Part shown: positions 1 to 64,000 of the stretch, piece by piece | How positions within the stretch are numbered: position 1 is the stretch's first letter | Layout: each line of letters begins with the position of its first letter | Source: Akkermansia sp. RCC_12PD | GTDB lineage: Bacteria > Verrucomicrobiota > Verrucomicrobiia > Verrucomicrobiales > Akkermansiaceae | NCBI RefSeq assembly: GCF_036417355.1 | Contig: NZ_CP143889.1 | Coordinates: 2,294,001 to 2,358,000, forward strand | Reading direction: 5' to 3' | DNA: 64,000 nt | Position numbers and translations under genes: made by a program | Notes under the pieces: model-generated | Database searches by the model: none | What the model was told of the DNA's origin: nothing | Seen by the model: the letters and a program-made list of their open reading frames with translations, nothing else

Positions 1-134
1 TAAGGCTCCTTGGTCGTACCGTTGACTCCCAGGGAGAAGGAGTTGAATTCCAGATGGCAGAGCGGTGGCGGAGGCGCCTTGTCCGCAGCGGCGCCCAGGC
101 AGGAGAGAGAAAGGAACAGCAGCAGGGATTTCAT
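1..134 (-). CDS. Secreted protein, 3' part outside window (partial)
   Basis: Only the first 44 codons are inside the window. They read as a signal peptide (MKSLLLFLSLSCLGAAAD) followed by a proline-rich stretch. The ATG at 134-132 overlaps the stop of the upstream 281-residue gene as ATGA, so the two are probably translationally coupled in one minus-strand operon. The protein family cannot be told from this fragment. Confidence 0.6.
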   Translation of the reverse strand, partial: MKSLLLFLSLSCLGAAADKAPPPPLCHLEFNSFSLGVNGTTKEP

Positions 135-976
135 GGAGTGGGAGTGTTGGAAGGTGAAGATATCGGGCCTCCGAGCCCGATTGTCTGGTCCATGAGAATG
201 TTCATGGTTTTCTTTCCGGACAGGCAGAAAATCCGGATGAGCAGGGTCTTTTCCTGTTTGGGGATGGCATGGAACCAATTCATTTCCCATTGATGACCGG
301 ATTTGTTGCCAAAATGGCTATGATGGCGGGCGTCCGGAGGGAGCTCCTTTCCCACGTGGTCTTTCAGGGAAAGAGAATGGAAAAGAATGTCCTCATCCCC
401 GGCAATGGTTAGCCGCCAATAGGTAAATCCTTCCACGGGAATCAGCCCTTCATGGACTTGGGCCTTGACCGTGATGCTTTTTTTCTTTCCTTCCCTGTCC
501 CGTTCAGGCAGAGGGATGGAAACGGCGTCTCCACCCAGGGTTATTGCCTGCCAGGGAAGCGCCTGCTTTTTGTCCGCCGCCAGAACGGGAATGGCTCCTT
601 TCAGGGAAACGGACGTGGCCCGTGCATCCGGCAGGGAATCGGATGATAAATACATGTCCACCGTATAATCTTCCGCAAAATCTTCCGTATCGGCGGGTTT
701 CAGGTGATGTAAAAAATCAATGCCCCGGAAGGAAAGATCCTTTCCGGTACTGTCGGTGACGGTCAATGCATCGGAAGCCAGGGGAAGGAGCGGAACATGC
801 CCCGCTTGAGGCGTGATCCGGAAGGAAAAGGAAATGCCCGGATGGCCCTTCCTCTGGGAAAGGGACATTCCCGTGAAAAGGGCCTCCCATGGTCCTGTCT
901 CCGGCTGCGCCTGCGCCGCGGGCAGGAATGCCAAGGACAGGAGAGCCGCGCGGCAAAAGTGCCATCTGCTTTTCAT
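131..976 (-). CDS. Hypothetical secreted protein, 281 aa
   Basis: I do not recognise the family. The N-terminus is a clear Sec signal peptide (MKSRWHFCRAALLSLAFLPAAQAQ, cleavage after AQA around residue 23). The rest is a soluble, beta-rich looking periplasmic or secreted domain without cysteine clusters or repeats. It lies 8 nt downstream of the lipoprotein gene at 985-1563 and its stop overlaps the next start (ATGA at 134-131), so the three genes probably form one transcript encoding envelope proteins. No function is claimed. Confidence 0.7.
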   Translation of the reverse strand: MKSRWHFCRAALLSLAFLPAAQAQPETGPWEALFTGMSLSQRKGHPGISFSFRITPQAGHVPLLPLASDALTVTDSTGKDLSFRGIDFLHHLKPADTEDFAEDYTVDMYLSSDSLPDARATSVSLKGAIPVLAADKKQALPWQAITLGGDAVSIPLPERDREGKKKSITVKAQVHEGLIPVEGFTYWRLTIAGDEDILFHSLSLKDHVGKELPPDARHHSHFGNKSGHQWEMNWFHAIPKQEKTLLIRIFCLSGKKTMNILMDQTIGLGGPISSPSNTPTP

Positions 977-984
977 GCCGGGAA

Positions 985-1563
985 TTAACGGTTGGAGAGC
1001 AATTCCTTCATGTCCGGCAGGCGGAAATGCAGGGGAGGAAGTTCCGTGCCGTAGGCGGCGGACTTTTCTTTCCGCAGGTTTTCCGCTTTTTCTTCCAGAG
1101 TACGTGCGGCGTTGAGAATCTTGCGCACTTCCTGGCGTCCACGGCCTATTTTGGAAGCGGCGCGTACGGGATCGGGCGTCAGTTCGGGGCCTCCCTTGAG
1201 GTATTTTTCAAAATACTGCTGGTAGTGTTCCGCCAGTTCCCTTCCGCGGGCAAACAGTTTCCTGTCTTCCTCCACAAAGGCGACCAGGTCCGGGTCCACG
1301 TCCCTGGTGCTCAGGTCTGCAAGGTCTTCGTCCCGGTCCTTCAGTATCTTGGCCGCCTGCCGGCTGCTTTCCTCCAAGCCCGGAAGAGTCGGATTCTTCT
1401 TCAGCTTGAGTAGCCGTTCCGCCAGTGCGTCGCTTTTTTCGGAATATTCCGTATTGATATCGGCCACCTTTTTACAGTAGGAGACGGATGGGTCGCCGCA
1501 GGAAATCATCAGAAATGCCGCCAGCAGGGGAACCAGGCGGCGCATGCAGGTCAGGGGAGTCAT
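985..1563 (-). CDS. Hypothetical lipoprotein with helical body
   Basis: The N-terminus reads MTPLTCMRRLVPLLAAFLMISCGD, a hydrophobic signal ending in a lipobox-like ISC with the acylated cysteine near residue 22. An internal ATG at 1545 (MRRLVPL) is an equally good start. The mature part is rich in E, K, L and R and likely forms long helices or a coiled coil. It is the first gene of the minus-strand group 1563 to 1. Family not recognised; a periplasmic scaffold role would be speculation. Confidence 0.65.
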   Translation of the reverse strand: MTPLTCMRRLVPLLAAFLMISCGDPSVSYCKKVADINTEYSEKSDALAERLLKLKKNPTLPGLEESSRQAAKILKDRDEDLADLSTRDVDPDLVAFVEEDRKLFARGRELAEHYQQYFEKYLKGGPELTPDPVRAASKIGRGRQEVRKILNAARTLEEKAENLRKEKSAAYGTELPPLHFRLPDMKELLSNR

Positions 1564-1663
1564 GGTTCTCTTTTAGCATTTCCTCAAACGGAAGCAAGAA
1601 GCTTTCGTGAAAATGAACGGACTGGAACAATTGCGGAAGGAACTGACGAACAGCAGATTTTCT

Positions 1664-4474
1664 TCACGGCCGCTCTTTCTCTACCGGGAGCGGCAATTCC
1701 ACCACGCCGCAGCTGGAGCCGGGAACCAGCAGGATTTCCACTTCCAGGGGCAGTGTGGTGTCCGCCAGGAATCCCTCCGGAATGGAAATGCCGATAGGCT
1801 TGGAGCTTTGTCCGGGGGCGACTTTCTGCGGGGCGAAAATGTCCAGCACGACACGTCCGTTTTGAAGCACATTGAGTTTGCTGAAAGAGAAGGACTGCTC
1901 CTTGCACGTATTGTGCAGGGTTACGCCTTTGAGCGTTGCGGGGGCAAAGGGGCCGGGAACCGTGAATCTCAGAATGGTGGAACTTCCCGCTTCCACAGGA
2001 AGGGGAAGCCAGCAGGCGGCAATGGCCGACTGGAGGTTCAGGCTGGACGTCAGGTAGCCGGAGCCGTTGAGCCGTTCCATCATCAGGCGGGAGAGTTCCG
2101 TGGAAACGGGCATTCCCCAGCCCTGGGAGTACATCAGGGAAAGCAGGTACGCGGCTTCCTGGTCTCTGTACTGAAGCGCCATTCTCAGAAATCGGGCGGC
2201 CTGGGCGTAATCCCTTCTGGCCAGGGAGGGTTGCTGGGGTAGCCCGGGAAAGTAGGACGGAATGTCCATGAGCATGACGCCCAGATCCTTCATGGCCTCA
2301 TAACAGCCTCCCGTGGCGGCCCGGTAAAGCCATTCCACGCCGTTTTCCGGTCTGGCGCCTCCGGGAAAGTCCGGTGCCATCAGCGCCTTGGCGAGCGCAT
2401 ATTGGGCGACGGGGTAGCCTTCCCTGGACAGTTGTTCCACTGCCGCCATATTGTCCGCCGTCACTTTCAGGCGTTCCGCGGTTCTGTTGCGGCCGGACGC
2501 CGGGGAGGAAACCAGGCGCATCAGCTCCCGGTAGGCGGGGTCCTCCCGCAGGGACTCGTCCTGAATGGCCGGGGCCGCAATGATGCGGATTTTTGGGAAA
2601 ACCTCTTCCGTCCGGGACGGGTCTCCCTTCAAACAGGCCATCTGCACGGGAACCGGTTGCTGGGCGGCCGTTTCAAAGGCATACGTGTATGTTCGGTCCG
2701 TGTACAGCAGAGGGAGGGCCGGGAAAAAAAACGTGGTGGTGGACTGGCCGGGAACCGGGAATGAGGGAATGGGGTTGAGGGAGCGGTCCACCAAAACGCC
2801 GTTGGAATCCCGGATGGTCAGGTAGAGGTCCTCCCTGCCGTCCGGGGAAGAGGAAATCTGAAGGTAAATGCAGGAAATGCGCAACTCTTCCGGCAAGGGA
2901 GAAGGCAGGCTGGAACTGCTGAGCATGCTGTCGTCCAGCCGGAGCTGGAACTGGGACGTTTTCCGCTCTTCCAGGGAAGCATCTTCCGCGATTCTCAGTT
3001 CCGGAATGCGGATGGAGGCCAGGTCCCGCGGGGGGATGGCCGGGAGTTTTTCCAGCCCGTTGGAGGCAGGCTGCTGGATGGCGTCCTTGATCGTGTTGAT
3101 CGTTGTGCCCATGGGGGCCTGTTTCAGGTAATCCAGCAGGTAGAACGCCGCGGCGCCTGCCAGCAGCGTGCATGCGCTGCCCACCAGCAGGTACATCACT
3201 TGGCGGTTGCGCCTGATGGTGCGGGCTGAAAGCTTGCGAACGGCGGAGGAAGTGCCCGTGGCCCTTCCGGAAGGCGTTTTTTTGCCTGAACTTTTTATAG
3301 CGCCCAAACGGTGTGTCGGCTGGGCATTGTTGATCTCCGCGCGGGTCAGCTGAATGGTGGCGGAGGATTCTTCTCCGGAAATGGAGCAGATGTCATTGAT
3401 CCACTCCCGGGCGTCCTGATAGCGGCAGTTGATCTGCGGGGCCAGCGCCTTATCCAGGGAAAGCAGGAACTGGCGGGAATACAGGCGCATCAGATGCGGA
3501 TTGCTGTGCAGGGGAGGCATTGTGTCTTCCGACAGCCGTGCTTCCGCCCGTTCCGGAGGATGCCCGGTGAGCAGGGCGTAAAAGGTAGCCCCCACAGAAT
3601 AAAGGTCGCTCCAGGGGCCTATGTTCGTCTTGCCCAGGGCCTGTTCCGGGGAGGAGTACCCCTGGGTGGTCAGGACGGTGGCGGTGTGCAGCTTCAGGGC
3701 GTGGCGCGCCGCGCCGAAGTCAATGAGAACGGGCGTCCCCTGTTCCGTCAGCAGGATATTGCCGGGCTTGATGTCCCGGTGGTAAATGTGGCTGGCGTGC
3801 AGGTATTCCAGGATGCGCAGAAGGCGGGTGAGCAGGCCTTTCAACTCGTCCTCCGTGTAGCGGTGGCCGGTGGTATGGAGCTTTTCCCCCAGATAATCCA
3901 GGGACAGGCCCGTGATGTGCTCCATGGCGAAGTAGGCCGTGCCGTTGGCCTCGAACACGGACAGGATTCTGACGATGCCCGGATGATTCAATTCCGCCAG
4001 GGTCTGGGCTTCGCTCAAAAAGCTCTTCAGGGCCCAGGTGTAGTTCTCCAGGTCGTGTTCGTTGTTGGGCCTGATATGGCCGGTCAGCGGGTCGCGGTAG
4101 GAACAGCTTGCGGGGAAATTCTCCTTGATCACTACATTCCTGTTCAGGAACAGGTCTTTGGCCAGATAGGTAATGCCGAAGCCTCCGCTTCCCAGGACAC
4201 TGAGAACTTCATACTGCTCCAGCCGCGTGCCGGGAGCCAGCTCCCGCTGATAGACGAAAAATGCGCCCTTTTCCTCCGCATGGGGAAGAGGGGGCCTGCC
4301 GGGCAAAATCTCTTCCAGGCCTGTCGCCGGAGGGGGAGGCGGAGCTTGCCCTGTCGTCGCGGGCGCGGCGTCTGTCTGGCCTTCTTTTGCTGGCATGGGA
4401 AAAATTCCGGAAACGGAAACTGCGGATATTTTCCTATTCCGCTTCCTGCAAGTCAAGGTGAATGCCTGTTCCAC
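1664..4474 (-). CDS. Membrane Ser/Thr protein kinase with Sel1-like C-terminal region
   Basis: Eukaryotic-type Ser/Thr kinase. Counting from the GTG at 4474, the glycine-rich loop GSGGFG is at 95-100, the ATP lysine in VVIKENF at 117, the catalytic loop HRDIKPGN from 232, and DFG at 252-254. One transmembrane helix (about 427-449) splits the cytosolic kinase from an extracytoplasmic region. That region includes Sel1-like helical repeats near residues 690-790 (AQYALAKAL, WLYRAA). An ATG at 4396 (MPAKEGQ) is a more likely start and gives 910 residues, because the 26 residues before it are basic and not kinase-like. A parA homologue and a second kinase lie just upstream. The substrate is unknown. 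A broken kinase in the island (31182-32822) shares the VV(I/L)KE motif. Confidence 0.88.
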   Translation of the reverse strand: MEQAFTLTCRKRNRKISAVSVSGIFPMPAKEGQTDAAPATTGQAPPPPPATGLEEILPGRPPLPHAEEKGAFFVYQRELAPGTRLEQYEVLSVLGSGGFGITYLAKDLFLNRNVVIKENFPASCSYRDPLTGHIRPNNEHDLENYTWALKSFLSEAQTLAELNHPGIVRILSVFEANGTAYFAMEHITGLSLDYLGEKLHTTGHRYTEDELKGLLTRLLRILEYLHASHIYHRDIKPGNILLTEQGTPVLIDFGAARHALKLHTATVLTTQGYSSPEQALGKTNIGPWSDLYSVGATFYALLTGHPPERAEARLSEDTMPPLHSNPHLMRLYSRQFLLSLDKALAPQINCRYQDAREWINDICSISGEESSATIQLTRAEINNAQPTHRLGAIKSSGKKTPSGRATGTSSAVRKLSARTIRRNRQVMYLLVGSACTLLAGAAAFYLLDYLKQAPMGTTINTIKDAIQQPASNGLEKLPAIPPRDLASIRIPELRIAEDASLEERKTSQFQLRLDDSMLSSSSLPSPLPEELRISCIYLQISSSPDGREDLYLTIRDSNGVLVDRSLNPIPSFPVPGQSTTTFFFPALPLLYTDRTYTYAFETAAQQPVPVQMACLKGDPSRTEEVFPKIRIIAAPAIQDESLREDPAYRELMRLVSSPASGRNRTAERLKVTADNMAAVEQLSREGYPVAQYALAKALMAPDFPGGARPENGVEWLYRAATGGCYEAMKDLGVMLMDIPSYFPGLPQQPSLARRDYAQAARFLRMALQYRDQEAAYLLSLMYSQGWGMPVSTELSRLMMERLNGSGYLTSSLNLQSAIAACWLPLPVEAGSSTILRFTVPGPFAPATLKGVTLHNTCKEQSFSFSKLNVLQNGRVVLDIFAPQKVAPGQSSKPIGISIPEGFLADTTLPLEVEILLVPGSSCGVVELPLPVEKERP

Positions 4475-4496
4475 CCCTGGAAGGCTGGAATGGAAT

Positions 4497-5267
4497 TCAG
4501 GACTTGTGACGCTTGACGAATTCCCGTGCCGCCTTCAGGTAGGCCTCCGCCGCCGGGCCGGAGGGATCGTGTTCGAAAATGGTATGGCCGAAGCTGGGCG
4601 CTTCGCCGAGCCTGATGGAACGGGGAATGACCGTCTTGTACAGCATCCTGGGGAGGTGCTGTCCCACCTGTTCTATCACTTGCCGGGAAAGGTTGGTGCG
4701 GCCGTCGTACATGGTCATCAGGACACCTTCATGCTTGATGTGGGGGTTGGCTCCGCTGGCGCAAATCTGCGCGGTCACATGCAAAATCTTGGCAAGGCCT
4801 TCCAGCCCGAACCATTCGCACTGGAGGGGAGTAAGCACTTCATCGCAGGCGGCCAGGGCGGAAGTCATCAGCACGCCCAGGGAGGGGGGCGTATCCATGA
4901 TGCAGTAATCATAGGAACCGGATTTGCGCAGCGGGGCGAGCGTTTCCCGGAGCCTGGTCAGATGGTCGCCGGCCCGCGCCAGCTCTATTTCCACGCCGGC
5001 CAGGTCCATGGTGGCTGGAATGATATCCAGCCGTTTTCTGCCGGAAGGCCGGATGCACTGTTCTGCAGGAATCTGGTTGAGCAGGGCCGGGTACAGGCTG
5101 GCCGTCTCCCGGGTTTCGATGCCCAGGCCGCTGGTAGCGTTGGCCTGCGGGTCCAGGTCAATGACGAGGATTTTCTTTTTCAACTGGGCCAGGGCGGCGG
5201 CCAGGTTGATAGCCGTGGTGGTTTTTCCCACTCCTCCTTTCTGGTTGGCGATGGCGATGATTTTCAT
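4497..5267 (-). CDS. ParA/Soj/MinD-type ATPase
   Basis: Chromosome-partitioning family ATPase of 256 residues from the ATG at 5267 ([17 protein letters not shown]). A longer reading from 5315 adds an unlikely 16-residue leader. It has the deviant Walker A KGGVGKTT at 9-16, the Walker A' stretch [11 protein letters not shown], and the Walker B-like DTPPSLG. Members bind ATP as sandwich dimers and use non-specific DNA or membrane as a matrix to position DNA or protein cargo. No ParB gene is adjacent; instead it sits between two Ser/Thr kinase genes. It may therefore be an orphan ParA that positions something other than the chromosome, or a target of the kinases. The latter is inference. Confidence 0.9.
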
Positions 5268-5409
5268 GAGGAAAACGGTGCAATGGCACGGTAGCACAAT
5301 GCGCTCCCCTTTCAAACATTTTCCTGAATGGGAGAAACAGTAAAGCCGCAGTCCGGGGGAAAGCCGTTCCTCGATGATGTGGCCCCGCCGCGAGAAAAGG
5401 CTTTCTTCG

Positions 5410-8043
5410 TCAGGGAGCCGAAGGGGCGAGCGGACGTTCCGAGGAAAGAACGAGGCGGAACCCCAGGGTGTCGTCCCGCGTGTTTTCGGGCAGCGGAGTG
5501 CGGATGCCGGTGGTGAGCTGCTTGGGGCGGAAAGACAAATAGCTGCCGCCGCGGGCCACTCCGTGGTTGCGTATGGGAAGGTTTTCAGGGCCTCCGTAAT
5601 TGTCGTCCACCCACTCCATCACGTTGCCTTCCAGGTCATACAGGCCCAGGCGGTTGGGTGGGAATGACCTGACTGGGGCGGTGTAGGGCTGGCCGTCCTC
5701 GTAGTCCACGATCACGCGGGAGGAGGGAAGGTAAATCAGGGCGGACTGGTCCGCAAAATTGCCTGTTCCATTTGGCGGGGGCCAGGAGGTCCCCCACGGA
5801 AACACCTCCTTGGAATGGTCATGCGGCAGCGTTTTTTCATAGGGAGACGCTCCCTTTTCCTCCCCCAGCTGCATCCAGGCGCTCCATTCCGCGTCTTTGG
5901 GCAGGCGGTAGGAATCGTGCTGGTCAATCAGCCCCTGGGCGCGCTCCCTGTTGGTGAGCCATTTGGCAAACGCCCGCGCGTCCTGCCTGCTCACATTCAC
6001 CACCGGGTGGTCCTCTTCCTGGGGGAACCCCGGCTTGGCCGGCGCTTTGCGGTCCGTGGCTTTCAGGAACTGCTGGAAATCCTTGACGCGTACTTCATGG
6101 GCCATCGCCAGCGTATTGCTCCCCGCAGGCACCAGGTCCATCCCCAGGCTGTTGGTCCAGGGGACGCCGAACACCACAGATTTATCCGGTTCAAGCTGGA
6201 GAGAAAGGTACAGATCCTGCGGATCAAGCCCTCTGCGCCGCATCGTGGCGTGCCCCGGCAGTTTGATCTCAATCACGTAAGGGACCTGGTTGACGTATTC
6301 CTCAATGGGCGTCCTGCCGATGAGCCTGTTATTGAAAAACACACTGGCTCCCGGCGGGTTGGTTGTGACGGTGATGGGAACCTGGAAAACGCGGGTGACG
6401 TTCAGGATGTACGTGTTCCGTCCGTCTGTCCGTCCGGAACCCTGTGGCCCCGGGTCCGCACTGATGGAAAACTCCTTGCCCAGCAGCCCTTCCCGTTCGC
6501 ACTTCTTGTTCAGCCAAGCCAGGTACGCCGTAATGCCGTCCTGGGTTAGCAGGGCCAGATCCTTTTCCGGATGACCCGGCTGCACCTGTTGCCGCTGCAT
6601 TTGAAAATTGCCCTGCTGCTTGTCTTCCTTCAGGAACTTGTTGAACAGGGCGGCCGTCAGAGGCGTCTCCGCCACGTGGCGCGTCTCCGCCGGAAGATAG
6701 GTAACGCCCTCCGTATCCTTCCAGGGCTGCCTGTCCGTGGGGGGATGGTACTCTTTCAGGATTCCTCCCAGCGCCAGCGTGGAACCTCCGGCAACGGTCC
6801 CCGTTTCCTCCTTGTCCGCAAATCCCGACTTCTTGATGGTGTACACGACGGTGGTGCCGGCAGGCAATTCGATGGGGCCGTAAGGCGTTTCATCCAGATA
6901 ATTCCCGTCGGCGTCATAGACGGACGCCCCCGCCGGAGAACTGGTGACTAGCACGTACCCGTTCTTGGACTCTTCCTCCGGCGCGGATTGTTGGGAATGC
7001 GCTTCCGCCGGGGTGTCCGGTTCCTGTGCGTGCTGCTGTTCGTTGAGCCATAGGACTCCCCAGTACGCCGTCAGGCCGCCGGCTATGGCGGCCCCCAGCA
7101 ACTGGAAGGTGCGTCTGAACTTACGGCGGCTTTTCTTCTGAAGCCGGAAGCGGGACGGAACTTCGTACCCCCTCAAGGCGTCTATCTTCTCCGCCAGCTC
7201 CTCCGCGGAATCGATCGTGCACTCCTCCACGCGCGGTTCCGCGGCCTGGCAGATAATGGTGTTGAACGCCTGCCACTTTTTCTGCACGGTGCCTGCCGGC
7301 AACTCATCCGGCAGTTCGGGAAAATCCATGCGGTCCTTTCCGGTGCTGATCTCATACAGCACTTTGGCTAGGGCATACACATCCGCCCTGCGGGTTCCGG
7401 GACCGTCCGGAGGAATGAACCCCTCCGTGCCGACAAAACTGCGCTGGTCCAGATGGGCCACCAAGCCGATGTCCGCCAGTTTGGGCCGCCCGTTCACGAA
7501 AATGACATTGGCGGGCTTGATATCCCGGTGCGTCAGGTTCTTGCTGTGCAGGTACAGCAGTGCGTGGGCAAGCTGGCTGCCCACCTCCAGGCAATAATCC
7601 AGGGGAAGGGGCTTGTTGCCGGAAAACTTCTTGTCCGTTTGAAGAGTGCGGGGAATATACTCGTCCGGGTTGATATGGACTCCTGTGCGGGCGTCGTCGC
7701 CCAATTCCATCACGTAATAATAGAAGGGGGAGCCTTCGTCGTGGCGGCCCACATGCAGGATGTGCACCAGTCCCGGATGGTTGCGGGCGATAGGTTCGTA
7801 TTGAAGAATGCCCTCAAACTCCCGGTTGAAGGTCCGTTCGTCCTCAAAATCCTCCCTCCAGACGATTTTGACGGCCCTCCACGCGCCCGTCAGGGCTTTT
7901 GCCAGCCAGACCTCACCATACGCTCCGCTGCCGATCTGGCGAACCACTTCATGGTCAGGAATGGAAGGGGTGGGACGCACCACCCGTTTCACGGGCAGTG
8001 TCGGCAGGTTGCCGCCGGGTACGGGTGATGCGTCCGAAGTCAT
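5410..8043 (-). CDS. Ser/Thr protein kinase with two PEGA domains and a formylglycine-generating-enzyme-type domain
   Basis: A multidomain protein of 877 residues. Kinase domain: Gly loop GSGAYG at 38-43, lysine 59 in [13 protein letters not shown] from 172, and DIG at 191-193 in place of DFG. A single transmembrane helix lies at about 315-334. Two PEGA repeats follow (about 363-415 with [13 protein letters not shown], and about 545-600 with [19 protein letters not shown]). A sulfatase-modifying-factor (FGE) type domain covers roughly 625-877 with [41 protein letters not shown] and VARGGSY. In bacteria such C-terminal domains are often substrate- or ligand-binding rather than catalytic. The protein is likely a membrane receptor kinase with an outside sensor region. 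It is followed downstream by parA. Confidence 0.9.
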
Positions 8044-8058
8044 GAGCAGGCCGGGAAA

Positions 8059-9258
8059 TCAGGAAATGATGCCCAGGTTCTTGCCTACTTTGCAGAAGGC
8101 TTCAATCGCCTTGTCCAGCTGTTCGCGGGTGTGGGCGGCGGAAATCTGAGTGCGGATGCGTGCCTGTCCCTTGGGGACCACGGGATAGAAGAAGCCTACG
8201 GCATACACGCCTTCGTCCAGGAGCTGTGCGGAAAACTGCTGGGACAGGACGGCATCCCCCAGCATCACCGGGGAAATCGGGTGATCCTTGCCGCCGATGG
8301 TGAAGCCGGCGCCGGTCATCGCGTCACGGAAATATTTGGTATTGGCTTCCACGCGGTCACGCGCTTCCGTGGAACCTTCCAGAAGGTCCAGCACCTTGAT
8401 GGACGCGGCTACGATCGCCGGGGCCACGCTGTTGGAAAACAGGTATGGGCGCGCCTTCTGACGCAGGACGTCCACCACTTCCTTCGGGCCGGAAACGTAG
8501 CCGCCGGACGCGCCGCCCAGGGCTTTGCCGAGTGTCCCCGTCGTGATATCTATCTTGCCGAACAAGCCGCGGTACTCATGCGTCCCGCGTCCCCGCTTGC
8601 CAAGGAAGCCCGTGGCGTGGCAGTCGTCGAAATGGACGATGGCGTTGTATTTGGCCGCCAGTTCGTGAATCTTGTCAAGCTGGGCAATGATGCCGTCCAT
8701 GGAAAAGACGCCGTCCGTGGAAATCAGTTTGACTCGGGCGCCGGCGGCATCCGCTTCCTGCAGCTTGGCTTCCAGGTCTGCCATGTCGTTGTTGGCGTAG
8801 CGGAAGCGCTTGGCTTTGCAGAGGCGTACCCCGTCAATGATGGAGGCATGGTTCAGGGAATCGGAAATAATGGCGTCGTCCGCAGTCAGCAGCCCTTCAA
8901 ACAGGCCGCCATTGGCGTCAAAGCAGGAGGGGAACAGAATTGTGTCTTCCGTGCCCAGGAATTCGGAAAGGCGTTCCTCCAGCTGGCGGTGCAGGGTCTG
9001 AGTACCGCAGATGAAGCGGACGGACGCCATGCCGAACCCCCATTGGTCAATCGCCTTCTTGGCCGCTTCCATCACTTCCGGATTATTGGCCAGGCCAAGG
9101 TAATTATTGGCGCACATATTGATGACGGAGCGGCCGTCTTTCAGTGTTACCTGGGAATACTGCTGGGAGGCGATAAAGCGTTCTTCCTTGTACAGGCCTT
9201 CTTCGCGAAGGCCGTTCAGCGTGGTCGTCAGGATATTCTTGAACTCGGGGGTATACAT
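8059..9258 (-). CDS. kbl: 2-amino-3-ketobutyrate CoA ligase (glycine C-acetyltransferase)
   Basis: PLP-dependent enzyme of the alpha-oxoamine synthase family that cleaves 2-amino-3-ketobutyrate with CoA to glycine and acetyl-CoA in threonine breakdown. The 399-residue length from the ATG at 9258 ([11 protein letters not shown]) matches the usual 398. A longer frame from 9336 adds an unlikely leader. Visible features are [10 protein letters not shown] near the N-terminus, [10 protein letters not shown] and the PLP-lysine motif [14 protein letters not shown]. No threonine dehydrogenase gene is adjacent in the window, although kbl and tdh often pair. The gene ends 15 nt before the kinase start at 8043. 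Confidence 0.95.
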
Positions 9259-9651
9259 GTCAGATAATGGATGAATTGAAACAGTCAGCAAATAAAAGGG
9301 CAGGAGACTGCGCCATTGCTCCCGCACCCATACCACAAACGGCCCGGAAGGAAAAGCTTAAAGAAGCGGTTCGCCGAAATGTCCGGGCAAGCGGCGGTGC
9401 GCTTGACGCATAGAGCCGTATTCCGGGCTCAACAGACTTCCCTGGAGAACATGAAAGACATGGAACTGAGGCTTCCGGGGCAGCCAGAAAGCCATTGCCG
9501 CCGTTCCTGCCGGGAAATCTCCTGCGGGAAAAAAGAGGTAAATTTTTTCTGAAAAAAGCCGGGATAAACAAAACCGTCATTTTACTGCGCTTTCCGGGTA
9601 GCAACCTTGCTGATTCGTCAAACCTGTTAAACAAAAACATTTATACCTGTC
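9259..9651. promoter_or_regulatory. Divergent intergenic region between kbl and the beta-barrel gene
   Basis: About 390 nt without a supported gene, lying between divergent genes, so both promoters should be here. No strong sigma-70 hexamer pair or Shine-Dalgarno could be called with confidence for either gene. Small frames on both strands look like chance reading frames. Confidence 0.4.
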
Positions 9652-10788
9652 ATGAAACAATCCTTCTTATATGCATGGTGTTTGAGCGCCGCCGGGTGTG
9701 CCTCCCTGCTGCACGCCCAGTCCGTCAACCAATTCCCGGACAGCGGCCCTGAAACCACTCTGGATTCCCTCTGGGCGGCTACGGGCCACATGCAGGCCTT
9801 TTCTGACGCCATCGACTCCCAGATGGGCGTGCACCGTTTTCAGGACGGCAAAAAATCGCGTTTCTGGTTCAGCGGCATGGGAAGCTTCGGAAATGCCAGT
9901 GTCAGGAACGAGCATCCCGCCTTCGACTATTCGGCCGGCGGCGGAGTCCTGGGCTATGACTACTGCGCATCCGAAAGTGGAAGGGGAAGGCTGCTCGGCC
10001 TGTCCCTGGGCTTCATGTCCGGTACCCAGAACATCAAGGAAATGGCGGACCATCCCGCCGGATTTCTGGAAGGCGACAAATTTGACCAGGATACGATGAT
10101 GGTCAACATTTACGGAGCCCTGTACAGGCAGACCGGAAGAAAATCCCATCTTCTTCTGTCCATGAATATGGGATTCGGCAATACCGATAACAAATGCGCC
10201 CACCACGGCATGAACTACGAAAACTCCACATGGGATACGGAAACCTGGAACGTCGCGTTGTCGGCCGCATGGCGCTACGAAGTCTCCAGGTCCTTCAGTA
10301 TCACGCCTTTCGCCAAGATGAGCTATGTGCATGCCTCTAACAAAGTGAAAAAGGACGACTATGATGACGAAGGCTATGACTCTTCCTGGTGGTGGGATGA
10401 TGATGAATACTGGAGAAGGGAATCCAGGTGGGAAAACCGCGGATCGTTCGACAATCTGGCGCTTGAAGTGGGAGTGACGCTGGAACACGCCATCCGCTTC
10501 TCCAACGGCATGATGTGGACCAATGCCATTTCCGGAAGCTACTGCCCGGACATATGGCGCAACAATCCCCACCATACCTTCAACGACATCTGGTGGGACG
10601 GCGACACCGTCTATGAGTCCCGGTACAGAGGCAGAGGATACGCTCCGGCACGCCAGGCCTTCAAGGCCAAATTCCTGTCGCGCTTCGTGTGCAGCGAAAA
10701 CCTCTCCATTTATGCCTCCTATCAGGCCTGTTTCCGGGAATCCTGCACGGAACACCGGGCGGCATTGGGCGTAGCCGTAGTCTTCTGA
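9652..10788 (+). CDS. Autotransporter-type outer-membrane beta-barrel protein
   Basis: A 378-residue secreted protein starting with a signal peptide (MKQSFLYAWCLSAAGCASLLHAQ). The body alternates aromatic and polar residues as in outer-membrane strands (FWFSGMGSFGNASV, GVLGYDY, LLGLSLGFMSG) and the chain ends in ALGVAVVF, a C-terminal phenylalanine typical of barrels recognised by BamA. An Asp/Tyr/Trp-rich insert (about residues 237-266, KKDDYDDEGYDSSWWWDDDE) is probably a surface or periplasmic loop. Autotransporter beta-domain proteins without a large passenger are common in Akkermansia. Function unknown. It is monocistronic and convergent with the Nudix gene. Confidence 0.8.
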   Translation: MKQSFLYAWCLSAAGCASLLHAQSVNQFPDSGPETTLDSLWAATGHMQAFSDAIDSQMGVHRFQDGKKSRFWFSGMGSFGNASVRNEHPAFDYSAGGGVLGYDYCASESGRGRLLGLSLGFMSGTQNIKEMADHPAGFLEGDKFDQDTMMVNIYGALYRQTGRKSHLLLSMNMGFGNTDNKCAHHGMNYENSTWDTETWNVALSAAWRYEVSRSFSITPFAKMSYVHASNKVKKDDYDDEGYDSSWWWDDDEYWRRESRWENRGSFDNLALEVGVTLEHAIRFSNGMMWTNAISGSYCPDIWRNNPHHTFNDIWWDGDTVYESRYRGRGYAPARQAFKAKFLSRFVCSENLSIYASYQACFRESCTEHRAALGVAVVF

Positions 10789-10971
10789 CGTCTTTCGTGT
10801 CCCTCACCGTGGAGATGGAGGAGCGCGGAATACCTTTTGCTGATGCCGGGAACGTGGAGGGAAAGGAGGAAAAAACGCCGAAGTGCCGGGTGCGCCTCGT
10901 GGCAACCGCTTCTTTCCCCGTATTTCTGCGAACGGAAAGCCGGATACCCGGGAGTAATTGAAACGGGGTGG

Positions 10972-11484
10972 CTATTCCTCTTCCGTTTCGAGGGAATAAT
11001 CCAGCATTCTATCGCCATCGAACGTGAAAAACGCCTGGAATCGCTTCCCTCCGAGCATGGCGGGAAGCCAGTACCGGTCGTCCTGCCACATGAGATCGTA
11101 GGGAATCTCCTCTACGGGAGACCAAAAAGGCTCTGCCTCCGGCGTTTCCGAAGGAGTGCCCGTGAACGACGAAGCCATGAACACATGGCAGAGGATTTCC
11201 GGAATGGTCCTGCAGGTAAAGGAAAAATGCAACACGCCCATCTCCCGCGCGTCTGTTACGTTAATCCGCAGCTCTTCCCGGACTTCCCTCAGAACGCATT
11301 GAAGAGCCGTTTCCCCCGGCTCAAACTTGCCGCCGGGGCCGTTCACTTTCCCCGCTCCTATACCCCTCTTCTTGCGTATCAGAAGAATCTTTCCCTCCTG
11401 AACCACAAACATCAGGGTAGCGAGAATATCCGGGGTCCACGGTGCGGGCCATTGAAAGCCGCTGCTTCTCTCTTGCATGGGCAC
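10972..11484 (-). CDS. Nudix hydrolase, 8-oxo-dGTPase-like
   Basis: The Nudix box is complete: GGKFEPGETALQCVLREVREEL fits GX5EX7REUXEEXGU around residues 52-73. The preceding KKRGIGAGKVNGPGGKFEPGE arrangement is that of the MutT/MTH1 branch that removes oxidised purine nucleotides from the pool. At 170 residues it is slightly longer than MutT, with an added C-terminal part (QAFFTFDGDRMLDYSLE) like MTH1-type enzymes. It is a single minus-strand gene convergent with the beta-barrel gene. Exact substrate is inferred from family only. Confidence 0.85.
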   Translation of the reverse strand: MPMQERSSGFQWPAPWTPDILATLMFVVQEGKILLIRKKRGIGAGKVNGPGGKFEPGETALQCVLREVREELRINVTDAREMGVLHFSFTCRTIPEILCHVFMASSFTGTPSETPEAEPFWSPVEEIPYDLMWQDDRYWLPAMLGGKRFQAFFTFDGDRMLDYSLETEEE

Positions 11485-11569
11485 ATGCTACAGGATTGAA
11501 GGACCGGCATGAAGAAAAATACGGAATAAATGCATAATGAGTAGGGAAACGGTCAAATTGCCCGCGGCG

Positions 11570-11830
11570 TCAATCTCCGGAATACTTTGGATGAACAACC
11601 GAATCGTTCACTTCATCGACTCTGTGAGAACTCAAATTACCCATTACTCCATAATTTTTCATGCGCAGATGAGCGATGAGATGATTATTCAAATAATCTA
11701 GGAAATATTCCTTGTCGAATGCTCCTTGAAAAGTGACGGGAATTGCACTTCCATCTGGACTATGGATGAGATTAATATAATTGTTTTTAGACGTATTCAG
11801 AATAGATGACCCATTGTGCAAATCAGCCAT
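11570..11830 (-). pseudogene. IS630-family transposase remnant
   Basis: A fragment of the DDE domain: residues SAIPVTFQGAFDKEYFLDYL, then GVMGNLSSHRV, then PKYSGD. In intact IS630 transposases these correspond to the strand before the second catalytic aspartate (VMDNLSSHK) and to LPPYSPD. Here the catalytic Asp has become Gly, the stretch between the two motifs is shortened, and the frame stops right after YSGD. No inverted repeats were found around it. It is a dead insertion-sequence fragment marking the start of the accessory region. Confidence 0.6.
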
Positions 11831-11881
11831 CTGATGTTATTGATCTGATGTTTTGCGGCCGCCCTATCTGGCCCGGATCCG

Positions 11882-13786
11882 TCAAATTCCGGATGTCTTG
11901 TTATTAATACTGCTCAGAATTTTTTCCTGAGCAAGGGAGGAGGGGAGTTGAGCGTCCTTGTAATCAAATAAAAGGCTTGTTTTTTTTGCAAGCTGTTCAA
12001 AGGCGGCAATTTTTTGCACCAAAACGTCGATATGTGTTTTCCCTTCGGGTTCACGGTAAATATTCAAGCGTGTCACATTTTTTTGAACATTCGCAAGCGA
12101 GGATTCAAAAGCAGCGCGGATTTGCGTTTTAATCAGATAAGCCGTTTCCGTGGCTTCTTCATCAGTCAGGGGACCGCTTTTTGAAATAACTAAAAAGGAA
12201 TAATCATAATCTTTCAATCTATATTTCGCCAATACTTTGGATAAACGCTGCATAGAGCATTCTTTCGGATTCGCGTTAATGACTTCCTTAAATCTCCAAG
12301 CGCGTCCAAGCGTGTCGTTAATGCCGATCATTATCGGGTTATCGACTTTTTGTACGAGCCGCATTTCTTGTAATGTAATCCGTCCTTTTCTATTATGCAG
12401 TAAAACGGGCAATTCAATGACGTAACCCCCGTATTTTCCTGCTTTGAGGTCGTTCTTATTCAAATTTGGCATTTGATAAGTATACAAAAGCGTCATAATC
12501 TGACTTAAACTATCCTGTACGTTTGATAAGGTACGTTGTGTGCGCAAAACTGTGTCTGGTATCGGGAATTCCATGTAATTTTGGATTTCTTTTGCATCTT
12601 GAAGAAAAGATTTTTGTGTTGGAACGACGGGAATATCATCTGAAATAATGTTATACGAAATTTCTGTTCCCACAGTTTTCACAATTGGGGGATTTGTTCT
12701 TTTCTCACTCTTCCTGTCTGTATTAATCGCCGTCTTGTTTTTTGATAAAATATCGTCCATAACCGTAGTATGGGCAATAGAAATCATTTGGTTTCCGCTG
12801 AAGATCCCTCCCTGGCTAAGTGCTTCATTAATCGTATTTAATTGAGCGATGAGAATGTCCAGTTCTTGCGGAGCTTCTTTATACAAAGACAATTTTTTTA
12901 TTTTTTGAGGGAGTGATGAAAATTCGTGGTTTAAAATACGGGCAAAAGTGTCATTGATGGCATCTTGAATCTGTACTTGTTCCGCTTTTGTCAACGAAGT
13001 GATTTGTGCAACACTGAAAAAATCGTACGCGCGTTTACCAACACTGTAATGTGACAGTGGAGAAAACCAAAATTGGCAATAAGCTTGTGTGCCGTTCAAT
13101 TCCAGGATCTGCTCTTTTGTTAAAATGCGTCCCAAAATATTATTAATTTTATCTTCGCTTTCGCTTTCATGTAAGCCTATCTTCTCTTTTTCCTTTTTTG
13201 AAAGAGATTTCGTATATAAAGCGGGAGGAGCAATGAAGCTCCCTTTTGAATTATATTGGTAAGAGTTATTTTTTGTATTCGGTTTTGTAAAAGTTACGAG
13301 ATAGTGAATCTTCTGATTGATATTTTGATATAATAGATCAACATCCTTGTCCGTTCCAGTGGCTATGCCCCCTTTCGGACGCACCACATAGCCCGCAGAA
13401 ATGTTATTATATTTTGGAGAAATTTCATGGTTGGGAATAAAAATATCCGGCGTAATATGAGATGTGTGAACGCGTACTATTTTGTTGGGCTTGTAAATCA
13501 TGATGGTAAAATTGTCGCCCGGAACATAAATCATGCGTGGATTGGAAAAAATTTTATTTAATTGCAGACAAGTTTTCAGGAACGGCAGCATGCGTTTATA
13601 ATCGTCTGTTTCTTTAAAAAAATCCCATGCTTCCCGTTGTGTTGCAGTTAAGCTTTTTTCTTGTTGCTTCAATGACATTTCAATTTTTTGCGTATCTAGA
13701 ATGTCGGAATTTTTCGCATCGGTTTCAGTTGAAAAAAACAGCGATGCTGCGGCAGCAATAGGAAAAATAATATTTTTAAAGCTCAT
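11882..13786 (-). CDS. Large hypothetical secreted protein, AT-rich gene
   Basis: A 634-residue protein with a signal peptide (MSFKNIIFPIAAAASLFFS). The mature chain is lysine-, asparagine- and isoleucine-rich with several predicted helical stretches (QEKSLTATQREAWDFFKE). No family motif is recognised. Base composition is clearly more AT-rich than the flanking chromosomal genes, and the gene lies between transposase remnants, so horizontal acquisition is likely. A single open frame of this length argues that it is still under selection or recently acquired. Confidence 0.65.
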   Translation of the reverse strand: MSFKNIIFPIAAAASLFFSTETDAKNSDILDTQKIEMSLKQQEKSLTATQREAWDFFKETDDYKRMLPFLKTCLQLNKIFSNPRMIYVPGDNFTIMIYKPNKIVRVHTSHITPDIFIPNHEISPKYNNISAGYVVRPKGGIATGTDKDVDLLYQNINQKIHYLVTFTKPNTKNNSYQYNSKGSFIAPPALYTKSLSKKEKEKIGLHESESEDKINNILGRILTKEQILELNGTQAYCQFWFSPLSHYSVGKRAYDFFSVAQITSLTKAEQVQIQDAINDTFARILNHEFSSLPQKIKKLSLYKEAPQELDILIAQLNTINEALSQGGIFSGNQMISIAHTTVMDDILSKNKTAINTDRKSEKRTNPPIVKTVGTEISYNIISDDIPVVPTQKSFLQDAKEIQNYMEFPIPDTVLRTQRTLSNVQDSLSQIMTLLYTYQMPNLNKNDLKAGKYGGYVIELPVLLHNRKGRITLQEMRLVQKVDNPIMIGINDTLGRAWRFKEVINANPKECSMQRLSKVLAKYRLKDYDYSFLVISKSGPLTDEEATETAYLIKTQIRAAFESSLANVQKNVTRLNIYREPEGKTHIDVLVQKIAAFEQLAKKTSLLFDYKDAQLPSSLAQEKILSSINNKTSGI

Positions 13787-13882
13787 AGCCCGGCTCCTTG
13801 ATGAAAAAAGTGAAGGTTATTCTAGTTTGATTGTTGTTGTATTTTCCGTCCCTGTCTTTGAAAAGTGATCAACCCATGGAAG

Positions 13883-14305
13883 TTACGAAGGCATGTTCCT
13901 CCGTAAAAAACGGCTTTGTTGAAGAAGGCCACCATTGTAAAGGCTTGTCGCGTTGTCAAGCACCTTGCTCCGCTTCCTGCAGGAGGACTTGAGGGGAGTT
14001 ACCCGTTCCGGAATCACTCCTGTCTGGGATAATACCGTTTCACAGGAAACGTGGGTGGGATGAAAAAGATGATTCGCGACAAGTTCGCGCGAATGGGTGC
14101 TTTCCCCTTGTTCGGGAAGATACGGGTAAGGATTCCGGCAAAGGTTGAGAGTGACGCCTTTTGGCTGCAGGAGGAATATTTTGGCCATAGGAGCTTTGTA
14201 CTCCTTAAGCGCAGACTTAAGGATACGTGTATTGACAGGAAGAGTCCCGAACTGCTTGGACAAAAAAAACTCCATGTAATCAAATAAAGCTAGCAGGAAT
14301 TGCAT
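13883..14305 (-). pseudogene. Truncated AbiEi-type antitoxin gene
   Basis: The first 118 or so residues closely match the AbiEi-like protein at 15343-16080 (KQFGT(L/V)PVNT, LKSALKEYKAPMAKI, HSRELVANHL). The DNA of 13965-14300 and 15720-16045 is visibly similar, roughly 85 percent by eye. After the motif KRSKVLDNAT the match stops and an unrelated 22-residue tail follows, so the C-terminal half is lost. The copy lies just outside the island att repeat, suggesting debris of a related element. Confidence 0.7.
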
Positions 14306-14389
14306 GGAGAATCAATTCAAAATGAATCTCCATTGGATGAAAGGATGGCCAGAACCTGGACAGGATTGAAAGAAGAACCGCAATCCTGA

Positions 14390-14600
14390 ACCAAAGGAAA
14401 CCGCAACACATTACGGCGAAGAGTTCAAACGTAAATGCGTAGAACCCTGCCTCAGCAATAACCGGGAATTTCGATACTGATAAAAGAACTGGGAATATCC
14501 CCGGAAATGCTGAGATGCTGGTAATGAAAGAACTTGGCGTCAAAAAACTAACGAACAATACACGTCTGGCTGAAGAACCATTGAGTACAGCCACAGTATA
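14390..14600 (+). pseudogene. IS3-family OrfA (transposase HTH) remnant
   Basis: Translated on the plus strand, HYGEEFKRKCVEPCLSNN appears in one frame and, after a frameshift near 14470, ILIKELGISPEMLRCW in another, followed by stops. Together they match the helix-turn-helix region of IS3-family OrfA (YSEEFKREAV, AKELGISPSTLRRW). The gene is broken by a frameshift and nonsense codons, and OrfB is not present. The stretch 14600-14955 after it shows nothing identifiable. Confidence 0.6.
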
Positions 14601-14959
14601 GACCTATCTCCCGGGAATATCCGTATAATCAAGAACAGGTTGGGAGCCTCCGCCTAATGACCGCGGTTCCCTCGCGGGCCTTTCGCGGTACGTACGCGGA
14701 TATCAGCCAACGGCATGCAGCAGGAGTCTCATAGGAGACAATTGACCTTTTGCCTATTTATTGCGACAACTATGCCTGTCACCCTTCCATCTAGCCTCAA
14801 TAACATAGCAAATTTGAGGATTTTCAACCTTATACAACCCTTTTCAAGCATTTATGCTTGGTTGCAACGGGGAGAGGGCTTCTTTGTGCCCCAATCCACA
14901 CCCTCTACCTGTAAGATAATGCCTTTAAAAACCGTTTTAATATCTTGCACTTTCAAGAA

Positions 14960-14998
14960 AACAAAAACCGCAATCGCTGAAAATCAACAACTTGCGGT
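14960..14998 (-). terminator. Probable original tRNA-Leu terminator, displaced by the island
   Basis: On the minus strand ACCGCAA pairs with TTGCGGT (14992-14998 with 14967-14973) and is followed by a T-run (TTTTTG). It lies just beyond the left att repeat. In the uninterrupted chromosome it would have followed the tRNA-Leu 3' end directly. Confidence 0.5.
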
Positions 14999-15006
14999 AT
15001 GAAAAT

Positions 15007-15064
15007 GTTGGTGCTCGAGAGGGGACTCGAACCCCTACGGTTTATCACCACTAGATCCTTAGTC
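15007..15064. repeat. Left attachment repeat (attL-side)
   Basis: A copy of the 3' portion of tRNA-Leu, from the encoded CCA end through the T-arm, variable arm and half of the anticodon arm. It lacks the 5' half of the tRNA and so is not a functional gene. It pairs with 45223-45280. Confidence 0.9.
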
Positions 15065-15111
15065 CTATGTATGACTATTGATTATCAATGCAAAATGATT
15101 TTTAACCCCTC

Positions 15112-15138
15112 TCGGCTACCAATAGGCTACCAAACGTG
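15112..15138 (+). repeat. Putative integrase arm-type site, left end
   Basis: Contains two closely spaced GGCTACCAA-type repeats followed by ACGTG. Nearly the same sequence (one extra A) is at 45087-45112, inside the other end of the island and in the same orientation. Position and duplication suggest recombinase arm-binding sites. Confidence 0.5.
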
Positions 15139-15214
15139 CAAAAGCAAGCCCTTTTTGAACGCCTTTTTGCAGGTGTAAAATCTGCCCTTTTACGTCTTTT
15201 TAAGAGATTGGAAA

Positions 15215-15268
15215 TTTACTCTATATTCAGAATTCACTGCATTAGTAAATTTCCGAATATGGAGTAAA
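15215..15268. promoter_or_regulatory. Operator-like inverted repeat, copy 2
   Basis: The arms TTTACTCTATATTC (15215-15228) and GAATATGGAGTAAA (15255-15268) are inverted with one mismatch, and an inner pair AATTCACT/AGTAAATT lies between them. The same composite element precedes the AbiEi gene at 18189-18241. Here no intact gene follows it on the minus strand, so it is probably a leftover promoter of a lost AbiE locus. Confidence 0.55.
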
Positions 15269-15342
15269 TCAAACGAATGCAAGAAGGGGCTTGTTGGTCG
15301 AATGAGGTCGAGTATTTTCCTAGGACAACTTCACCATGTCCG

Positions 15343-16080
15343 CTAATTGCAGGAAGTACTCTGTCGACCAGATATTAAGCTTGTTCTGATCTTTGATGAA
15401 AGGCATGACATCGTCCTTTCCAGAAAATTCAATTCGTTCTTTTTCTTGTTCGTCTTTTCGGCACATGCCCGAATAATGGAAATATCCATCCCGGCGATCA
15501 TGTCCCAGTCAGCTCTCAGGTACTCATCCAAATAAGACCGCATGGTCTTCATCGATTGAATGCGGAGATTGGACGAAGATACAATCAAATCGCACAAGGC
15601 TTTTTCGGGAGTCGCTGTCAGGTAGAAATATCCTTCTTCCGTCTTTTGCCGGGTCAGTCCAATCGGAAAATAAGCCTCAGGAACCTGAATGTATTCGTAG
15701 CGGCCTGTCGCGTTGTCAAACGTCTTGCTCCGCTTCATGCAGGAGGACTTGAGGAGAGTCACCCGTTCCGGAATTACTCCTGCCTGGGATAATACCGTTT
15801 CATGAGAAACATAGGAGGGATGAAGAAGATGATTCGCGACAAGTTCACGCGAATAGGTGCCTTCCCCATCTTCGGGAAGACACAGGTAAAGATCCCGGCG
15901 AAGGTTGAGAATGACGCCTTCTCGCTGCAGGAGGGATATCTTGGCCATAGGAGCCTTGTACTCCTTAAGCGCAGACTTAAGGGTATGTGTATTGACAGGA
16001 ACAGTCCCGAACTGCTTGTACAGGAAAGAAGCCATGTGATCGAATAGAGAAAAGTTAGCGAGAATTGCAGGGAAAATCAA
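15343..16080 (-). CDS. AbiEi-family type IV antitoxin, C-terminus frameshifted
   Basis: Matches AbiEi-like antitoxin/transcription factors: an N-terminal winged-helix part (FGTVPVNTHTLKSALKEYKAP) and the middle SRELVANHLLHPSYVSHETVLSQ and YEYIQVPEAYF stretches. Such proteins repress their own promoter and counter a nucleotidyltransferase toxin. After KTNKKKN the reading leaves the expected frame. The other frame reads IEFSGKDDVMPFIKDQ to LQLADMVKLS with a stop at 15320-15322, a convincing natural C-terminus. One A missing from the AAAAA run near 15440 would explain it. No AbiEii toxin gene follows, so this copy may be an orphan. Confidence 0.75.
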   Translation of the reverse strand: MIFPAILANFSLFDHMASFLYKQFGTVPVNTHTLKSALKEYKAPMAKISLLQREGVILNLRRDLYLCLPEDGEGTYSRELVANHLLHPSYVSHETVLSQAGVIPERVTLLKSSCMKRSKTFDNATGRYEYIQVPEAYFPIGLTRQKTEEGYFYLTATPEKALCDLIVSSSNLRIQSMKTMRSYLDEYLRADWDMIAGMDISIIRACAEKTNKKKNELNFLERTMSCLSSKIRTSLISGRQSTSCN

Positions 16081-16153
16081 CTTGAAATGAAATAAGTGCG
16101 CAAAAATCGCTAGAATTGATGACGAATATCAAGTGCATTCACTGGTAGCGAGG

Positions 16154-16245
16154 TTAATGAGAGGACAAATGCTCCCCTTTCAATCGCTCCTTCGTCGCCC
16201 AGAGGTCGACGAACCAAGTATTCCCAGACAGTGGATAAGAAGAAA
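16154..16245 (-). pseudogene. Remnant of tandem-HTH gene (3' end)
   Basis: The minus strand reads FVDLWATKERLKGEHLSSH then a stop at 16154, matching the last residues FVDLRATRERLQREHSSSH of the 159-residue protein at 18297-18776. Upstream of about 16245 the similarity fades. It lies just upstream of the AbiEi copy at 15343-16080, just as the intact gene lies upstream of the other AbiEi gene. Confidence 0.7.
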
Positions 16246-16298
16246 AAAGCACCTGTAAGACCTCTTCCCGATACCTCGTCTTACTGAAAATTGCATCA

Positions 16299-17117
16299 TT
16301 AACAACGTGACAAAGCCTCTGCCGCAGTCACGAGAGTTTGACGAATTTCCAGAGCCATTTCAGAAGAAACGTATGTCCCCACAAAATCGGCGGCTTTGGA
16401 GGGACCTTCGTCTTCTTCCCTGCCGAAACAGGTTTCCAGACATTGAAGTGCGTCCTGTGTTGCGGTATTGCCCGATTTCTTCTCGAATGCAAACTGTTGG
16501 AAAATATTCCAGCCATCCTGATGCTTCCCATCGTAGTAGCGCATGACGTAATACAGGTCGTAGGCATCCTTGGGTTGGCGGCGATGAAGAAACGCCCGCA
16601 ACTTAAGCATGAGGAAAGCTCCTGCTTCACAAACACGCAGAGGAACCTGTATGGCCTCCCCCTCTTCATCTGGAACTTCAAACATGATTTTGCGGGAGGA
16701 CTCGATAGCCCGTTTAACGCCCAGCAAATTACTGGCTCTGATTCCGGCTATTTCTATCGAACTGGTGGGGCGGACGTGCTCTGTGAGAAAGTCAATAGGG
16801 ATACGAATGCCATCTATATCTGCCATAAAACGCCCTCCTTCCTTCTGATCTTCCCGATACCCCAATGCTCTCAATTTCCAATCGATAGGTGACATGTCCC
16901 CGTCTACGGCAACACTGATTCCCAAATCCACATCAAGAGTCACCGGCCTCAAGAGAGTGGTATTCATATTGCCGGAACAGATGAACCTGGGCACCAGGCC
17001 CCCTATTAAAACCATGCCATGACGATAGTTTTCCAAGGCTCCCCACAGGGAGGCAAGCACCTTTCCCGCATGATTCGTAATAACTTCGCTGTAGCTGGTA
17101 TAATGATCAAATTTCAT
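16299..17117 (-). CDS. AbiEii-type nucleotidyltransferase toxin
   Basis: A 272-residue protein from the ATG at 17117 (MKFDHYTSYSEV), the start that overlaps the upstream antitoxin gene by 11 nt. The nucleotidyltransferase core is visible: VLIGGLVPRF, then the paired acidic residues in TLDVDLGISV. A C-terminal AFLMLKLRAFLHRRQPKDAYDLYYV matches the KxR...PKDAYD block of AbiEii/DNA polymerase beta-like toxins. In AbiE systems such enzymes modify tRNA or other targets with nucleotides, stopping growth during phage infection. The gene forms a bicistron with the AbiEi-type gene at 17107-18147. Confidence 0.8.
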   Translation of the reverse strand: MKFDHYTSYSEVITNHAGKVLASLWGALENYRHGMVLIGGLVPRFICSGNMNTTLLRPVTLDVDLGISVAVDGDMSPIDWKLRALGYREDQKEGGRFMADIDGIRIPIDFLTEHVRPTSSIEIAGIRASNLLGVKRAIESSRKIMFEVPDEEGEAIQVPLRVCEAGAFLMLKLRAFLHRRQPKDAYDLYYVMRYYDGKHQDGWNIFQQFAFEKKSGNTATQDALQCLETCFGREEDEGPSKAADFVGTYVSSEMALEIRQTLVTAAEALSRC

Positions 17118-18147
17118 GATTCCTGCAAAAATCCGGACATTGTACAAGTGCCTCCAGGGCTTCTTCACTCCTCAGTCCCTGTCCCTTCAAATCGATATAA
17201 ATTTGCGCATCCGAAACCAGAGGGACATGACGGGAACGTTGGAGTTGACGCAGGACATCCTGATCTTCAGGATAGAACAAGAGCAGATTTCCCCCTTGTT
17301 CCACTCTTCTCCCCACCAGCCCCGGAGACAATTCAGACAAATTCGGAATACGAGACACATAGGCACTACAAATGACTGGTTCCGTAAAAGCGGCGCGTTG
17401 CCAGGCCCCAACCCATTGCGTAAACCCTATCCTGACTCCGTTCTGTTCCGCCCACTGATGCACCATATCAGCCAGTTCGGCAATACCGGTCCCTACAATG
17501 GAATACCGGACAACTCTCTGATGAGCGCGCTTTTCATGCCATATGTCCAACAACTCCCGTTCATGAAGAAGAGAAACTTGCCGATAAGGATGACGATCAA
17601 TAAATTGCCTATCCTCCAGCCTCTTGATGACTTTATTCACCAAGGCTGTACTCGTTCCTGTTGATGCGGCCAAATCCTTTTGGCTCCATTTTTTGGAAAC
17701 ATTGAAAAGAAGAGCCCGGACAATGCGTTCGCTTTTCCCGGAGAACAAGTCTCTGGCGCCCTTGTTGAATCGAAATCGTTTCAAGGGGCTTCCAGTATTG
17801 CCAAAATAAACTTTCCCTTTTTTGTAATAAAACGCTCCATTGGGATCAGCAACGGCAACATGAGCCTCCAAGGCTTTTTTCACGAACGGCCCCGCTGGAA
17901 TACAGGGAAGAACGAGTAATTGATCCCTAAAGGAATCCAGATTTCGAGGCGGCATCAGCCTGTAAACCGTCGGCAGTTCAATGTATCCCTGCGGCTTCCC
18001 GGCATCATCATATTCCTCAAAATCAAGAACTGCTCTGGTTGGCTCAATGAACAGTCGCGGAAAGTCCCATGTATCGTGAAGCTTTGCGAATGCCTCACGC
18101 AATTCATTTTCTGTAGAAATAAGAGATGCCTTCTGCCTTGACTCCAT
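17107..18147 (-). CDS. AbiEi-like antitoxin/transcription factor with winged helix
   Basis: A 346-residue protein with a central helix-turn-helix (WSQKDLAASTGTSTALVNKVIKRLEDRQFI, about residues 160-190) and a C-terminal domain of the type found in AbiEi antitoxins (GTGIAELADMVHQWAEQNGVRIGFTQW; YVSRIPNLSELSPGLVGRRVEQGGNLLLF). It is longer than the other AbiEi copy and a different subgroup. It is the first gene of an antitoxin-toxin pair. A perfect 12-bp inverted repeat at 18189-18241 lies 42 nt upstream and is the probable autoregulatory operator. Confidence 0.75.
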   Translation of the reverse strand: MESRQKASLISTENELREAFAKLHDTWDFPRLFIEPTRAVLDFEEYDDAGKPQGYIELPTVYRLMPPRNLDSFRDQLLVLPCIPAGPFVKKALEAHVAVADPNGAFYYKKGKVYFGNTGSPLKRFRFNKGARDLFSGKSERIVRALLFNVSKKWSQKDLAASTGTSTALVNKVIKRLEDRQFIDRHPYRQVSLLHERELLDIWHEKRAHQRVVRYSIVGTGIAELADMVHQWAEQNGVRIGFTQWVGAWQRAAFTEPVICSAYVSRIPNLSELSPGLVGRRVEQGGNLLLFYPEDQDVLRQLQRSRHVPLVSDAQIYIDLKGQGLRSEEALEALVQCPDFCRNHEI

Positions 18148-18188
18148 AGGACTCTTCTACTTGATCTGCTTTATATGCACAACATAAA

Positions 18189-18241
18189 TTTACTCTATAT
18201 TCAAAATTCACTTTGTCAGTAAATTCTACATATAGAGTAAA
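18189..18241. promoter_or_regulatory. Operator-like inverted repeat upstream of AbiEi
   Basis: TTTACTCTATAT (18189-18200) and ATATAGAGTAAA (18230-18241) are perfect inverted arms, with an inner pair AATTCACT/AGTAAATT. The distance to the AbiEi start at 18147 suits a promoter-overlapping operator; AbiEi proteins are known to bind inverted repeats at their own promoters. A near copy is at 15215-15268. Confidence 0.6.
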
Positions 18242-18296
18242 TTCAAGCGCTAAAGTTTTTGAGTGAATGATCAAAAAGGGGGCAACGGCAACTATG

Positions 18297-18776
18297 TTAA
18301 TGAGAGGATGAATGTTCCCTTTGCAAGCGCTCCCTCGTCGCCCTGAGGTCGACAAATCGGCTGCTTCCCAGACACAGGATGCAAAGAATGCCTTTCTTTT
18401 CCCAGTTGTAGACTGTTCTGCGGCAGGGGCAGGACGAAGACTCGAACAAGTCGGTTCCTTTAGGGAAAAGCGATAATTTGACAAGTTGAGTTTCCTCCAT
18501 GACATATCGGAACCCATTTACGCGAGCTTGTCGTTCCAGACGCTGGAATAGCGCTTTCATGTCTATAAATATCGTCTTTCCTATCCGTTTCACAGGAAGG
18601 TGTTTGTCTTCAATCCAGGCATGGACGGTTCCCCATGAGGGAGATGACCCTGAAACAAAAATTCCAGAGTTGGTCATGAATTGACCGGTGCGGCAGTATT
18701 GAGGTACAGGGATGGGAGATGCTTGTTCCAAATGCATCCCAAAGGAATTTACCCAGAGTTCGGATTCCTTTGACAA
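18297..18776 (-). CDS. Tandem helix-turn-helix DNA-binding protein, 159 aa
   Basis: Two MerR/excisionase-like units are visible: SWGTVHAWIEDKHLPVKRIGKTIFIDMKAL (about 48-77) and CRRTVYNWEKKGILCILCLGSSRFVDL (about 118-144). Each has a helix-turn-helix followed by a short beta-hairpin 'wing'. It is homologous along its length to the first 160 residues of the protein at 20178-22163, and a 3' remnant lies at 16154-16245. It is divergent from the gene at 18895 and upstream of the AbiE pair, so it may regulate either. It is a DNA-binding protein by fold; the target is unknown. Confidence 0.65.
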   Translation of the reverse strand: MSKESELWVNSFGMHLEQASPIPVPQYCRTGQFMTNSGIFVSGSSPSWGTVHAWIEDKHLPVKRIGKTIFIDMKALFQRLERQARVNGFRYVMEETQLVKLSLFPKGTDLFESSSCPCRRTVYNWEKKGILCILCLGSSRFVDLRATRERLQREHSSSH

Positions 18777-18894
18777 CTATCGGGCTGACAGGAAATAAAT
18801 TGATTTTAGTTCGTAATGCGTTGAGAGAAAACAATCAAATATTAAGCATCCCTTTGCTGCTTGCTTGAGAGAAAATCTCATCTTAATCTAAATC

Positions 18895-19956
18895 ATGGCT
18901 ACTCAAGGACGAGCTCACCTCCCTTTACTCCAATCTGAATATTGGGAGTATTCGGAGGAAGTCTCTATCGAAACACCAAAGGGAAAACAGAAGCGAATAT
19001 GCTCAGCCAGAAATCGTCTCATAAGCCGATGGAGAGAAATCCTTGCAGCATCAGAGAAGAATCAAAAAGCATCTGTTGAAAAAGGCCTCAAAGAAGGAAT
19101 ATTGCGTAAGGAAATTGAAAAAGAACTCAGAGAAAAAGGAGGGTATCTGAGTGCCCTGAGGTATGCCCAAAATCTCCCCTTCCGTATTGATATTCATACA
19201 TCTGCGTTTCAATACACGCAGACTCTTTTCCCCAGGCAGCTCCTGAAGCCAAAAATCAAGGAAGCCGGCGTCGTTGATGAATACGGAGTTTTTTCGGAAG
19301 AGTATCTGGATCTTTATTACTCTCTGCCCTGGGAATCGTATTGTGCCGAAGGTATGAGGCTCGAATCAACCGATCTTTTCGACCCGAACTGTTCTTTTGA
19401 TGATGAAAAAGTATTGAGAAGTGAAAAAGTGTATGCCCAATCCATCGTCAAAACACCCCGGGAGTGCGAACAGTTGATAAAAAAACTCCGCAGAGCTGCC
19501 GACATGTTGAAAGCATTTCCCTTAGAAAAGGCCGCAAAATTTTTGGAAACGCCCGTTGAAGATTTTCAAAACGAATCCCTCCTGGATTCCAGGGATACCT
19601 TGGGATGGTCCATGGAAAATATCACTTCCGCATGGGGAAGAGAAGAAGCAGACAGAATTCTTGCCATGGATATCGCACAGCCAGCAGAACACCCCCATGG
19701 AGTCAATACCTGGCGTGCTCTCAAACTGGTTTTCATCACTCTGTGTTCGGAAAAAGGATTTAAGAATTTCACTCGCTGGGATGTGCGTGAAAAATGGATT
19801 CAATTGTTTCCGCCTTCCACCTCCTGCAAGAAAGACTCTTCTTCAATCCTGTCCATCTCTTCCAGGCTGCAGGAAGGAGGAGCCAGATGTTCATCCAATA
19901 CCACGTTGGCACAACTCTTGACCCGTTGGGGATTCGGCTGGTTCCCGACTTCGTAA
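18895..19956 (+). CDS. Hypothetical island protein, 353 aa
   Basis: I do not recognise a family. The N-terminal part is highly charged and helical (KNQKASVEKGLKEGILRKEIEKELREKG), and the middle has LGWSMENITSAWGREEADRIL and TRWDVREKWIQLF. The last 50 residues are serine-rich and low in complexity. The start codon at 18895 follows a 118-nt divergent spacer from the HTH gene. No signal peptide or membrane segment is visible, so it is likely cytosolic. It may belong with the downstream large HTH protein, but this is only from position. Confidence 0.55.
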   Translation: MATQGRAHLPLLQSEYWEYSEEVSIETPKGKQKRICSARNRLISRWREILAASEKNQKASVEKGLKEGILRKEIEKELREKGGYLSALRYAQNLPFRIDIHTSAFQYTQTLFPRQLLKPKIKEAGVVDEYGVFSEEYLDLYYSLPWESYCAEGMRLESTDLFDPNCSFDDEKVLRSEKVYAQSIVKTPRECEQLIKKLRRAADMLKAFPLEKAAKFLETPVEDFQNESLLDSRDTLGWSMENITSAWGREEADRILAMDIAQPAEHPHGVNTWRALKLVFITLCSEKGFKNFTRWDVREKWIQLFPPSTSCKKDSSSILSISSRLQEGGARCSSNTTLAQLLTRWGFGWFPTS

Positions 19957-20177
19957 AAGATAAATTTCATTTTCCGGAAAATGAACCATTGAGTTTTCAA
20001 AAGTCGGCATGCAGGAGCCATATACCCTCCGCATCCGTTTCTCATGAACTTCTGATATAGGACGCACTCAATATTTGGTATATTCATTGTAAGTCGCTTG
20101 TGATTGAAAATCAGAAAGTGAAATTCCATGTACGATAGTTGATTAAATTATCCGCAGTCTGAGTAAATTCCGGAAGG

Positions 20178-22163
20178 ATGCGGTCAGCACAGGCATCCTC
20201 CATATCGGAATCTCAATATTGTCGAATCAAAGAATTCGTAGATAATAACGATTTTTTTGCACAAGGCTCTACACCATCCCAAGTCACTCTTTATTCGTGG
20301 GTTAAAGGAAGAATTCTTCCCGTCACAAGAATAAAGGAAGAAAGGCTTATAGATTTGTCAACCTTGAAGACAAACTTGGAAGAACAGGCTTTGCAAAGAG
20401 GATTTCGGTACGAATTCGGGAAAACTACCCTTGTCAAATTGTCGCTTTTCCCGTGGGGCGTTTCTTTGTTCCTCCCTTCTGCCATGCCATGCCGCAGGAC
20501 GGTCTACAATTGGGAGAAGAGCGGGCTTCTCTGTATCCTGAACATCGGGAAAAGCCGTTTTGTAGACATTCATGCAACGGAACAGCGTTTGAAGCGGGAA
20601 GGACAATCTGCTCTCATCCGTGTTGTTCGACGATGCAGATCTATCCGGAAGCCAAAGACAAAGGCTCTCTGTGAACTAGAAAATCCAAACCAAACGGAGC
20701 AGCCATTCCAAGCAGTCCCTTCTCACACCCCATGTACCTGGGATACCTTCTTGTGGGGATGTCCACTTCCTTCTCAAGAAAAAGCCCTGCCTGACAAAAT
20801 CGTTCTGAACGTGAGGACAGCTCTGCATGGCATAACCGATCTAAATGGGTTCATCAGATATCTGGAAGGCAACCCTTCCAATCATGCTTTGGGTAAGAGC
20901 CTGCTGCATAACGTTCATCAAAAGACATTACGGGAAAATGAATTGAAATTGTCGACCAGGAAACTCTCTCTTTATTTGCCGGCTCCTTATCAAGGAGGAA
21001 CCGGGCCTCGGAAGACTCTCACCAATCATTGTTCATTACCTGGCCACTTCAGCGCTTGTTGGCCATTTCGCTCACCAAGGGAAGTACAACCTCCTCTTGC
21101 CCATGTAAATCTTCTCATCAGTCAGCAAAAGGAAAGCGTCCAGATCACCATGTATATCATGGCCAATCTCTTGAGAACATTGAATAATCATCCCTGGCTT
21201 TTAGAAGGGCATACAGAACAGCGGTCCAAACGAGAACAGCTGGCTATGCTTTATTTCCACAACCCATCCATTCACGATCAAAAATCGGCCAACTGGATAT
21301 CTGCACCTATTACCGCAGAACAACGTACCGAGATTCTTAAAAAAATGCTGACTGCCACCATTGAAATGGAATGGGAGGATATCAAGCGGGCTTATTGCCT
21401 GAGTCAGCAGAAGAAATATCCCGTGGAAAGCATTTGGAACAACGGAGTGAGCGTTACTCTTACAAGCATGGAAGTCTGCTACCATTATCTTTCCACAGGG
21501 AATGCTCCGTTCATCGTCAAACATCTGGAGCCATTTTTTAAGAGGCATTTCAAAGAGGATCTATTTAGAACACATGGAGAGCGGTCAGGCGCTATTGATT
21601 GCGGAAAGGTCAATCAGGAAAGCCTCGTATCCTGCCACGGATATCCGCGTAAGGACATGGAACTCGTCTGCTACGCCAAGACAGCAGACATCCTCAAATT
21701 TGAGCTCAGATGTAATAGAGGAGGACTTGTTGCGGATTTTCCTGAAGGCGCATGCAAAAAACGAATGTGCGGCAGTCTGGATGACTTGTGCCGCCTCATT
21801 GATCGTGTCATTAAACATTCACGGGGACGAATAGAGAACTTGGTGAACAGTTTAAGCGAACCATCGTATGCTGCCGATTCCATAGCCCCATGGTGGCTTT
21901 CCGTTCTTAATATGGATCGTAAACTGCGGTTATGGTCTGAATCCCCTGATAGTGAACTCAAACTGAGAGCAAGCCAAATCAAGATGGAATCCTTGAAAGC
22001 TCTCATTACGCCGGAGGGATGGCCCATCCGGAACCTTGGTATGGAAACGGTCAATTTCCTGCGAAGAATGGAGAGAAAAGGATACGTGCAAAGGCATGCC
22101 GGAAAATATCATGCCAGAAGAGATCATGCTTTGGAAAAAACAAGTTCAAATCATCATTTTTAA
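20178..22163 (+). CDS. Large protein with N-terminal tandem HTH, possible island replication or regulatory protein
   Basis: A 661-residue protein. The first 160 residues repeat the two HTH/wing units of the 18297-18776 protein (TPSQVTLYSWVKGRILPVTRI; MPCRRTVYNWEKSGLLCILN; FVDIHATEQRLKREG). The remainder is helical, without recognised catalytic motifs. It includes a segment around VCYHYLSTGNAPFIVKHLEPFFKRHF and a C-terminal NFLRRMERKGYVQRHAGKY that could be another winged helix. The combination of multiple DNA-binding units and large size, next to a palindrome-rich intergenic region (22164-22518), would suit an initiator or master regulator of the island. This is inference only. Confidence 0.6.
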   Translation: MRSAQASSISESQYCRIKEFVDNNDFFAQGSTPSQVTLYSWVKGRILPVTRIKEERLIDLSTLKTNLEEQALQRGFRYEFGKTTLVKLSLFPWGVSLFLPSAMPCRRTVYNWEKSGLLCILNIGKSRFVDIHATEQRLKREGQSALIRVVRRCRSIRKPKTKALCELENPNQTEQPFQAVPSHTPCTWDTFLWGCPLPSQEKALPDKIVLNVRTALHGITDLNGFIRYLEGNPSNHALGKSLLHNVHQKTLRENELKLSTRKLSLYLPAPYQGGTGPRKTLTNHCSLPGHFSACWPFRSPREVQPPLAHVNLLISQQKESVQITMYIMANLLRTLNNHPWLLEGHTEQRSKREQLAMLYFHNPSIHDQKSANWISAPITAEQRTEILKKMLTATIEMEWEDIKRAYCLSQQKKYPVESIWNNGVSVTLTSMEVCYHYLSTGNAPFIVKHLEPFFKRHFKEDLFRTHGERSGAIDCGKVNQESLVSCHGYPRKDMELVCYAKTADILKFELRCNRGGLVADFPEGACKKRMCGSLDDLCRLIDRVIKHSRGRIENLVNSLSEPSYAADSIAPWWLSVLNMDRKLRLWSESPDSELKLRASQIKMESLKALITPEGWPIRNLGMETVNFLRRMERKGYVQRHAGKYHARRDHALEKTSSNHHF

Positions 22164-22177
22164 ATTGAAGGAAGGGC

Positions 22178-22203
22178 CACCTTGGGCACGCGTGCCCAAG
22201 GTG
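22178..22203. repeat. Perfect 26-bp palindrome
   Basis: CACCTTGGGCACG followed directly by its reverse complement, with no loop. It sits 14 nt after the stop of the 661-residue gene. It may be a dimeric protein-binding site or a terminator without a T-run. Confidence 0.6.
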
Positions 22204-22454
22204 AGGCGGAAGGTAAGCTTCCGTGTTAAATCTTGCGTCGTCGAGCGGATCCTTTTTTCTTTGAGCGAAAGCGAAAAAGAAAAAAGAGAGCCAGCGAGCG
22301 GGGGCGGAGCCGCCCCCCCCCCAAGATTACAAAGGAAGCCTGGCTACTGGTAAAAATGAGGTATTTGATCGAAATTATCCGCCCCCTTCCTCCCTCAATT
22401 AGGATGACAATGGTGTTATATGAAGATGAGCGGAGTAGGTATCCGCCATTTCCC
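22204..22454. other. Structure-rich intergenic stretch
   Basis: No gene is supported between the palindrome and the next hairpin. It holds an A/T inverted repeat (TTTTTTCTTT at 22253-22262 with AAAGAAAAAA at 22276-22285), a GC hairpin (GGGGGCG at 22300-22306 with CGCCCCC at 22311-22317) and a C10 run (22313-22322). Such density of inverted repeats is typical of origins or control regions. Confidence 0.45.
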
Positions 22455-22488
22455 GGCCTCTGCACGCTGTTGTGTGCAGAGGCCTTTT
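22455..22488 (+). terminator. Hairpin with T-run just upstream of the 175-residue gene
   Basis: GGCCTCTGCAC (22455-22465) pairs perfectly with GTGCAGAGGCC (22474-22484), followed by TTTT. It ends only 30 nt before the ATG at 22519. It has terminator shape, but its position suggests attenuation of the following gene. Confidence 0.6.
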
Positions 22489-22518
22489 CATCATCAACCA
22501 TCAACATATCAAATCATC

Positions 22519-23046
22519 ATGGCTATCAAACTCATCGCCAACTACAGCAAACGCCTCGGCCTGCCGGGGTATTCCTCCCATCAGTTCGAAGTCTCCATCG
22601 AAACGGAAATCGGAAACACGTCAGAACTCGATTTCGCCGCAGAACGTCTCTACAGCTCGCTCCAGTCCGCTGTGGATGCCCAGATCAAGCAGGTCGGATT
22701 TGTCCCCGATGCCTCCTATGGTTTGGGAGATGTATCCGGCCCTTCGCTTCCTGCCATGCGCCAAGTTCCCCGGATTTCCATGCAACCATCCGGGGATAAA
22801 CGCTCTGCCACCGTTTCTTCCGATCAACAGGCATGGAATTGTTCCGAGAAACAGAAGCAGGTCATACTCTCTCTAGCCCGCAAAAACGGTATGAACGATT
22901 CCGCACTTCATGATCTGGCCGTACTCTGTTTCAGCAAAGGCGTCTCTCAGCTGAACAAGCTGGAAGCGTCTACCCTGATCAAAGAATTGATCGAAACATC
23001 AGGAGCAACATCCCGAAAGGCTTCTTCCTCCGGGAACTATGCCTGA
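22519..23046 (+). CDS. Plasmid/phage-type hypothetical protein, 175 aa
   Basis: The ATG at 22519 (MAIKLIANYSKRLGLPGYSSHQF) is chosen over an in-frame ATG at 22420 because the extra 33 residues cross the terminator-like hairpin. The N-terminal part is a compact domain (FEVSIETEIGNTSELDFAAERLYSSLQSAVDAQI). The C-terminal SEKQKQVILSLARKNGMNDSALHDLAVLCFSKGVSQLNKLEASTLIKELIE resembles the small helical domain (SEKQ...LTKKEASELI) found at the end of phage single-strand-DNA and helicase-loader proteins. The gene lies upstream of a DUF932 gene, a common neighbour on plasmids. Specific function is not known. Confidence 0.65.
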   Translation: MAIKLIANYSKRLGLPGYSSHQFEVSIETEIGNTSELDFAAERLYSSLQSAVDAQIKQVGFVPDASYGLGDVSGPSLPAMRQVPRISMQPSGDKRSATVSSDQQAWNCSEKQKQVILSLARKNGMNDSALHDLAVLCFSKGVSQLNKLEASTLIKELIETSGATSRKASSSGNYA

Positions 23047-23098
23047 CACAAGACAAAAGTTGTGTTTGGAATACGGTGTGCATCTGCTTGTGTCCCTC

Positions 23099-23134
23099 TT
23101 ACTTGTCCTCCTCCATGGAAGGAGGGCAAGTAAG
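23099..23134 (+). terminator. Rho-independent terminator
   Basis: CTTACTTG...CCTCC pairs with GGAGG...CAAGTAAG around a TCCATGGA loop and is followed by GACTTTATTTTA. It closes the gene ending at 23046. Confidence 0.65.
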
Positions 23135-23280
23135 GACTTTATTTTATCTGCTGCGTCCTTGGTTCCTATTGTGAAATGAAAATTGTCGAGAAATAGATTA
23201 CCGGAATCATATTTTCCATGAAATCTGTTTCCATCGCGTACAAAAAGGAGTCGTATTCTGTCTTGGCTCAAGTCTTGTTT

Positions 23281-23319
23281 TATTGTCATTCTGACTTGAA
23301 TGAAGTCAGAATGACAATA
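23281..23319. repeat. 17-bp perfect inverted repeat
   Basis: TATTGTCATTCTGACTT (23281-23297) and its exact complement (23303-23319) surround GAATG. It lies between a terminator and the start of a decayed ATPase gene. It resembles an intergenic palindromic repeat element; no other copy was noticed in the window. Confidence 0.6.
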
Positions 23320-23369
23320 CTTCTTTATCACGGTCAAGAATTCTTGAGCCTGGAAGTCTCCGGGATTTG

Positions 23370-24150
23370 GTCATCGAAACACTTCCGCGCAAGGCAAACA
23401 TTTGCATGCGAGTAAGGCGCGGGGGCAAGTCCACATTCATGGAAGGCCATCATGCAGCAGTTGGCGGAGAGCGGCGTAAGCAGGGAAAATATGATTTGGA
23501 TCAATTTTGCCGACGACCGGCTCTCTCGCCTGGCTATGGAAGTCTTGGGTGGGTTTCATGAATCCTATTACGGAATGTATCCTGAGGAGAGACACAAGGA
23601 GAAGGTGTATTTCTTTTCTGACGAGATCCGGATATTTCCTCAATAGGAACTTTTTGTAGAGCATCTGCGGAAGGAAGAAGAATGCGATATTTACATTACA
23701 GAGTCTTCCGCGCGCATGCTATTCCCGTGAGATTGGGACGAAAATGCGGGGACGTTCCCTTTCCTAGGCACTGTTTCCTTTCTCCTCCTGGTGCGATTTG
23801 ATAACAAGCATGAAGATGAACAAAATGTAATCAATTGTTATAATTTGCCAACAATTTGTTCATTCTCTTAAGAGCGGTTTCTTTTAAAAGAGTTATTGGA
23901 TTGGCTATGCTATGAGTGGCTTATCTGAGAACATGGCGGCTGGACGACAGTGTGGAGAGTTGATGACGACCTGTCTCTCCAGACAAAAATCCTCTTGGCA
24001 TTGCCTGTTCCTGTATTCGGGATCTGACGGTTAGTCCTTCCATTGCGTGATTTGATTGCGCAAATACACACAAACAGTATATTTACGCAATCATTTTATG
24101 ATTTTGAAACTTTTCTTTGAGAGAAAGGTTTGGAAACGATGCTGCGCCGA
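23370..24150 (+). pseudogene. Decayed AAA-family ATPase (AAA_14/DUF4143 type)
   Basis: Pieces of one protein are scattered over the plus-strand frames. They are LPRKANICMRVRRGGKSTFME (Walker A), SRENMIWINFADDRLSRLA, VYFFSDEIRIFPQ (Walker B region), ECDIYITESSARMLF, a GGW...VDDDL stretch, and LPLRDLIAQIHTN. In order and content these match membrane-less AAA ATPases with a C-terminal DUF4143 domain. Several frameshifts and stops (for example at 23646 and near 23735) make it non-functional. The intact gene would have been about 400 residues. Its exact borders are approximate. The stretch 24151-24299 after it shows nothing clear. Confidence 0.65.
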
Positions 24151-24299
24151 ACAAGTTGCGGACAAGTACCGCATAAGTTCAGGATAACAGTCCCGACATC
24201 CTTCTATTCACTCAGACGGTTGGCGATAGACAGCAATTTTTAATGGCTGCCCGTTATATAGACCTGAAGGCAGGCATTCAGCTTCTGACTTCATTCCTC

Positions 24300-24334
24300 A
24301 ACACCCGTTTTCCCTTCGCAGGGAAGCGGGTGTT
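24300..24334 (+). terminator. Strong hairpin upstream of the DUF932 gene
   Basis: AACACCCG (24300-24307) pairs with CGGGTGTT (24327-24334), and inside it TTCCCT pairs with AGGGAA around a TCGC loop; TTCGTTTC follows. It ends 30 nt before the ATG at 24364, repeating the layout seen at 22455-22519. Confidence 0.65.
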
Positions 24335-24363
24335 TTCGTTTCAACCCATATTTCATCATCAAT

Positions 24364-25245
24364 ATGAACAATATTATCGCATTGCCTCACCATCCGGCGA
24401 CAGCCCGGCACATCCTGCCTTTGGAAGATACCAGACAGGCAGCCCACCTCCAGCAGAGAAACATCATACCGGAACCGGCAGCGGCTCCGGTCGTTCCCCC
24501 AACCGTATTCCGTAAGGGGCTTCTCCTCCACTGCGGGGCCGAAGTCGTCGACAGGAGAACGCTTTCCCATGTGGAAACCCCGTCCTGCACGGAATCGTGG
24601 TTCCCGCTTCCCCATGACTTCCTGCTGAAGGAAGTGGAATCCCAGCTCGCCGCCTACGGCTTCGGCATCGGAGAAACCACCCATGCCCTCAGCCATGAAG
24701 GAAAGCGGTATTTTGGCGTACTCCAAATCCTGCGGCCCGACGACGGCCCCGGCGACTACTCGTGGATTGTCGGCATCCGCAACTCCCACGACAAAACCTT
24801 CCCGGCCTCCCTGGTCATGGGAACGCGCGTGTTCGTCTGCGACAACCTCGCGTTCAACGGAGAAGTGAAACTCTCCCGAAAACATACGAGGTTCGCCGTG
24901 CGGGATCTGCGCTTCATGACCTCCCGCGCCGTCGGCAGGCTTGGGGAACAATTCCATCGTGAAGACGAACGGATTGCCGCCTACAAAAAGCAAAGGCTGA
25001 CGGACAAGGCCGCCCACGATCTCCTGATCCGCGCGGTTGATTGCCGAGCAATCACGCCGACCGTCCTGCCGGAAGTCATCCGGTACTGGCGGGAGCCGCT
25101 TCATGAAGAATTCCGATCCCGTACCGTCTGGAGCCTGTTCAACGCCTTCACGGAGCAGTTCAAGGCCGTCAACCCGCATGTGGTCGCCAAACGGAGCCAG
25201 GCTCTGCACGGCCTGTGTGATTCCGTCTGCGGACTGATTGCCTGA
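24364..25245 (+). CDS. DUF932 family protein
   Basis: A 293-residue protein of the DUF932 (phage/plasmid-like) family. Characteristic stretches are SWIVGIRNSHDKTFPASLVMGTRVFVCDNLAFNGEVKLSRKHTRFAVRDL and the helical C-terminal part (KQRLTDKAAHDLLIRAVDCRAI). DUF932 proteins are carried by phages, plasmids and islands; their biochemical role is not established. The first 45 residues are a variable proline/alanine-rich leader. It begins a run of small, closely spaced plus-strand ORFs up to 26176. Confidence 0.85.
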   Translation: MNNIIALPHHPATARHILPLEDTRQAAHLQQRNIIPEPAAAPVVPPTVFRKGLLLHCGAEVVDRRTLSHVETPSCTESWFPLPHDFLLKEVESQLAAYGFGIGETTHALSHEGKRYFGVLQILRPDDGPGDYSWIVGIRNSHDKTFPASLVMGTRVFVCDNLAFNGEVKLSRKHTRFAVRDLRFMTSRAVGRLGEQFHREDERIAAYKKQRLTDKAAHDLLIRAVDCRAITPTVLPEVIRYWREPLHEEFRSRTVWSLFNAFTEQFKAVNPHVVAKRSQALHGLCDSVCGLIA

Positions 25246-25277
25246 GCGTAGTTAAAAAACAGGAAAGGAAACATCTT

Positions 25278-25637
25278 ATGAATCCATCCTACTCATTGAC
25301 GGGAGCGCAAGCCGCAGTCCTGATCCTCACGCAATCCGTATCCGGGCAAACGAGCGATGAACTGATCGGCTCCTTCCACTCGGAAGAACGAGGGCGGGTC
25401 AGGCAAATCATTCGCTTGCTGGAACGCCGCGGGCTGCTCATCTGCCAAACGGGGGAAGACGATCCCTTTGTCTTCCCCCGCACATGGCATCCCACCTGGG
25501 ACGGGCGAATAGCCCTGCTGGAATGGGCCTCCTATCTGGGCAACATCCGGCTGGCCGGCAGGAATACTCCGGCATCAACCGGCTCCCGGACAATCATCGA
25601 ACAGGAAGATCATCATCACCCCTCATCCGTATGCTGA
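25278..25637 (+). CDS. Small winged-helix-like hypothetical protein
   Basis: A 119-residue protein. The segment LTGAQAAVLILTQSVSGQTSDELIGSF...RVRQIIRLLERRGLLICQ is shaped like a MarR-type winged helix, but no family can be named. It follows the DUF932 gene by 32 nt and overlaps the next tiny ORF by 7 nt, suggesting one transcript. The C-terminal third is histidine-rich and probably disordered. Confidence 0.55.
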   Translation: MNPSYSLTGAQAAVLILTQSVSGQTSDELIGSFHSEERGRVRQIIRLLERRGLLICQTGEDDPFVFPRTWHPTWDGRIALLEWASYLGNIRLAGRNTPASTGSRTIIEQEDHHHPSSVC

Positions 25638-25765
25638 CCTTTCTCCTCGTGACCGTTGCAGGCTGGTTCCTGTTCCCGTGGCTGTTCGCTCTCCTCAAAT
25701 GGGGAATCGTGCTGGCCTTCGGCTTGATGACGGCAGGGCTGCTTCTGTGGTTCTGCCTCTTTTGA
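25631..25765 (+). CDS. Tiny membrane protein, 44 aa
   Basis: The ATG at 25631 lies inside the end of the previous gene. The product MLTFLLVTVAGWFLFPWLFA... is almost wholly hydrophobic with two transmembrane helices. The overlap and the clean start-stop support a real gene. It could be a small toxin or holin-like peptide, but nothing beyond hydrophobicity shows this. Confidence 0.45.
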   Translation: MLTFLLVTVAGWFLFPWLFALLKWGIVLAFGLMTAGLLLWFCLF

Positions 25766-25792
25766 AAAGACATTCATCCAGACACCGGAACC

Positions 25793-25960
25793 ATGTATCA
25801 CATCGTCAAATACAAGGACACGCGCTACTGGGCGGTTCTCCATCACAATGGGAAACTGCTCGCCGTCGTCGTGTACAAAAAAGGCGCCGAGGCCATTGTC
25901 CAGGCTTTGGAGCAAATCCTCGTCGACGCCGTCACCCACTCACAACCGCCATGCCCATGA
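25793..25960 (+). CDS. Small hypothetical protein, 55 aa
   Basis: Starts at ATG 25793 (MYHIVKYKDTRYWAVLHHNG) and ends with TGA at 25958-25960, overlapping the next ORF by 10 nt. It has a mixed beta-beta-alpha pattern (WAVLHHNGKLLAVVVYKKGAEAIVQALEQIL), plausible for a small folded domain. It lies in the DUF932 gene chain. Family unknown. Confidence 0.45.
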   Translation: MYHIVKYKDTRYWAVLHHNGKLLAVVVYKKGAEAIVQALEQILVDAVTHSQPPCP

Positions 25961-26118
25961 TCAAAATCATCCTGTTCGAGCTCACCCGCATCCTGCTGGG
26001 CTACGCCTCCGACAAAGTCGGCGAGTTCATTCGGAACAAGCAGAGGAGCGGATCTCGTCCTCCTTCCTTTTACGAAGAAGAGGAGGAAGATCCCTGGTCT
26101 CAACATCCGCCCCGCTGA
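25951..26118 (+). CDS. Small hypothetical protein, 55 aa
   Basis: Starts at ATG 25951 within the previous ORF. The amphipathic N-terminal helix (MPMIKIILFELTRILLGYASDKVGEFI) is followed by a basic then acidic tail (YEEEEEDPW). Overlap with its neighbour suggests coupled translation. Function unknown. Confidence 0.4.
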   Translation: MPMIKIILFELTRILLGYASDKVGEFIRNKQRSGSRPPSFYEEEEEDPWSQHPPR

Positions 26119-26218
26119 TTCCATGATCCTAGCGCAATTACTCCAAGCCATTTACAACCTCATCGCCCAACGATGAGATATGCCTTCTAAGACGATATGT
26201 TGTCTGAGGAGGGCGTTC

Positions 26219-26249
26219 AAGAGGCAGTCCCAACAGGCTCCTCTTTTTT
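26219..26249 (+). terminator. Probable terminator of the DUF932 gene chain
   Basis: AAGAGG (26219-26224) pairs with CCTCTT (26240-26245) and runs into TTTTTT. A 17-codon ORF (26123-26176) before it is too short to judge. It separates the GC-rich chain from the AT-rich defence operon that follows. Confidence 0.5.
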
Positions 26250-26366
26250 AGCTGTCAGATCGCATTATACGTTATATTACATCCGAAATGTAAACAATAC
26301 GTCGAATGATACGATTTCTCTTTGTGGAGCTTCCTGAAAAAAAACGTACTTTTTGGGTGTATACTC

Positions 26367-26395
26367 TTGAAAAAGGAAAATCTACGTAGTAAAGT
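26367..26395 (+). promoter_or_regulatory. Candidate promoter of the four-gene AT-rich operon
   Basis: TTGAAA (26367-26372) and TAAAGT (26390-26395) are spaced by 17 nt, 72 nt upstream of the ATG at 26467. An inverted repeat TCACATG/CATGTGA (26421-26438) lies between them and the gene and could be an operator. The hexamers are only partial matches. Confidence 0.35.
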
Positions 26396-26466
26396 AGCGC
26401 AAAAATGGAAAAGTTACCTTTCACATGTTCTCATGTGACACACCTTTAATAGTATTTTTATTCACT

Positions 26467-27729
26467 ATGAGTACCCCCTCTCAAGAACAAAACAAGCGCT
26501 CGGCCGCAGATATTTTTGTGGCATTTGAGTATCAGTGGGATTACTTCGTGTTGATGTTATTAAAGTCGTTGGACCAATCCACAACTATTAGTTTCGAATT
26601 ACACGATGATGTTGGCGAACAGTCAGACCATAGGCTAATCCTTTACCAAGTCAAACATAGTGTGCAAAAAAATGCTCGTGGAGAAACAAAGTCTTTAAGT
26701 AACCGTGATATAGATTTATGGAAGACTATTTCTATTTGGATGAAGTTAATAGAGGAACAATCCGATTTTTTAGAAAATACCGAATTTCAATTAGTGACTA
26801 ATAAAAAAATCTCCGAAAATGCTTTCATAAAGGCAATTGAGAATTTTAAGATAACGCATTCTATTGAGGATCTTAGGTCGGCAATAGTAGAAATACAAGC
26901 GTCCAAAAGGTCTAAAGGAGATGCTTCCGGGGTAAGTGGCTCTAAAAAGAGCCGCATTGACGTATCTAAAATAATTTCAGACCTTTTGAATAAGCCATAC
27001 TTAGTTGATTTTATTGGTAAAATTTCTGTATCAACAACTTCAGATATACTTAAGGAAGACATAAAAGAACTGATGTACAGTCGATTCGCCTTAAATCGAA
27101 ACCGCATAGATTGGGTTTATAATAATCTGATGAGTAGTTTAAAAGATAATGCCATTGATAACATTTTGGCAGGTAAATCCGTGTCATTTACTGGAGCTAT
27201 TTTTGCAGAACAATATCAGAGCATCCTTGATATAGGGCGTAAGAAGCTTCATTTTCGAACAGACTATAGTTACCGGGATTTCGAAGGAAACCCTCGAGAA
27301 CTGTTGTTCATAAAACAATTATTCGCAGTTAATGATACACAAGAAGATGATACAGATAGAATTGCGGCTTTAACAACTAGTTGGCTTCGATTCCATAACA
27401 ATTTTCATGATCATTGGGATGACAATACTTTGATTTCTTATGACATTGATAAATTAACTCAAGATGTTTGCTCGGCTTGGCGTACGTTTCATCATTCTGC
27501 TCACCGTAATATCCCTCCTAATCCAAGACAAGAGGACTTATACGAAGCTGGATGTAACACCGTCGATAAATTACGAGAAAAGGATTTTAAGTTAGCTGAC
27601 GCTTCTTTAGGATCTGAAGTTAGCGAAGGGTGTATTTACTACTATTCCAATTCTTCAACAGCAATTATTCCTGAGTTGCCGCTTATAGGTTGGCATCTTG
27701 ATTGGGAAAATAAATTTAAGAAGAAATGA
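26467..27729 (+). CDS. ABC-three-component-type effector with N-terminal Cap4-like nuclease domain
   Basis: A 420-residue protein from the ATG at 26467 (MSTPSQEQNKRSAADIF). An in-frame ATG at 26425 is less likely. Residues about 13-75 read AADIFVAFEYQWDYFVLMLL, FELHDDV and LILYQVKHSV. This is the layout of PD-(D/E)xK nuclease domains of the Cap4/DUF4297 'dsDNA endonuclease' type, with an acidic residue and a QxK. The long C-terminal part, without catalytic motifs, would be the ABC-3C interaction domain. In known systems this protein is the toxic effector released by an SMC-like ATPase. Its stop overlaps the next start as ATGA. Codon use is strongly AT-rich. Confidence 0.65.
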   Translation: MSTPSQEQNKRSAADIFVAFEYQWDYFVLMLLKSLDQSTTISFELHDDVGEQSDHRLILYQVKHSVQKNARGETKSLSNRDIDLWKTISIWMKLIEEQSDFLENTEFQLVTNKKISENAFIKAIENFKITHSIEDLRSAIVEIQASKRSKGDASGVSGSKKSRIDVSKIISDLLNKPYLVDFIGKISVSTTSDILKEDIKELMYSRFALNRNRIDWVYNNLMSSLKDNAIDNILAGKSVSFTGAIFAEQYQSILDIGRKKLHFRTDYSYRDFEGNPRELLFIKQLFAVNDTQEDDTDRIAALTTSWLRFHNNFHDHWDDNTLISYDIDKLTQDVCSAWRTFHHSAHRNIPPNPRQEDLYEAGCNTVDKLREKDFKLADASLGSEVSEGCIYYYSNSSTAIIPELPLIGWHLDWENKFKKK

Positions 27730-28154
27730 ATAGAATATATAATAACGAAATGATATTCATGGCCTGTATTGTCCAATTACTTAAAACTGAAAAATTGGAT
27801 ATTGCGACCTTATATCTTTTTTGCACCTTGTTAATTGATGATAATCTTAGGCTTATAATACACGATTCCGTTAATTTAGAAAAATGTACTAGTCGAGTTT
27901 GCTCTCATGCTCTTCTCACTCGTAAAATCACAGCATTTGGACCATATTTTATAAATGCCCTTGTAATTCTAAAGCAGTCTGACTATATAGTTATAAATTT
28001 AAACTACATTGAATCAACGCAAAAAGAATTTCCAAAAGGGAATCTCAAAAGTAAAAGATTGCAAAGAATACTACGTGAAGCAGAGCATTTATTTGAAATA
28101 TGCCATAATTTTTCGGCTAAAGATATGTATCGCAAATTTAATATACAGCTATGA
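27726..28154 (+). CDS. ABC-three-component-type middle component
   Basis: A small 142-residue protein between effector and ATPase genes, overlapping both by 4 nt (ATGA at each end). The N-terminal YNNEMIFMACIVQLLKTEKLDIATLYLFCTLLID could be a degenerate winged helix, as in middle components of ABC-3C and Lamassu-like systems. Those link the ATPase to its effector. It has no catalytic motif. The assignment rests mainly on position, size and the neighbouring DUF3732 ATPase. Confidence 0.55.
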   Translation: MNRIYNNEMIFMACIVQLLKTEKLDIATLYLFCTLLIDDNLRLIIHDSVNLEKCTSRVCSHALLTRKITAFGPYFINALVILKQSDYIVINLNYIESTQKEFPKGNLKSKRLQRILREAEHLFEICHNFSAKDMYRKFNIQL

Positions 28155-30022
28155 ATTTATATATTGCAAGCATAAGATTGTGGTTCAAGGGTTTTCTTGA
28201 AAATGAAGAGAACGCGATAACGTATCGCTTTGAGCCAGATAAAATAAATGTAATTACCGGAGATTCTTCTACTGGGAAATCATCTATACTCGGAGTTATT
28301 GATTATTGTCTTCTGTCAGATGCTCCAACAATTGTTGAAAACATAATTAATGAAAATGTTGAGTATTATGGTATAAACATTTATCTCAATGGGAAAAGTT
28401 ATATTCTTATAAGGAAAGCTCCTCATTTGGGGACAGGAACTCAAGATGTGCATTGGTCGAAACAGAAAGAATACCCAATCCCGTATACTCCGACTCATTC
28501 GGTGGGTGAAATGAAAGTTTTGCTTTCCGAGATGTTTCAGGTTCCAGATCATAATAAAAAAGTGGGACGAAAGAATATCCCTATGTCATTTCGACACTTT
28601 CTTCCGCTCAACTACTTGACTGAAGATATTATTTCATCTGCAAATACATATTTCGACACTGCCTTCTTCGTTGACAAGAGTTTCGACTCTTTTCTTAATT
28701 TTGCATTGGAATACGCCAATGGAATTCGTTGTCATAATAGTAGAGAAATAGAAGACAAAATTCAAAAAGCAGAAAAAGATTTAAAGCAATATCAAGAGAA
28801 TCACCTTAAGGCGCAAGTCGTTGAAAGAGAATATAAGGAAAGTCTTATTTCTATCTACAAACAGGCGTTCCAGCTTAATTTGGTTTCTCCTGATAATCTA
28901 TTTCTACAAGAGGACGCAGGAGAACTTAGACGCTATATTCAGCATACCATATCTGAGTATGACCAATTAATCAAAAATGATGAAGATACTACAAAATTAG
29001 AACGTCTGAAAAATCGCAAAGACCAGATTAAAGCAACTCTGAATACCTATGACTCTCTGTTATCAGAGATGAAGAGAAATAAGAACTCAGGCGCAAAAGT
29101 ACAGGACAGCTTAAAACCGATTAAGTATATAAAGAATCATATCGACGAGGTTGTAAGCTCGTCTGATACAATTGAACTTCTTAAGCTATTGGAGAAACAG
29201 CTTATTCAAATCAAGGAAGAGAATCCTATTCAGACGGAATTACCGGCAGACTTCAATTCAAGGTATGATGAATTGAATAAGGAACTTACTACTATTGAAG
29301 AGGAGTTAAGACATTTTTCCACTCTTCGTAAAACGATTGCTAACCCTAAATGGGTGAACCAAGCGGTAAGCCTTAAGTATCGTCTAAAAGATTTAAAAAA
29401 GCCTAATCCAGATACTTATCAATCAAGTGTTGAAGAAGCTAAAATTTCTAAATTAACTGCCTTAAATTCTCAGCTTGGACAAATCCACTTGATGCCACAT
29501 GACGTAAAGGTGGAATTGAATAAATCTATTAACGAGTATTTTCAATCTCCAAATGGTATGGTGGACTCTTACCCAGATTCTACCATGTTGTATGACGATG
29601 AGAACCGTAGAATCTCATTATTGAAAAATGGCGAACATTACCCCATCCGTAACATTGGTAGCAAGTCTAACTATATGTTTTTGCATCTTTGTTTCTTCCT
29701 TGGACTTCATAAGTCAATAAAGTCTCATCATTCTGAACAAGTTGGTTCGTTTCTTTTCATAGACCAGCCGAGTATGCCCTACTACGCTGATAAAGATATC
29801 CTCAATAATGATGACAGGAGACAATTGACGAAGGCATTCCGATTGCTGAATGACTTTATGAATGAAATGATTGGCGAGCTCGGAGAGCATTTCCAAATCA
29901 TTTTGATTGAGCATGCTGATGAATCGTATTGGAAGAACCTAGAATTTTACCATACAGCTAGGAAATTTTCCAAGACTGAAAATGGTGGATTAGTCCCTAA
30001 ATATATTTACGAGAAAAAATGA
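28151..30022 (+). CDS. DUF3732 SMC-like ABC ATPase
   Basis: A 623-residue SMC/Rad50-like ATPase. The N-terminal half-domain has INVITGDSSTGKSSILGVIDYCL (Walker A GDSSTGKSS, about 37-45). A long coiled coil runs from about 195 to 430 (EIEDKIQKAEKDLKQYQENH). The C-terminal half-domain carries the DUF3732 hallmarks IGSKSNYMFLHLCFFLGLH and the Walker B FLFIDQPSMPYY, then IILIEHAD. Such ATPases sense foreign or aberrant DNA and license an effector in ABC-three-component defence. Both ends overlap neighbours by ATGA. Confidence 0.85.
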   Translation: MNLYIASIRLWFKGFLENEENAITYRFEPDKINVITGDSSTGKSSILGVIDYCLLSDAPTIVENIINENVEYYGINIYLNGKSYILIRKAPHLGTGTQDVHWSKQKEYPIPYTPTHSVGEMKVLLSEMFQVPDHNKKVGRKNIPMSFRHFLPLNYLTEDIISSANTYFDTAFFVDKSFDSFLNFALEYANGIRCHNSREIEDKIQKAEKDLKQYQENHLKAQVVEREYKESLISIYKQAFQLNLVSPDNLFLQEDAGELRRYIQHTISEYDQLIKNDEDTTKLERLKNRKDQIKATLNTYDSLLSEMKRNKNSGAKVQDSLKPIKYIKNHIDEVVSSSDTIELLKLLEKQLIQIKEENPIQTELPADFNSRYDELNKELTTIEEELRHFSTLRKTIANPKWVNQAVSLKYRLKDLKKPNPDTYQSSVEEAKISKLTALNSQLGQIHLMPHDVKVELNKSINEYFQSPNGMVDSYPDSTMLYDDENRRISLLKNGEHYPIRNIGSKSNYMFLHLCFFLGLHKSIKSHHSEQVGSFLFIDQPSMPYYADKDILNNDDRRQLTKAFRLLNDFMNEMIGELGEHFQIILIEHADESYWKNLEFYHTARKFSKTENGGLVPKYIYEKK

Positions 30023-31044
30023 ATATTAGATTAGGAATTCCGAAATATGCCACCGTGCAAATGGTTGGTAATAAGGCCGACGGTGAAGGCATTACTTTTG
30101 CTACTGAAGTAGAAGATCTGTCGCTTGCAGTAGATTTCTTGACTATTTTGGTCAAGAACGTATTTAAGTTTGAGGTTTTGAGTCAGTTTGACTGCATTGA
30201 TTCTTTAGATTTGAATCCGACATATCGGTTTATCAAAGCCATTTTCGAAAAGGAAGATGAGTTTGTCAAACAGTCCAATAATTTGGCTCGACACTTGTAT
30301 GATCAAAGCATTCATCCCAATATAAAAAATGGTGAGTTTTATGTAATCTATTTAACAGATTGTGGCATTAATGATGATTCTGTAGATGGTATCTTGTTAT
30401 TGAAAACAGAAATAAAAGACAAATTCTTAACAGTTGCCAATGAAAATGGTAACCTTTCTATTGTTCCTCAAGTGGGAATTAGTACGAAGCATATAGATAA
30501 AGGTTGTTTTATTCTCAATACAAAACCTGATGATGGTTATATCCTATCTATCGTTGATACATCAACAATTAGAATGGATGGACTTTATTGGACTAATAAT
30601 TTCCTTTATGCAAAGAAACTTGTTAATGACTTTCAGTTAACGAGAGATATAACATCTTTTTGCTCATCTGCAATCCATCAAATAGCAAAACAGTATCCCG
30701 AAAAAACAGTTGAGTTAGCCAAAGCTGCTCGGAATGTTGCTTTAATGTTACAGAATGATGGTGTAATGGTTAATACTTCCGAAATGCTTTCTGCATTATC
30801 TGTAGATGCCGAAATTGCCAATCAATTATCGAACTATAGACGAGACTATGAAAATAGAAATGGAGAAATCTCAGATTCTTTTCTTTGTGTATCCAATGCA
30901 GCAAAGAGAAAAGCTATTACAAAAGCAAATCTTATAAAACTTGGCTCTGATTTCGAAGTGAAAATTTTGGATCCTTCGACCGATATAGAACAAGGATACG
31001 ACAAAGAAAAAAGAAAGAACTATATTAAATTGTACTATCGCTGA
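30019..31044 (+). CDS. NdpA/YejK-like nucleoid-associated protein
   Basis: A 341-residue protein resembling the 37-kDa nucleoid-associated family (NA37/YejK). Relevant stretches are FYVIYLTDCGINDDSVDGILLLKTE, VGISTKHIDKGCFILNTKPDDGYILSIVD, YWTNNFLYAKKLVNDFQLTRDITSFC and the end KNYIKLYYR. Family members bind DNA or DNA-repair/topoisomerase proteins. Its start overlaps the ATPase stop (ATGA at 30019-30022), making it the fourth gene of the operon. Genome neighbours suggest it loads onto or recognises DNA for the ATPase or effector, which is inference. The 137 nt after it show no clear terminator. Confidence 0.7.
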   Translation: MNIRLGIPKYATVQMVGNKADGEGITFATEVEDLSLAVDFLTILVKNVFKFEVLSQFDCIDSLDLNPTYRFIKAIFEKEDEFVKQSNNLARHLYDQSIHPNIKNGEFYVIYLTDCGINDDSVDGILLLKTEIKDKFLTVANENGNLSIVPQVGISTKHIDKGCFILNTKPDDGYILSIVDTSTIRMDGLYWTNNFLYAKKLVNDFQLTRDITSFCSSAIHQIAKQYPEKTVELAKAARNVALMLQNDGVMVNTSEMLSALSVDAEIANQLSNYRRDYENRNGEISDSFLCVSNAAKRKAITKANLIKLGSDFEVKILDPSTDIEQGYDKEKRKNYIKLYYR

Positions 31045-31181
31045 TATAAATAACACTTCTGACGAGTCACGGATTCTGGAACACTACCGGCGAGTTGAAG
31101 GACGGTATGCATACGGCTTGTGTGTTTATAGGTTTCCATACGATAAATAGAAGGTGTTGATTTTTTTGGATTTATATCTTT

Positions 31182-32822
31182 TTACCTATTTAATTTGAAG
31201 GAACTATTTTGTTGTGTCGTCATTTCCAAATCCGTCTTGCCCGAAATAGCTGGATCGCGGGGGGTGCCATCTGGATAGGTGGTTTTATAGATGCCGAAGT
31301 CCTGGGCTTTTTTCTCCAGAGTATGGGTGATTTTGCTCGAAGCGGCGTTGATACGTAGGCGGCTTTCGCTGAGGTAGGAAGGATTGTGGAGGGGATGAGG
31401 GAATATCCTTGAAAGGAGCTGAGGGGATAACGGCTGGAGGATATCGTCGGAACAGGAGGCAGGATGATTTTGCTTCCAACGCTGAAACCATGTGGGTGAA
31501 GTCAGGTGTTTATATTGCTGAGCAATGCCTTTTCCCTTGATGGCATACACGCGTTCCGCCGCCAGCAGGGTCATGTTGTCAAATTGTTGTTGTTTGCGCC
31601 ATGATTGTTTGATTTGCTCCAGTTCGTCGGTACTTTTGGCTGCGGCGATGGTTTCCAGCGTTTTACGAGTTGAGGATTCCTTTTTTTGTGCCAAGTTGAG
31701 GAACATGCGACTGTAATAATCGTGGAATTCCCGAGAGGCTCGGTTGAAGTGCTCTATTTCAGGCTCCTGAAGCAATTTCTCTACAAGTATATCTTCAGGC
31801 GTTTTTTGGATTTCCTGCGTCAGGAGTCCTGTTTCATAGAGCCCCCATGTGAGGGCGCCTCCTGTGACGAGCGTTGCGCCTGCGAGGGCCAGAATTCTGT
31901 ACCGAAGTTTGTGGATGCGCTCTCGATGGAGAGCATGGTTCATTCCTGACAACCACGCTTCCGGCGAGGGTGAACGGTCGTCCCGTTCTATGGAAAGGTT
32001 TTGGATGAGGTATGGTGTAATACTCGCCAGCGTCTTTTCTTTTTGAACCAATGATTTCAATAGCTCTTGAGCCTGTGCGTCGCCAATTTCTTCGGATATT
32101 GTTTTCCAGAGGCAGGTGGTCGCCAGTTCATAGAAGCACGCTGCAAGGGAGTATTGGTCAGCACGTATGTCGGGGGCAGCGTTTTCCGTAAATAATTCGG
32201 GAGCCGAGTACGCAGAGTGTGCCAGTATATTGACTGTGCCATGAGGAGGGCGCTGAGATGCGGTGCCAAAATCGGCCAGAACGGGCTGTCCTTATTTTGT
32301 GAAAAGGATATTGCCGGGCTTGATGTCCAGATGGACGATGTGATTCCGGTTCAGGCAGTCGAGAGCCGAGACCAGAGCCTGAAGCCATGAGATGATGGAG
32401 CTTGGAGGAATGCGTTTGCCCGAGTGGATAACATCCCGCAGGGTTCCACCCTCAAGAAGAGGCATCACATAAAAGCAGGTTGTGGGCGAAAGACTGAATA
32501 CCCTGTGTATCTTGATGATGGAGGGATGTTCCAAGGAAGCAATCAGCCGGGCTTCCCTGATGAACTGGTTGACGGATTCGGCAAAGATGTGTTCCGTGTC
32601 TTCATCCAGGGGAATCAGGCAATGGGAGTCGGCATCTCTGGTGCAAAGCTCCTGAGGATAGTGTTCCTTGAGGACGACCTTTCTGTCCAGCGTCTTGTCA
32701 TGGGCCAGATACGCAATGCCGTTCGCCCCGTGACCGAGGACACGTTCGATCACGTAGGGACCGACCTTTTGGGCGGAAGGGAGGGAAACGAGTGCTTCGT
32801 GCATGGCGGATGAACGATTCAA
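31182..32822 (-). pseudogene. Ser/Thr protein kinase interrupted by one stop codon
   Basis: A single kinase frame runs from the ATG at 32822 (or 32804) to 31182, broken only by TAA at 32294-32292, where the relatives have glutamine (NILFTK-stop-GQPVLADFGTA; chromosomal kinase: NILLTEQGTPVLIDFGAA). The kinase core is otherwise complete: LGHGANGIAYLA, VVLKEHYP, HLDIKPGN and ADFG. A transmembrane helix (ILALAGATLVTGGALTWGLY) and an extracytoplasmic tail follow. A CAA to TAA change explains the break. Either it is recently dead or the stop is read through at low level. The HTH gene 25 nt upstream probably shares the transcript. Confidence 0.8.
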
Positions 32823-32847
32823 TCATGCCCCATCAGCTTGGAGGAAA

Positions 32848-33261
32848 TCAATCCTTGTCTTCCGAGAATTCCTCGTGCTCGATTTCATCGACAAGGGAAG
32901 AAGCAGGAGAACCTTCACGAACGATTTCATTGATTTTTGTCGCCAGAAAATCGGTCAGCGTCATTTTGCTGTCGAGAGCCTTGCGCTCCAGGGCCGCCTG
33001 GACATCCGGCGGCAGTTGAAGGATCACGCGGGACTCTGTTTCCACCTTCACGGACGGGAGCGTCACGGGCATCTCCATCATCAGGGAACGGATGATGTGC
33101 TCCTTGACCTCCGGAATCTTTTTCTTGGCCATCCAGTTGTAGACAGTCACTTCACTGACGAAGCACTGCTGTGCGAGCCACCTGTAGTCCAGTCCACGAG
33201 CCTTGAGCCAACGCTTGACGTCGGCTTTCAAATCCGTCTGTGGTTTGGAGTCTGAACTCAT
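32848..33261 (-). CDS. DNA-binding regulator: XRE-like HTH plus ribbon-helix-helix-like segment
   Basis: A 137-residue protein from the ATG at 33261 (MSSDSKPQTDLK). Residues about 10-45 (DVKRWLKARGLDYRWLAQQCFVSEVTVYNWMAKKKIP) form an HTH. Later, SRVILQLPPDVQAALERKALDSKMTLTDFLATKINEIV has the strand-helix-helix look of an RHH/antitoxin-type dimer domain, followed by an acidic tail. It lies just upstream of the broken kinase gene and divergent from the small ORF at 33442, so it may control both. The target is unknown. Confidence 0.65.
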   Translation of the reverse strand: MSSDSKPQTDLKADVKRWLKARGLDYRWLAQQCFVSEVTVYNWMAKKKIPEVKEHIIRSLMMEMPVTLPSVKVETESRVILQLPPDVQAALERKALDSKMTLTDFLATKINEIVREGSPASSLVDEIEHEEFSEDKD

Positions 33262-33441
33262 GATAGAGATATTAGCTTTCCTGCTATTGTTCGTCAACAT
33301 CCAAGCCATGAATGCCAGAGAAATAGGCAGATAGAATAAGAGATTGAGAGCTAGATTTCTCGGATGGATAATATCTTTTCTTCCATTATAGCTATAATAC
33401 TATTTGACAATACACTCTAAAACGATATAAAAAATATCCGT

Positions 33442-33645
33442 ATGGCGAGTATGCAGTGTGATATCCCCGAATTGCTCGAGAAGCTGAGCGATGAAGCCAG
33501 ACTGTATCTGTTGAAGCGTATGGCCTCCCGTAACCTTACCCTTCGGCAGGTACTTCTGGAGATTGTCATTGCGATAAGCAGAGAGAGGGCATCTATCCCG
33601 GAAAGAAGCACTGTCGTACATCCGCTCCAATCCGCATCCCGCTAA
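33442..33645 (+). CDS. Small helical hypothetical protein, 67 aa
   Basis: MASMQCDIPELLEKLSDEARLYLLKRMASRNLTLRQVLLEIVIAISRERAS is mostly helical; the NLTLRQVLLEIV part may be a short DNA-binding or dimerisation helix. It is the first gene of the plus-strand run to 41558, 24 nt before a secreted zinc-ribbon gene. No family recognised. Confidence 0.45.
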   Translation: MASMQCDIPELLEKLSDEARLYLLKRMASRNLTLRQVLLEIVIAISRERASIPERSTVVHPLQSASR

Positions 33646-33669
33646 TCCCACCAAAAGGAACCCACGACA

Positions 33670-33909
33670 ATGAAAACAATCCGTATCACTCTCATGGCTC
33701 TGATAGCAGTTTCCTGCTGTGCCTTACTTGCACATGCAAGTCTGTCCATCTCGAACACCGCCCCTATTCCTCATGAAGGTCTGAAATGCCAACAAAGCAA
33801 TGGAGTCAAAGTGTGTCCCACCTGCAATGGAAGCGGCAAGTTCGGCAACAACACCTGCATCAACTGCGGCGGCAAGGGCATTGTCCGCACAAACGGGCAG
33901 AGGCTGTAA
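33670..33909 (+). CDS. Secreted small zinc-ribbon protein (DnaJ-type CxxCxGxG)
   Basis: A 79-residue protein with a signal peptide (MKTIRITLMALIAVSCCALLAHAS) and a C-terminal CPTCNGSGKFGNNTCINCGGKG. These are two CxxCxGxG-like units as in the DnaJ/tryptophan RNA-binding inhibitor type zinc domain. It is probably exported and folds around one zinc. Its partner is unknown; it sits between a helical ORF and an AT-rich ankyrin-like gene. Confidence 0.65.
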   Translation: MKTIRITLMALIAVSCCALLAHASLSISNTAPIPHEGLKCQQSNGVKVCPTCNGSGKFGNNTCINCGGKGIVRTNGQRL

Positions 33910-33942
33910 ATTCTTAAAAAATAGCCCTAAATTTTGATTTCC

Positions 33943-34809
33943 ATGAAAAAAATTATTATCATTATATCAATTATTGTTTTAATCATTTTACCTATTATAG
34001 GATTTACAAATCACAGATACGATAATTCTGCATTTGAGAAAATTACTAAGAAGGATTTCCCATATCGTTCTTTCCGAATGAAAATAGGGGAAGAACTGAA
34101 TATAAAAAATGCCATAAACACAGCAAAAGAAAAAATAGAGAAGGCCTCATCACTAAGGTCCGTATATGATGATTTAAAAATGAAAGGAGGAAAAGTTGAT
34201 CGATGGATTATTAGCCAATTAGGAGAAATTGTCAATAACCAAAAATCTATTGATTATGTGTATTCCTCTGATTGTACTTTACTTACACATACAATTGTAA
34301 AAATGGGAAATGGGAATAAAGATTTTCGAATTGAATATGAGAATATTATTTATTCATTATTGAAAGAGGGCGCAGATTCCAATTTATCATATCCATTAAG
34401 AGCTGCAATAGATTCAAGAGGAAAATATTTGTCGGTTGCTCTTTTATTATGTGGAGCGGATCCTAATCAAGTACGCGAACAAAGCGATTCTGAATATCAC
34501 TATTTAAAACACTATTTCCCTAAAACAGCTCTGGCTACAGCCATCGATGAAGATTTATTGATTCCTTCAAAACTAGTTCACAGATCTGTTCCTTTATTCA
34601 GTGAAAATTTGAATGATGGTAAATTTGAATTTATTAAATTATTGATTGCTGCAGGTGTTGACGCAAATATAGAAAAAAGGGATGTTTCCGAAAAATTGAT
34701 AAAATACTCTGAAAACAGAGATAATTCCTATACATCTCCAACAGAAATATTAAATATGTTACTTTTTGTGGGATTTGATACACGAGATCTTTCGGCATTA
34801 GATCATTAG
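33943..34809 (+). CDS. Membrane-anchored ankyrin-repeat-like protein, very AT-rich
   Basis: A 288-residue protein from the ATG at 33943. The first helix (MKKIIIIISIIVLIILPIIGF) is a membrane anchor. Later segments (SLLKEGADSNLSYPLRAAIDSRGKYLSVALLLCGADPNQV, KLLIAAGVDANIEKRDV) have the LLxxGADxN signature of ankyrin repeats. They probably mediate protein binding outside the membrane. The gene is much more AT-rich than both neighbours, suggesting a separate origin. It has no coupled neighbours. Confidence 0.65.
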   Translation: MKKIIIIISIIVLIILPIIGFTNHRYDNSAFEKITKKDFPYRSFRMKIGEELNIKNAINTAKEKIEKASSLRSVYDDLKMKGGKVDRWIISQLGEIVNNQKSIDYVYSSDCTLLTHTIVKMGNGNKDFRIEYENIIYSLLKEGADSNLSYPLRAAIDSRGKYLSVALLLCGADPNQVREQSDSEYHYLKHYFPKTALATAIDEDLLIPSKLVHRSVPLFSENLNDGKFEFIKLLIAAGVDANIEKRDVSEKLIKYSENRDNSYTSPTEILNMLLFVGFDTRDLSALDH

Positions 34810-34908
34810 AGAAATAATGTAATTTATTAAAACAAATTTTCATATCAACTTTTAAATATAAGTAGAATAACTCACAGAAAACAATAGTTAATCTAACCCT
34901 TCGTCATT

Positions 34909-36879
34909 GTGAAGAACATTTTCTTTTGCTTCATCGGATTATCAGTTTTTTCAGCCTTCCTCTGTGAAGGAGTCGGTATCGTCGCATGGAAGGATCAAGG
35001 TTTCCATGAGGACTCCATGGCCAAAATCGCAACATACAGCAGGAGAAAGTTGAGTGGAAACGAAGGGGTATTCAACGTCAACGGAAAAGATATCTATTTG
35101 CCTGCGAATCTCTATTGGAGCATCGATATTCCCAATAGTCTTCCTCAGGAACTCTCCGATTCGACTCAATATGAAATGCTCTTGAAGCAAAAATACGAGA
35201 TGGGCGTATTTCGGAAACGCTTCCCGAAATCTTCCGCCATTCTCGATCCATGGCTGAAGCAATTGCAAAAATACCAGGATAACTATGATTCCGGAAAGTA
35301 CTTTGTTGACGGCGCTTGGATGGAAAAAGCCGTTTATGAACAACAGCAGGCCGAATTGAGGGAGAAGAGAAAGCAAAGCCGCTTGAAAGAAGAACAAAGG
35401 AGGAAAGAGGCAGTCAATCATACTGTTGAGACAGATTCCAGTTCTGTCGAAAGAGAAGAAAAATCCGGAATACCGTACGCAGACGGTTCCTTGAAGGAAA
35501 TGAGTGGCGGGAGTGCTGAGGGAGTCGGGATAGTTGTCAAAAGGTTGGAACAGAACAAAAAGTCTATGGATTCCGCAGGGCAGAATCAGGCACAGCAGCT
35601 CATTCAATCCATCAAACGACTTTTTACCGCGCAGTCTTCCTACAAGAAGGCCCTGCAGCAACAAGCCGGAGCCAAGGCCAAAGCGGAACAATATGAACGC
35701 CAGGCGGAGGATGCCATGAGGCCGAGCCCATTGACGGGAGAACCTAACTCCTATATGGCCAATAATGCACGTAAGAAAGCAAGGCAGGTCATCCTGAATG
35801 CGGAACATGCTCTTTCCAACGGAAAGAGGGAACTTCTTCAGGCATTGAAGCAAAGCGATACCCTGGCTTGTTCTCTGTATAAGGACATTCCTCAGGACGC
35901 AGAAAACCTGGCTCTTGCTGTGACAGCGATTGCCGAATCACACGATGGAGAGATTGATTTCAGAAGCCGCTTTGAAGAAGCTAAGGAAAAGGAGGACAGG
36001 CGGAAGGAAGAAATTGCTCGTGAACAGGAAGAGAGGGAACAACAACTTGCCCGTGAGAAGGAAGAAAGGCTTCGGGAAGAAAGAGAACGAGAAGAGCAAC
36101 GCCTGAGGGAAAGGCGGGAAGAAATCTCTCGTGAAAAGGAGGAACGAGCTCAACAGATTGCGCGTAAGAAGGAGGAAGAACGAAAAGAAGCAGAGGAGAA
36201 AATGGAAGCAGCAAAAGCTCCTTCCAATCCATCTCCGTCAACAGTTCCCAACCAGCCTGCGATATCGGTCAATCCGCCGGTTCAGTACATGAGCGATACC
36301 GATGCCAACCGGATGATATACCGAACCTTGGGTTCTCCTGATCCGCAGGCACTGGAAGGAATTGATGAAAAGTACAGGAACGTCATTCAGACGTCTACCG
36401 ACCCGGTAGCGATCGCAAGAGCCGCTGAAGCAGCCTATGCCGATAAAGGAAACATTGATCCTGCCATGCGCGGGTACCTGACCGATATGGCCAAATACCG
36501 GGCTCTTTCGAACAAAGCAGGACAGGGATCAGCCTATCATCCCAGTTTGTCCAGAGCCTTTCCCTCGTTACCCTCAGTCATGGAAATGGGAGATTATTCA
36601 TGGGAGGAAGAGGTTGACAAAATGATAGCTACTTCAAAGGAAACCTATAGCCCCAATTTATCTCCGGCCTGCAGGCAACGAGCCCGGGACATTATCAAAG
36701 CGAGAAGCCTCATTATGGGTGGTTCTATGGATCGCCCCGAAGATATTTATCAGAAACTTGGCATTTCAAAGGACACGGATCCCAGTCCGCTTTCCGGGAT
36801 GACTTTCTCGTTCATTTTCCTGTGTCTCTTGATTTTAGTTCCTTTAGGAATTTTTTGTAGATTGCGCAAAAAATTATAA
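34909..36879 (+). CDS. Secreted or periplasmic coiled-coil protein with C-terminal membrane anchor
   Basis: A 656-residue protein using a GTG start at 34909. It has a signal-like N-terminus (MKNIFFCFIGLSVFSAFLCEGVG). A long charged coiled coil of E/R/K repeats covers about 355-430 (REREEQRLRERREEISREKEE), followed by a proline-rich linker and a folded C-terminal part. It ends with one transmembrane helix (SFIFLCLLILVPLGIFCRL). The length and layout suggest an elongated envelope-spanning rod. It is followed by two GYF-domain membrane proteins and may work with them, which is inference from order. Confidence 0.6.
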   Translation: MKNIFFCFIGLSVFSAFLCEGVGIVAWKDQGFHEDSMAKIATYSRRKLSGNEGVFNVNGKDIYLPANLYWSIDIPNSLPQELSDSTQYEMLLKQKYEMGVFRKRFPKSSAILDPWLKQLQKYQDNYDSGKYFVDGAWMEKAVYEQQQAELREKRKQSRLKEEQRRKEAVNHTVETDSSSVEREEKSGIPYADGSLKEMSGGSAEGVGIVVKRLEQNKKSMDSAGQNQAQQLIQSIKRLFTAQSSYKKALQQQAGAKAKAEQYERQAEDAMRPSPLTGEPNSYMANNARKKARQVILNAEHALSNGKRELLQALKQSDTLACSLYKDIPQDAENLALAVTAIAESHDGEIDFRSRFEEAKEKEDRRKEEIAREQEEREQQLAREKEERLREEREREEQRLRERREEISREKEERAQQIARKKEEERKEAEEKMEAAKAPSNPSPSTVPNQPAISVNPPVQYMSDTDANRMIYRTLGSPDPQALEGIDEKYRNVIQTSTDPVAIARAAEAAYADKGNIDPAMRGYLTDMAKYRALSNKAGQGSAYHPSLSRAFPSLPSVMEMGDYSWEEEVDKMIATSKETYSPNLSPACRQRARDIIKARSLIMGGSMDRPEDIYQKLGISKDTDPSPLSGMTFSFIFLCLLILVPLGIFCRLRKKL

Positions 36880-36918
36880 AAGGATCATGAATATCAGCAC
36901 TCAATTTTCAGATCAAAG

Positions 36919-38043
36919 ATGAAAAAATATTTTATTTGCGACGATTTCGGGAATCAGCAAGGCCCCTATTCCGAGCATGTGCTTCAAGTTCTCCACGAGG
37001 AGAGCTCCATACGGTCTGATACCCGTATTCGTGAAATTCAGTCTTCTGAATGGGGCACATATTCGGACATTGCCGAAAGCGCGTTGCAGGATAAATCCCG
37101 GAAGGATATGGATGAATCCTCCTACCTGATTACTTTGCCGGATGGAGAAACCGAAGGCCCTTATACCAAAGAACAAATTAAAGCCCTGTATCGCAATGGT
37201 CGATTGGACGGAAACCTTCTTTGCTGCAAGAGGGGCGCATCCTCATGGGAGCCACTTGAAACGTTAATCGGAAAAAATTCTCAACAGCCTGTTTCTCCTG
37301 AAATTTCAGGAGGAGTTATGGAAGGAAATATTCCATCTTTCTCAAGTGAAGGCAACGAGAGTTCTCGTTTAATGCCGGAAATGTCACCCATACCTAATAC
37401 ATCGTCACCATCAAGAGAAAGCACTTCATATGGTAATCCTCCATTACAGGACGAAAGAAGTACTCTCTCTGGGCAGGAGTATAACATGAAAGCGTTCTGG
37501 GTAATGACTATGCTGTATATTTTGTCCCCGTTGTTGATTATTATAGCATCAGCAACTTATGCCGGTTATGCCCAGTTCTCATTAACGATTTTAGGCATAG
37601 GAGTATTGTTCTTTCTGTATGCACAGATTTCATTACTGATTAATACGTGGAAGGCGTGGAAATGCATACAGGCAATTACCCAATATGGTCGTCGCATCCC
37701 CTCAGCGGGGCAGGCCGTGGGGCTGTTGTTCGTTCCCGTGTTTCATTTGTACTGGATGTATGTCTGCTTTGTAGGATTGGTCGACAATGCCTCCTGGCTT
37801 GCCCGCGTCTCTCAGCAAACCAAACTTAGACTGAAAGCATGGCCGATGTTTGCCTTTGTGCTATTCACTCAACTCACTTTCGGAAGCTGCATCATCACCA
37901 ATGGATTTCTACCTGAATTTCGACCCTTTTTTGATCTCCTTTCCTGGCTTTGGTTACCATGGCCGATCGCCGTGTTCTGGTACACTGAAAGAATTATTCA
38001 GTCATTTCCTCGTCCTCAAGGAAGGAAAAGGAAATCTTCATAG
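36919..38043 (+). CDS. GYF_2-domain multi-pass membrane protein
   Basis: A 374-residue protein. Two GYF_2-type modules lie at the N-terminus: CDDFGNQQGPYSEHVLQVL...EWGTYSDI and LPDGETEGPYTKEQIKALYRNGRLDGNLLCCKRGASSWEPL. Each has the G-P-Y/F, W-x-P pattern. A serine-rich linker and about five membrane helices follow (from MKAFWVMTMLYILSPLLIII to AVFWYTERI). GYF_2 domains are believed to bind proline-rich peptides or partner proteins. It lies 14 nt before the PrsW-type gene, which has the same N-terminal modules, so the two likely act together. Confidence 0.75.
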   Translation: MKKYFICDDFGNQQGPYSEHVLQVLHEESSIRSDTRIREIQSSEWGTYSDIAESALQDKSRKDMDESSYLITLPDGETEGPYTKEQIKALYRNGRLDGNLLCCKRGASSWEPLETLIGKNSQQPVSPEISGGVMEGNIPSFSSEGNESSRLMPEMSPIPNTSSPSRESTSYGNPPLQDERSTLSGQEYNMKAFWVMTMLYILSPLLIIIASATYAGYAQFSLTILGIGVLFFLYAQISLLINTWKAWKCIQAITQYGRRIPSAGQAVGLLFVPVFHLYWMYVCFVGLVDNASWLARVSQQTKLRLKAWPMFAFVLFTQLTFGSCIITNGFLPEFRPFFDLLSWLWLPWPIAVFWYTERIIQSFPRPQGRKRKSS

Positions 38044-38057
38044 AAAGAGGAAGCAAG

Positions 38058-39446
38058 ATGAAGTCTTATTTGATCAAGCTACCGGACGGAACTCAAATGG
38101 GGCCGTTCCCATGGGAGAAGATAGATAAATTGTATGCTTCCCGTAGAATCAGCGGGGATGATCTGGTATGGACGGAAGGAATGCCAGCATGGCTTCCTCT
38201 TCGCGAAGTTCAGAAACAGAAAGCCGAGCCGCATCCACAACAAACGGATGCATCAGACGATTCCAGGCAGGGGAAGAAGGAGGAGTCTTATTTTCTTTCA
38301 TCGGGAGGAGAAAGTCGAAAGGGGCCATATACGTTGAAGGAAATAAGCAACTGGTACCACACCGGGCAGCTTTCTCCTGCGGCTTTCCTGTGGAAGGAAG
38401 GGATGACGGAATGGGTGAGAGTGGGAGAATTTATCAGCAGCCATCAGGGGGACAGCTCCTTTTGGGGGAGTATTTTCCGAATGCTGTCATCTCTAACTGG
38501 GCTTTCTCCCATAGAAAAGTTCAGTTTGAAAAGCATGTTCAAGGGGATGTTTCGTCGCAGGCCGGAGCAGGAAAGGATAGATTTTTTTACGTCAGGCGGG
38601 TCGAAATCTACCCCCTCATTGGAAGAAATATCTACGGATTGGCCCGCGCCATGGATTTTCATCCGTGTTCTCGGCCTTTCCCTGTTGATGTGTATCGGGT
38701 GCCTAAGCATGCTTGAGGCATTTAATAACAGTCCTGTTGTTGCTGGTGCGGCTAGTTTAGGGCTGTTGTTTGCCATAAGTTTTGCAGTGCCCTTTTCCGT
38801 TCTTGTCTTGTTTGCGGAATTTAATGTCAGAAGGAACATCTCGTGGTATTCGATTATCGTCCTAGTGTTAGGTGGAGGAACTTTGTCTTTGATTGTTACA
38901 TTGATTTTGAACGATCTTTCCGGTAATCCAAGGGCTGCTTACTGGGCCGGTCCTATTGAAGAACTCGCAAAACTTATTGTTGTCATTTTCTTTGCCCGAA
39001 AATTCTTTCTGAATGGACAAATTTTAAACGGCATGTTGTGTGGAGCCGCTGTAGGCGCCGGTTTTGCTGGTTTTGAAACAGCGGGTTATATCATGAGTAC
39101 TGAATATGGTTCCGATCCATTAGACACGGCGGTACTGAGAGGAATTCTTGCTCCCTTTGCTCATGTTTCCTGGTCGGCAATTATGGCAGGGGCATTCTGG
39201 CTTGCTATGAAGAAACAACGGCAGAACAGCACTCCCCCTATCCTTCAGCCCTCTTTTTGGCGAATTGCTGTTATCCCGATAGGGCTTCACATGTTTTGGA
39301 ACAGTCCTTTGTTGATGAAGTCGGAATTATTGGTCTTATGCAAATATGGGATATGTGCCGTCATCTGTTGGTGTATGGTCTTTTTACTTCTCAATGAAGG
39401 GTTGATCCAAGTCAGGCAGGCAAAGGAGCATAAAATCGACCTCTAG
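38058..39446 (+). CDS. PrsW-family intramembrane metalloprotease with two GYF_2 domains
   Basis: A 462-residue protein. Two GYF_2 modules come first (LPDGTQMGPFPWEKIDKLYASRRISGDDLVWTEGMPAWLPL; SRKGPYTLKEISNWYHTGQLSPAAFLWKEGMTEW). A PrsW-type membrane domain follows: EELAKL in AGPIEELAKLIVVIF, GFAGFETAGY, APFAHVSWSAIMAG and IGLHMFWNS. These are the conserved acidic and histidine residues of the family that cleaves anti-sigma factors and similar membrane substrates. Fusion of GYF_2 adaptor domains to PrsW suggests substrate recruitment through proline motifs. The neighbouring GYF_2 membrane protein or the coiled-coil protein are candidate partners (inference). Confidence 0.85.
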   Translation: MKSYLIKLPDGTQMGPFPWEKIDKLYASRRISGDDLVWTEGMPAWLPLREVQKQKAEPHPQQTDASDDSRQGKKEESYFLSSGGESRKGPYTLKEISNWYHTGQLSPAAFLWKEGMTEWVRVGEFISSHQGDSSFWGSIFRMLSSLTGLSPIEKFSLKSMFKGMFRRRPEQERIDFFTSGGSKSTPSLEEISTDWPAPWIFIRVLGLSLLMCIGCLSMLEAFNNSPVVAGAASLGLLFAISFAVPFSVLVLFAEFNVRRNISWYSIIVLVLGGGTLSLIVTLILNDLSGNPRAAYWAGPIEELAKLIVVIFFARKFFLNGQILNGMLCGAAVGAGFAGFETAGYIMSTEYGSDPLDTAVLRGILAPFAHVSWSAIMAGAFWLAMKKQRQNSTPPILQPSFWRIAVIPIGLHMFWNSPLLMKSELLVLCKYGICAVICWCMVFLLLNEGLIQVRQAKEHKIDL

Positions 39447-39716
39447 AAGCATGTACCGGTATGCTGTGCCCCCGCTATACACCAGAGCCATTTTTGTCAA
39501 CAGGCAGGAGGATGCTGTATTTCAATAGCGAGGACACTCCTCAAGTACGGCGGTTTAGCAACTGGCATCATCCATCTTTCAAGTTCCTTCCCCAAAGTGG
39601 AGCAATGGCTGTCCAACCTCATCACTCTGGAGGAGTCCGTAACTCTGGTAATTTATTTTATACCATGCCGTATGCTCCTGCCGGAGAAACGCATGTCATC
39701 AACAAGGAAAACAACA

Positions 39717-40040
39717 ATGAAAAACAGACCATCCATTACCGAAGAGGAGGATCATAAAAACAAGGAGGTGCCGGACATTTGTCTCGAAAGGACTACTGTA
39801 CACTATCAGGATGAACTTCTCAGGTGTATAGAGCAAGAGTGCGGATCTGTGATTCCCCATGTTCACGGCAAGCTTGTTCTTTTGAGAAGGAGCAAGGTGC
39901 TTGCCTTCTTTCTCTTGCTGATCCTCTTAGCGACTGGTGTCATTGTCTGGCATTGCTTTACAAATCAGGCAGATCGGGACATCTATGAATATCAGCATGT
40001 TCCTGAAAAAAATCCTATATGGTTACAAATAGCAATTTAA
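39717..40040 (+). CDS. Small single-pass membrane protein, 107 aa
   Basis: The ATG at 39717 (MKNRPSITEEEDHKNKEV) is preferred over 39597 because the same opening recurs in the mini-ORF at 40067. One transmembrane helix (VLAFFLLLILLATGVIVWHCF) follows a charged 60-residue N-terminal part. It begins the row of small membrane-protein genes that runs to 41558. Function unknown. Confidence 0.5.
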   Translation: MKNRPSITEEEDHKNKEVPDICLERTTVHYQDELLRCIEQECGSVIPHVHGKLVLLRRSKVLAFFLLLILLATGVIVWHCFTNQADRDIYEYQHVPEKNPIWLQIAI

Positions 40041-40066
40041 TAGGTCCACAAGAAAAGCAAGCAATA

Positions 40067-40126
40067 ATGAATAACAGACCAGTCACGATCGAAGAGGAGG
40101 ATAAAAAACAAGATTCTTTATCATGA
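40067..40126 (+). CDS. 19-codon leader-like ORF, truncated copy of the preceding gene's start
   Basis: MNNRPVTIEEEDKKQDSLS resembles the opening of the protein encoded at 39717. Its TGA overlaps the ATG of the next gene (ATGA at 40123-40126), so it may serve as a coupling leader or be a duplication scar. Confidence 0.35.
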   Translation: MNNRPVTIEEEDKKQDSLS

Positions 40127-40470
40127 AAGAGAAACCAATCAAACCAATGAAACAACCATGGCCCCGGAGTGCGAAAATCACTGTGTGGGTACTGAGCATC
40201 TTGCTCCTTGCCGGCTTCGCCTGTTGGAGAGAGATGGCGCATCGCAATATCAAGCAGGAACAAGTAGCAGCTGAACTCTTGAGTGCAAATATCGAGCTGA
40301 AAAAAGAGAATGATATAATCAATTGGGTTTTCGAGCCAGAGCTAAATACCTCTGATCCTACACATCCGACAGAAGAATATATCAGGCGGCAGGAGGATCG
40401 GTTCCGTACACTCGGCCTGGCAGGTACTTACCGACATATATGGTCGGATAAGTATCCAGTCAAAAAATGA
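40123..40470 (+). CDS. Small membrane protein, paralogue 1 of a tandem family
   Basis: A 115-residue protein with basic head (MKEKPIKPMKQPWPRSAKITVWVL), one transmembrane helix and a soluble tail ending GTYRHIWSDKYPVKK. Head and tail recur in the next gene, and the head in the two after it. Orientation (positive inside) would place the tail outside the cytoplasm. No enzymatic motif is present. Family not recognised. Confidence 0.6.
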   Translation: MKEKPIKPMKQPWPRSAKITVWVLSILLLAGFACWREMAHRNIKQEQVAAELLSANIELKKENDIINWVFEPELNTSDPTHPTEEYIRRQEDRFRTLGLAGTYRHIWSDKYPVKK

Positions 40471-40502
40471 ATTAAAATCAATCTGTAGAAACGAAAGATA
40501 CA

Positions 40503-40823
40503 ATGAATAAATGGCCCCTCAGTGCAAAGATTACAGTATGGGTTCTGGGTGTGGCGTTCTGTGCCGTTTTTGCCTGCACGGGAGAGACGGCTCATCGTAA
40601 CATCAAGCTGGAACAAATTACAGACGAATTGGCGAATGCAAATGTCGAGCTGAAAGAAAAGAACGATATATGTAATTGGGGTATCGAGATAAAGCAGAAT
40701 TGTACTGATCCACCATTTCCAACAGAAGAATATTTCAGGCAGCAAGAGGTTTTATATCGCAAACTCGGCCTGGCAGATACTTATCGACATATATGGTCGG
40801 ATAAGTACCCAGTCAAAAAATGA
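40503..40823 (+). CDS. Small membrane protein, paralogue 2
   Basis: A 106-residue protein: MNKWPLSAKITVWVLGVAF, then a transmembrane helix, AHRNIKLEQITDELANANVELKEKNDI (helical) and the same ending DTYRHIWSDKYPVKK as paralogue 1. The two are similar along their length and arose by tandem duplication. It is 32 nt downstream of paralogue 1. Confidence 0.6.
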   Translation: MNKWPLSAKITVWVLGVAFCAVFACTGETAHRNIKLEQITDELANANVELKEKNDICNWGIEIKQNCTDPPFPTEEYFRQQEVLYRKLGLADTYRHIWSDKYPVKK

Positions 40824-40903
40824 ATCAATCACAACAAACTGCTGAAGAACGGCTTCAGCAGGTGGTGATTTTTGAACAACTCAACGAAAGGACATTCCTT
40901 ATC

Positions 40904-41158
40904 ATGAAAGACAAACCAATCAAACAACAATGGCCCCGCAGTGCGAAAATCACTGTTTGGGTGCTGGGTATCCTATTAGCTGGATTTGCTGTGTTATATT
41001 ATACTGCACTAGAAGCGTCACTAGAAGTGCCACCACTACAAGTGTCACCACTAAAGTTCAACATTATGGACGAGCTTGACGCGAAAACCATAGAGGCCTT
41101 GCGGCAGCGAATACGTCAAAAAGATCAGATCCAACAAGAAACGTTAAGAGAATTGTAA
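40904..41158 (+). CDS. Small membrane protein, paralogue 3
   Basis: MKDKPIKQQWPRSAKITVWVLGILLAG followed by a short helical tail, 84 residues. The ATG at 40904 is chosen because the upstream GAACAACTCAACGAAAGGA is shared with the leader of paralogue 4, where it is non-coding and holds the ribosome-binding site. An alternative ATG at 40820 overlaps the previous stop (ATGA) and would add 28 residues. The tail has diverged from paralogues 1 and 2. Confidence 0.55.
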   Translation: MKDKPIKQQWPRSAKITVWVLGILLAGFAVLYYTALEASLEVPPLQVSPLKFNIMDELDAKTIEALRQRIRQKDQIQQETLREL

Positions 41159-41166
41159 TCTCGATC

Positions 41167-41208
41167 CAACACTCCCGGCGCAGCCTCTGTGGCGGGAGTG
41201 TTGCTTTT
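41167..41208 (+). terminator. Hairpin terminator between paralogues 3 and 4
   Basis: CAACACTCCCG (41167-41177) pairs with CGGGAGTGTTG (41193-41203) and is followed by CTTTTG. It ends 30 nt before the ATG at 41238. Confidence 0.65.
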
Positions 41209-41237
41209 GAACAACTCAACGAAAGGAGATTCTTATT

Positions 41238-41558
41238 ATGAAAGACAAACCAATGAAACAACCGTGGCCCCGGAGTGCCAAGATCACTGTGTGGGTGCTG
41301 AGCCTGCTATTAGTTCCAACGCTGTTCTACGCCATTGCCGTAGAACCTAATCCTTGCGGATGTGAGAGTGAAATTATAATTGATCCCCCTAAGCAAAGCT
41401 GCCTGCCTGTAGCAGACTTACTCGCTGGGCGTCTCAGGGAACAGAGGATCAAGCATCCGGAGGATTTTCCTGCACCTAAGACAGAAAATGAGGATTTCCT
41501 CAAATCTATCTTGGAAGCGGACGATACAGTCGAGTATTTGAAATCTATTGGGTATTGA
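41238..41558 (+). CDS. Small membrane protein, paralogue 4
   Basis: A 106-residue protein with the family head MKDKPMKQPWPRSAKITVWVLSLLL and a transmembrane helix. A new tail contains a CGC motif (NPCGCESEIIIDPPKQSC) with three cysteines that could form a disulfide or bind metal. A good ribosome-binding site, AAAGGAG, precedes it. It is closed by a strong terminator (41569-41610) and then the IS element. Confidence 0.6.
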   Translation: MKDKPMKQPWPRSAKITVWVLSLLLVPTLFYAIAVEPNPCGCESEIIIDPPKQSCLPVADLLAGRLREQRIKHPEDFPAPKTENEDFLKSILEADDTVEYLKSIGY

Positions 41559-41568
41559 CACCCATCTC

Positions 41569-41610
41569 CAACACCCGGAGCAGAATTACCTGCTCCGGGT
41601 GTTGATTTTT
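41569..41610 (+). terminator. Strong rho-independent terminator
   Basis: CAACACCCGGAGCAG (41569-41583) pairs perfectly with CTGCTCCGGGTGTTG (41590-41604), loop AATTAC, followed by ATTTTT. It ends the small membrane-protein row. Confidence 0.85.
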
Positions 41611-41614
41611 CTTA

Positions 41615-42463
41615 GCTAGGATCAGGACTCATTAATTAAGATAAAAGATAACGCAACAAGCAAAGCATATGGCAGAAAAGAAGGTATGGGCACATCGGTC
41701 ATAGCGCATGGCAATTCTCCTCCAGTCCTTGATTCTCCCAAACATGTTTTCCACTTTGTGGCGTTGCTTATAAAGTATTTTGTCGTAATCAACAGGCTTC
41801 TTGCGACATTTCCGGGAAGGTATGCAGGGGGTGATTCCCTTGTGATGCAAGGCATTTCTAAACCAGCTGGCATCATATCCCCGATCGGCAAGCAGACATG
41901 AAGCTTGAGGGAGATGATCCAATAACATGGCAGCTCCCTTGTAATCGCTGGTCTGTCCGCAAGTCAGCGCCAGGGCTATGGGTTTGCCTTGTTGATCGCA
42001 AACTGCATGCAGTTTGGTGTTGAGCCCTCCTTTTGTACGTCCGATACACCGGGATAGAGCCCCTTTTTAAGCAGGCTGGCCGCTGTCTGGTGAGCCTTGA
42101 GATGAGTAGAATCAATCATCAATTGTTCTACGGATCCGTTTTTCCGGGAAAGCTCCATGAAAATTTTATTGAAGATTCCCATGCGGCTCCACCGGATGAA
42201 TCTATTGTAGAGAGTTTTGTAGGGACCGTATTCACTGGGAGCATCTTTCCATTGGAGGCCGTTTTTAATCACGTAAATGATTCCGCTGAGTACCTTTCTG
42301 TCATCCACCCGGGCAACTCCGTGAGATAGAGGAAAGTAAGGTTGTATACGTTCAAGTTGTGCTGGCGATAGATAATACAGGTCTTTGCTCATGCTGATTG
42401 CTTTCTTCAATGTAATGTAGCAGAAATCAACCATGTTGGAAATTAACGAGTCCTGAGCCTAGC
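41615..42463 (-). mobile_element. IS5-family insertion sequence (IS427-like), complete
   Basis: Imperfect terminal inverted repeats: GCTAGGATCAGGACTCATTA (from 41615) and, on the other strand, GCTAGGCTCAGGACTCGTTA (from 42463). CTAG stands at both extreme ends (41616-41619, 42459-42462) and could be the target duplication. Length of about 849 bp is usual for the group. The transposase lies inside on the minus strand. Confidence 0.85.
41632..42392 (-). CDS. IS5-family DDE transposase, expressed by -1 frameshift
   Basis: The first frame starts at ATG 42392 (MSKDLYYLSPAQLERIQPYF) and continues through LSGIIYVIKNGLQWKDAP and the first catalytic aspartate in MIDSTHLKAHQTA. At CTTAAAAAGGGG (minus strand, 42072-42061) a -1 shift gives KGALSRCIGRTKGGLNTKLHAV and ADRGYDASWF (second Asp). 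It then gives YKQRHKVENMFGRIKDWRRIAMRYDR (catalytic Glu) to the stop at 41632. The A-run slippery site is of the kind used for programmed frameshifting in this IS group, so the enzyme may be active. Confidence 0.85.
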
Positions 42464-43183
42464 ACATAAGATATTCTTAATGAATATTTATAAAAATTCA
42501 TTAAGAGGAAGGAAAAGTGTTTCATGAGCATGTCACATCAATTGCTCGTGCTATTTACACTCATTCTTGATATTTTTAGTATTCCTTAAATAATAGAAAA
42601 TGCCCCGGAATTTGAGAAAGTGCTGTTCAAACACTACAAGGATCAGATAACTGTAAACCACAGAAACTTGGATAACCCCATTCTCAAGAATTTTCTCTCA
42701 AACTACCTTGTTCTTAAATTCGACGCTTCGAATTCCTCTTCTCAACGATAAACATTCGATGCTCTCTCAAAGGGAAACAAAGAGTTGACGGGTTTTTGTC
42801 ATCTTCTCCCGTGAGGGGAGAGGTGGAAACATATAGGAGCAGAGGAAGCAAATAATAAAAAATCCCATATTTACAGTATTCTTTCTGTATTTTTTCCTGA
42901 TTATCTAAAATATATAATATAAAATCAAAAAATATATCTCAAAAATAGCAGACGCAATGGAAGAGGGGGGTAAATATGAACCACCATTCTGTAATTGATA
43001 TTACTAAGCAAGAACCTCGAATGTAAGATTTTGAGGCAAAAAGCGTTGACGCACCTTTTGTATGATAATGCGTTGATAGTCAACAAAATCTCCCCCTAAA
43101 CCAACACCAATCCAGTACCACACAACCACATAATATCCTCAAGCTACCGGTTTGTTGGACAAAGTCCAACAAAAATTCGAGTC
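42464..43183. other. AT-rich non-coding stretch, no gene supported
   Basis: About 720 nt between the IS and the excisionase-like gene. Visible items are an inverted repeat CTTAATGAAT/ATTCATTAAG (42476-42485 and 42496-42505) and a very A/T-rich tract near 42880-42950. Nothing resembling a protein or RNA gene was recognised; it may contain recombination or origin signals. Confidence 0.4.
43151..43173. promoter_or_regulatory. Operator-like inverted repeat upstream of the excisionase-like gene
   Basis: TTTGTTGGAC (43151-43160) and GTCCAACAAA (43164-43173) are perfect arms around AAA, 10 nt before the ATG at 43184. This is a likely binding site for the gene's own product. Confidence 0.55.
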
Positions 43184-43537
43184 ATGATGGATTTTTCTAA
43201 AAATAAAATAAAAAAGAATATGAAAATCATAGAAGGTACTTTTGTCTCTGCTGAGGACATCATTGAAGAACTAAGGGGCATTCGGGAATGCCTGGATGTT
43301 CTTCTTACCCGACAGGCTACTGAATCCGGTTCTGTCGTCTGGGCAAGTCAGGCTACTCTTGCCAAGCGTTACGATACGAGTAAATCGACCATTTGCAGGT
43401 TACTGGCAGAAGCCGTGAGTTCAGGTCATGTCAGGATGATTCGCCTGCATGGCGGCGTCCAGAAGTATCATGTTGCCGAATTTGACGCTTTCATGGCGTC
43501 TATTTCGATTCTTTCCTGTAAAAAGGCTAAAAGATAA
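43184..43537 (+). CDS. Winged-helix protein next to integrase, candidate excisionase/regulator
   Basis: A 117-residue protein. The segment WASQATLAKRYDTSKSTICRLLAEAVSSGHVRMIRLHGGVQKYHVAEFDAF is a helix-turn-helix plus wing with a substrate-like loop. The N-terminal part (EDIIEELRGIRECLDVLLTRQ) is a helical dimerisation segment. An alternative start is the ATG 36 nt downstream. It is convergent with the integrase and preceded by a perfect inverted repeat. Its place beside a tyrosine recombinase at an island end suggests a recombination-directionality factor or integrase regulator. Confidence 0.6.
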   Translation: MMDFSKNKIKKNMKIIEGTFVSAEDIIEELRGIRECLDVLLTRQATESGSVVWASQATLAKRYDTSKSTICRLLAEAVSSGHVRMIRLHGGVQKYHVAEFDAFMASISILSCKKAKR

Positions 43538-43541
43538 GTGA

Positions 43542-43572
43542 GGGGACAAGCCGTCCCCCAGGTTTATAAACC
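43542..43572. terminator. Inverted repeats between convergent genes
   Basis: GGGGAC/GTCCCC (43542-43558) and the perfect palindrome GGTTTATAAACC (43561-43572) lie between the stops of the excisionase-like gene and the integrase. They may terminate both, although no T-run follows. Confidence 0.35.
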
Positions 43573-43583
43573 GAGACGAACAG

Positions 43584-44912
43584 TCATGTGTTCTGGCAAT
43601 TTTGAAAATCTCCTTCCGGAAGGAGATTCCAAAAACGCTCTGCCATCTCCTGATCCACGCCAGACAGATTCATGTAGCGGTGCATGATCTGAGTCGAACT
43701 GGAATGTCCCATTTCCAGCTGGAGCTGGGGAATGTTCCGATGAATTAGGACGTGGTAGCTGGCAAAGGTATGGCGCAAGGCATCGTTAGGCCAGCGTTTC
43801 CCATTAGCATCCCACCCGGCTCTGTAACGAAGACCGGCCCATCGAACGGGCCACTGGGGCGGACATATGGAGTCATCCTCCTGATGAGGCGCCATGCGCA
43901 GCCACGCTTCCAATGCCGGACAGATGTTGACCTGTCGAGTTCCTCCCGTCTTGGAGGCTCTACTTCGTACTTTGATGACTTTCTCCGGGGTATCCAGGAA
44001 AATGTCATTCCAGGTCAGCCGGGTTACTTCCTGCGGACGAATCCCGGCGAATGCCATGATCGCCAGAGGAGCCAAGCAACAGGTAAGGTCGAGACGCGCT
44101 CCCTCTACCGTTTTGCGGCTTGTCCGGGGCATTCCTTTTTCCTCTCTTGTCGGAGGACGGCAAGCCTGGAACAGTCCTGCAATTTCTTCCGGAGTCAGGG
44201 GATGGATTTCGTGTTCATGAATGGCAATGATGTCAAGAGCCTGCGCCGGGTTTTCATGGCACCATTTCCGTTTGATTCCGAAGTTGAAGATGCTGCTGAG
44301 AATTTTCCGGGCATCATTCTTTTGTTTATCCGGCTTGAAGGTCCTGCCAATCATCTTCCGGCAGTCGTCCGTCGTCAGCTGAGAAAGGAGCGTCACAGCA
44401 AAATCCGGACAGCATTTGCCGATGCGTCCCGTTATGTAACGTATTTGGGAAAGTGTGCTTTCTCTGCGTTTTTGGACGTGCTGTTTTACTTCCAGCAATT
44501 TTGATACGGCGTCACAAAAAGGAATGGATTTGCTGTCTCTCTTTTCCTGTTCCATCCCCATCCGAACAAGACGTCTGATTTCCGCTACGTCATTCACCTG
44601 TTCCAAAAGAGGAGCGAGCTCCTTGATGACCCCAAAGACATCAAGGCCATAAGGTTCCAGAATCTGCTGTGCTTCCCGGAATAGCTGCGCCTCGGAAGCA
44701 GAGACTTGAAACACGCTGCTGCCTTCCGCATTTCTTCTTGTCCTCAACTGAACGGCAAAGGCGTTGCCTTCCCGTTGTGTCGTAAAATAACGATTCTGCC
44801 TCTTGCCTGTTTCCGACAATTCAGCCGGTATGGAAACACGGTAGACCGCTTTCCTTTTTTGAGCCTTGCGTTGTTCATCAAGCACGCATCGTATGACAGA
44901 AGGTTTGGGCAT
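43584..44912 (-). CDS. Tyrosine recombinase (island integrase)
   Basis: A 442-residue phage-type integrase. The C-terminal catalytic domain shows the first arginine in FAGIRPQEVTRLTW, a lysine in SKTGGTRQVNI, the H-x-x-R-like block LRHTFASYH, and MGHSSSTQIMHRYMNL with the nucleophilic tyrosine. The N-terminal half has a helical core-binding domain (LEVKQHVQKRRESTLSQIRYITGRI). It points away from the tRNA-Leu at 45225-45310 and would catalyse exchange at the att repeats. The putative arm sites lie at 15112-15138 and 45087-45112. Confidence 0.92.
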   Translation of the reverse strand: MPKPSVIRCVLDEQRKAQKRKAVYRVSIPAELSETGKRQNRYFTTQREGNAFAVQLRTRRNAEGSSVFQVSASEAQLFREAQQILEPYGLDVFGVIKELAPLLEQVNDVAEIRRLVRMGMEQEKRDSKSIPFCDAVSKLLEVKQHVQKRRESTLSQIRYITGRIGKCCPDFAVTLLSQLTTDDCRKMIGRTFKPDKQKNDARKILSSIFNFGIKRKWCHENPAQALDIIAIHEHEIHPLTPEEIAGLFQACRPPTREEKGMPRTSRKTVEGARLDLTCCLAPLAIMAFAGIRPQEVTRLTWNDIFLDTPEKVIKVRSRASKTGGTRQVNICPALEAWLRMAPHQEDDSICPPQWPVRWAGLRYRAGWDANGKRWPNDALRHTFASYHVLIHRNIPQLQLEMGHSSSTQIMHRYMNLSGVDQEMAERFWNLLPEGDFQNCQNT

Positions 44913-45086
44913 CGCCCCTTTGTAGCATATTTCGACGACAGGTCATGTCCTGAATTCCGTCACTCCCGGAAGAAGTCTTCAAAAACAGGAAAATGACGGG
45001 GATCATGCGAAATGTCTTCTCAAAAATGCTCTTGCAAAATCCAAAGCTGTACATGCCGCTGTAAACGTGGCTTTTGGAGAACAATT

Positions 45087-45112
45087 TCGGCTACCAATGG
45101 CTACCAAACGTG
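45087..45112 (+). repeat. Putative integrase arm-type site, right end
   Basis: Contains CGGCTACCAATGGCTACCAA followed by ACGTG, matching 15112-15138 in the same orientation with one base less. It lies between the integrase gene and the att repeat. Confidence 0.5.
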
Positions 45113-45188
45113 TTCCGAATTTTGCGAATTCGTGCCTATTTTTGATAACAGCTCTAAATTGGACAGCTCGGTATTTAGACAAAGGAAA

Positions 45189-45216
45189 GCCCCTTAATTC
45201 TTTCAAATTAAGAGGC
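45189..45216 (-). terminator. Terminator for tRNA-Leu provided by the island
   Basis: GCCTCTTAATT and AATTAAGGGGC (read on the minus strand) form a stem with one mismatch around TGAAAG, followed by TTTCC. It lies just after the tRNA 3' end and replaces the displaced chromosomal terminator at 14960-14998. Confidence 0.5.
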
Positions 45217-45222
45217 TTATCA

Positions 45223-45310
<88 letters not shown>

Positions 45311-45414
45311 ATGGGTGCCTTAAGGCGGGGAGTTTTTAGCTCACGGAAGCGAATAGATCAAGCTTTTTTCTTCTTTTTTATCCTGCTGGTTCCGTTTTTT
45401 AAAGGCAGCTTCTT

Positions 45415-45930
45415 TTACCGGACCGGGAGGGAGGTTGCCACGGGCATGATGGCCGGGCGCAGGGTGACGGCCTTGGTGTCATATTTTTCCGAGGGTTTGA
45501 AGAGCCAGCCGGGATTGGTGTTGATGGGTTCGAACCGGGTTGGCTTGAAGATGGGCAGTTTCAAATTGGAGTTGGGCTCGTAACCGTATTTGCCTGTGTA
45601 TTTGCCATACACCCTGTATTCATAATTGTTGTCATAGGCATAGCGCGGATTCCCGGCATATTCCGGCAGCCGGTCCGGCGTGCGGCAGGCGCTTTCGTCC
45701 ATGATGACGAGCTGGGCCGTTCTCCAAGTCTGGCCCGGCTGGCGCAGGTAGCCCCAGAAGCGCGTTGACGGTACGTGGTAGCGACGGCCTACGAAGTAGC
45801 TTCCCCTCGGTTCCCGGGCTATTTCCATGTTGCGGGCATTGATGGCGGCTATGTCCTTTTCCAGAGAATTGCACTGGCTGAGCATGGGAAGGATGACGGC
45901 CCCTAGGAGGGGAAGCAGGCGTTTGTTCAT
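45415..45930 (-). CDS. Hypothetical lipoprotein, Tyr/Arg/Pro-rich
   Basis: A 171-residue protein with a lipoprotein signal (MNKRLLPLLGAVILPMLSQCNS; acylated Cys near residue 20). The mature part is rich in tyrosine and asparagine (RYAYDNNYEYRVYGKYTGKYGYEPNSN). No family is recognised. Its ATG at 45930 overlaps the stop of tcdA as ATGA, so it is the last gene of the ymdB-tcdA operon. Confidence 0.65.
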   Translation of the reverse strand: MNKRLLPLLGAVILPMLSQCNSLEKDIAAINARNMEIAREPRGSYFVGRRYHVPSTRFWGYLRQPGQTWRTAQLVIMDESACRTPDRLPEYAGNPRYAYDNNYEYRVYGKYTGKYGYEPNSNLKLPIFKPTRFEPINTNPGWLFKPSEKYDTKAVTLRPAIMPVATSLPVR

Positions 45931-46721
45931 GGTTGTACTGATGGTATTTTTTTGTTCAGAAGCATTTTTATGGCGGATGATGCCGCAAAAAAGCCGAAGG
46001 TGCCGGTGATGTGAGTGATGGAGCCGAAACCGGCGTCACAACCCATTTTCCCCTGAAAGCCGGGATCGCGCGAGCAGGAGGTTTCTCCATCACAGGTAGG
46101 GTAGACGGGCGTTTCTTGGGAGAAGATGCAGGGGATTTTCAGATTGCGTTTTTTTTCTCCCAGTGGAAGGCCATAGTCATTTTTAAGTTTGGAGCGCAGG
46201 TTGGAGAGCAGGGCGTCTCCCTTCGTCCGGGAGAGGTCCGCAATTTCTATTTTGGACGGGTCCGTCCGTCCTCCGGCTCCCCCGCAGGTGATGAGAGAAT
46301 GTTTGCTGCGGTAGCAGGAGGCGATGAGGTGTGCCTTGGGAGAGAGGGAGTCAATAGCATCAATAATGACGTCCGGCGCGGTTCCAAAAAGCTTTTTCGC
46401 GTTAGTTTCCGTATAAAAATTGTCCAGCGTGATGATTTCCGCTTCGGGATTAATATCCCTGATTCGGATCGCCATGGCTTCTGTCTTGGATTGACCGATG
46501 GTTGTTCCCAGCGCGTGGATTTGCCGGTTGGTATTGGTAATGCAAAGGTCGTCCAGGTCCATCAGGATAATGGTACCCACGCCCGACCGCGCCAGCGCTT
46601 CCGCCGCCCAGGATCCTACTCCTCCAATGCCGACGACGGCCATGCGGGAGTTCCGGAGGGTGTCCAGTCCTCTGGTTCCGTATAGGCGGCCTATGCCGCC
46701 GAATCTGGCTTCATAGTTCAT
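45927..46721 (-). CDS. tcdA: tRNA threonylcarbamoyladenosine dehydratase
   Basis: ThiF/E1-like enzyme that makes cyclic t6A37 in ANN-decoding tRNAs by ATP-dependent dehydration. The Rossmann motif VVGIGGVGSWAAEALARSGVG sits at about 29-49. DLDDLCITNTNRQIHALGTTIGQSK and DAIDSLSPKAHLI follow, then TCGGAGGRTDPSKIEIADLS. The 264 residues match the family. A cysteine-containing CDAGFGSITHITGTFGF lies near the C-terminus. It sits between a small ORF and a lipoprotein gene in a minus-strand operon. Confidence 0.9.
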   Translation of the reverse strand: MNYEARFGGIGRLYGTRGLDTLRNSRMAVVGIGGVGSWAAEALARSGVGTIILMDLDDLCITNTNRQIHALGTTIGQSKTEAMAIRIRDINPEAEIITLDNFYTETNAKKLFGTAPDVIIDAIDSLSPKAHLIASCYRSKHSLITCGGAGGRTDPSKIEIADLSRTKGDALLSNLRSKLKNDYGLPLGEKKRNLKIPCIFSQETPVYPTCDGETSCSRDPGFQGKMGCDAGFGSITHITGTFGFFAASSAIKMLLNKKIPSVQP

Positions 46722-46736
46722 GGCGTCGTGTGTAAA

Positions 46737-46895
46737 TCAGGGATGAAGGCCAGGGGAGGGGACAAGCGGCCCTTTCTGCTTTTCAGGAGTGACTGCAATG
46801 GCGCCGGAAGAGTAACACGGAATGATGTCTTTGCGGAAATATCCGCAGAGAACCATGAATGGGGACGGCATCAGGTTGGGAGTCACGTTGTACAT
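46737..46895 (-). CDS. Possible small protein, 52 aa
   Basis: The ATG at 46895 lies 2 nt after the ymdB stop and the frame ends 15 nt before the tcdA start. The product MYNVTPNLMPSPFMVLCGYF... has no recognisable motif. The tight fit between two operon genes is the only support; it may be untranslated spacer. Confidence 0.3.
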   Translation of the reverse strand: MYNVTPNLMPSPFMVLCGYFRKDIIPCYSSGAIAVTPEKQKGPLVPSPGLHP

Positions 46896-46897
46896 GG

Positions 46898-47701
46898 TCA
46901 GGAGGCCGGTTTTTCCACGATTTGGCTGATGCGGATGATATCCAGGGCTTTCCCGGTCTCCTCATCCACACGGATGACCGCGCCGCAAAGGCGCACGGGC
47001 CAGCCCGCTACGGGGAATTTGGCCGGCATGGAGGTGCGGAACCGCTTGAGGATGGATTCCCGCTCCCTCCCCAGCACGCCGATGGCGGGACCGCACATGC
47101 CGGCGTCCGTCAGGTAGGCCGTTCCGTGTTCCAGAATGGTTTCGTCCGCCGTCTGCACATGGGTGTGGGTTCCTATGACGGCGGAAACCAGTCCGTCCAG
47201 ATTGTACCCGGTGGAGATTTTTTCACTGGTGGTTTCCGCATGCATGTCCACCAGGATTACCTGGACGCGTTCTTCGTTTCTCAGTCTTTGCGCCTCCTTT
47301 TCCGAGATGAGGAAAGGGTTTTCCAGAGGCGGCTGGATAAAGGAGCGCCCCTGGACCTGCATGACCGCTACTTTTCCCTTGGCCGTCTCCCTCACGACGC
47401 TGCCGTGCCCCGGCGTGCCTTCGGGATAATTGACGGGGCGCAGCACGCGCGGTTCGGAATCCAGCCACGGGGCTAGTTCCACTTGGTCCCAGACATGGTC
47501 TCCGGTAGTGATGACGTCCACTCCGGCCTGCAGCAGTTCCTGGGCCAGCCTGGGCGTGATGCCGCGCCCGGCGGCGGCGTTTTCCCCATTGACCACGACA
47601 AAGTCCGCTCCGTACGTTTCCCGGAGTCCGGGGAGCGCATGCTTCAAGGCGGTGCGTCCAGGTTCTCCGACCACATCGCCTATAAATAGTATGGTTATCA
47701 T
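46898..47701 (-). CDS. ymdB: YmdB-family metallophosphoesterase
   Basis: TIGR00282-type calcineurin-like phosphoesterase, 267 residues, active on 2',3'-cyclic nucleotides in Bacillus. Metal-binding motifs visible: FIGDVVGEPGR (about 6-16), VVNGENAAAGRGI (about 36-48), TTGDHVWDQ, VDMHAETTSEK and VIGTHTHVQTAD. It is a cytosolic regulator of biofilm and RNA-linked signalling in other bacteria; the role here is unknown. It is the first gene of the group that continues to tcdA. Confidence 0.9.
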   Translation of the reverse strand: MITILFIGDVVGEPGRTALKHALPGLRETYGADFVVVNGENAAAGRGITPRLAQELLQAGVDVITTGDHVWDQVELAPWLDSEPRVLRPVNYPEGTPGHGSVVRETAKGKVAVMQVQGRSFIQPPLENPFLISEKEAQRLRNEERVQVILVDMHAETTSEKISTGYNLDGLVSAVIGTHTHVQTADETILEHGTAYLTDAGMCGPAIGVLGRERESILKRFRTSMPAKFPVAGWPVRLCGAVIRVDEETGKALDIIRISQIVEKPAS

Positions 47702-47735
47702 GAAAGGGAACGGTATCTGCCCGGTCTTTTTGCTC

Positions 47736-48206
47736 CTACTGCTCTTCCTTGGTAACGGGAACCACCAGCACGGGAACGGGGGATTTCCGCATGACAGAGC
47801 TGGCTACGCTGCCCAGGAAGACGGTGGAAAGGAAGCCGTGGTTGTGCTTGCCCACCACAATCATGTCTATGTGGTGTTTTTCGGCATAGTTGATGACTGC
47901 CTCGCTGATTTCGAATTCGTCTTCCACCGCCTGTACGATGGTGGCGTCTGTCAGCTGGGAGAGTTTCTCCGCCGTTTTTTTCAAATGGTTTTTAGCGATG
48001 GATATGACTTCGTTTTCCTCCGTCTGGTCCATGACGGGGACGGGGACTTCATCCGGAAGCACGCCGGAGACTTCATAACAAATGCTGGGTTCCACAATGT
48101 GGAGCAGATGGATGATGCTGTCGTTGGGACAGGCCAGTTTGCCGATCTGATGGATGACGGCGTCCGTGGCGTTGGAGAAATCAATGGCTACCAGAATATT
48201 CTTCAT
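47736..48206 (-). CDS. Universal stress protein (UspA family)
   Basis: A 156-residue single-domain USP. It starts ILVAIDFSNATDAVIHQIGKLA and ends with the ATP-binding-type motif VVGKHNHGFLSTVFLGSVASSVMRKSPVPVLVVP. It may bind ATP and respond to starvation or stress. It lies between trpS and ymdB, each as separate minus-strand genes with short gaps. Confidence 0.9.
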   Translation of the reverse strand: MKNILVAIDFSNATDAVIHQIGKLACPNDSIIHLLHIVEPSICYEVSGVLPDEVPVPVMDQTEENEVISIAKNHLKKTAEKLSQLTDATIVQAVEDEFEISEAVINYAEKHHIDMIVVGKHNHGFLSTVFLGSVASSVMRKSPVPVLVVPVTKEEQ

Positions 48207-48289
48207 ATATTTCTGTATAACATTCCGTGCTTTTCCATGCCACTAAAAAACGTGTGCTGTCCCGGCTTCCCGGGCGTTTCAGTCTCGGT

Positions 48290-49255
48290 TCAGCCCAGGC
48301 CCACGGCCCGGCGAACCCGGTCCAGCACCACGGATGCCGTTTCCCGCGCCTTTCTTGCGCCGTTTTCCAGCACCTGGTGCACATAGTCCTGGCTGGCTTC
48401 CAGCTCCACCCGGCGTTCCCGTGCGGCACGAAAATATTCCCAATAGGCGTCAAAGAGGCGTTTTTTGAAGTCGCCGTAGCCGCAGCCTCCGTTCCGGAAG
48501 CCGCGGACCATGTCTTCATAACCTTCCGCAGAGGAGAAGAGCTTGTAGAGCTGGAGAATGATGGAGTTTTCCGTCGGTTTCGGTTCTTCCACGGGAGTGG
48601 AGTCCGTGGGAATTCTCATGATGAGTTTGCGGGTGGCTTTTTCCTCCCCGAAGATGGGCAGCGTGTTGTGGTAGCTTTTGCTCATTTTCTGGCCGTCCAG
48701 CCCGGGGACAATGGCGGTGCTTTCCGCAATGAGGGCGTCCGGCAGCTTGCAGGTGCCTTCTCCAAATTGTTCGTTCATTTTGCCGGCCAGGTCGCGGGTG
48801 ACTTCCAGATGCTGTTTCTGGTCCTTGCCTACGGGTACCAGGTCGGAGTCATACATCAGGATGTCCGCAGCCATCAGTACGGGATAGGTAAAGAGGGCGT
48901 TGCTGGGGGAAAAGCCTTTGGCGATCTTGTCCTTGTAGGAGTGGCAGCGTTCCAGCAGCCCCACGGGGCATACGGTGCTGAGTATCCAGGCCAGTTCATT
49001 GACTTCCGGCACGGAAGACTGGCGGAAGAAGACGCATTTTTCCGGGTCCAGTCCCACGGCCAGGAAATCCGTTGCCAGATTTTTGCAGTTTTCGCGCAGG
49101 GTGTCCGCGTCGTGCACGGTGCTCATGGCGTGGTAATCCGCCAGAAAATAGTAGGATTCTCCGCGGTCCTGCATGCGGACGGCAGGTTCCATGGCTCCGA
49201 AGTAGTTGCCGATGTGCAGCTTGCCGCTGGGTTGAAGTCCTGTAATGATACGCAT
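48290..49255 (-). CDS. trpS: Tryptophanyl-tRNA synthetase
   Basis: Class I aminoacyl-tRNA synthetase charging tRNA-Trp. 321 residues from the ATG at 49255 (MRIITGLQPSGKLHIGNYFGA); an earlier ATG at 49294 adds a non-conserved leader. HIGN stands at about 14-17 and KMSKSYHNT at about 195; both are the signature ATP-binding motifs. Other family stretches are FLADYHAMSTVHD and YPVLMAADILMYD. Confidence 0.95.
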   Translation of the reverse strand: MRIITGLQPSGKLHIGNYFGAMEPAVRMQDRGESYYFLADYHAMSTVHDADTLRENCKNLATDFLAVGLDPEKCVFFRQSSVPEVNELAWILSTVCPVGLLERCHSYKDKIAKGFSPSNALFTYPVLMAADILMYDSDLVPVGKDQKQHLEVTRDLAGKMNEQFGEGTCKLPDALIAESTAIVPGLDGQKMSKSYHNTLPIFGEEKATRKLIMRIPTDSTPVEEPKPTENSIILQLYKLFSSAEGYEDMVRGFRNGGCGYGDFKKRLFDAYWEYFRAARERRVELEASQDYVHQVLENGARKARETASVVLDRVRRAVGLG

Positions 49256-49306
49256 GGCGCGCAAGATTGTGCCTGTTCCCGGCGTGCAAGTCAAGAAGGG
49301 GGACGG

Positions 49307-50056
49307 TCAGGAATCTTGGCTCCGTGCAACGGGTGCTGTCCGGGCTCCATTCAGCGGAAAAAAGGTGTTTTCATGATGCGGAGGGAGTCCGCGAATGAAA
49401 CTTGAGGCCTTTTTCTTCATTGGAAGTTTCTGCTTGTGAAGAGGTGCCGAACTGCTTTTTTCGTCCCCTTCCGGGGAGCGGAGGAGGAAGATACACAGGA
49501 AGGGAACGAGCAGACACCACAAGACCGCCAGAATGTCTTTTATTCCGGGGACATGATTTCTGGAGGCCTGAAGAGAAGCGGCCAGGGAAAGGAGGCCCAG
49601 GGGAAGAACCAAGCTGAACACCAGGGCTGCCGCGGAGAATTCATGGATGTAAACGGAGGGAATTTCCAGTTTGGACAGGGCGCTGTCCGGCGGTGCATAA
49701 GAGGCTGTCAGTCCGGCGTAAAGGAGGAACGAGAGCAGGCCCAGCATAAAGGCGGCCACGCAGAAGGTTGTCACGGCGGAGGAAAGAAGGGGCCGAATCC
49801 TGCGGCAGCGGCGATAGATATGGCAACCCGCAGCGGAGAGAACGGCCAACAGCCCGAAGACGTAGAGAAAAGATTTGATTTCCAAAAGCCGGGAATGGAC
49901 AGCCGGATGATCGTCCTGCCCAGCAAGGATCACGGCCATTCCCGTTATCCAGAGCATCAGCACGGTATGGGCCATTCCCTCGGGAATGAGGCGGAAGGAG
50001 TGCCCCTCATGGGAAGAATGCGGAACGGGTGCGGAAGCCATGCTTGTGATGGTCAT
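49307..50056 (-). CDS. Hypothetical membrane protein, about five helices
   Basis: A 249-residue protein with hydrophobic segments at AHTVLMLWITGMAVILA, FLYVFGLLAVLSAAGCHI, TTFCVAAFMLGLLSFLLYAGL, AALVFSLVLPLGLLSLAASL and ILAVLWCLLVPFLCIFLL, and a basic cytoplasmic tail. A family is not recognised. Its ATG at 50056 overlaps the epimerase stop by 4 nt. Confidence 0.6.
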   Translation of the reverse strand: MTITSMASAPVPHSSHEGHSFRLIPEGMAHTVLMLWITGMAVILAGQDDHPAVHSRLLEIKSFLYVFGLLAVLSAAGCHIYRRCRRIRPLLSSAVTTFCVAAFMLGLLSFLLYAGLTASYAPPDSALSKLEIPSVYIHEFSAAALVFSLVLPLGLLSLAASLQASRNHVPGIKDILAVLWCLLVPFLCIFLLRSPEGDEKSSSAPLHKQKLPMKKKASSFIRGLPPHHENTFFPLNGARTAPVARSQDS

Positions 50057-51063
50057 TTCAGGTAATTCCGTTTTGATGAAAAAAGGGCTTTGAGTAACGT
50101 ATCTTTTTTCGGAAAACGGTTTGGAAAGTTGCGGGAATTTTTAAAAGGAGTGCTGTTCAATGCGTCCGGCCCGCAAGACGGGGCAACCAGGAGAGCGGCC
50201 AAAGAGGCATTATTCCTCCAGCGCTTCCAGAACGTTGTGCACGCCGTCTGCAAAGCTTGGGTAGAGGGGTTCCCAGCCCAGGGACAGAAGGCGGGCGCAG
50301 GAAATGCGCTGGCTGGTGTCTCCTCGGCGGCCTCCGGAACGCGGCGGAGACGGGGGGGGGCTGGAATGCCGAGCAGCCCGGAAAGGTAGGCGTAGATCTC
50401 ACTTAACTGCATGGGAGTGCGGTCTGCCACGTTGTAGATGCCGCGGGGCGGATGACGGAGCGTGCACAGCAGGAACAGGGCGGAAACGGCGTCGTCCCTG
50501 TGGATGTAGTTCATCCATCTGTCCATGTTGCCGGGCAGGGCGGCTCCCTTGGCGCAGTAATCGGAGACTAGGATGCAGCGCCCCGGTCCGTACAGGGCCG
50601 CCAGCCGTACTACGGTTCCCTGTGCAGCCAGGATGGTCTGTTCCGCCTGAAGAAGAAGGCGTCTTTTTTCCGTCGTGGGGTAGACGTTGTGCTCTTCCGT
50701 CACCCAGCGTCCGTCCGTAATGCCGTATACAGAAGTGCTTGAGCAGAAGATAACCGGTTTTCCGGGGAATGCTTCCAGCGTGTTTTCCGCCCCCTTGGTA
50801 TACAATCGGAGGTAGTCTTCCGTCCCGCCCCCCCGCGTGCTGGCGCACATGACGATCAGGCAGGGTTCCGGAATCCGTGCCGCCAGCCTGTGCATGGAGG
50901 CGGAGTCCGTCATGTCCGCTTCATAAATGGCCTGTTTCGGGTCAATATCCGCCGTCAGGGGGATGTGCCCGGCTTCCCGCAGGCGTTCAGCCAAGGCCCG
51001 GCCCAAGTAACCCGTGCCCAGGATGAGGACTGTGCGTGATTCTGTACATAACAGGCTGGTCAT
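50053..51063 (-). CDS. NAD-dependent epimerase/dehydratase-like protein, frameshifted at a G8 run
   Basis: A short-chain/extended SDR protein of the YeeZ-like type. The Rossmann motif VLILGTGYLGRALAERL is at about 12-28. Later parts are VIFCSSTSVYG, VVRLAALYGPGR and YIHRDDAVSAL. After GIPAPP the current frame reads a non-homologous 100-residue tail. The neighbouring frame, entered if the minus-strand C8 (plus-strand G8, 50352-50359) had 9 bases, gives SPPRSGGRRGDTSQRISCARLLSLGWEPLYPSFADG and a stop at 50210. That is the expected C-terminus. This is either a slipped homopolymer (phase variation or decay) or an assembly error. The start overlaps the ispD stop. Confidence 0.8.
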   Translation of the reverse strand: MTSLLCTESRTVLILGTGYLGRALAERLREAGHIPLTADIDPKQAIYEADMTDSASMHRLAARIPEPCLIVMCASTRGGGTEDYLRLYTKGAENTLEAFPGKPVIFCSSTSVYGITDGRWVTEEHNVYPTTEKRRLLLQAEQTILAAQGTVVRLAALYGPGRCILVSDYCAKGAALPGNMDRWMNYIHRDDAVSALFLLCTLRHPPRGIYNVADRTPMQLSEIYAYLSGLLGIPAPPRLRRVPEAAEETPASAFPAPAFCPWAGNPSTQALQTACTTFWKRWRNNASLAALLVAPSCGPDALNSTPFKNSRNFPNRFPKKDTLLKALFSSKRNYLK

Positions 51064-51755
51064 GGGTCATTGCGGCGGTGCGTGAGTTCCAGCAGCATTT
51101 CAGCGTGCGAGATGTCTTCCGGCCAGGTGATTTTAGGGTTGGGCTCGTGGTTGTGCACCAGGCGCGTGGGATGGCCGATGAGCTGCAGTGCCGTGACTTC
51201 GTCGGTCACCCGGATGTCCCGTTCGGAGACTTCCACATAGGCATCCAGCAACAGGGGGTATTGGAATACCTGCGGGGTTTCCATGCACCAGAGGCCGTCC
51301 CTGTCCACCTGTTCGGGTAGGGTAAAACGTTCGGAGTCCGCCCTTTTCAGCGTGTCCGTGACAGGGCGGGCAGAGGCAGCCGCTCCGCATTCCCTGGCTG
51401 TCTGGATGCAGCGGGAGATTTGCTCTACCGTGATCAGGGGGCGCGCACCGTCGTGCACGGCTACCAGCTCCGGCGTATAAAGCAAGGCGGCCAGTCCGTT
51501 CTGTACGGATTCATGGCGTTCCGCCCCTCCGTCCACGCGGGTGATGGGAATTCCCGTTTCCAGATCTGCGGAGTCAATGGCGCGGAAACGTTCTTCCGGA
51601 CAGACCACAACGATTTCCGAAACTTCCCGGCAGTTGGCAAAGGCGCGGATGCTGCGTTCCAGCACGCGGACTCCGTGCAGCGGGGCCAGCAGCTTGTCGA
51701 ATCCGGCGCGCCGGGAAGACCCGGCCGCCACAATGATGGCGGCACAGCAGCTCAT
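51060..51755 (-). CDS. ispD: 2-C-methyl-D-erythritol 4-phosphate cytidylyltransferase
   Basis: MEP-pathway enzyme making CDP-methylerythritol for isoprenoids. The nucleotide-binding N-terminus AAIIVAAGSSRRAGFDKLLAPLHGVRVLERS (about 5-35), VAVHDGARPLIT (about 103) and the end part VSERDIRVTDEVTALQLIGHP match IspD. The 231-residue length is normal. It overlaps by ATGA with both yqeY upstream and the epimerase downstream. Confidence 0.93.
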   Translation of the reverse strand: MSCCAAIIVAAGSSRRAGFDKLLAPLHGVRVLERSIRAFANCREVSEIVVVCPEERFRAIDSADLETGIPITRVDGGAERHESVQNGLAALLYTPELVAVHDGARPLITVEQISRCIQTARECGAAASARPVTDTLKRADSERFTLPEQVDRDGLWCMETPQVFQYPLLLDAYVEVSERDIRVTDEVTALQLIGHPTRLVHNHEPNPKITWPEDISHAEMLLELTHRRNDP

Positions 51756-52207
51756 GACAGTCTGGAGGATACCATTTGGGCCAGTTCCTTGCCGTTGAAC
51801 TTGCCCGCGGTACGTTCCTGCATGAGCTTCATGACCCGACCCATGTCCTTTTTGCTGGATGCTCTGGTTTCCTGCAGGACGGTTTCCAGGATGGCTTCCA
51901 CTTCCTCCCTGCCGAGTTCCGCAGGCATGAATTGCTTGAGCACGGTGATTTCTGCTTCCTCCTTGTCGGCCAGCTCCTGACGCCCGGCGGAGCGGAACTG
52001 CTGCGCGGAATCCTCGCGCTGCTTGATCTGCTTGCGGACTGCAGCCAGTTCCTCCGCTTCGTCCAGTTCCGTGCCCAGGCCACCCTTGGCGATGGCTGCG
52101 TTCGTCATGGCCGTTTTGAGGGCGCGCAGCGTATTGAGAGTGACGCTATCCTTGGCTTTCATGGCGGTTTTCATGCCGTTCATGATTTGGTCTGAAATCT
52201 TGCTCAT
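51752..52207 (-). CDS. yqeY: YqeY/GatB-C-terminal-domain protein
   Basis: A 151-residue protein of the GatB/YqeY family. Typical stretches: MKTAMKAKDSVTLNTLRALKTAMTN, EELAAVRKQIKQREDSAQQFRSAGRQELADKEEAEITVLKQFMPAEL and DMGRVMKLMQERTAGKFNGKELAQMVSSRL. The domain is shared with the tRNA-binding tail of aspartyl/glutamyl-tRNA amidotransferase, but the free-standing form's role is unclear. It overlaps ispD by 4 nt. Confidence 0.9.
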   Translation of the reverse strand: MSKISDQIMNGMKTAMKAKDSVTLNTLRALKTAMTNAAIAKGGLGTELDEAEELAAVRKQIKQREDSAQQFRSAGRQELADKEEAEITVLKQFMPAELGREEVEAILETVLQETRASSKKDMGRVMKLMQERTAGKFNGKELAQMVSSRLS

Positions 52208-52325
52208 ATCCCCATTACCTAAGCCATCCCCCCGTGCACTTCAAGCCGTAAATTGAAAAAGCCCGCCAGCGCGGCAGATGCCACGGGCGGGCTTGAAAGG
52301 CGTGGTGCAGGTCGCGGCGGGGCAG

Positions 52326-53240
52326 TTATTTTTTTCCGCCAATGGGCATGATGTGGATTTTCTTTTCAGTCATCCCCGGAGCCACGATCATGGGGCCGTA
52401 CAGGATGAAGTCCGCCGTCCCTTCAATGGGGCCGGTGGCTGCGGGGGCGGAACGCCCCGTCTTCAGGTCCAGTCTGCGTATGGCTTCCGGCTTTTTGTCC
52501 TGGGACCAGTCGCTATAGTAGAGTGCTCCGTCGCGGTAGGCCAGGCCGTCGTATTGTCCCCGTTCTCGGGAGAGTTCCGTTACTTCGCGGGAAATGGGGT
52601 TTACGGAGAGGAGCCTTCCGCTGGGCTTGCCTTTTTCGTCTGTGGCGTATTCGCAGACGTAGATGACTTTTCTTTCCGGATCCCAGGCCAGTCCGTTCGG
52701 CTTGTGGATAGGCTGTTTGGTCACCAGCTCTCCATAAGATTTGGATTCCGTGTCCACGTAAAATATCTGGTCGGTGTCCGTGGAGGAGACCATGAGCCTG
52801 CCGTTGATGAACGCCAGGTCATTGAGGAACTTCATGCGGGAAGAGGCCAGGTCCACATACCCTTCTATGGCGCCGGTTTTGGCGTCTATCTTGTAGACCA
52901 TGCTGATGTCCGTGCAGTACAGGAAGCCGTCCTTGTACAGAAGCCCCTTGGGTGCGTTCAGGGTATCCACGTCCGTGATCTTCTTCGGCTCCGTGGAACC
53001 GTAGGGAATGATTCCCAGATAGCCGTCCTTGTCCTCTTCCGTGGGCGTGAGTTTGGATCCGATAGAGGTGAAGTAGATATTGCCCTCATCATCCGCGGCT
53101 ACGCTTTCGGGATGGCCGTCAATAGAGATGGTCGCTTTTTCCAGGGGCGGAAGCGGCTTGGCGGCGTCCGGCTGTTTTTTGGCGGAAGGCGCGGCCATGG
53201 CGCCGCAGGCCAGGCACAACAGGAGGAATGGTATTTTCAT
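52326..53240 (-). CDS. Secreted SMP-30/gluconolactonase-like beta-propeller
   Basis: 304 residues from the ATG at 53240 (MKIPFLLLCLACGAMAAPSAKK), which is a signal peptide; a longer reading from 53300 adds 20 residues. The body has propeller-like repeats (ESVAADDEGNIYFTSIG, NAPKGLLYKDGFLYCTDI, KFLNDLAFINGRLMVSSTDTDQIF, NGLAWDPERKVIYVCEY, YDGLAYRDGALYYSDW). Enzymatic activity is uncertain; it may be a lactonase or a binding protein. It lies 134 nt downstream of leuA. Confidence 0.75.
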   Translation of the reverse strand: MKIPFLLLCLACGAMAAPSAKKQPDAAKPLPPLEKATISIDGHPESVAADDEGNIYFTSIGSKLTPTEEDKDGYLGIIPYGSTEPKKITDVDTLNAPKGLLYKDGFLYCTDISMVYKIDAKTGAIEGYVDLASSRMKFLNDLAFINGRLMVSSTDTDQIFYVDTESKSYGELVTKQPIHKPNGLAWDPERKVIYVCEYATDEKGKPSGRLLSVNPISREVTELSRERGQYDGLAYRDGALYYSDWSQDKKPEAIRRLDLKTGRSAPAATGPIEGTADFILYGPMIVAPGMTEKKIHIMPIGGKK

Positions 53241-53374
53241 GGGCGTGTACAGTGTTTTCAGGGGGCGGATGTTTATGGCATGGCAGATGCACGGAATCAA
53301 GCAAATAGCTCGTTGTCCGGGGAAGGGCGTTTCCCTCCCCGCCGGGGGCAGGGGAGGGGATCAAGGGCCGCTGG

Positions 53375-54931
53375 TCAGATGGCTCCCTTGTCCGCATCTG
53401 CGGGCCGGGGCATGTTTTCCATGCGGATGAAGCGGTTGACGGCATTCAAATAGGCGCGGGCGGAGGCTTCGATGACGTCCGTGGACGCACCCTTGCCCAC
53501 AATGGGCTTGGGCAGGCCGAAGTCCACATGTACCGTGACTTCTCCCAGGGCGTCCTTGCCTTCGGAAGCGGCGTTGACGCTGTAGCCCTTCAGGGTGCCT
53601 TTGCGCTTGGTGATGCGCTCAATGGCCTTGATGACGGCATCTACCGCTCCGTTGCCCGTGGAGCTGTCTTCAAACTTTTTTCCTTCCTTGATCAGTCCGA
53701 CCGTAGCCGTGGGGCGGGCGTGGCTGCCTGCCACGAATTGCAGGAAGTCCAGTTCCCAGAGGCCGGAGGAAGCGTGCAGGGAGTCGTCCACAATCGCGGA
53801 GAGGTCGTCGTCATAGACGAATTTTTTGGAGTCGCCCACTTTTTTGAAACGCTCAAAGACGGTGTTGACTTCCTCCTCCGTCAGCACGTGGCCCAGCTGC
53901 TCCAGCCTGGCCTTGACGGCGGCGCGTCCGGAGTGCTTGGTCAGCGGAAGTTCCGTGGAACCCCAGCCGACAGCCTGCGGGTCCATGACTTCGTAGGTTT
54001 CCCGGCAGTTGAGGATGCCGTGCTGGTGGATGCCGGAGGAGTGGGCGAAGGCGTTTTCCCCCACGATGGCCTTGGAGCGCTGTACCTGCATGCCGCTCAT
54101 GCGCGCCACAATGCGGGAAGTGCGGACGATTTCCTTGATGTTGATGTTGTCCCTGACATTGCCGAACTGGTCGGAACGGGTGCGCAGAGCCATGATGACT
54201 TCTTCCAGAGCCACGTTTCCGGCGCGTTCGCCAATGCCGTTGATGGTGCCTTCCACCTGCCGGGCTCCGGCGCGGATGGCGGCCAGGGAGTTGGCTACGG
54301 CCAGCCCCAGGTCGTTGTGGCAATGCACGGAAATGACGGCCTTGTCGATATTCGGCACGTTTTCCTTCAGGTGGCGGATGATGCGGTAAAATTCGTCGGG
54401 CGTTGTGTAGCCGACGGTGTCCGGAATGTTGACGGTAGTGGCCCCGGCGTCGATGACGGTTTCCACGACCTTGGTCAGGAAGTTCAGGTCCGTGCGGGAG
54501 GCGTCTTCCGGGGAAAATTCCACGTCCTGGACGAATTGTCTGGCGCAGGACACGCCTTCCGCCGCCATGCGCAGGATTTCCGTTTCCGCCTTCTTCAGCT
54601 TGAACTGCATGTGCAGTTTGCTGGTGGCCAGGAAGATGTGGATGCGCGCGCGGTCGCCTGCCGGTTCCAGGGCCCTGGCCGCCGCTTCAATGTCCGCCTT
54701 GACGCAGCGGGCCAGCCCGGCGATGCGGCATTTCTTGATTTCCGTGGCGATGGTATGCACCGCTTCAAAGTCTCCGTCCGAGATGCAGGGAAATCCTGCT
54801 TCAATGACGTCCATTCCGAGTCGTTCCATTTGACGGGCCACTTCCAATTTTTCACGGAGGTTCATGGACGCTCCGGGGCATTGTTCTCCATCGCGAAGGG
54901 TGGTGTCAAAAAAATATACTTGGTCGGACAT
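53375..54931 (-). CDS. leuA: 2-isopropylmalate synthase
   Basis: First committed enzyme of leucine synthesis: condenses acetyl-CoA with 2-oxoisovalerate. N-terminal HMGL-like barrel starts YFFDTTLRDGEQCPGASM; metal ligands are in VHCHNDLGLAVANSLAAIRAGARQVEGTINGIGERAGN. The C-terminal LeuA regulatory domain is present (LKGYSVNAASEGKDALGEVTVHVD), so leucine feedback inhibition is likely. 518 residues is normal. It is divergent from the FAH-family gene; the 140-nt spacer holds both promoters. Confidence 0.95.
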   Translation of the reverse strand: MSDQVYFFDTTLRDGEQCPGASMNLREKLEVARQMERLGMDVIEAGFPCISDGDFEAVHTIATEIKKCRIAGLARCVKADIEAAARALEPAGDRARIHIFLATSKLHMQFKLKKAETEILRMAAEGVSCARQFVQDVEFSPEDASRTDLNFLTKVVETVIDAGATTVNIPDTVGYTTPDEFYRIIRHLKENVPNIDKAVISVHCHNDLGLAVANSLAAIRAGARQVEGTINGIGERAGNVALEEVIMALRTRSDQFGNVRDNINIKEIVRTSRIVARMSGMQVQRSKAIVGENAFAHSSGIHQHGILNCRETYEVMDPQAVGWGSTELPLTKHSGRAAVKARLEQLGHVLTEEEVNTVFERFKKVGDSKKFVYDDDLSAIVDDSLHASSGLWELDFLQFVAGSHARPTATVGLIKEGKKFEDSSTGNGAVDAVIKAIERITKRKGTLKGYSVNAASEGKDALGEVTVHVDFGLPKPIVGKGASTDVIEASARAYLNAVNRFIRMENMPRPADADKGAI

Positions 54932-55075
54932 GATATGTATCAGTTAAGGGAAAACATGGTAGTATGACTCTTCCATGAAAGCAAGCCCTACGCGGGTAAT
55001 CTCCGGGCGCTCTCGTTTCAGGATAATGACAGGGCATGCCTTTGTCAGCGTGGGGACGCCTGCTATAGTGATGAG

Positions 55076-55954
55076 GTGAAAATCAGGTTTTACCTCAATG
55101 ACCAGGCGGAGCGCACCATGGCTCTGTGGAGCGAATCCCGTCAGGCTTATCTGGTGGCGGATTCCGTGCTGAAGGAAGTGGACGCCTGCATTTGCGGGGA
55201 TGCCGATTCCACAGGAGAGGAGGGGAGGCGGATAGCGGAATTCCTGGATAATCCGGCCGCCAAGGCTGTAGACCGGGACTGGATGATTGACACGGCGCTT
55301 CCCTGTTCCCCGTCCAAGCTGGTATGCCTGGGCAAGAGCTATGCCGACCACGCCCGGGAATTTGACGGCGCTTCCGTGGAGGAGCCCGCCATTTTCCTGA
55401 AAGCCACTTCCGCCATTACTTCCTGCTGTGACGTGGTTCTGTACCCTCCCGGCTGTGACAAGCTGGATTATGAAATAGAGCTGGCCGTCATCATCCGGAA
55501 TGTGTTGAAAAACGCCACCCGGGAGGAGGCTGCCCGCGCCATCAGCGGCTATACCCTGATGTGCGACTATTCCGAGCGGGCCAACCAGCTTGAGCACGGC
55601 GGCCAGTGGACCAAGGGAAAGAGCTACGACAGTTTTGCCCCGGCGGGCCCCACCTTCATTTCCGCGGAGGAACTGGGCGACGGTTCCGGAGTGCCTCTGG
55701 AATTAAAGGTAAACGGGGAAATCCGCCAGCAAGGCAATACAGCCGGACTAATCTGGCCCGTACCGGAACTGGTCGCGTATGTCTCCCGCTTCATGACGCT
55801 GTGGCCCGGCGATGTCCTTTCCACCGGCACGCCGGGCGGCGTGGGGATGGGAATGAAGCCCCCCCGCTATTTGAAGCCGGGGGATGTGGTGGAGTGGGGG
55901 AGCCCCGCCTTCGGTTATGCGTCCCAGGCCGTGGTGATTGACGATGAAGCATAG
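55076..55954 (+). CDS. Fumarylacetoacetate hydrolase family protein
   Basis: A 292-residue FAH-superfamily enzyme using a GTG start at 55076. Core motifs: KLVCLGKSYADHAREF, metal-site LDYEIELAVIIR, YTLMCDYSERANQ, and WPGDVLSTGTPGGVGMGMKPPRYLKPGDVVE. Members hydrolyse or decarboxylate acylpyruvates and related diketo acids with Mg2+. Substrate cannot be chosen from sequence. The rhodanese gene follows 65 nt later. Confidence 0.88.
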   Translation: MKIRFYLNDQAERTMALWSESRQAYLVADSVLKEVDACICGDADSTGEEGRRIAEFLDNPAAKAVDRDWMIDTALPCSPSKLVCLGKSYADHAREFDGASVEEPAIFLKATSAITSCCDVVLYPPGCDKLDYEIELAVIIRNVLKNATREEAARAISGYTLMCDYSERANQLEHGGQWTKGKSYDSFAPAGPTFISAEELGDGSGVPLELKVNGEIRQQGNTAGLIWPVPELVAYVSRFMTLWPGDVLSTGTPGGVGMGMKPPRYLKPGDVVEWGSPAFGYASQAVVIDDEA

Positions 55955-56019
55955 GAGGAAAGTTTTACCGCATTTCCCCCTGTTCCAATTTGACGTGATT
56001 AATTTCAGGCGGCAGGAAG

Positions 56020-56394
56020 ATGAAAAGGATGAAAAATGTCGTGCCCTATGTGGTGATGGTGACCGGACTGACCGCCATATTCGTGTGGTCCAAGTGGAGG
56101 CAGGCGGAGAACCGCGAGGTCCGGGCCGTATCCGTCGTAACCCCCGCTCCGGCCGCGGACGGCATCATGCTGATCGACGTCCGGACTCCGGAGGAATTCC
56201 ATGCCAGACACAGAGACGGCGCAGTAAATATCCCCGTGGATGAGGTGGAAACGCTGGCACCGCAATTGGTACCGGACAAGGATACCCTGCTTCTTTTATA
56301 CTGCCGCACGGGTAAGCGTGCGGACCGTGCCTTGGAAATCCTGAAAAAGATGGGTTATAACAGGGTGGAGAATTTGCACCGCCTGGATATGTAG
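56020..56394 (+). CDS. Membrane-anchored rhodanese-like protein
   Basis: A 124-residue protein with an N-terminal membrane helix (VVPYVVMVTGLTAIFVWSKW) and a rhodanese domain (IMLIDVRTPEEFHARHRDGAVNIPVDEVE). The active-site loop YCRTGKRADRAL contains the sulfur-carrying cysteine. It probably faces the periplasm. It may transfer sulfane sulfur or act in redox handling; the partner is unknown. It follows the FAH gene in the same direction. Confidence 0.88.
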   Translation: MKRMKNVVPYVVMVTGLTAIFVWSKWRQAENREVRAVSVVTPAPAADGIMLIDVRTPEEFHARHRDGAVNIPVDEVETLAPQLVPDKDTLLLLYCRTGKRADRALEILKKMGYNRVENLHRLDM

Positions 56395-57353
56395 GCTTTC
56401 TGCTTGAAAGCGTAAAGAGGGGGGCTTTCTCAGGCATTCTTTTTCAAAGCTCTATTTTTCCGCGGGCATCGTTCCCTCCTGCCGTCGCCTGCTAATTCCA
56501 CATGTTTTATTTTCAGGGCATTCTGCCCTGATGTGTTCGTAAACAGGCCCCCCGGAAGTTTTTCCGGCCATTCGGAGAAACGGCCTACGTCCCCATTTCC
56601 ATTCCGTGGATCTTCGTCCATGGCCGGGACATTTGTTCCTGTAGTGCGGACATTGACTGCGGGCGCAGCCTCGACGGTCCGGAGAATGTCAGGAGAATTC
56701 TTTCTCTATTGAGTGATGGCGCGGAGGATGGGGACATTATTCTCAAGGTTGAACCTGATACGGCTGTTATTGGCCGTTCATGGCTCCAGCCCATGCTGGT
56801 CAATCCTGAGATTCTTTCACCGCCTGCGGGTCACCTATCAGACCGCTTTCAGTTGTTGCTGCACCGTCCGGGGATCACGGCGGCTAAAGGGCTTTTCTCC
56901 ATCAGCGGATGTCCTTTGTTATCCCAGATTGCCATGCCCAGCCCGTTGGTCTTGAGGAAATCATCAAATCCGCGGCAGTGGGCCGTTCTGCTGCCGCTTG
57001 CAGTCAGGGTGCCCCCGGAGGATTCCGTCTCAAAAACATTACGGTCGTTTTCCTGTTTTACGGATTCCAGTTTGAGCTTGCCGGGGACGGCTTTCAGAGC
57101 GGGGACTCTACGTTTTATGACTGAACGGATAGCGTACCGTTCTTCCAGTGAAAGAGAGTAACTGACATGCATGCAGCATAGAGTCGGCAGCGTACTGATC
57201 AAGGTGCGCAAAGAAAAGTCGCCATCCTGGTGGCAACAAAAGAATGCTCCATTTTATTTTCAGGATTTTCAGCCTTTGTTTCCGATTTCCCCGGAAAAGC
57301 AAAATCCCCCGCATGGATGAATGCGGGGGAAGCTGCCGATTGGCAAGGAAGAA
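56395..57353. other. Long spacer with no intact gene apart from the fragment at 56849-57211
   Basis: About 960 nt between the rhodanese gene and clpC. The only recognisable item is the glycosidase fragment described separately. The rest (56395-56848 and 57212-57353) reads as broken frames with many stops and is probably decayed coding DNA. Confidence 0.45.
56849..57211 (-). pseudogene. Fragment of alpha-N-acetylglucosaminidase (GH89/NAGLU) N-terminal domain
   Basis: The minus-strand frame reads RYAIRSVIKRRVPALKAVPGKLKLESV, NDRNVFETESSGGTLTASGS and AHCRGFDDFLKTNGLG. This matches the NAGLU N-terminal domain: a helix ending in RxxP, then DVFEIES, then GSxGVAxCRGFYDYLKxNG. It stops after 120 residues, long before the catalytic barrel. 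A truncated, dead gene is likely. Similar enzymes act on mucin or heparan sugars, which would fit a mucin-degrading host. Confidence 0.55.
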
Positions 57354-59942
57354 TTATTCCGCCTTGGGCTTGGGTTTGCGCGGCGCCCTCTTGCGCGGCG
57401 TTTTTACCTTTGCAGCGGGTTTGTCGGCAATGTGAAGGAAATTGAGCGTTTCCGCCCCGTCCGTTTGCACGGCTTCGATCTTGTCTCCGGTCTTCACGTC
57501 TCCACGCAGCAGCGCTTCCGCCAGCGGGTCTTCCAGCAGGCGTTCGATCGCGCGGCGCATGGGGCGCGCTCCGTATTGCGGATCGTACCCGTTCTTGATG
57601 ATCAGGCTCAGGGCTTCCGGGCTCAGGGACAGGGTGATGTCCTTGGCCTTGAGGCGGGAGATGAGCTTGTCCGCCTCCAGCTGCACGATATGTTCCAAAT
57701 CGTCCCGTTCCAGCATGCGGAAAACGGAGATTTCGTCAAAGCGGTTGAGGAATTCCGGACGGAACTGTTTGCGCGCTTCCTCCAGGATTTTTTCCCTCAT
57801 GGCGGCGTAGTCCGCCTTGTCGGAGGTCATGGCCCCGAAGCCCATGGTGCTCTGCCTCTTGGCGGAGGCGGCCCCCACGTTGGAGGTCAGGATGATGATG
57901 GTGTTGCGGAAGTTGATCTTGCGGCCCAGGGAATCCGTCACGCTACCTTCCTCCAGAATCTGGAGAAGCAGGTTCATGACGTCCGGGTGGGCTTTTTCTA
58001 CTTCATCAAACAGGATGACGGAGTAGGGCCTGCGGCGCACGGCTTCCGTGAGCTGGCCGCCTTCGTCATGGCCTACGTAGCCGGGAGGCGAACCAATGAG
58101 GCGGGACGTGGTATGTTTTTCCATGTACTCGCTCATGTCCACCTGGATCAGCGCGTCCGCGGTGCCGAACATGATTTCTGCCAGGTTGCGCGCCAGGTAG
58201 GTCTTGCCTACGCCGGTAGGACCCAGGAAAAGGAAGGAGCCGATCGGGCGGCGCGGGTCCTTGATATCCGCGCGGCTGCGCCGCAGGGCACGGGCGATGG
58301 CGGAGGCCGCCTCGTCCTGGCCGATGACCTTGCTTTTCAGTTCTTCCTCCATGCGCAGAAGCTTCGTGGTTTCCTTTTCCTCCATCCGGGCCAGAGGGAT
58401 GCCGGTCCATTTGGAGAGAACGGCCATCACGTCTTCTTCCGTGACGGGGACGTAGTTGGTCTCGTAAGACGTGCGCCAGGCGTCCAGCATGTTCTGAAGT
58501 TCCCTGCCTGCCTGCTTTTCTTCGTCGCGGATATGGGCCGCTTCTTCAAAAAGCTGTGCGTCCACGGCCTGGTTCTTGCGCTCCTTGAGTTCCTCAATGT
58601 GGATCTCCATCTGGCTGATATTGTCCGGCCGGGTCATTTGGGAGACGCGCTTGCGCGCTCCCGCCTCGTCCAGGATGTCGATAGCCTTGTCCGGCAGGAA
58701 GCGCCCCGTCAGGTAGCGGTGGGAGAGCTTGGCCGCAGCTTCCACGGCGTCCTTCGTGTAGTGGACCTTGTGATGTTCCTCATACTTGGGCTGGATGCCC
58801 GCGAGTATCTTGATGGTATCCTCCACGGAAGGTTCCCCCACCTGCACCTGCTGGAAGCGGCGTTCCAGGGCGGCATCCTTCTCAATATGCTTTCTGTACT
58901 CATTGAGCGTGGTGGCGCCGATGGCCTGGAGCTCCCCGCGGGAAAGGGCGGGCTTAATGATGTTGGAGGCATCCATGGAGCCTTCCGCGGAACCGGCGCC
59001 TACGATGGTGTGCAATTCGTCGATGAAAAGGATGACGTTGCCTTCCCGGCGTATTTCGTCCATCACGGCCTTGAGCCGTTCTTCAAACTGGCCGCGGTAC
59101 TTCGTGCCCGCCACCATCAGCGCCAAGTCCAGGGAGATGACCCTCTTGCTGCGCAGGAGTTCCGGAACGTGGCCCTGGGCTATTTCCTGGGCCAGTCCTT
59201 CTACAATGGCGGTTTTGCCCACCCCGGCTTCCCCAAGCAGAACGGGGTTGTTCTTGTTCCGGCGGCATAGAATCTGAATGACGCGCTCGATTTCCGAGGA
59301 GCGGCCGATGACGGGGTCCATCTTGCCGTCGCGGGCAAGCTGGGTCATGTCGCGGCCAAACGCCTGGAGGGCGGGCGTCTTGGACTTTTGCTGTCTGGAA
59401 TAGGCCGGAGCGGTAGGTTCGTCTGACGGGATGGCGGGGGAGTCGTTTTCCTCCTCCTCGTCATCGTCGTCCGGAATGATGTTGTCTTCATCCGCATCCA
59501 TTTGGTATTTGGGCGTGAGCACGTCCAGCAGTTCCCGGCGGGCCTGTTCCAGATCCACGCCGAAATGGCGCAGAATCTGTCCGGCCACGCCGTCGCCGTC
59601 GCGGATAAGGCCCAGAAGAAGATGTTCCGTTCCCACGTAGGTATGGTTGAGTTCCTGGGCTTCCCTGTTGGCCAGGGCCAGGACCTTGCGCACCCGGGGG
59701 GTATAGGGAATGTTGCCTTCGGCCTGGGGTTCCGTGCCCCGGCCTATCTGCTGCTCCACCTGCTGGCGCACGGCGTTGAGCTCCACCCCCAGGTTTTCCA
59801 GGATGGTGACGGCCACGCCCTTGCCCAGCTTGAGGAGGCCGAGAAGAAGGTGTTCTGTTCCTATGTAGTGATGATTGAAGCGGTCCGCTTCCCGGCGCGC
59901 GTGCGCCAGTACTTGTTGCGCCCTGGGCGTAAAGTTATTCAT
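57354..59942 (-). CDS. clpC: ATP-dependent Clp protease ATPase ClpC
   Basis: An 862-residue Hsp100 unfoldase. Two Clp-N repeats ([66 protein letters not shown]) come first. Two AAA domains follow, with Walker A GEAGVGKT (about 234) and GPTGVGKT (about 579). A UVR-like middle domain ([26 protein letters not shown]) identifies ClpC rather than ClpA or ClpB. The C-terminal tail is basic ([14 protein letters not shown]), unusual and lineage-specific. With McsA/McsB upstream it should degrade arginine-phosphorylated proteins with ClpP, which is elsewhere in the genome. Confidence 0.96.
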
Positions 59943-59970
59943 ATATTATGGAAAATGTTTCTTGGTTGCA

Positions 59971-61026
59971 TTAGCTTCCGGAAAGTTCCTTCCGGATGAT
60001 GTCCGCGCGGATCTGGTCCCTGTTTTCCGAGGTTGTCTGTTCCGTGGTGGACAGGCGCGCCAGATGGGCCGGCTGAATGTTGAGTATGGTTTTATTGACG
60101 TGTTTCAATGCCTGATGGGAAAAAATGTCCAGAGACGCTCCCATCCGCAGGAAGGAGAGCAGTCCCAGCGCCTCCTGGGTGGAAAGCAGGGTGGCGTTGG
60201 TCAGCAGCCCGTAGGCGCGGGAAACGCGGTCTTTCACCTGAAGGGAGGCGGACTGGAGCAGCTTTCTGCGGGCATTCCATTCCTGGTGCGCAAGATCGGA
60301 CGTGAACCGGGTCATGCGTTCCACGATCTGTTCTTCGCTGTCGCCCAGCGTGGACTGGTTGGAAATCTGGAACAGGTTGCCGGTGGCTTCCGTGCCTTCA
60401 CCGTACAGCCCGCGCACGGTAATGTTGAGCTGCACCGCCGCCTGGACGACCTGCTGCATCTGTTCGGAGATGACCAGGCCGGGCAGGTGCATCATCACGG
60501 AGGCCCTCATGCCCGTACCCAGGTTGGTGGGGCAGGCAGTGAGGTAGCCCAGGCGCGTGTTGTATGCGTACGGAAGCTTCTCTTCCAGCCCGGAGTCTAT
60601 CCTGGACACGGCGTTCCATGCCTTCTTGAGCTGGATTCCGGGAAGGATATACTGCAGGCGCAGGTGGTCCTCTTCATTGAACAGGATGCTGGCATTCTGG
60701 TTGCGGGAAATGAGTACGGCGCAGCCTTCCGAACGGGCGGCCAGCTCCCGTGAGATGAGGTGGCGTTCCACCAGCAGCTGCTTCTGCTGCTGGTTCAGTT
60801 CGGAAAGTTCCGCGTAATAGCCGCCCTTCATGGCGGGGAGCTGGCGCGCCTCCGCGGAGGTAAGGGCCAGGGTGTCCGCGCGCTGCTGGCGCGTGGCCCA
60901 GCCGGGGAAGGGGGTAGCCGTCAGATTCCGTGCCAGGCGGATGCGGGAGGTGAGCACGATGTCGTGCTCGTCTTTGGATTCCACCATCCACTTGGCGGGA
61001 TTGTTGAGTAAATCGTCAAAGAGCAT
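59971..61026 (-). CDS. mcsB: Protein arginine kinase McsB
   Basis: A 351-residue ATP:guanido phosphotransferase-type kinase that marks proteins on arginine for ClpC. It has IVLTSRIRLARNLTATPFPGW (about 24-44), the catalytic signature LTACPTNLGTGMRASVMMHLPG with the conserved cysteine, and near the end RDQIRA. The last is the RDxxRA motif that binds phosphoarginine allosterically. It lies 28 nt upstream of clpC and follows mcsA by 5 nt, so the three are one operon. Confidence 0.94.
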   Translation of the reverse strand: MLFDDLLNNPAKWMVESKDEHDIVLTSRIRLARNLTATPFPGWATRQQRADTLALTSAEARQLPAMKGGYYAELSELNQQQKQLLVERHLISRELAARSEGCAVLISRNQNASILFNEEDHLRLQYILPGIQLKKAWNAVSRIDSGLEEKLPYAYNTRLGYLTACPTNLGTGMRASVMMHLPGLVISEQMQQVVQAAVQLNITVRGLYGEGTEATGNLFQISNQSTLGDSEEQIVERMTRFTSDLAHQEWNARRKLLQSASLQVKDRVSRAYGLLTNATLLSTQEALGLLSFLRMGASLDIFSHQALKHVNKTILNIQPAHLARLSTTEQTTSENRDQIRADIIRKELSGS

Positions 61027-61031
61027 GAAGG

Positions 61032-61568
61032 TTAATTGGTCGGCGTACGCAGTTGTTTGATTTGATCGCGCAGCTTGGCCGCCCGTTCATAATCTTCCCT
61101 TGCTACTGCCAGAGAGAGTTGTTGTTCCAGGTCGCTGATTGTTTGAGTTTCCGTTTCACGTTTTTCCGCTCTTGCGGGCGTTTTGCCGTGGTGGTGGGAG
61201 TCCGGCTGTATCTGGGCCAGGAGGGGCAGGATTTCTTCTTCAAAGACGTTGTAGCATTCACTGCATCCCAGGCGGCCCACATTCTTGTAGTCCTGAAGAG
61301 TAAAGGAGCAGATCGGGCAGTTGGTCAGGGGAAGGGACTGAAGCGCCGGAATGGGCGCGGGAGAGTCTTCTCCTCCTTTTGTGCCGAATTGCCCTTGAAG
61401 ATTCGGAAACAGTTTTTCCGCCAGATCAAAGGCGTCCGGGTCCAGCAGGCCCCGCTCCTGGGCGCATTTGGCGCAGAGGCAGAATTTGGTGGACTTGCCG
61501 TTGATGATCTGTGTCAGGAACACCGTTGCCGGTGCAGAGCATATCTCACATTTTTTCACAACCCGCAT
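61032..61568 (-). CDS. mcsA: McsA-like zinc-binding UVR-motif activator of McsB
   Basis: A 178-residue protein with paired zinc-binding CxxC motifs (CEICSAPATVF, CLCAKCAQE; CPICSFTLQDYK, GCSECYNVFEEEI) and a C-terminal UVR motif (EQQLSLAVAREDYERAAKLRDQIKQL). In McsA such modules stimulate McsB kinase and adaptor functions. The operon lacks the repressor CtsR that usually precedes it in Firmicutes, so control must differ here. Confidence 0.9.
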   Translation of the reverse strand: MRVVKKCEICSAPATVFLTQIINGKSTKFCLCAKCAQERGLLDPDAFDLAEKLFPNLQGQFGTKGGEDSPAPIPALQSLPLTNCPICSFTLQDYKNVGRLGCSECYNVFEEEILPLLAQIQPDSHHHGKTPARAEKRETETQTISDLEQQLSLAVAREDYERAAKLRDQIKQLRTPTN

Positions 61569-61635
61569 TATAAGGCCGCGCCCTGTTTTGGACTAGAAGA
61601 CTGCGTGTCATGGATTGTCATGAAAAAGGACCTTC

Positions 61636-62496
61636 TTATTGTAAAGAGGATGATTTCTTTCCGCGTTGTTTGAGTAAACCGCATCTGGAAGAATACAAAT
61701 AGGCTACACAGAAGATCACGCCCAGTACCAGAATGATGGTTGCCCCCAGGTGCCAGCCGAGAGGAAAGGAGAGGTAAAAGGCGAGCACCGAGCCGAACGC
61801 CCCGATCAATCCGCCACCCCAGAAAAGATGGGAAGGCTTGTTGGTGAGCATGTAAACCGTGGCGGCTGGCCCCACGAGCAGCCCCAGCGTCAGAAACGCC
61901 CCCACGGCCTGGAGGGAGGAGACCAGCACCAGGATGATGAGGGTGAAGATGCCGTAACTGATCAGGCGCGAGGGAATGCCCAGGGTGGTGGCGATGTCCG
62001 GGTCGAACAGGTAAATCAGGATGGGGCGCCGGAAAAGCAGCAGCGTCAGCACGCTGGCGGCGCTGATGGCGAAGGCGATCCACAGGTCGGAATCCGACAG
62101 GCTCATGATGGAGCCGAACAGCCAGTCGTCTATCTTCTGCTGGAGACCCAGCCGGACCAGGACGATGAAGCCGGCGGCAAACGCCGTGGTATGCAGGATG
62201 GACAGGGCGGTATCCTGGTTCAGCCTGGACGTGCGGGACACGAACAGGGAGCCCAGCCCCACCAGCAGGGCGGCCACCACGGCCCCCAGCAGCAGGCTCC
62301 AGCGCGTCAGGCCGAACATCAGCACGGCCACCGCGATTCCCGGCAGCAGCGCGCAGGAGAGCGTGCCGATCTGCAGCGCGGATTTTTTCAGGATCACCAG
62401 CCCGCTGACGAAGCCGTTGGCAAAGCCGATCATGAGACACGCCAGCAGGGAGCGCTGGGCGATGGGTTCCCGGAGAAATTGAAGAAAGTCGTCCAT
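61636..62496 (-). CDS. Zinc/manganese-type ABC transporter permease
   Basis: A 286-residue ABC-3 family (ZnuB-like) inner-membrane permease with about eight helices (SLLACLMIGFANGFVSGLVIL, LVSSLQAVGAFLTLGLLVGPAAT). The motif GAFLTLGLLVGPAATVYMLT is typical of metal permeases. It is the last gene of the operon znuA-like, small protein, znuC-like, znuB-like; 19 nt separate it from the ATPase gene. Confidence 0.92.
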   Translation of the reverse strand: MDDFLQFLREPIAQRSLLACLMIGFANGFVSGLVILKKSALQIGTLSCALLPGIAVAVLMFGLTRWSLLLGAVVAALLVGLGSLFVSRTSRLNQDTALSILHTTAFAAGFIVLVRLGLQQKIDDWLFGSIMSLSDSDLWIAFAISAASVLTLLLFRRPILIYLFDPDIATTLGIPSRLISYGIFTLIILVLVSSLQAVGAFLTLGLLVGPAATVYMLTNKPSHLFWGGGLIGAFGSVLAFYLSFPLGWHLGATIILVLGVIFCVAYLYSSRCGLLKQRGKKSSSLQ

Positions 62497-62515
62497 AACG
62501 TGAAAAATTGTCCGG

Positions 62516-63301
62516 TCAGGCGTTCATTCCGTATGTTTCCCGTATCCGTTCCGGGGAAAGCACCTCCTGCGCCGGACCGAAAGCGACCAGGTCGCGGTTC
62601 ATAAGCAGGACCGTATCAAAGATTTCCGCCGCCGTGTTCAGATCGTGGTGGGAGGCGATGACCAGGCGTCCTTCCCCGGCCAGGGAATCCAGCAGGCGTC
62701 CCAGGGATTGGCAGGCGGGGGCGTCCAGCCCCGTGAACGGTTCGTCCAGCAGGAGGACGTGCGCTTCCTGCGCCAGGGCGCGCGCCAGGAAGGCCCGCTG
62801 CTGCTGGCCGCCGGAAAGCTCGGAAATCTGGCGTTCCGCCAGGTGTTCCAGACCGAGCACGTGCAGGGACTTTTCCACAATCTCCCGGTCGTGCCCGGAG
62901 AATTTTTTCCACAGGCCCAGGGCCGGGTAGCGGCCCATTTCCACGAGAGCGCGCACGGTGATGGGGAAGGACCAGTCCACGTCGGAGCGCTGGGGCAGGT
63001 AGGCGATTTCCCTCGGCATGTCATGAAGGGGGTTCCCGTTCCACAGAATGTTGCCGGCATCCGGATGAATCAGCCCCGCCAGCGCCTTGATCAGGGTGGA
63101 TTTTCCCGCGCCGTTGGGCCCCATCAGGGCCAGCGTGTGCCCGCAGGTGATGGAAAAGCCGATGTCGTGGAGGGCGAGCAGCCTGCCGTAATACACGGTG
63201 ACGTTCTCCACATCCAGGCGGTGGCGCTCCGGATGGCTGGCATGAGCGCCCCAGCAGATGTGGTCCTGGGCGCAGTGAGGGGAGGGGGCGCTTATTTCCA
63301 T
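62516..63301 (-). CDS. Zinc/manganese-type ABC transporter ATP-binding protein
   Basis: 261 residues from the ATG at 63301 (MEISAPSPHCAQD); a longer reading from 63472 would run through the neighbouring gene. Walker A GPNGAGKST, Q-loop LPQRSDVDW, signature LSGGQQQRA and Walker B VLLLDEPFTGLD are all present. The N-terminal 35 residues hold extra Cys/His (HCAQDHICWGAHASHPERH) that could bind metal. It overlaps the preceding small-protein gene by 10 nt. Confidence 0.92.
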   Translation of the reverse strand: MEISAPSPHCAQDHICWGAHASHPERHRLDVENVTVYYGRLLALHDIGFSITCGHTLALMGPNGAGKSTLIKALAGLIHPDAGNILWNGNPLHDMPREIAYLPQRSDVDWSFPITVRALVEMGRYPALGLWKKFSGHDREIVEKSLHVLGLEHLAERQISELSGGQQQRAFLARALAQEAHVLLLDEPFTGLDAPACQSLGRLLDSLAGEGRLVIASHHDLNTAAEIFDTVLLMNRDLVAFGPAQEVLSPERIRETYGMNA

Positions 63302-63727
63302 GAGAAGGAGTACGTATCGTTCAATGAAGGGCCGAAGGACCACCGGGTGGCGGAATCGGCCTGCCTGCCCTCCGGTTCCAGCTCCAGCGTCACGGGGGTG
63401 TCCGGCGTGCCTTCCGGCCATTGGGCGGAAACGGTGAGCGTGGCGGAGCTTCCCTTCAGGGGAAGGCGGCACTCCACTTCTTCATGCAGCCCCGGATTCT
63501 CCGCCTTCCAGAGAACGGCGTCCCCGGAGGCTATGGAAATGTTCCTGGGCCGGTGGGCGCATTTGACCGTAATGACGGTGGGAACACCCGGAGCGGCAGT
63601 CTCCTGGGGGGGATGCGGGACGGCCTGTTCCGCCGGAGTGCCGGAAGTCATCTTGTAAAGCGCCAATCCCAGCAGGACGGCCCCCGCCAGGGCGGGAAAA
63701 AAACTGTCTCAGGGGGGAACTGGTCAT
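63292..63727 (-). pseudogene. Small membrane-anchored protein in metal-transport operon, frameshifted at a T7 run
   Basis: The start ATG at 63727 overlaps the stop of the binding-protein gene (ATGA) and reads MTSSPLRQFF. After the T7 run (63699-63705 as A7 on the plus strand) the natural continuation PALAGAVLLGLALYKMTSGTP lies in another frame, which reaches the stop at 63292 and could also start weakly at TTG 63666. With one T less it would be one protein of about 144 residues: a membrane helix plus a domain with VITVKCAHRPRNISIASGDAVLWKAENPG. This may be a cupredoxin-like or DUF metal-handling domain. Slippage, decay or assembly error are all possible. Confidence 0.65.
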
Positions 63728-64000
63728 GGTTTCCGGGCCGGGGAAAGGGCTTCCTTGATAATCTGGACGTTCTGTTTGAACATGCTTTCAAAGTCGTGCC
63801 CGTCCGGGGACAGGCCGTCCGTATTGACGGGCTTGGCGACGGAAATGTTCAGGGAGTTGGCTATTTCATTCAGGCTCTTGGGATTGGAGGAGTATTCCGG
63901 AAAAACGGCCTTCACCTTCGCCTCCCGGAGTTTTTTCAGCGTGGCCGCCAGTTGGGCGGAATTCCCCTCGTCTTCACGGCTCACCCCCTGCATGCTGATG
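63724..64000 (-). CDS. Zinc/manganese ABC transporter substrate-binding protein (partial)
   Basis: Only the C-terminal 92 or so residues are in the window; the gene continues beyond 64000. It reads KVKAVFPEYSSNPKSLNEIANSLNISVAKPVNTDGLSP and FESMFKQNVQIIKEAL, typical of ZnuA-like cluster 9 binding proteins (the ...VFxExxxxxxxxxxIA...G and final helix). It begins the operon with the permease and ATPase genes. Confidence 0.85.
   Translation of the reverse strand, partial: ISMQGVSREDEGNSAQLAATLKKLREAKVKAVFPEYSSNPKSLNEIANSLNISVAKPVNTDGLSPDGHDFESMFKQNVQIIKEALSPARKP

Follow-up and report, generated by a model that had tools for sequence, protein, structure and literature searches.

The genes at the locus and the element that carries them

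The window analysed here, a stretch of 64,000 nucleotides from the gut bacterium Akkermansia sp. RCC_12PD, contains three adjacent forward-strand open reading frames that encode a coiled-coil protein, a GYF membrane protein and a GYF-PrsW fusion, separated by gaps of 39 bp and 14 bp (Table 1). This row of genes corresponds to that described in the original prediction, which also assigned two GYF_2 modules to each of the two adjacent proteins, one of them fused to PrsW; both statements have been confirmed, with one of the four modules lying under the Pfam cut-off. In a whole-genome scan for GYF_2 (PF14237), a family formerly named DUF4339, three of the modules scored 49.7, 44.5 and 37.0 bits, while the first module of the 374-aa protein reached 22.8 of the 25.8 bits required. 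Searched against Pfam, the GYF-4TM protein matches GYF_2 over two stretches (E 3.8e-14) and DUF4328 only below threshold (E 0.036), and the GYF-PrsW protein matches both GYF_2, twice (E 2e-24), and the PrsW-protease family PF13367 (E 3.2e-24; 86 bits against a cut-off of 23.5). No Pfam or NCBIfam family was found above cut-off in the 656-aa coiled-coil protein. Two other genomes have orthologous triads whose proteins are 68-84% identical to those of the window, and the arrangement is therefore more than a product of chance. Its parts are of known kinds; the combination looks little-described and has the appearance of a mix-and-match signalling system.

Table 1. Features of the locus and of the surrounding element (window positions; residue numbers refer to the encoded protein)
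Feature	Position	Strand	Description
Left tRNA-Leu 3'-end copy	15007-15064		58 bp, differing from 45223-45280 at two positions; probable attachment site
Ser/Thr protein kinase gene	31182-32822	-	Adjoins the HTH gene; interrupted by one in-frame stop
Small helix-turn-helix (HTH)-like protein	32848-33309	-	HTH_17 match below cut-off; oriented divergently from the operon
Upstream ankyrin gene	33934-34809	+	291 aa with an N-terminal TM; a single ankyrin repeat just passes its cut-off (21.3 of 21.1 bits)
Coiled-coil protein	34909-36879	+	656 aa, GTG start; signal/anchor 1-22; beta and helical-hairpin N-domain ~23-140, without Pfam match; coiled coil 351-430; disordered Pro-rich linker ~431-459; helical C-region; TM 632-650 and basic tail RLRKKL
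GYF-4TM protein	36919-38043	+	374 aa; two N-terminal GYF_2 modules, then ~4 TM helices; weakly DUF4328-like
GYF-PrsW protein	38058-39446	+	462 aa; two GYF_2 modules fused to an eight-helix PrsW intramembrane protease
Small TM ORFs, downstream	39597-41558	+	Four of these are paralogous, 'QPWPRSAKITVWVL'-type
Integrase-like gene, right end of element	43584-44912	-	Tyrosine-recombinase-like as judged by reading the sequence
tRNA-Leu(AAG)	45225-45310	-	Its 3' end forms the right-hand attachment repeat

The triad sits in an element of about 30 kb flanked by tRNA-Leu repeats, and the 291-aa ankyrin gene is probably the first gene of its operon. The divergent kinase gene, broken in the window, is full-length in L029 and L161. 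Among the 24 best matches of the HTH protein in the genus, 20 have the kinase within 2 kb; in two of these, L039 and L196, it is a short fragment, and L179 and L180 are without it. In 11 of these 24, a GYF gene lies on the divergent side at a distance of up to 8 kb, against an expectation of at most about 4-6%, roughly estimated from the density of GYF domains (482 in total, with GYF genes in all 76 Akkermansia genomes). A promoter and terminator scan of positions 33200-40200 gave counts near those of shuffled sequences (14 versus 12.0, and 11 versus 6.9), and none of the seven ORFs scanned in the region of the operon matched a sigma or anti-sigma family.

The GYF-PrsW protease and its subfamily

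Judged from an alignment of 51 PrsW proteins, the family motifs of the window protein are intact and it is a predicted protease: residues E302, K305, E340 and H411 are identical in all 51, and E301, F339, H369 and W414 are kept in at least 90%. Its structural model (pLDDT 90.8) has eight helices and matches the gamma-secretase subunit APH-1, described in PMC3482391 as a distant relative of PrsW, with a Z-score of 11.8 over 189 aligned residues at 4.1 Å; for helical bundles a Z below about 13 is no proof on its own, and the match agrees with the one found in sequence. A plain Foldseek search with the same model returned nothing at E <= 0.001, and none of the 50 structure matches listed is described as a PrsW or CAAX protease, which is uninformative either way. 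The protein scores 28.6 of the 225 bits that define the NCBIfam PrsW equivalog NF033739.

The mean net charge of the loops in the 51 proteins is positive for loops 2-3 (+0.96) and 4-5 (+2.24) and negative for loops 1-2 (-0.04), 3-4 (-0.49), 5-6 (-0.96) and 7-8 (-0.24), so that an N-in/C-in orientation is favoured; loop 6-7 (-0.43) and the segment before TM1 (-1.31, with a mean of 6.0 K+R) depart from the charge rule. By this predicted topology, the N-terminal GYF module of PrsW is probably cytosolic. In the model, the GYF modules match the GYF domains of human GIGYF1/2, yeast Smy2 and Myxococcus GltJ, the last of which, from M. xanthus (PDB 7z3c), is also the best sequence match among solved structures (profile E 3.3e-10). 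GltJ is not known to be a protease, and the match to the NCBIfam GltJ equivalog reaches 32.5 of the 450 bits required. At the positions of the eukaryotic G-Y-F tripeptide the window modules carry R-R-I, G-Q-L, G-R-L or S-S-I; both Y and F are thus replaced in all four, and the canonical aromatic ligand surface is absent from them.

At the N-terminus, 33 of the 51 related proteins, which come from several phyla, carry GYF and 17 a zinc ribbon; no protein has both, and one has neither. GYF is an exchangeable module at the PrsW N-terminus. Fusions of GYF to PrsW are spread over several phyla and many genomes, within a PrsW subfamily that is itself widespread. It was proposed in 2012 that PrsW proteins with cytosolic sensor domains are signalling peptidases (Zhang et al., PMC3482391, section 9); the fusion domains named in that section are PilZ, cNMP-binding, FHA and Zn-ribbon, GYF not being among those named there. 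GYF-PrsW fits this published class. Because the fusions are so widespread and PrsW-sensor fusions had already been described, calling the arrangement new, as was done at first, is too strong. In the open-access PMC literature, where absence is weak evidence, no report was found that combines a GYF domain with PrsW, GYF with MglA and focal adhesion, or Akkermansia with a GYF domain.

Conservation of the triad and of its coiled-coil member

The full triad is found in 3 of the 76 Akkermansia genomes, and the expected conservation of gene order has held in these few genomes that have the genes; in G015, the triad is located away from the tRNA-Leu site used by the element of the window. The order was not kept in G027, a genome of another family, in which a diverged and reshuffled three-part version exists: a GYF+TM+Sel1 gene separates GYF-PrsW from the sole copy of the N-domain found, 1.3 kb further on, and the protein with that domain has no C-terminal anchor. 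At 15 of 17 further N-domain loci, GYF and PrsW genes are absent; one of the 17 genomes with an N-domain match, G201 (L175), is an apparent chance match, which lacks the motif that the others share in the alignment and reads like a sigma factor.

A partner with a type-I C-terminal anchor was looked for across loci as a general companion of GYF-PrsW and was not found. Judged crudely, 5 of the 249 ORFs that neighbour GYF-PrsW at 30 loci are of this type, the coiled-coil protein accounting only for those of the window and L029 (the G185 locus was left out), and by the same measure none of 165 ORFs at 17 ZnR-PrsW loci.

The coiled-coil protein is predicted to be exported, with its proline-rich linker outside the membrane; the GYF modules are predicted to lie inside. 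Its structural model is only fair (pLDDT 72.9, pTM 0.33), with an 80-residue helix at 351-430, and in a search for similar folds nothing reached E <= 0.001; most of what came up were long-helix look-alikes. The three orthologues share a motif-TM-basic tail layout at the C-terminus, and no CTERM (C-terminal sorting-signal) family is among the NCBIfam matches of the window protein.

Possible functions and relation to known systems

The explanation that we favour, with moderate confidence, is regulated intramembrane proteolysis in which GYF serves for docking or sensing in the cytosol and the triad would supply the membrane components of a modular signalling operon borne on an integrative element. 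The two cytosolic GYF modules of GYF-PrsW would dock the protease to a cytosolic partner, or sense it, a job that the zinc ribbon would perform in the sister proteases, and the GYF-4TM protein might serve as co-receptor or scaffold through docking modules of a like kind. The coiled-coil protein, being exported and membrane-anchored, would be the likeliest substrate or surface sensor, and a cut at its C-terminal anchor could lead to its release or to a signal switch. The divergent kinase-HTH pair probably controls the operon. Computation supports the domains, the fold, the intact motifs, the predicted topology, the gene linkage and the boundaries of the element, whereas the docking role, the substrate and the control by kinase and HTH are inferred. 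Points that speak against this reading are the rarity of C-terminally anchored partners at GYF-PrsW loci, the lone GYF-PrsW genes, the segments that depart from the charge rule, the lack of sigma and anti-sigma matches among the ORFs scanned, the absent kinase in L179 and L180, the low PrsW equivalog score, the missing anchor in G027, the N-domain loci without GYF or PrsW genes and the empty plain Foldseek search.

It is rather unlikely that GYF-PrsW is instead a general membrane-protein quality-control protease, placed by the coiled-coil and GYF-4TM genes through island gene shuffling and serving no dedicated pathway. Several GYF-PrsW genes do stand alone in housekeeping surroundings, beside infC or a GH35 gene, in several Akkermansia genomes, and both the wide spread of the PrsW subfamily and the ubiquity of GYF genes in the genus are in line with this idea; however, the order is kept in three genomes, in one of which the triad lies away from the tRNA-Leu site of the window's element, and the three kinds of component are again found together in G027, albeit with one N-domain copy found.

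More doubtful is the proposal that the triad belongs to an anti-phage or conflict system as one of its arms, with the protease freeing or activating an effector. In its favour, a Lamassu LmuB-like ATPase (E 4.9e-77) is encoded on the same integrative element, the triad of G015 has dynamin-like GTPases and Hsp70 in its vicinity, and in G007 a GYF2-PrsW gene adjoins GAP1-N2 (58.5 of 24 bits) and DO-GTPase-like genes, the latter below cut-off (DO-GTPase2, 19.4 of 27 bits); moreover, the planctomycete GAP1-N2 systems described in PMC7159879 include a paired-GYF protein fused to trypsin or to a TM-rich region. Against this, PADLOC has no match for the coiled-coil, GYF-4TM, GYF-PrsW, kinase-fragment or HTH proteins (the ankyrin protein gives a weak one, E 0.0017), Pfam and NCBIfam detect no toxin-like domain in the triad, and the window ORFs hold no relative of the G007 GTPase and GAP1 or of the G015 dynamin and Hsp70.

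The original prediction, that the GYF modules bind the proline-rich linker and so present the coiled-coil protein to the protease, is very improbable, since linker and modules are predicted to lie on opposite sides of the membrane, none of ten stretches compared in the three orthologues is less conserved than the linker (19% identity with indels, against 60-75% for folded parts), PPG is absent from all three orthologues, and the modules lack the canonical tripeptide, despite the adjacency of the genes, their being kept together in three genomes and a proline-rich stretch in every orthologue (7-8 prolines per 40 residues). By compartment, the GYF-4TM protein offers a better-placed candidate ligand in its own linker (residues ~117-190), where a count by eye gives nine prolines and no PPG.

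In a wider and decidedly speculative form of the regulated-proteolysis reading, Akkermansia would possess a mobile family of envelope-signalling operons headed by kinase and HTH genes, with cytosolic GYFs as a docking code common to them: a number of GYF membrane proteins, among them an APH-1-fold protease, would gather on one cytosolic ligand, the protease would shed a dedicated exported coiled-coil protein, and GYF and Zn-ribbon would be interchangeable PrsW address tags across bacteria. A compact operon with both a candidate substrate and a candidate co-receptor, together with a PrsW subfamily that alternates between GYF and zinc ribbon, makes a small testable system for asking which ligands bacterial GYF domains bind and which substrates most PrsW proteases cut.

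Several known systems bear a resemblance to the locus. In the stlA salt-tolerance fosmid of Akkermansia (PMC3861447), a Ser/Thr kinase is followed by low-GC DUF4339, TM2 and ankyrin genes, with no PrsW in the portion of its gene table covered. The GTPase-centric GAP1-N2 systems (PMC7159879) likewise include paired GYF domains joined to a TM-rich region; in the G007 locus GAP1-N2 lies two genes from GYF2-PrsW, whereas the window has no GAP1 or DO-GTPase relative among its ORFs. The protease shares with PF13367 PrsW, including that of B. subtilis, the E/E, FE and H motifs, the eight helices and an APH-1-like fold, and belongs to a longer subfamily with N-terminal GYF or Zn-ribbon. With the class delineated in the cited section of PMC3482391 it has in common a PrsW core joined to a cytosolic accessory domain, and the Zn-ribbon versions are its direct relatives in the alignment.

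The triad and its mobile setting

Two adjacent proteins with two GYF_2 modules each, one of them fused to a PrsW protease, had been predicted, and Pfam confirms them, with one module, the first of the middle protein, under the cut-off (22.8 vs 25.8 bits). The three ORFs of the triad, opened by the coiled-coil protein gene, are separated by 39 and 14 bp, and the protease is the sole PrsW-family match in its genome at E ≤ 0.001.

The triad sits in a mobile setting. GC content is 0.35-0.49 over most of 12-44 kb of the window, apart from one 2-kb block at 0.56, and rises to 0.56-0.63 on either side (the first 10 kb and the part past 46 kb). The window flanks 1-11579 and 45201-47116 are only 4.4 kb apart in a compared genome (G004), with no DNA match to the element interior between them, the tRNA repeat excepted; likewise, the stretch beside the same tRNA gave no interior match in two others (G049, G078). 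At this tRNA in G040, pieces 31177-31378 (kinase end) and 39665-39833 (the gene after the triad) are adjacent, suggesting that a similar element may once have sat there and lost its middle. The triad of G015 lies at 0.48 Mb and that tRNA site at 2.6 Mb, so the triad is not tied to this site.

Features of the element and of the triad locus (window positions)
Feature	Position	Strand	Remarks
Integrative element, ~30 kb	15007-45310		between two tRNA-Leu 3'-end copies; low GC, integrase-like gene at right end
tRNA-Leu(AAG) 3'-end copy	15007-15064		58 bp, two mismatches
LmuB-like ATPase, then 341-aa gene	28151-31044		PADLOC E 4.9e-77 for the ATPase
Ser/Thr kinase frame	31182-32822	-	one in-frame stop, codon 177 of 547
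Coiled-coil protein	34909-36879	+	no Pfam or NCBIfam family over cut-off
GYF_2 x2 + TM region (middle)	36919-38043	+	GYF_2 E 3.8e-14
GYF_2 x2 + PrsW (last)	38058-39446	+	GYF_2 E 2e-24, PrsW E 3.2e-24
Integrase-like gene	43584-44912		beside tRNA-Leu
tRNA-Leu(AAG)	45225-45310		adjoins integrase-like gene

Gene order and the kinase-HTH islands

At E ≤ 1e-20, the middle protein turns up in 3 of 76 genus genomes, G000 (the window's own), G015 and G185, each with the same triad; the mobile setting would account for this patchiness. With the GYF-PrsW protein as query, 28 of 39 genomes, counting that of the window, gave matches (E ≤ 0.001), many by GYF only; the fusion proper is present in ten genomes besides the window's. 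In a genome of the same order and another family (G027, 5.9 Mb), GYF-PrsW, GYF + TM + Sel1 and secreted weak-Sel1 proteins are encoded consecutively, and the N-terminal domain (N-domain) of the last resembles the one in the coiled-coil protein, with 30% over 169 residues, a pairwise E of 2e-9 and an E of 4e-6 in the genome search. This is the only N-domain copy there by a profile search whose profile itself includes the G027 sequence; it comes 1.3 kb after the gene for GYF-PrsW, a closeness whose chance is roughly estimated to be of the order of 0.1%. Of the order's 239 genomes, 17 carry the N-domain, one of them doubtful. By our own profiles, 15 of 17 loci examined for their N-domain match lack a GYF or PrsW gene, three of these 15 being only ~4 kb long; the exceptions are L161 of G185 and L177 of G127, where the sole N-domain gene immediately precedes a GYF + TM gene.

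Divergent from the triad operon lie a small HTH-like gene (HTH_17, 18.5 vs 27 bits) and a Ser/Thr kinase gene, whose G015 orthologue matches Pkinase at E 4.4e-30. The kinase gene is full-length in L029 (G015) and L161 (G185). Two more kinase relatives are present in the window (1664-4474, 5410-8043). Among the 24 genus matches ranking best for the HTH gene, the kinase lies ≤ 2 kb away in 20, although only as short fragments in L039 and L196 (contig end); of the four misses, L190 and L194 have the HTH gene near a contig edge, and L179 and L180 truly lack the kinase. In 11 of the 24, a GYF gene is found no more than 8 kb away on the divergent side, where the 482 GYF domains of the 76 genomes would roughly predict at most ~4-6% per locus. 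The binomial value, 2e-8, is an overstatement, since orthologous islands cannot count as independent and the search itself started from a GYF locus. At least four operon types occur at these HTH loci (window; L039/L181/L182/L184/L185; L179/L180; L193), and L082, found via PrsW, represents a fifth, with kinase, HTH, Sel1-like, CsgG-PEGA-like, GYF-TM and GYF-PrsW genes. In L179 and L180, the middle protein has a relative (E 7e-11 and 1e-11 for the TM part) whose partner is a GYF protein with a single TM in place of PrsW; the operon parts are thus shuffled.

A possible relative of these islands, judged by its published description, is an Akkermansia fosmid that carries stlA, a salt-tolerance gene, and on which a kinase gene is followed by a low-GC stretch with DUF4339, TM2 and ankyrin genes (PMC3861447). 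The GYF island L039 encodes (8665-9489, -) a protein of 274 aa, predicted to have four hydrophobic helices, that is like StlA as described there (257 aa, signal peptide, four TM) in size and layout. Directly divergent from the HTH gene, a protein starting near FTCPxCG is encoded in L039, L181, L182, L184, L187, L190, L193, L194 and L195; the L039 copy gave no Pfam match. Four small paralogous TM ORFs of the QPWPRSAKITVWVL type occupy window 40123-41558 (+), and similar-looking ORFs are present in islands L181 and L184.

The protease, its topology and its possible partners

We aligned 51 PrsW proteins, selected from the 80 loci of the PrsW search and from other loci with near-duplicates and some others omitted; 49 match Pfam PrsW at E ≤ 0.01. 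All 51 share E302, K305, E340 and H411; at least 90% is reached by E301 (the first glutamate of AGPIEELAKL, the motif singled out by the original prediction), F339, H369 and W414. The window protease is a PrsW family member with intact motifs. Its AlphaFold2 model (pLDDT 90.8) predicts two GYF folds (~1-56, ~76-130), followed from residue 199 on by eight long helices. Among the chains ranked by Foldseek, the top Z for the model was that of gamma-secretase APH-1 (11.8 over 189 residues, 4.1 A), equalled by a chain from a ribosome-translocon complex (7tm3_6, 11.8), and GYF chains scored 5.5-7.6. In plain Foldseek, where GYF domains ranked highest, nothing reached E ≤ 0.001. The distant kinship of PrsW and APH-1 has already been published (PMC3482391, section 9).

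Charges of the TM-flanking loops of GYF-PrsW proteins best fit an N-in, C-in topology: mean net charge is +0.96 and +2.24 for loops 2-3 and 4-5 and +0.8 for the C-terminus, versus -0.04, -0.49, -0.96 and -0.24 for loops 1-2, 3-4, 5-6 and 7-8. Loop 6-7 (-0.43) and the segment before TM1 (net -1.31, despite 6.0 K+R) do not obey a simple charge rule. The GYF modules would thus be cytosolic. The three coiled-coil orthologues have an N-terminal signal or anchor and a C-terminal TM with a basic tail (RLRKKL, NVRKKM, RLRRKL), from which an exported body is predicted; the proline-rich linker (~431-459), once proposed as GYF ligand, would therefore lie across the membrane from the modules. In addition, the linker is the least conserved of ten stretches (19% identity, 10/32 columns gapped), next to TM (21%), signal peptide (27%) and tail (33%), with 60% in the N-domain, 75% in residues 200-345 and 61% in the C-region, and no orthologue of the three contains a PPG motif. 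The proline pocket of GYF domains is formed by aromatic residues; at the position of the eukaryotic G-Y-F, the window modules read R-R-I, G-Q-L and G-R-L, and S-S-I in the sub-threshold module. The linker is an unlikely ligand.

We favor a model in which a cytosolic partner, recruited or sensed by the GYF modules, would control the protease; the four-TM GYF protein may share this partner. The coiled-coil protein would be the first candidate substrate. Intramembrane cleavage is favored by helix breakers, and the TM of the three orthologues has a conserved proline (VPLG/FPLG/IPLC), with an (S/T)PL-x-G run before it. Two observations speak against a dedicated substrate: no anchored partner of this type recurs among the further GYF-PrsW loci examined, and the relative in G027 lacks a C-terminal anchor.

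Conflict systems and known PrsW fusions

It is also conceivable, if improbable, that the triad is an arm of a conflict system. The same element encodes an LmuB-like ATPase, which together with the following 341-aa gene, itself without a PADLOC match, may constitute Lamassu-type defence genes. In G007, GYF2-PrsW is followed by a gene resembling DO-GTPase (below cut-off) and, next to that, by GAP1-N2. This may be a GTPase-centric conflict system that includes a protease, and it fits the published note on planctomycete GAP1-N2 systems with paired GYF domains (PMC7159879). The row in G007 (L030, 7933-17979) comprises consecutive GYF + TM, GYFx2, GYFx2-PrsW, DO-GTPase-like, GAP1-N2 and further genes. 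A relative of the G007 GAP1 lies ~5 kb from a GYF-PrsW gene in G016 (L031; L092 is the same contig). No relative of the G007 GTPase/GAP1-type proteins was found among the window ORFs, and we therefore keep this explanation as a rival.

Our own profile and pattern detect GYF in 33 of the 51 aligned PrsW proteins and a double CxxC zinc ribbon in 17, never both; only the L149 protein has neither. Pfam assigns GYF_2 to 33, Zn_Ribbon_1 to 13 and an FHA/YscD-type match to one. The N-terminal fusion on PrsW is a recurring, exchangeable module. Record titles, many from metagenome bins and perhaps mislabelled, place GYF-PrsW in Akkermansia, Prosthecobacter, Pedosphaera, Thermoguttaceae, Singulisphaera, Terriglobia, Kineosporiaceae, Listeria fleischmannii, Sporolactobacillus and Marinococcus, among others. 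A tandem pair of GYF-PrsW genes follows a GYFx2 gene in L087 (7279-11012), and a tandem also occurs in L089.

In a 2012 survey, PrsW proteins fused to PilZ, cyclic-nucleotide-binding, FHA or Zn-ribbon domains were suggested to be signalling peptidases (PMC3482391); GYF is absent from the fusion domains named in its section 9, and we found no report of this module on PrsW. The adaptor role first proposed for the GYF modules is partly supported: the fusion, the intact motifs and the gene linkage stand, while the linker as ligand is unlikely and the claim of a new arrangement goes too far. A role in recruiting or sensing has been suggested for the Zn-ribbon and FHA versions (PMC3482391), and, as PrsW fusions to other signalling domains are published, the GYF-PrsW architecture belongs to a known theme.
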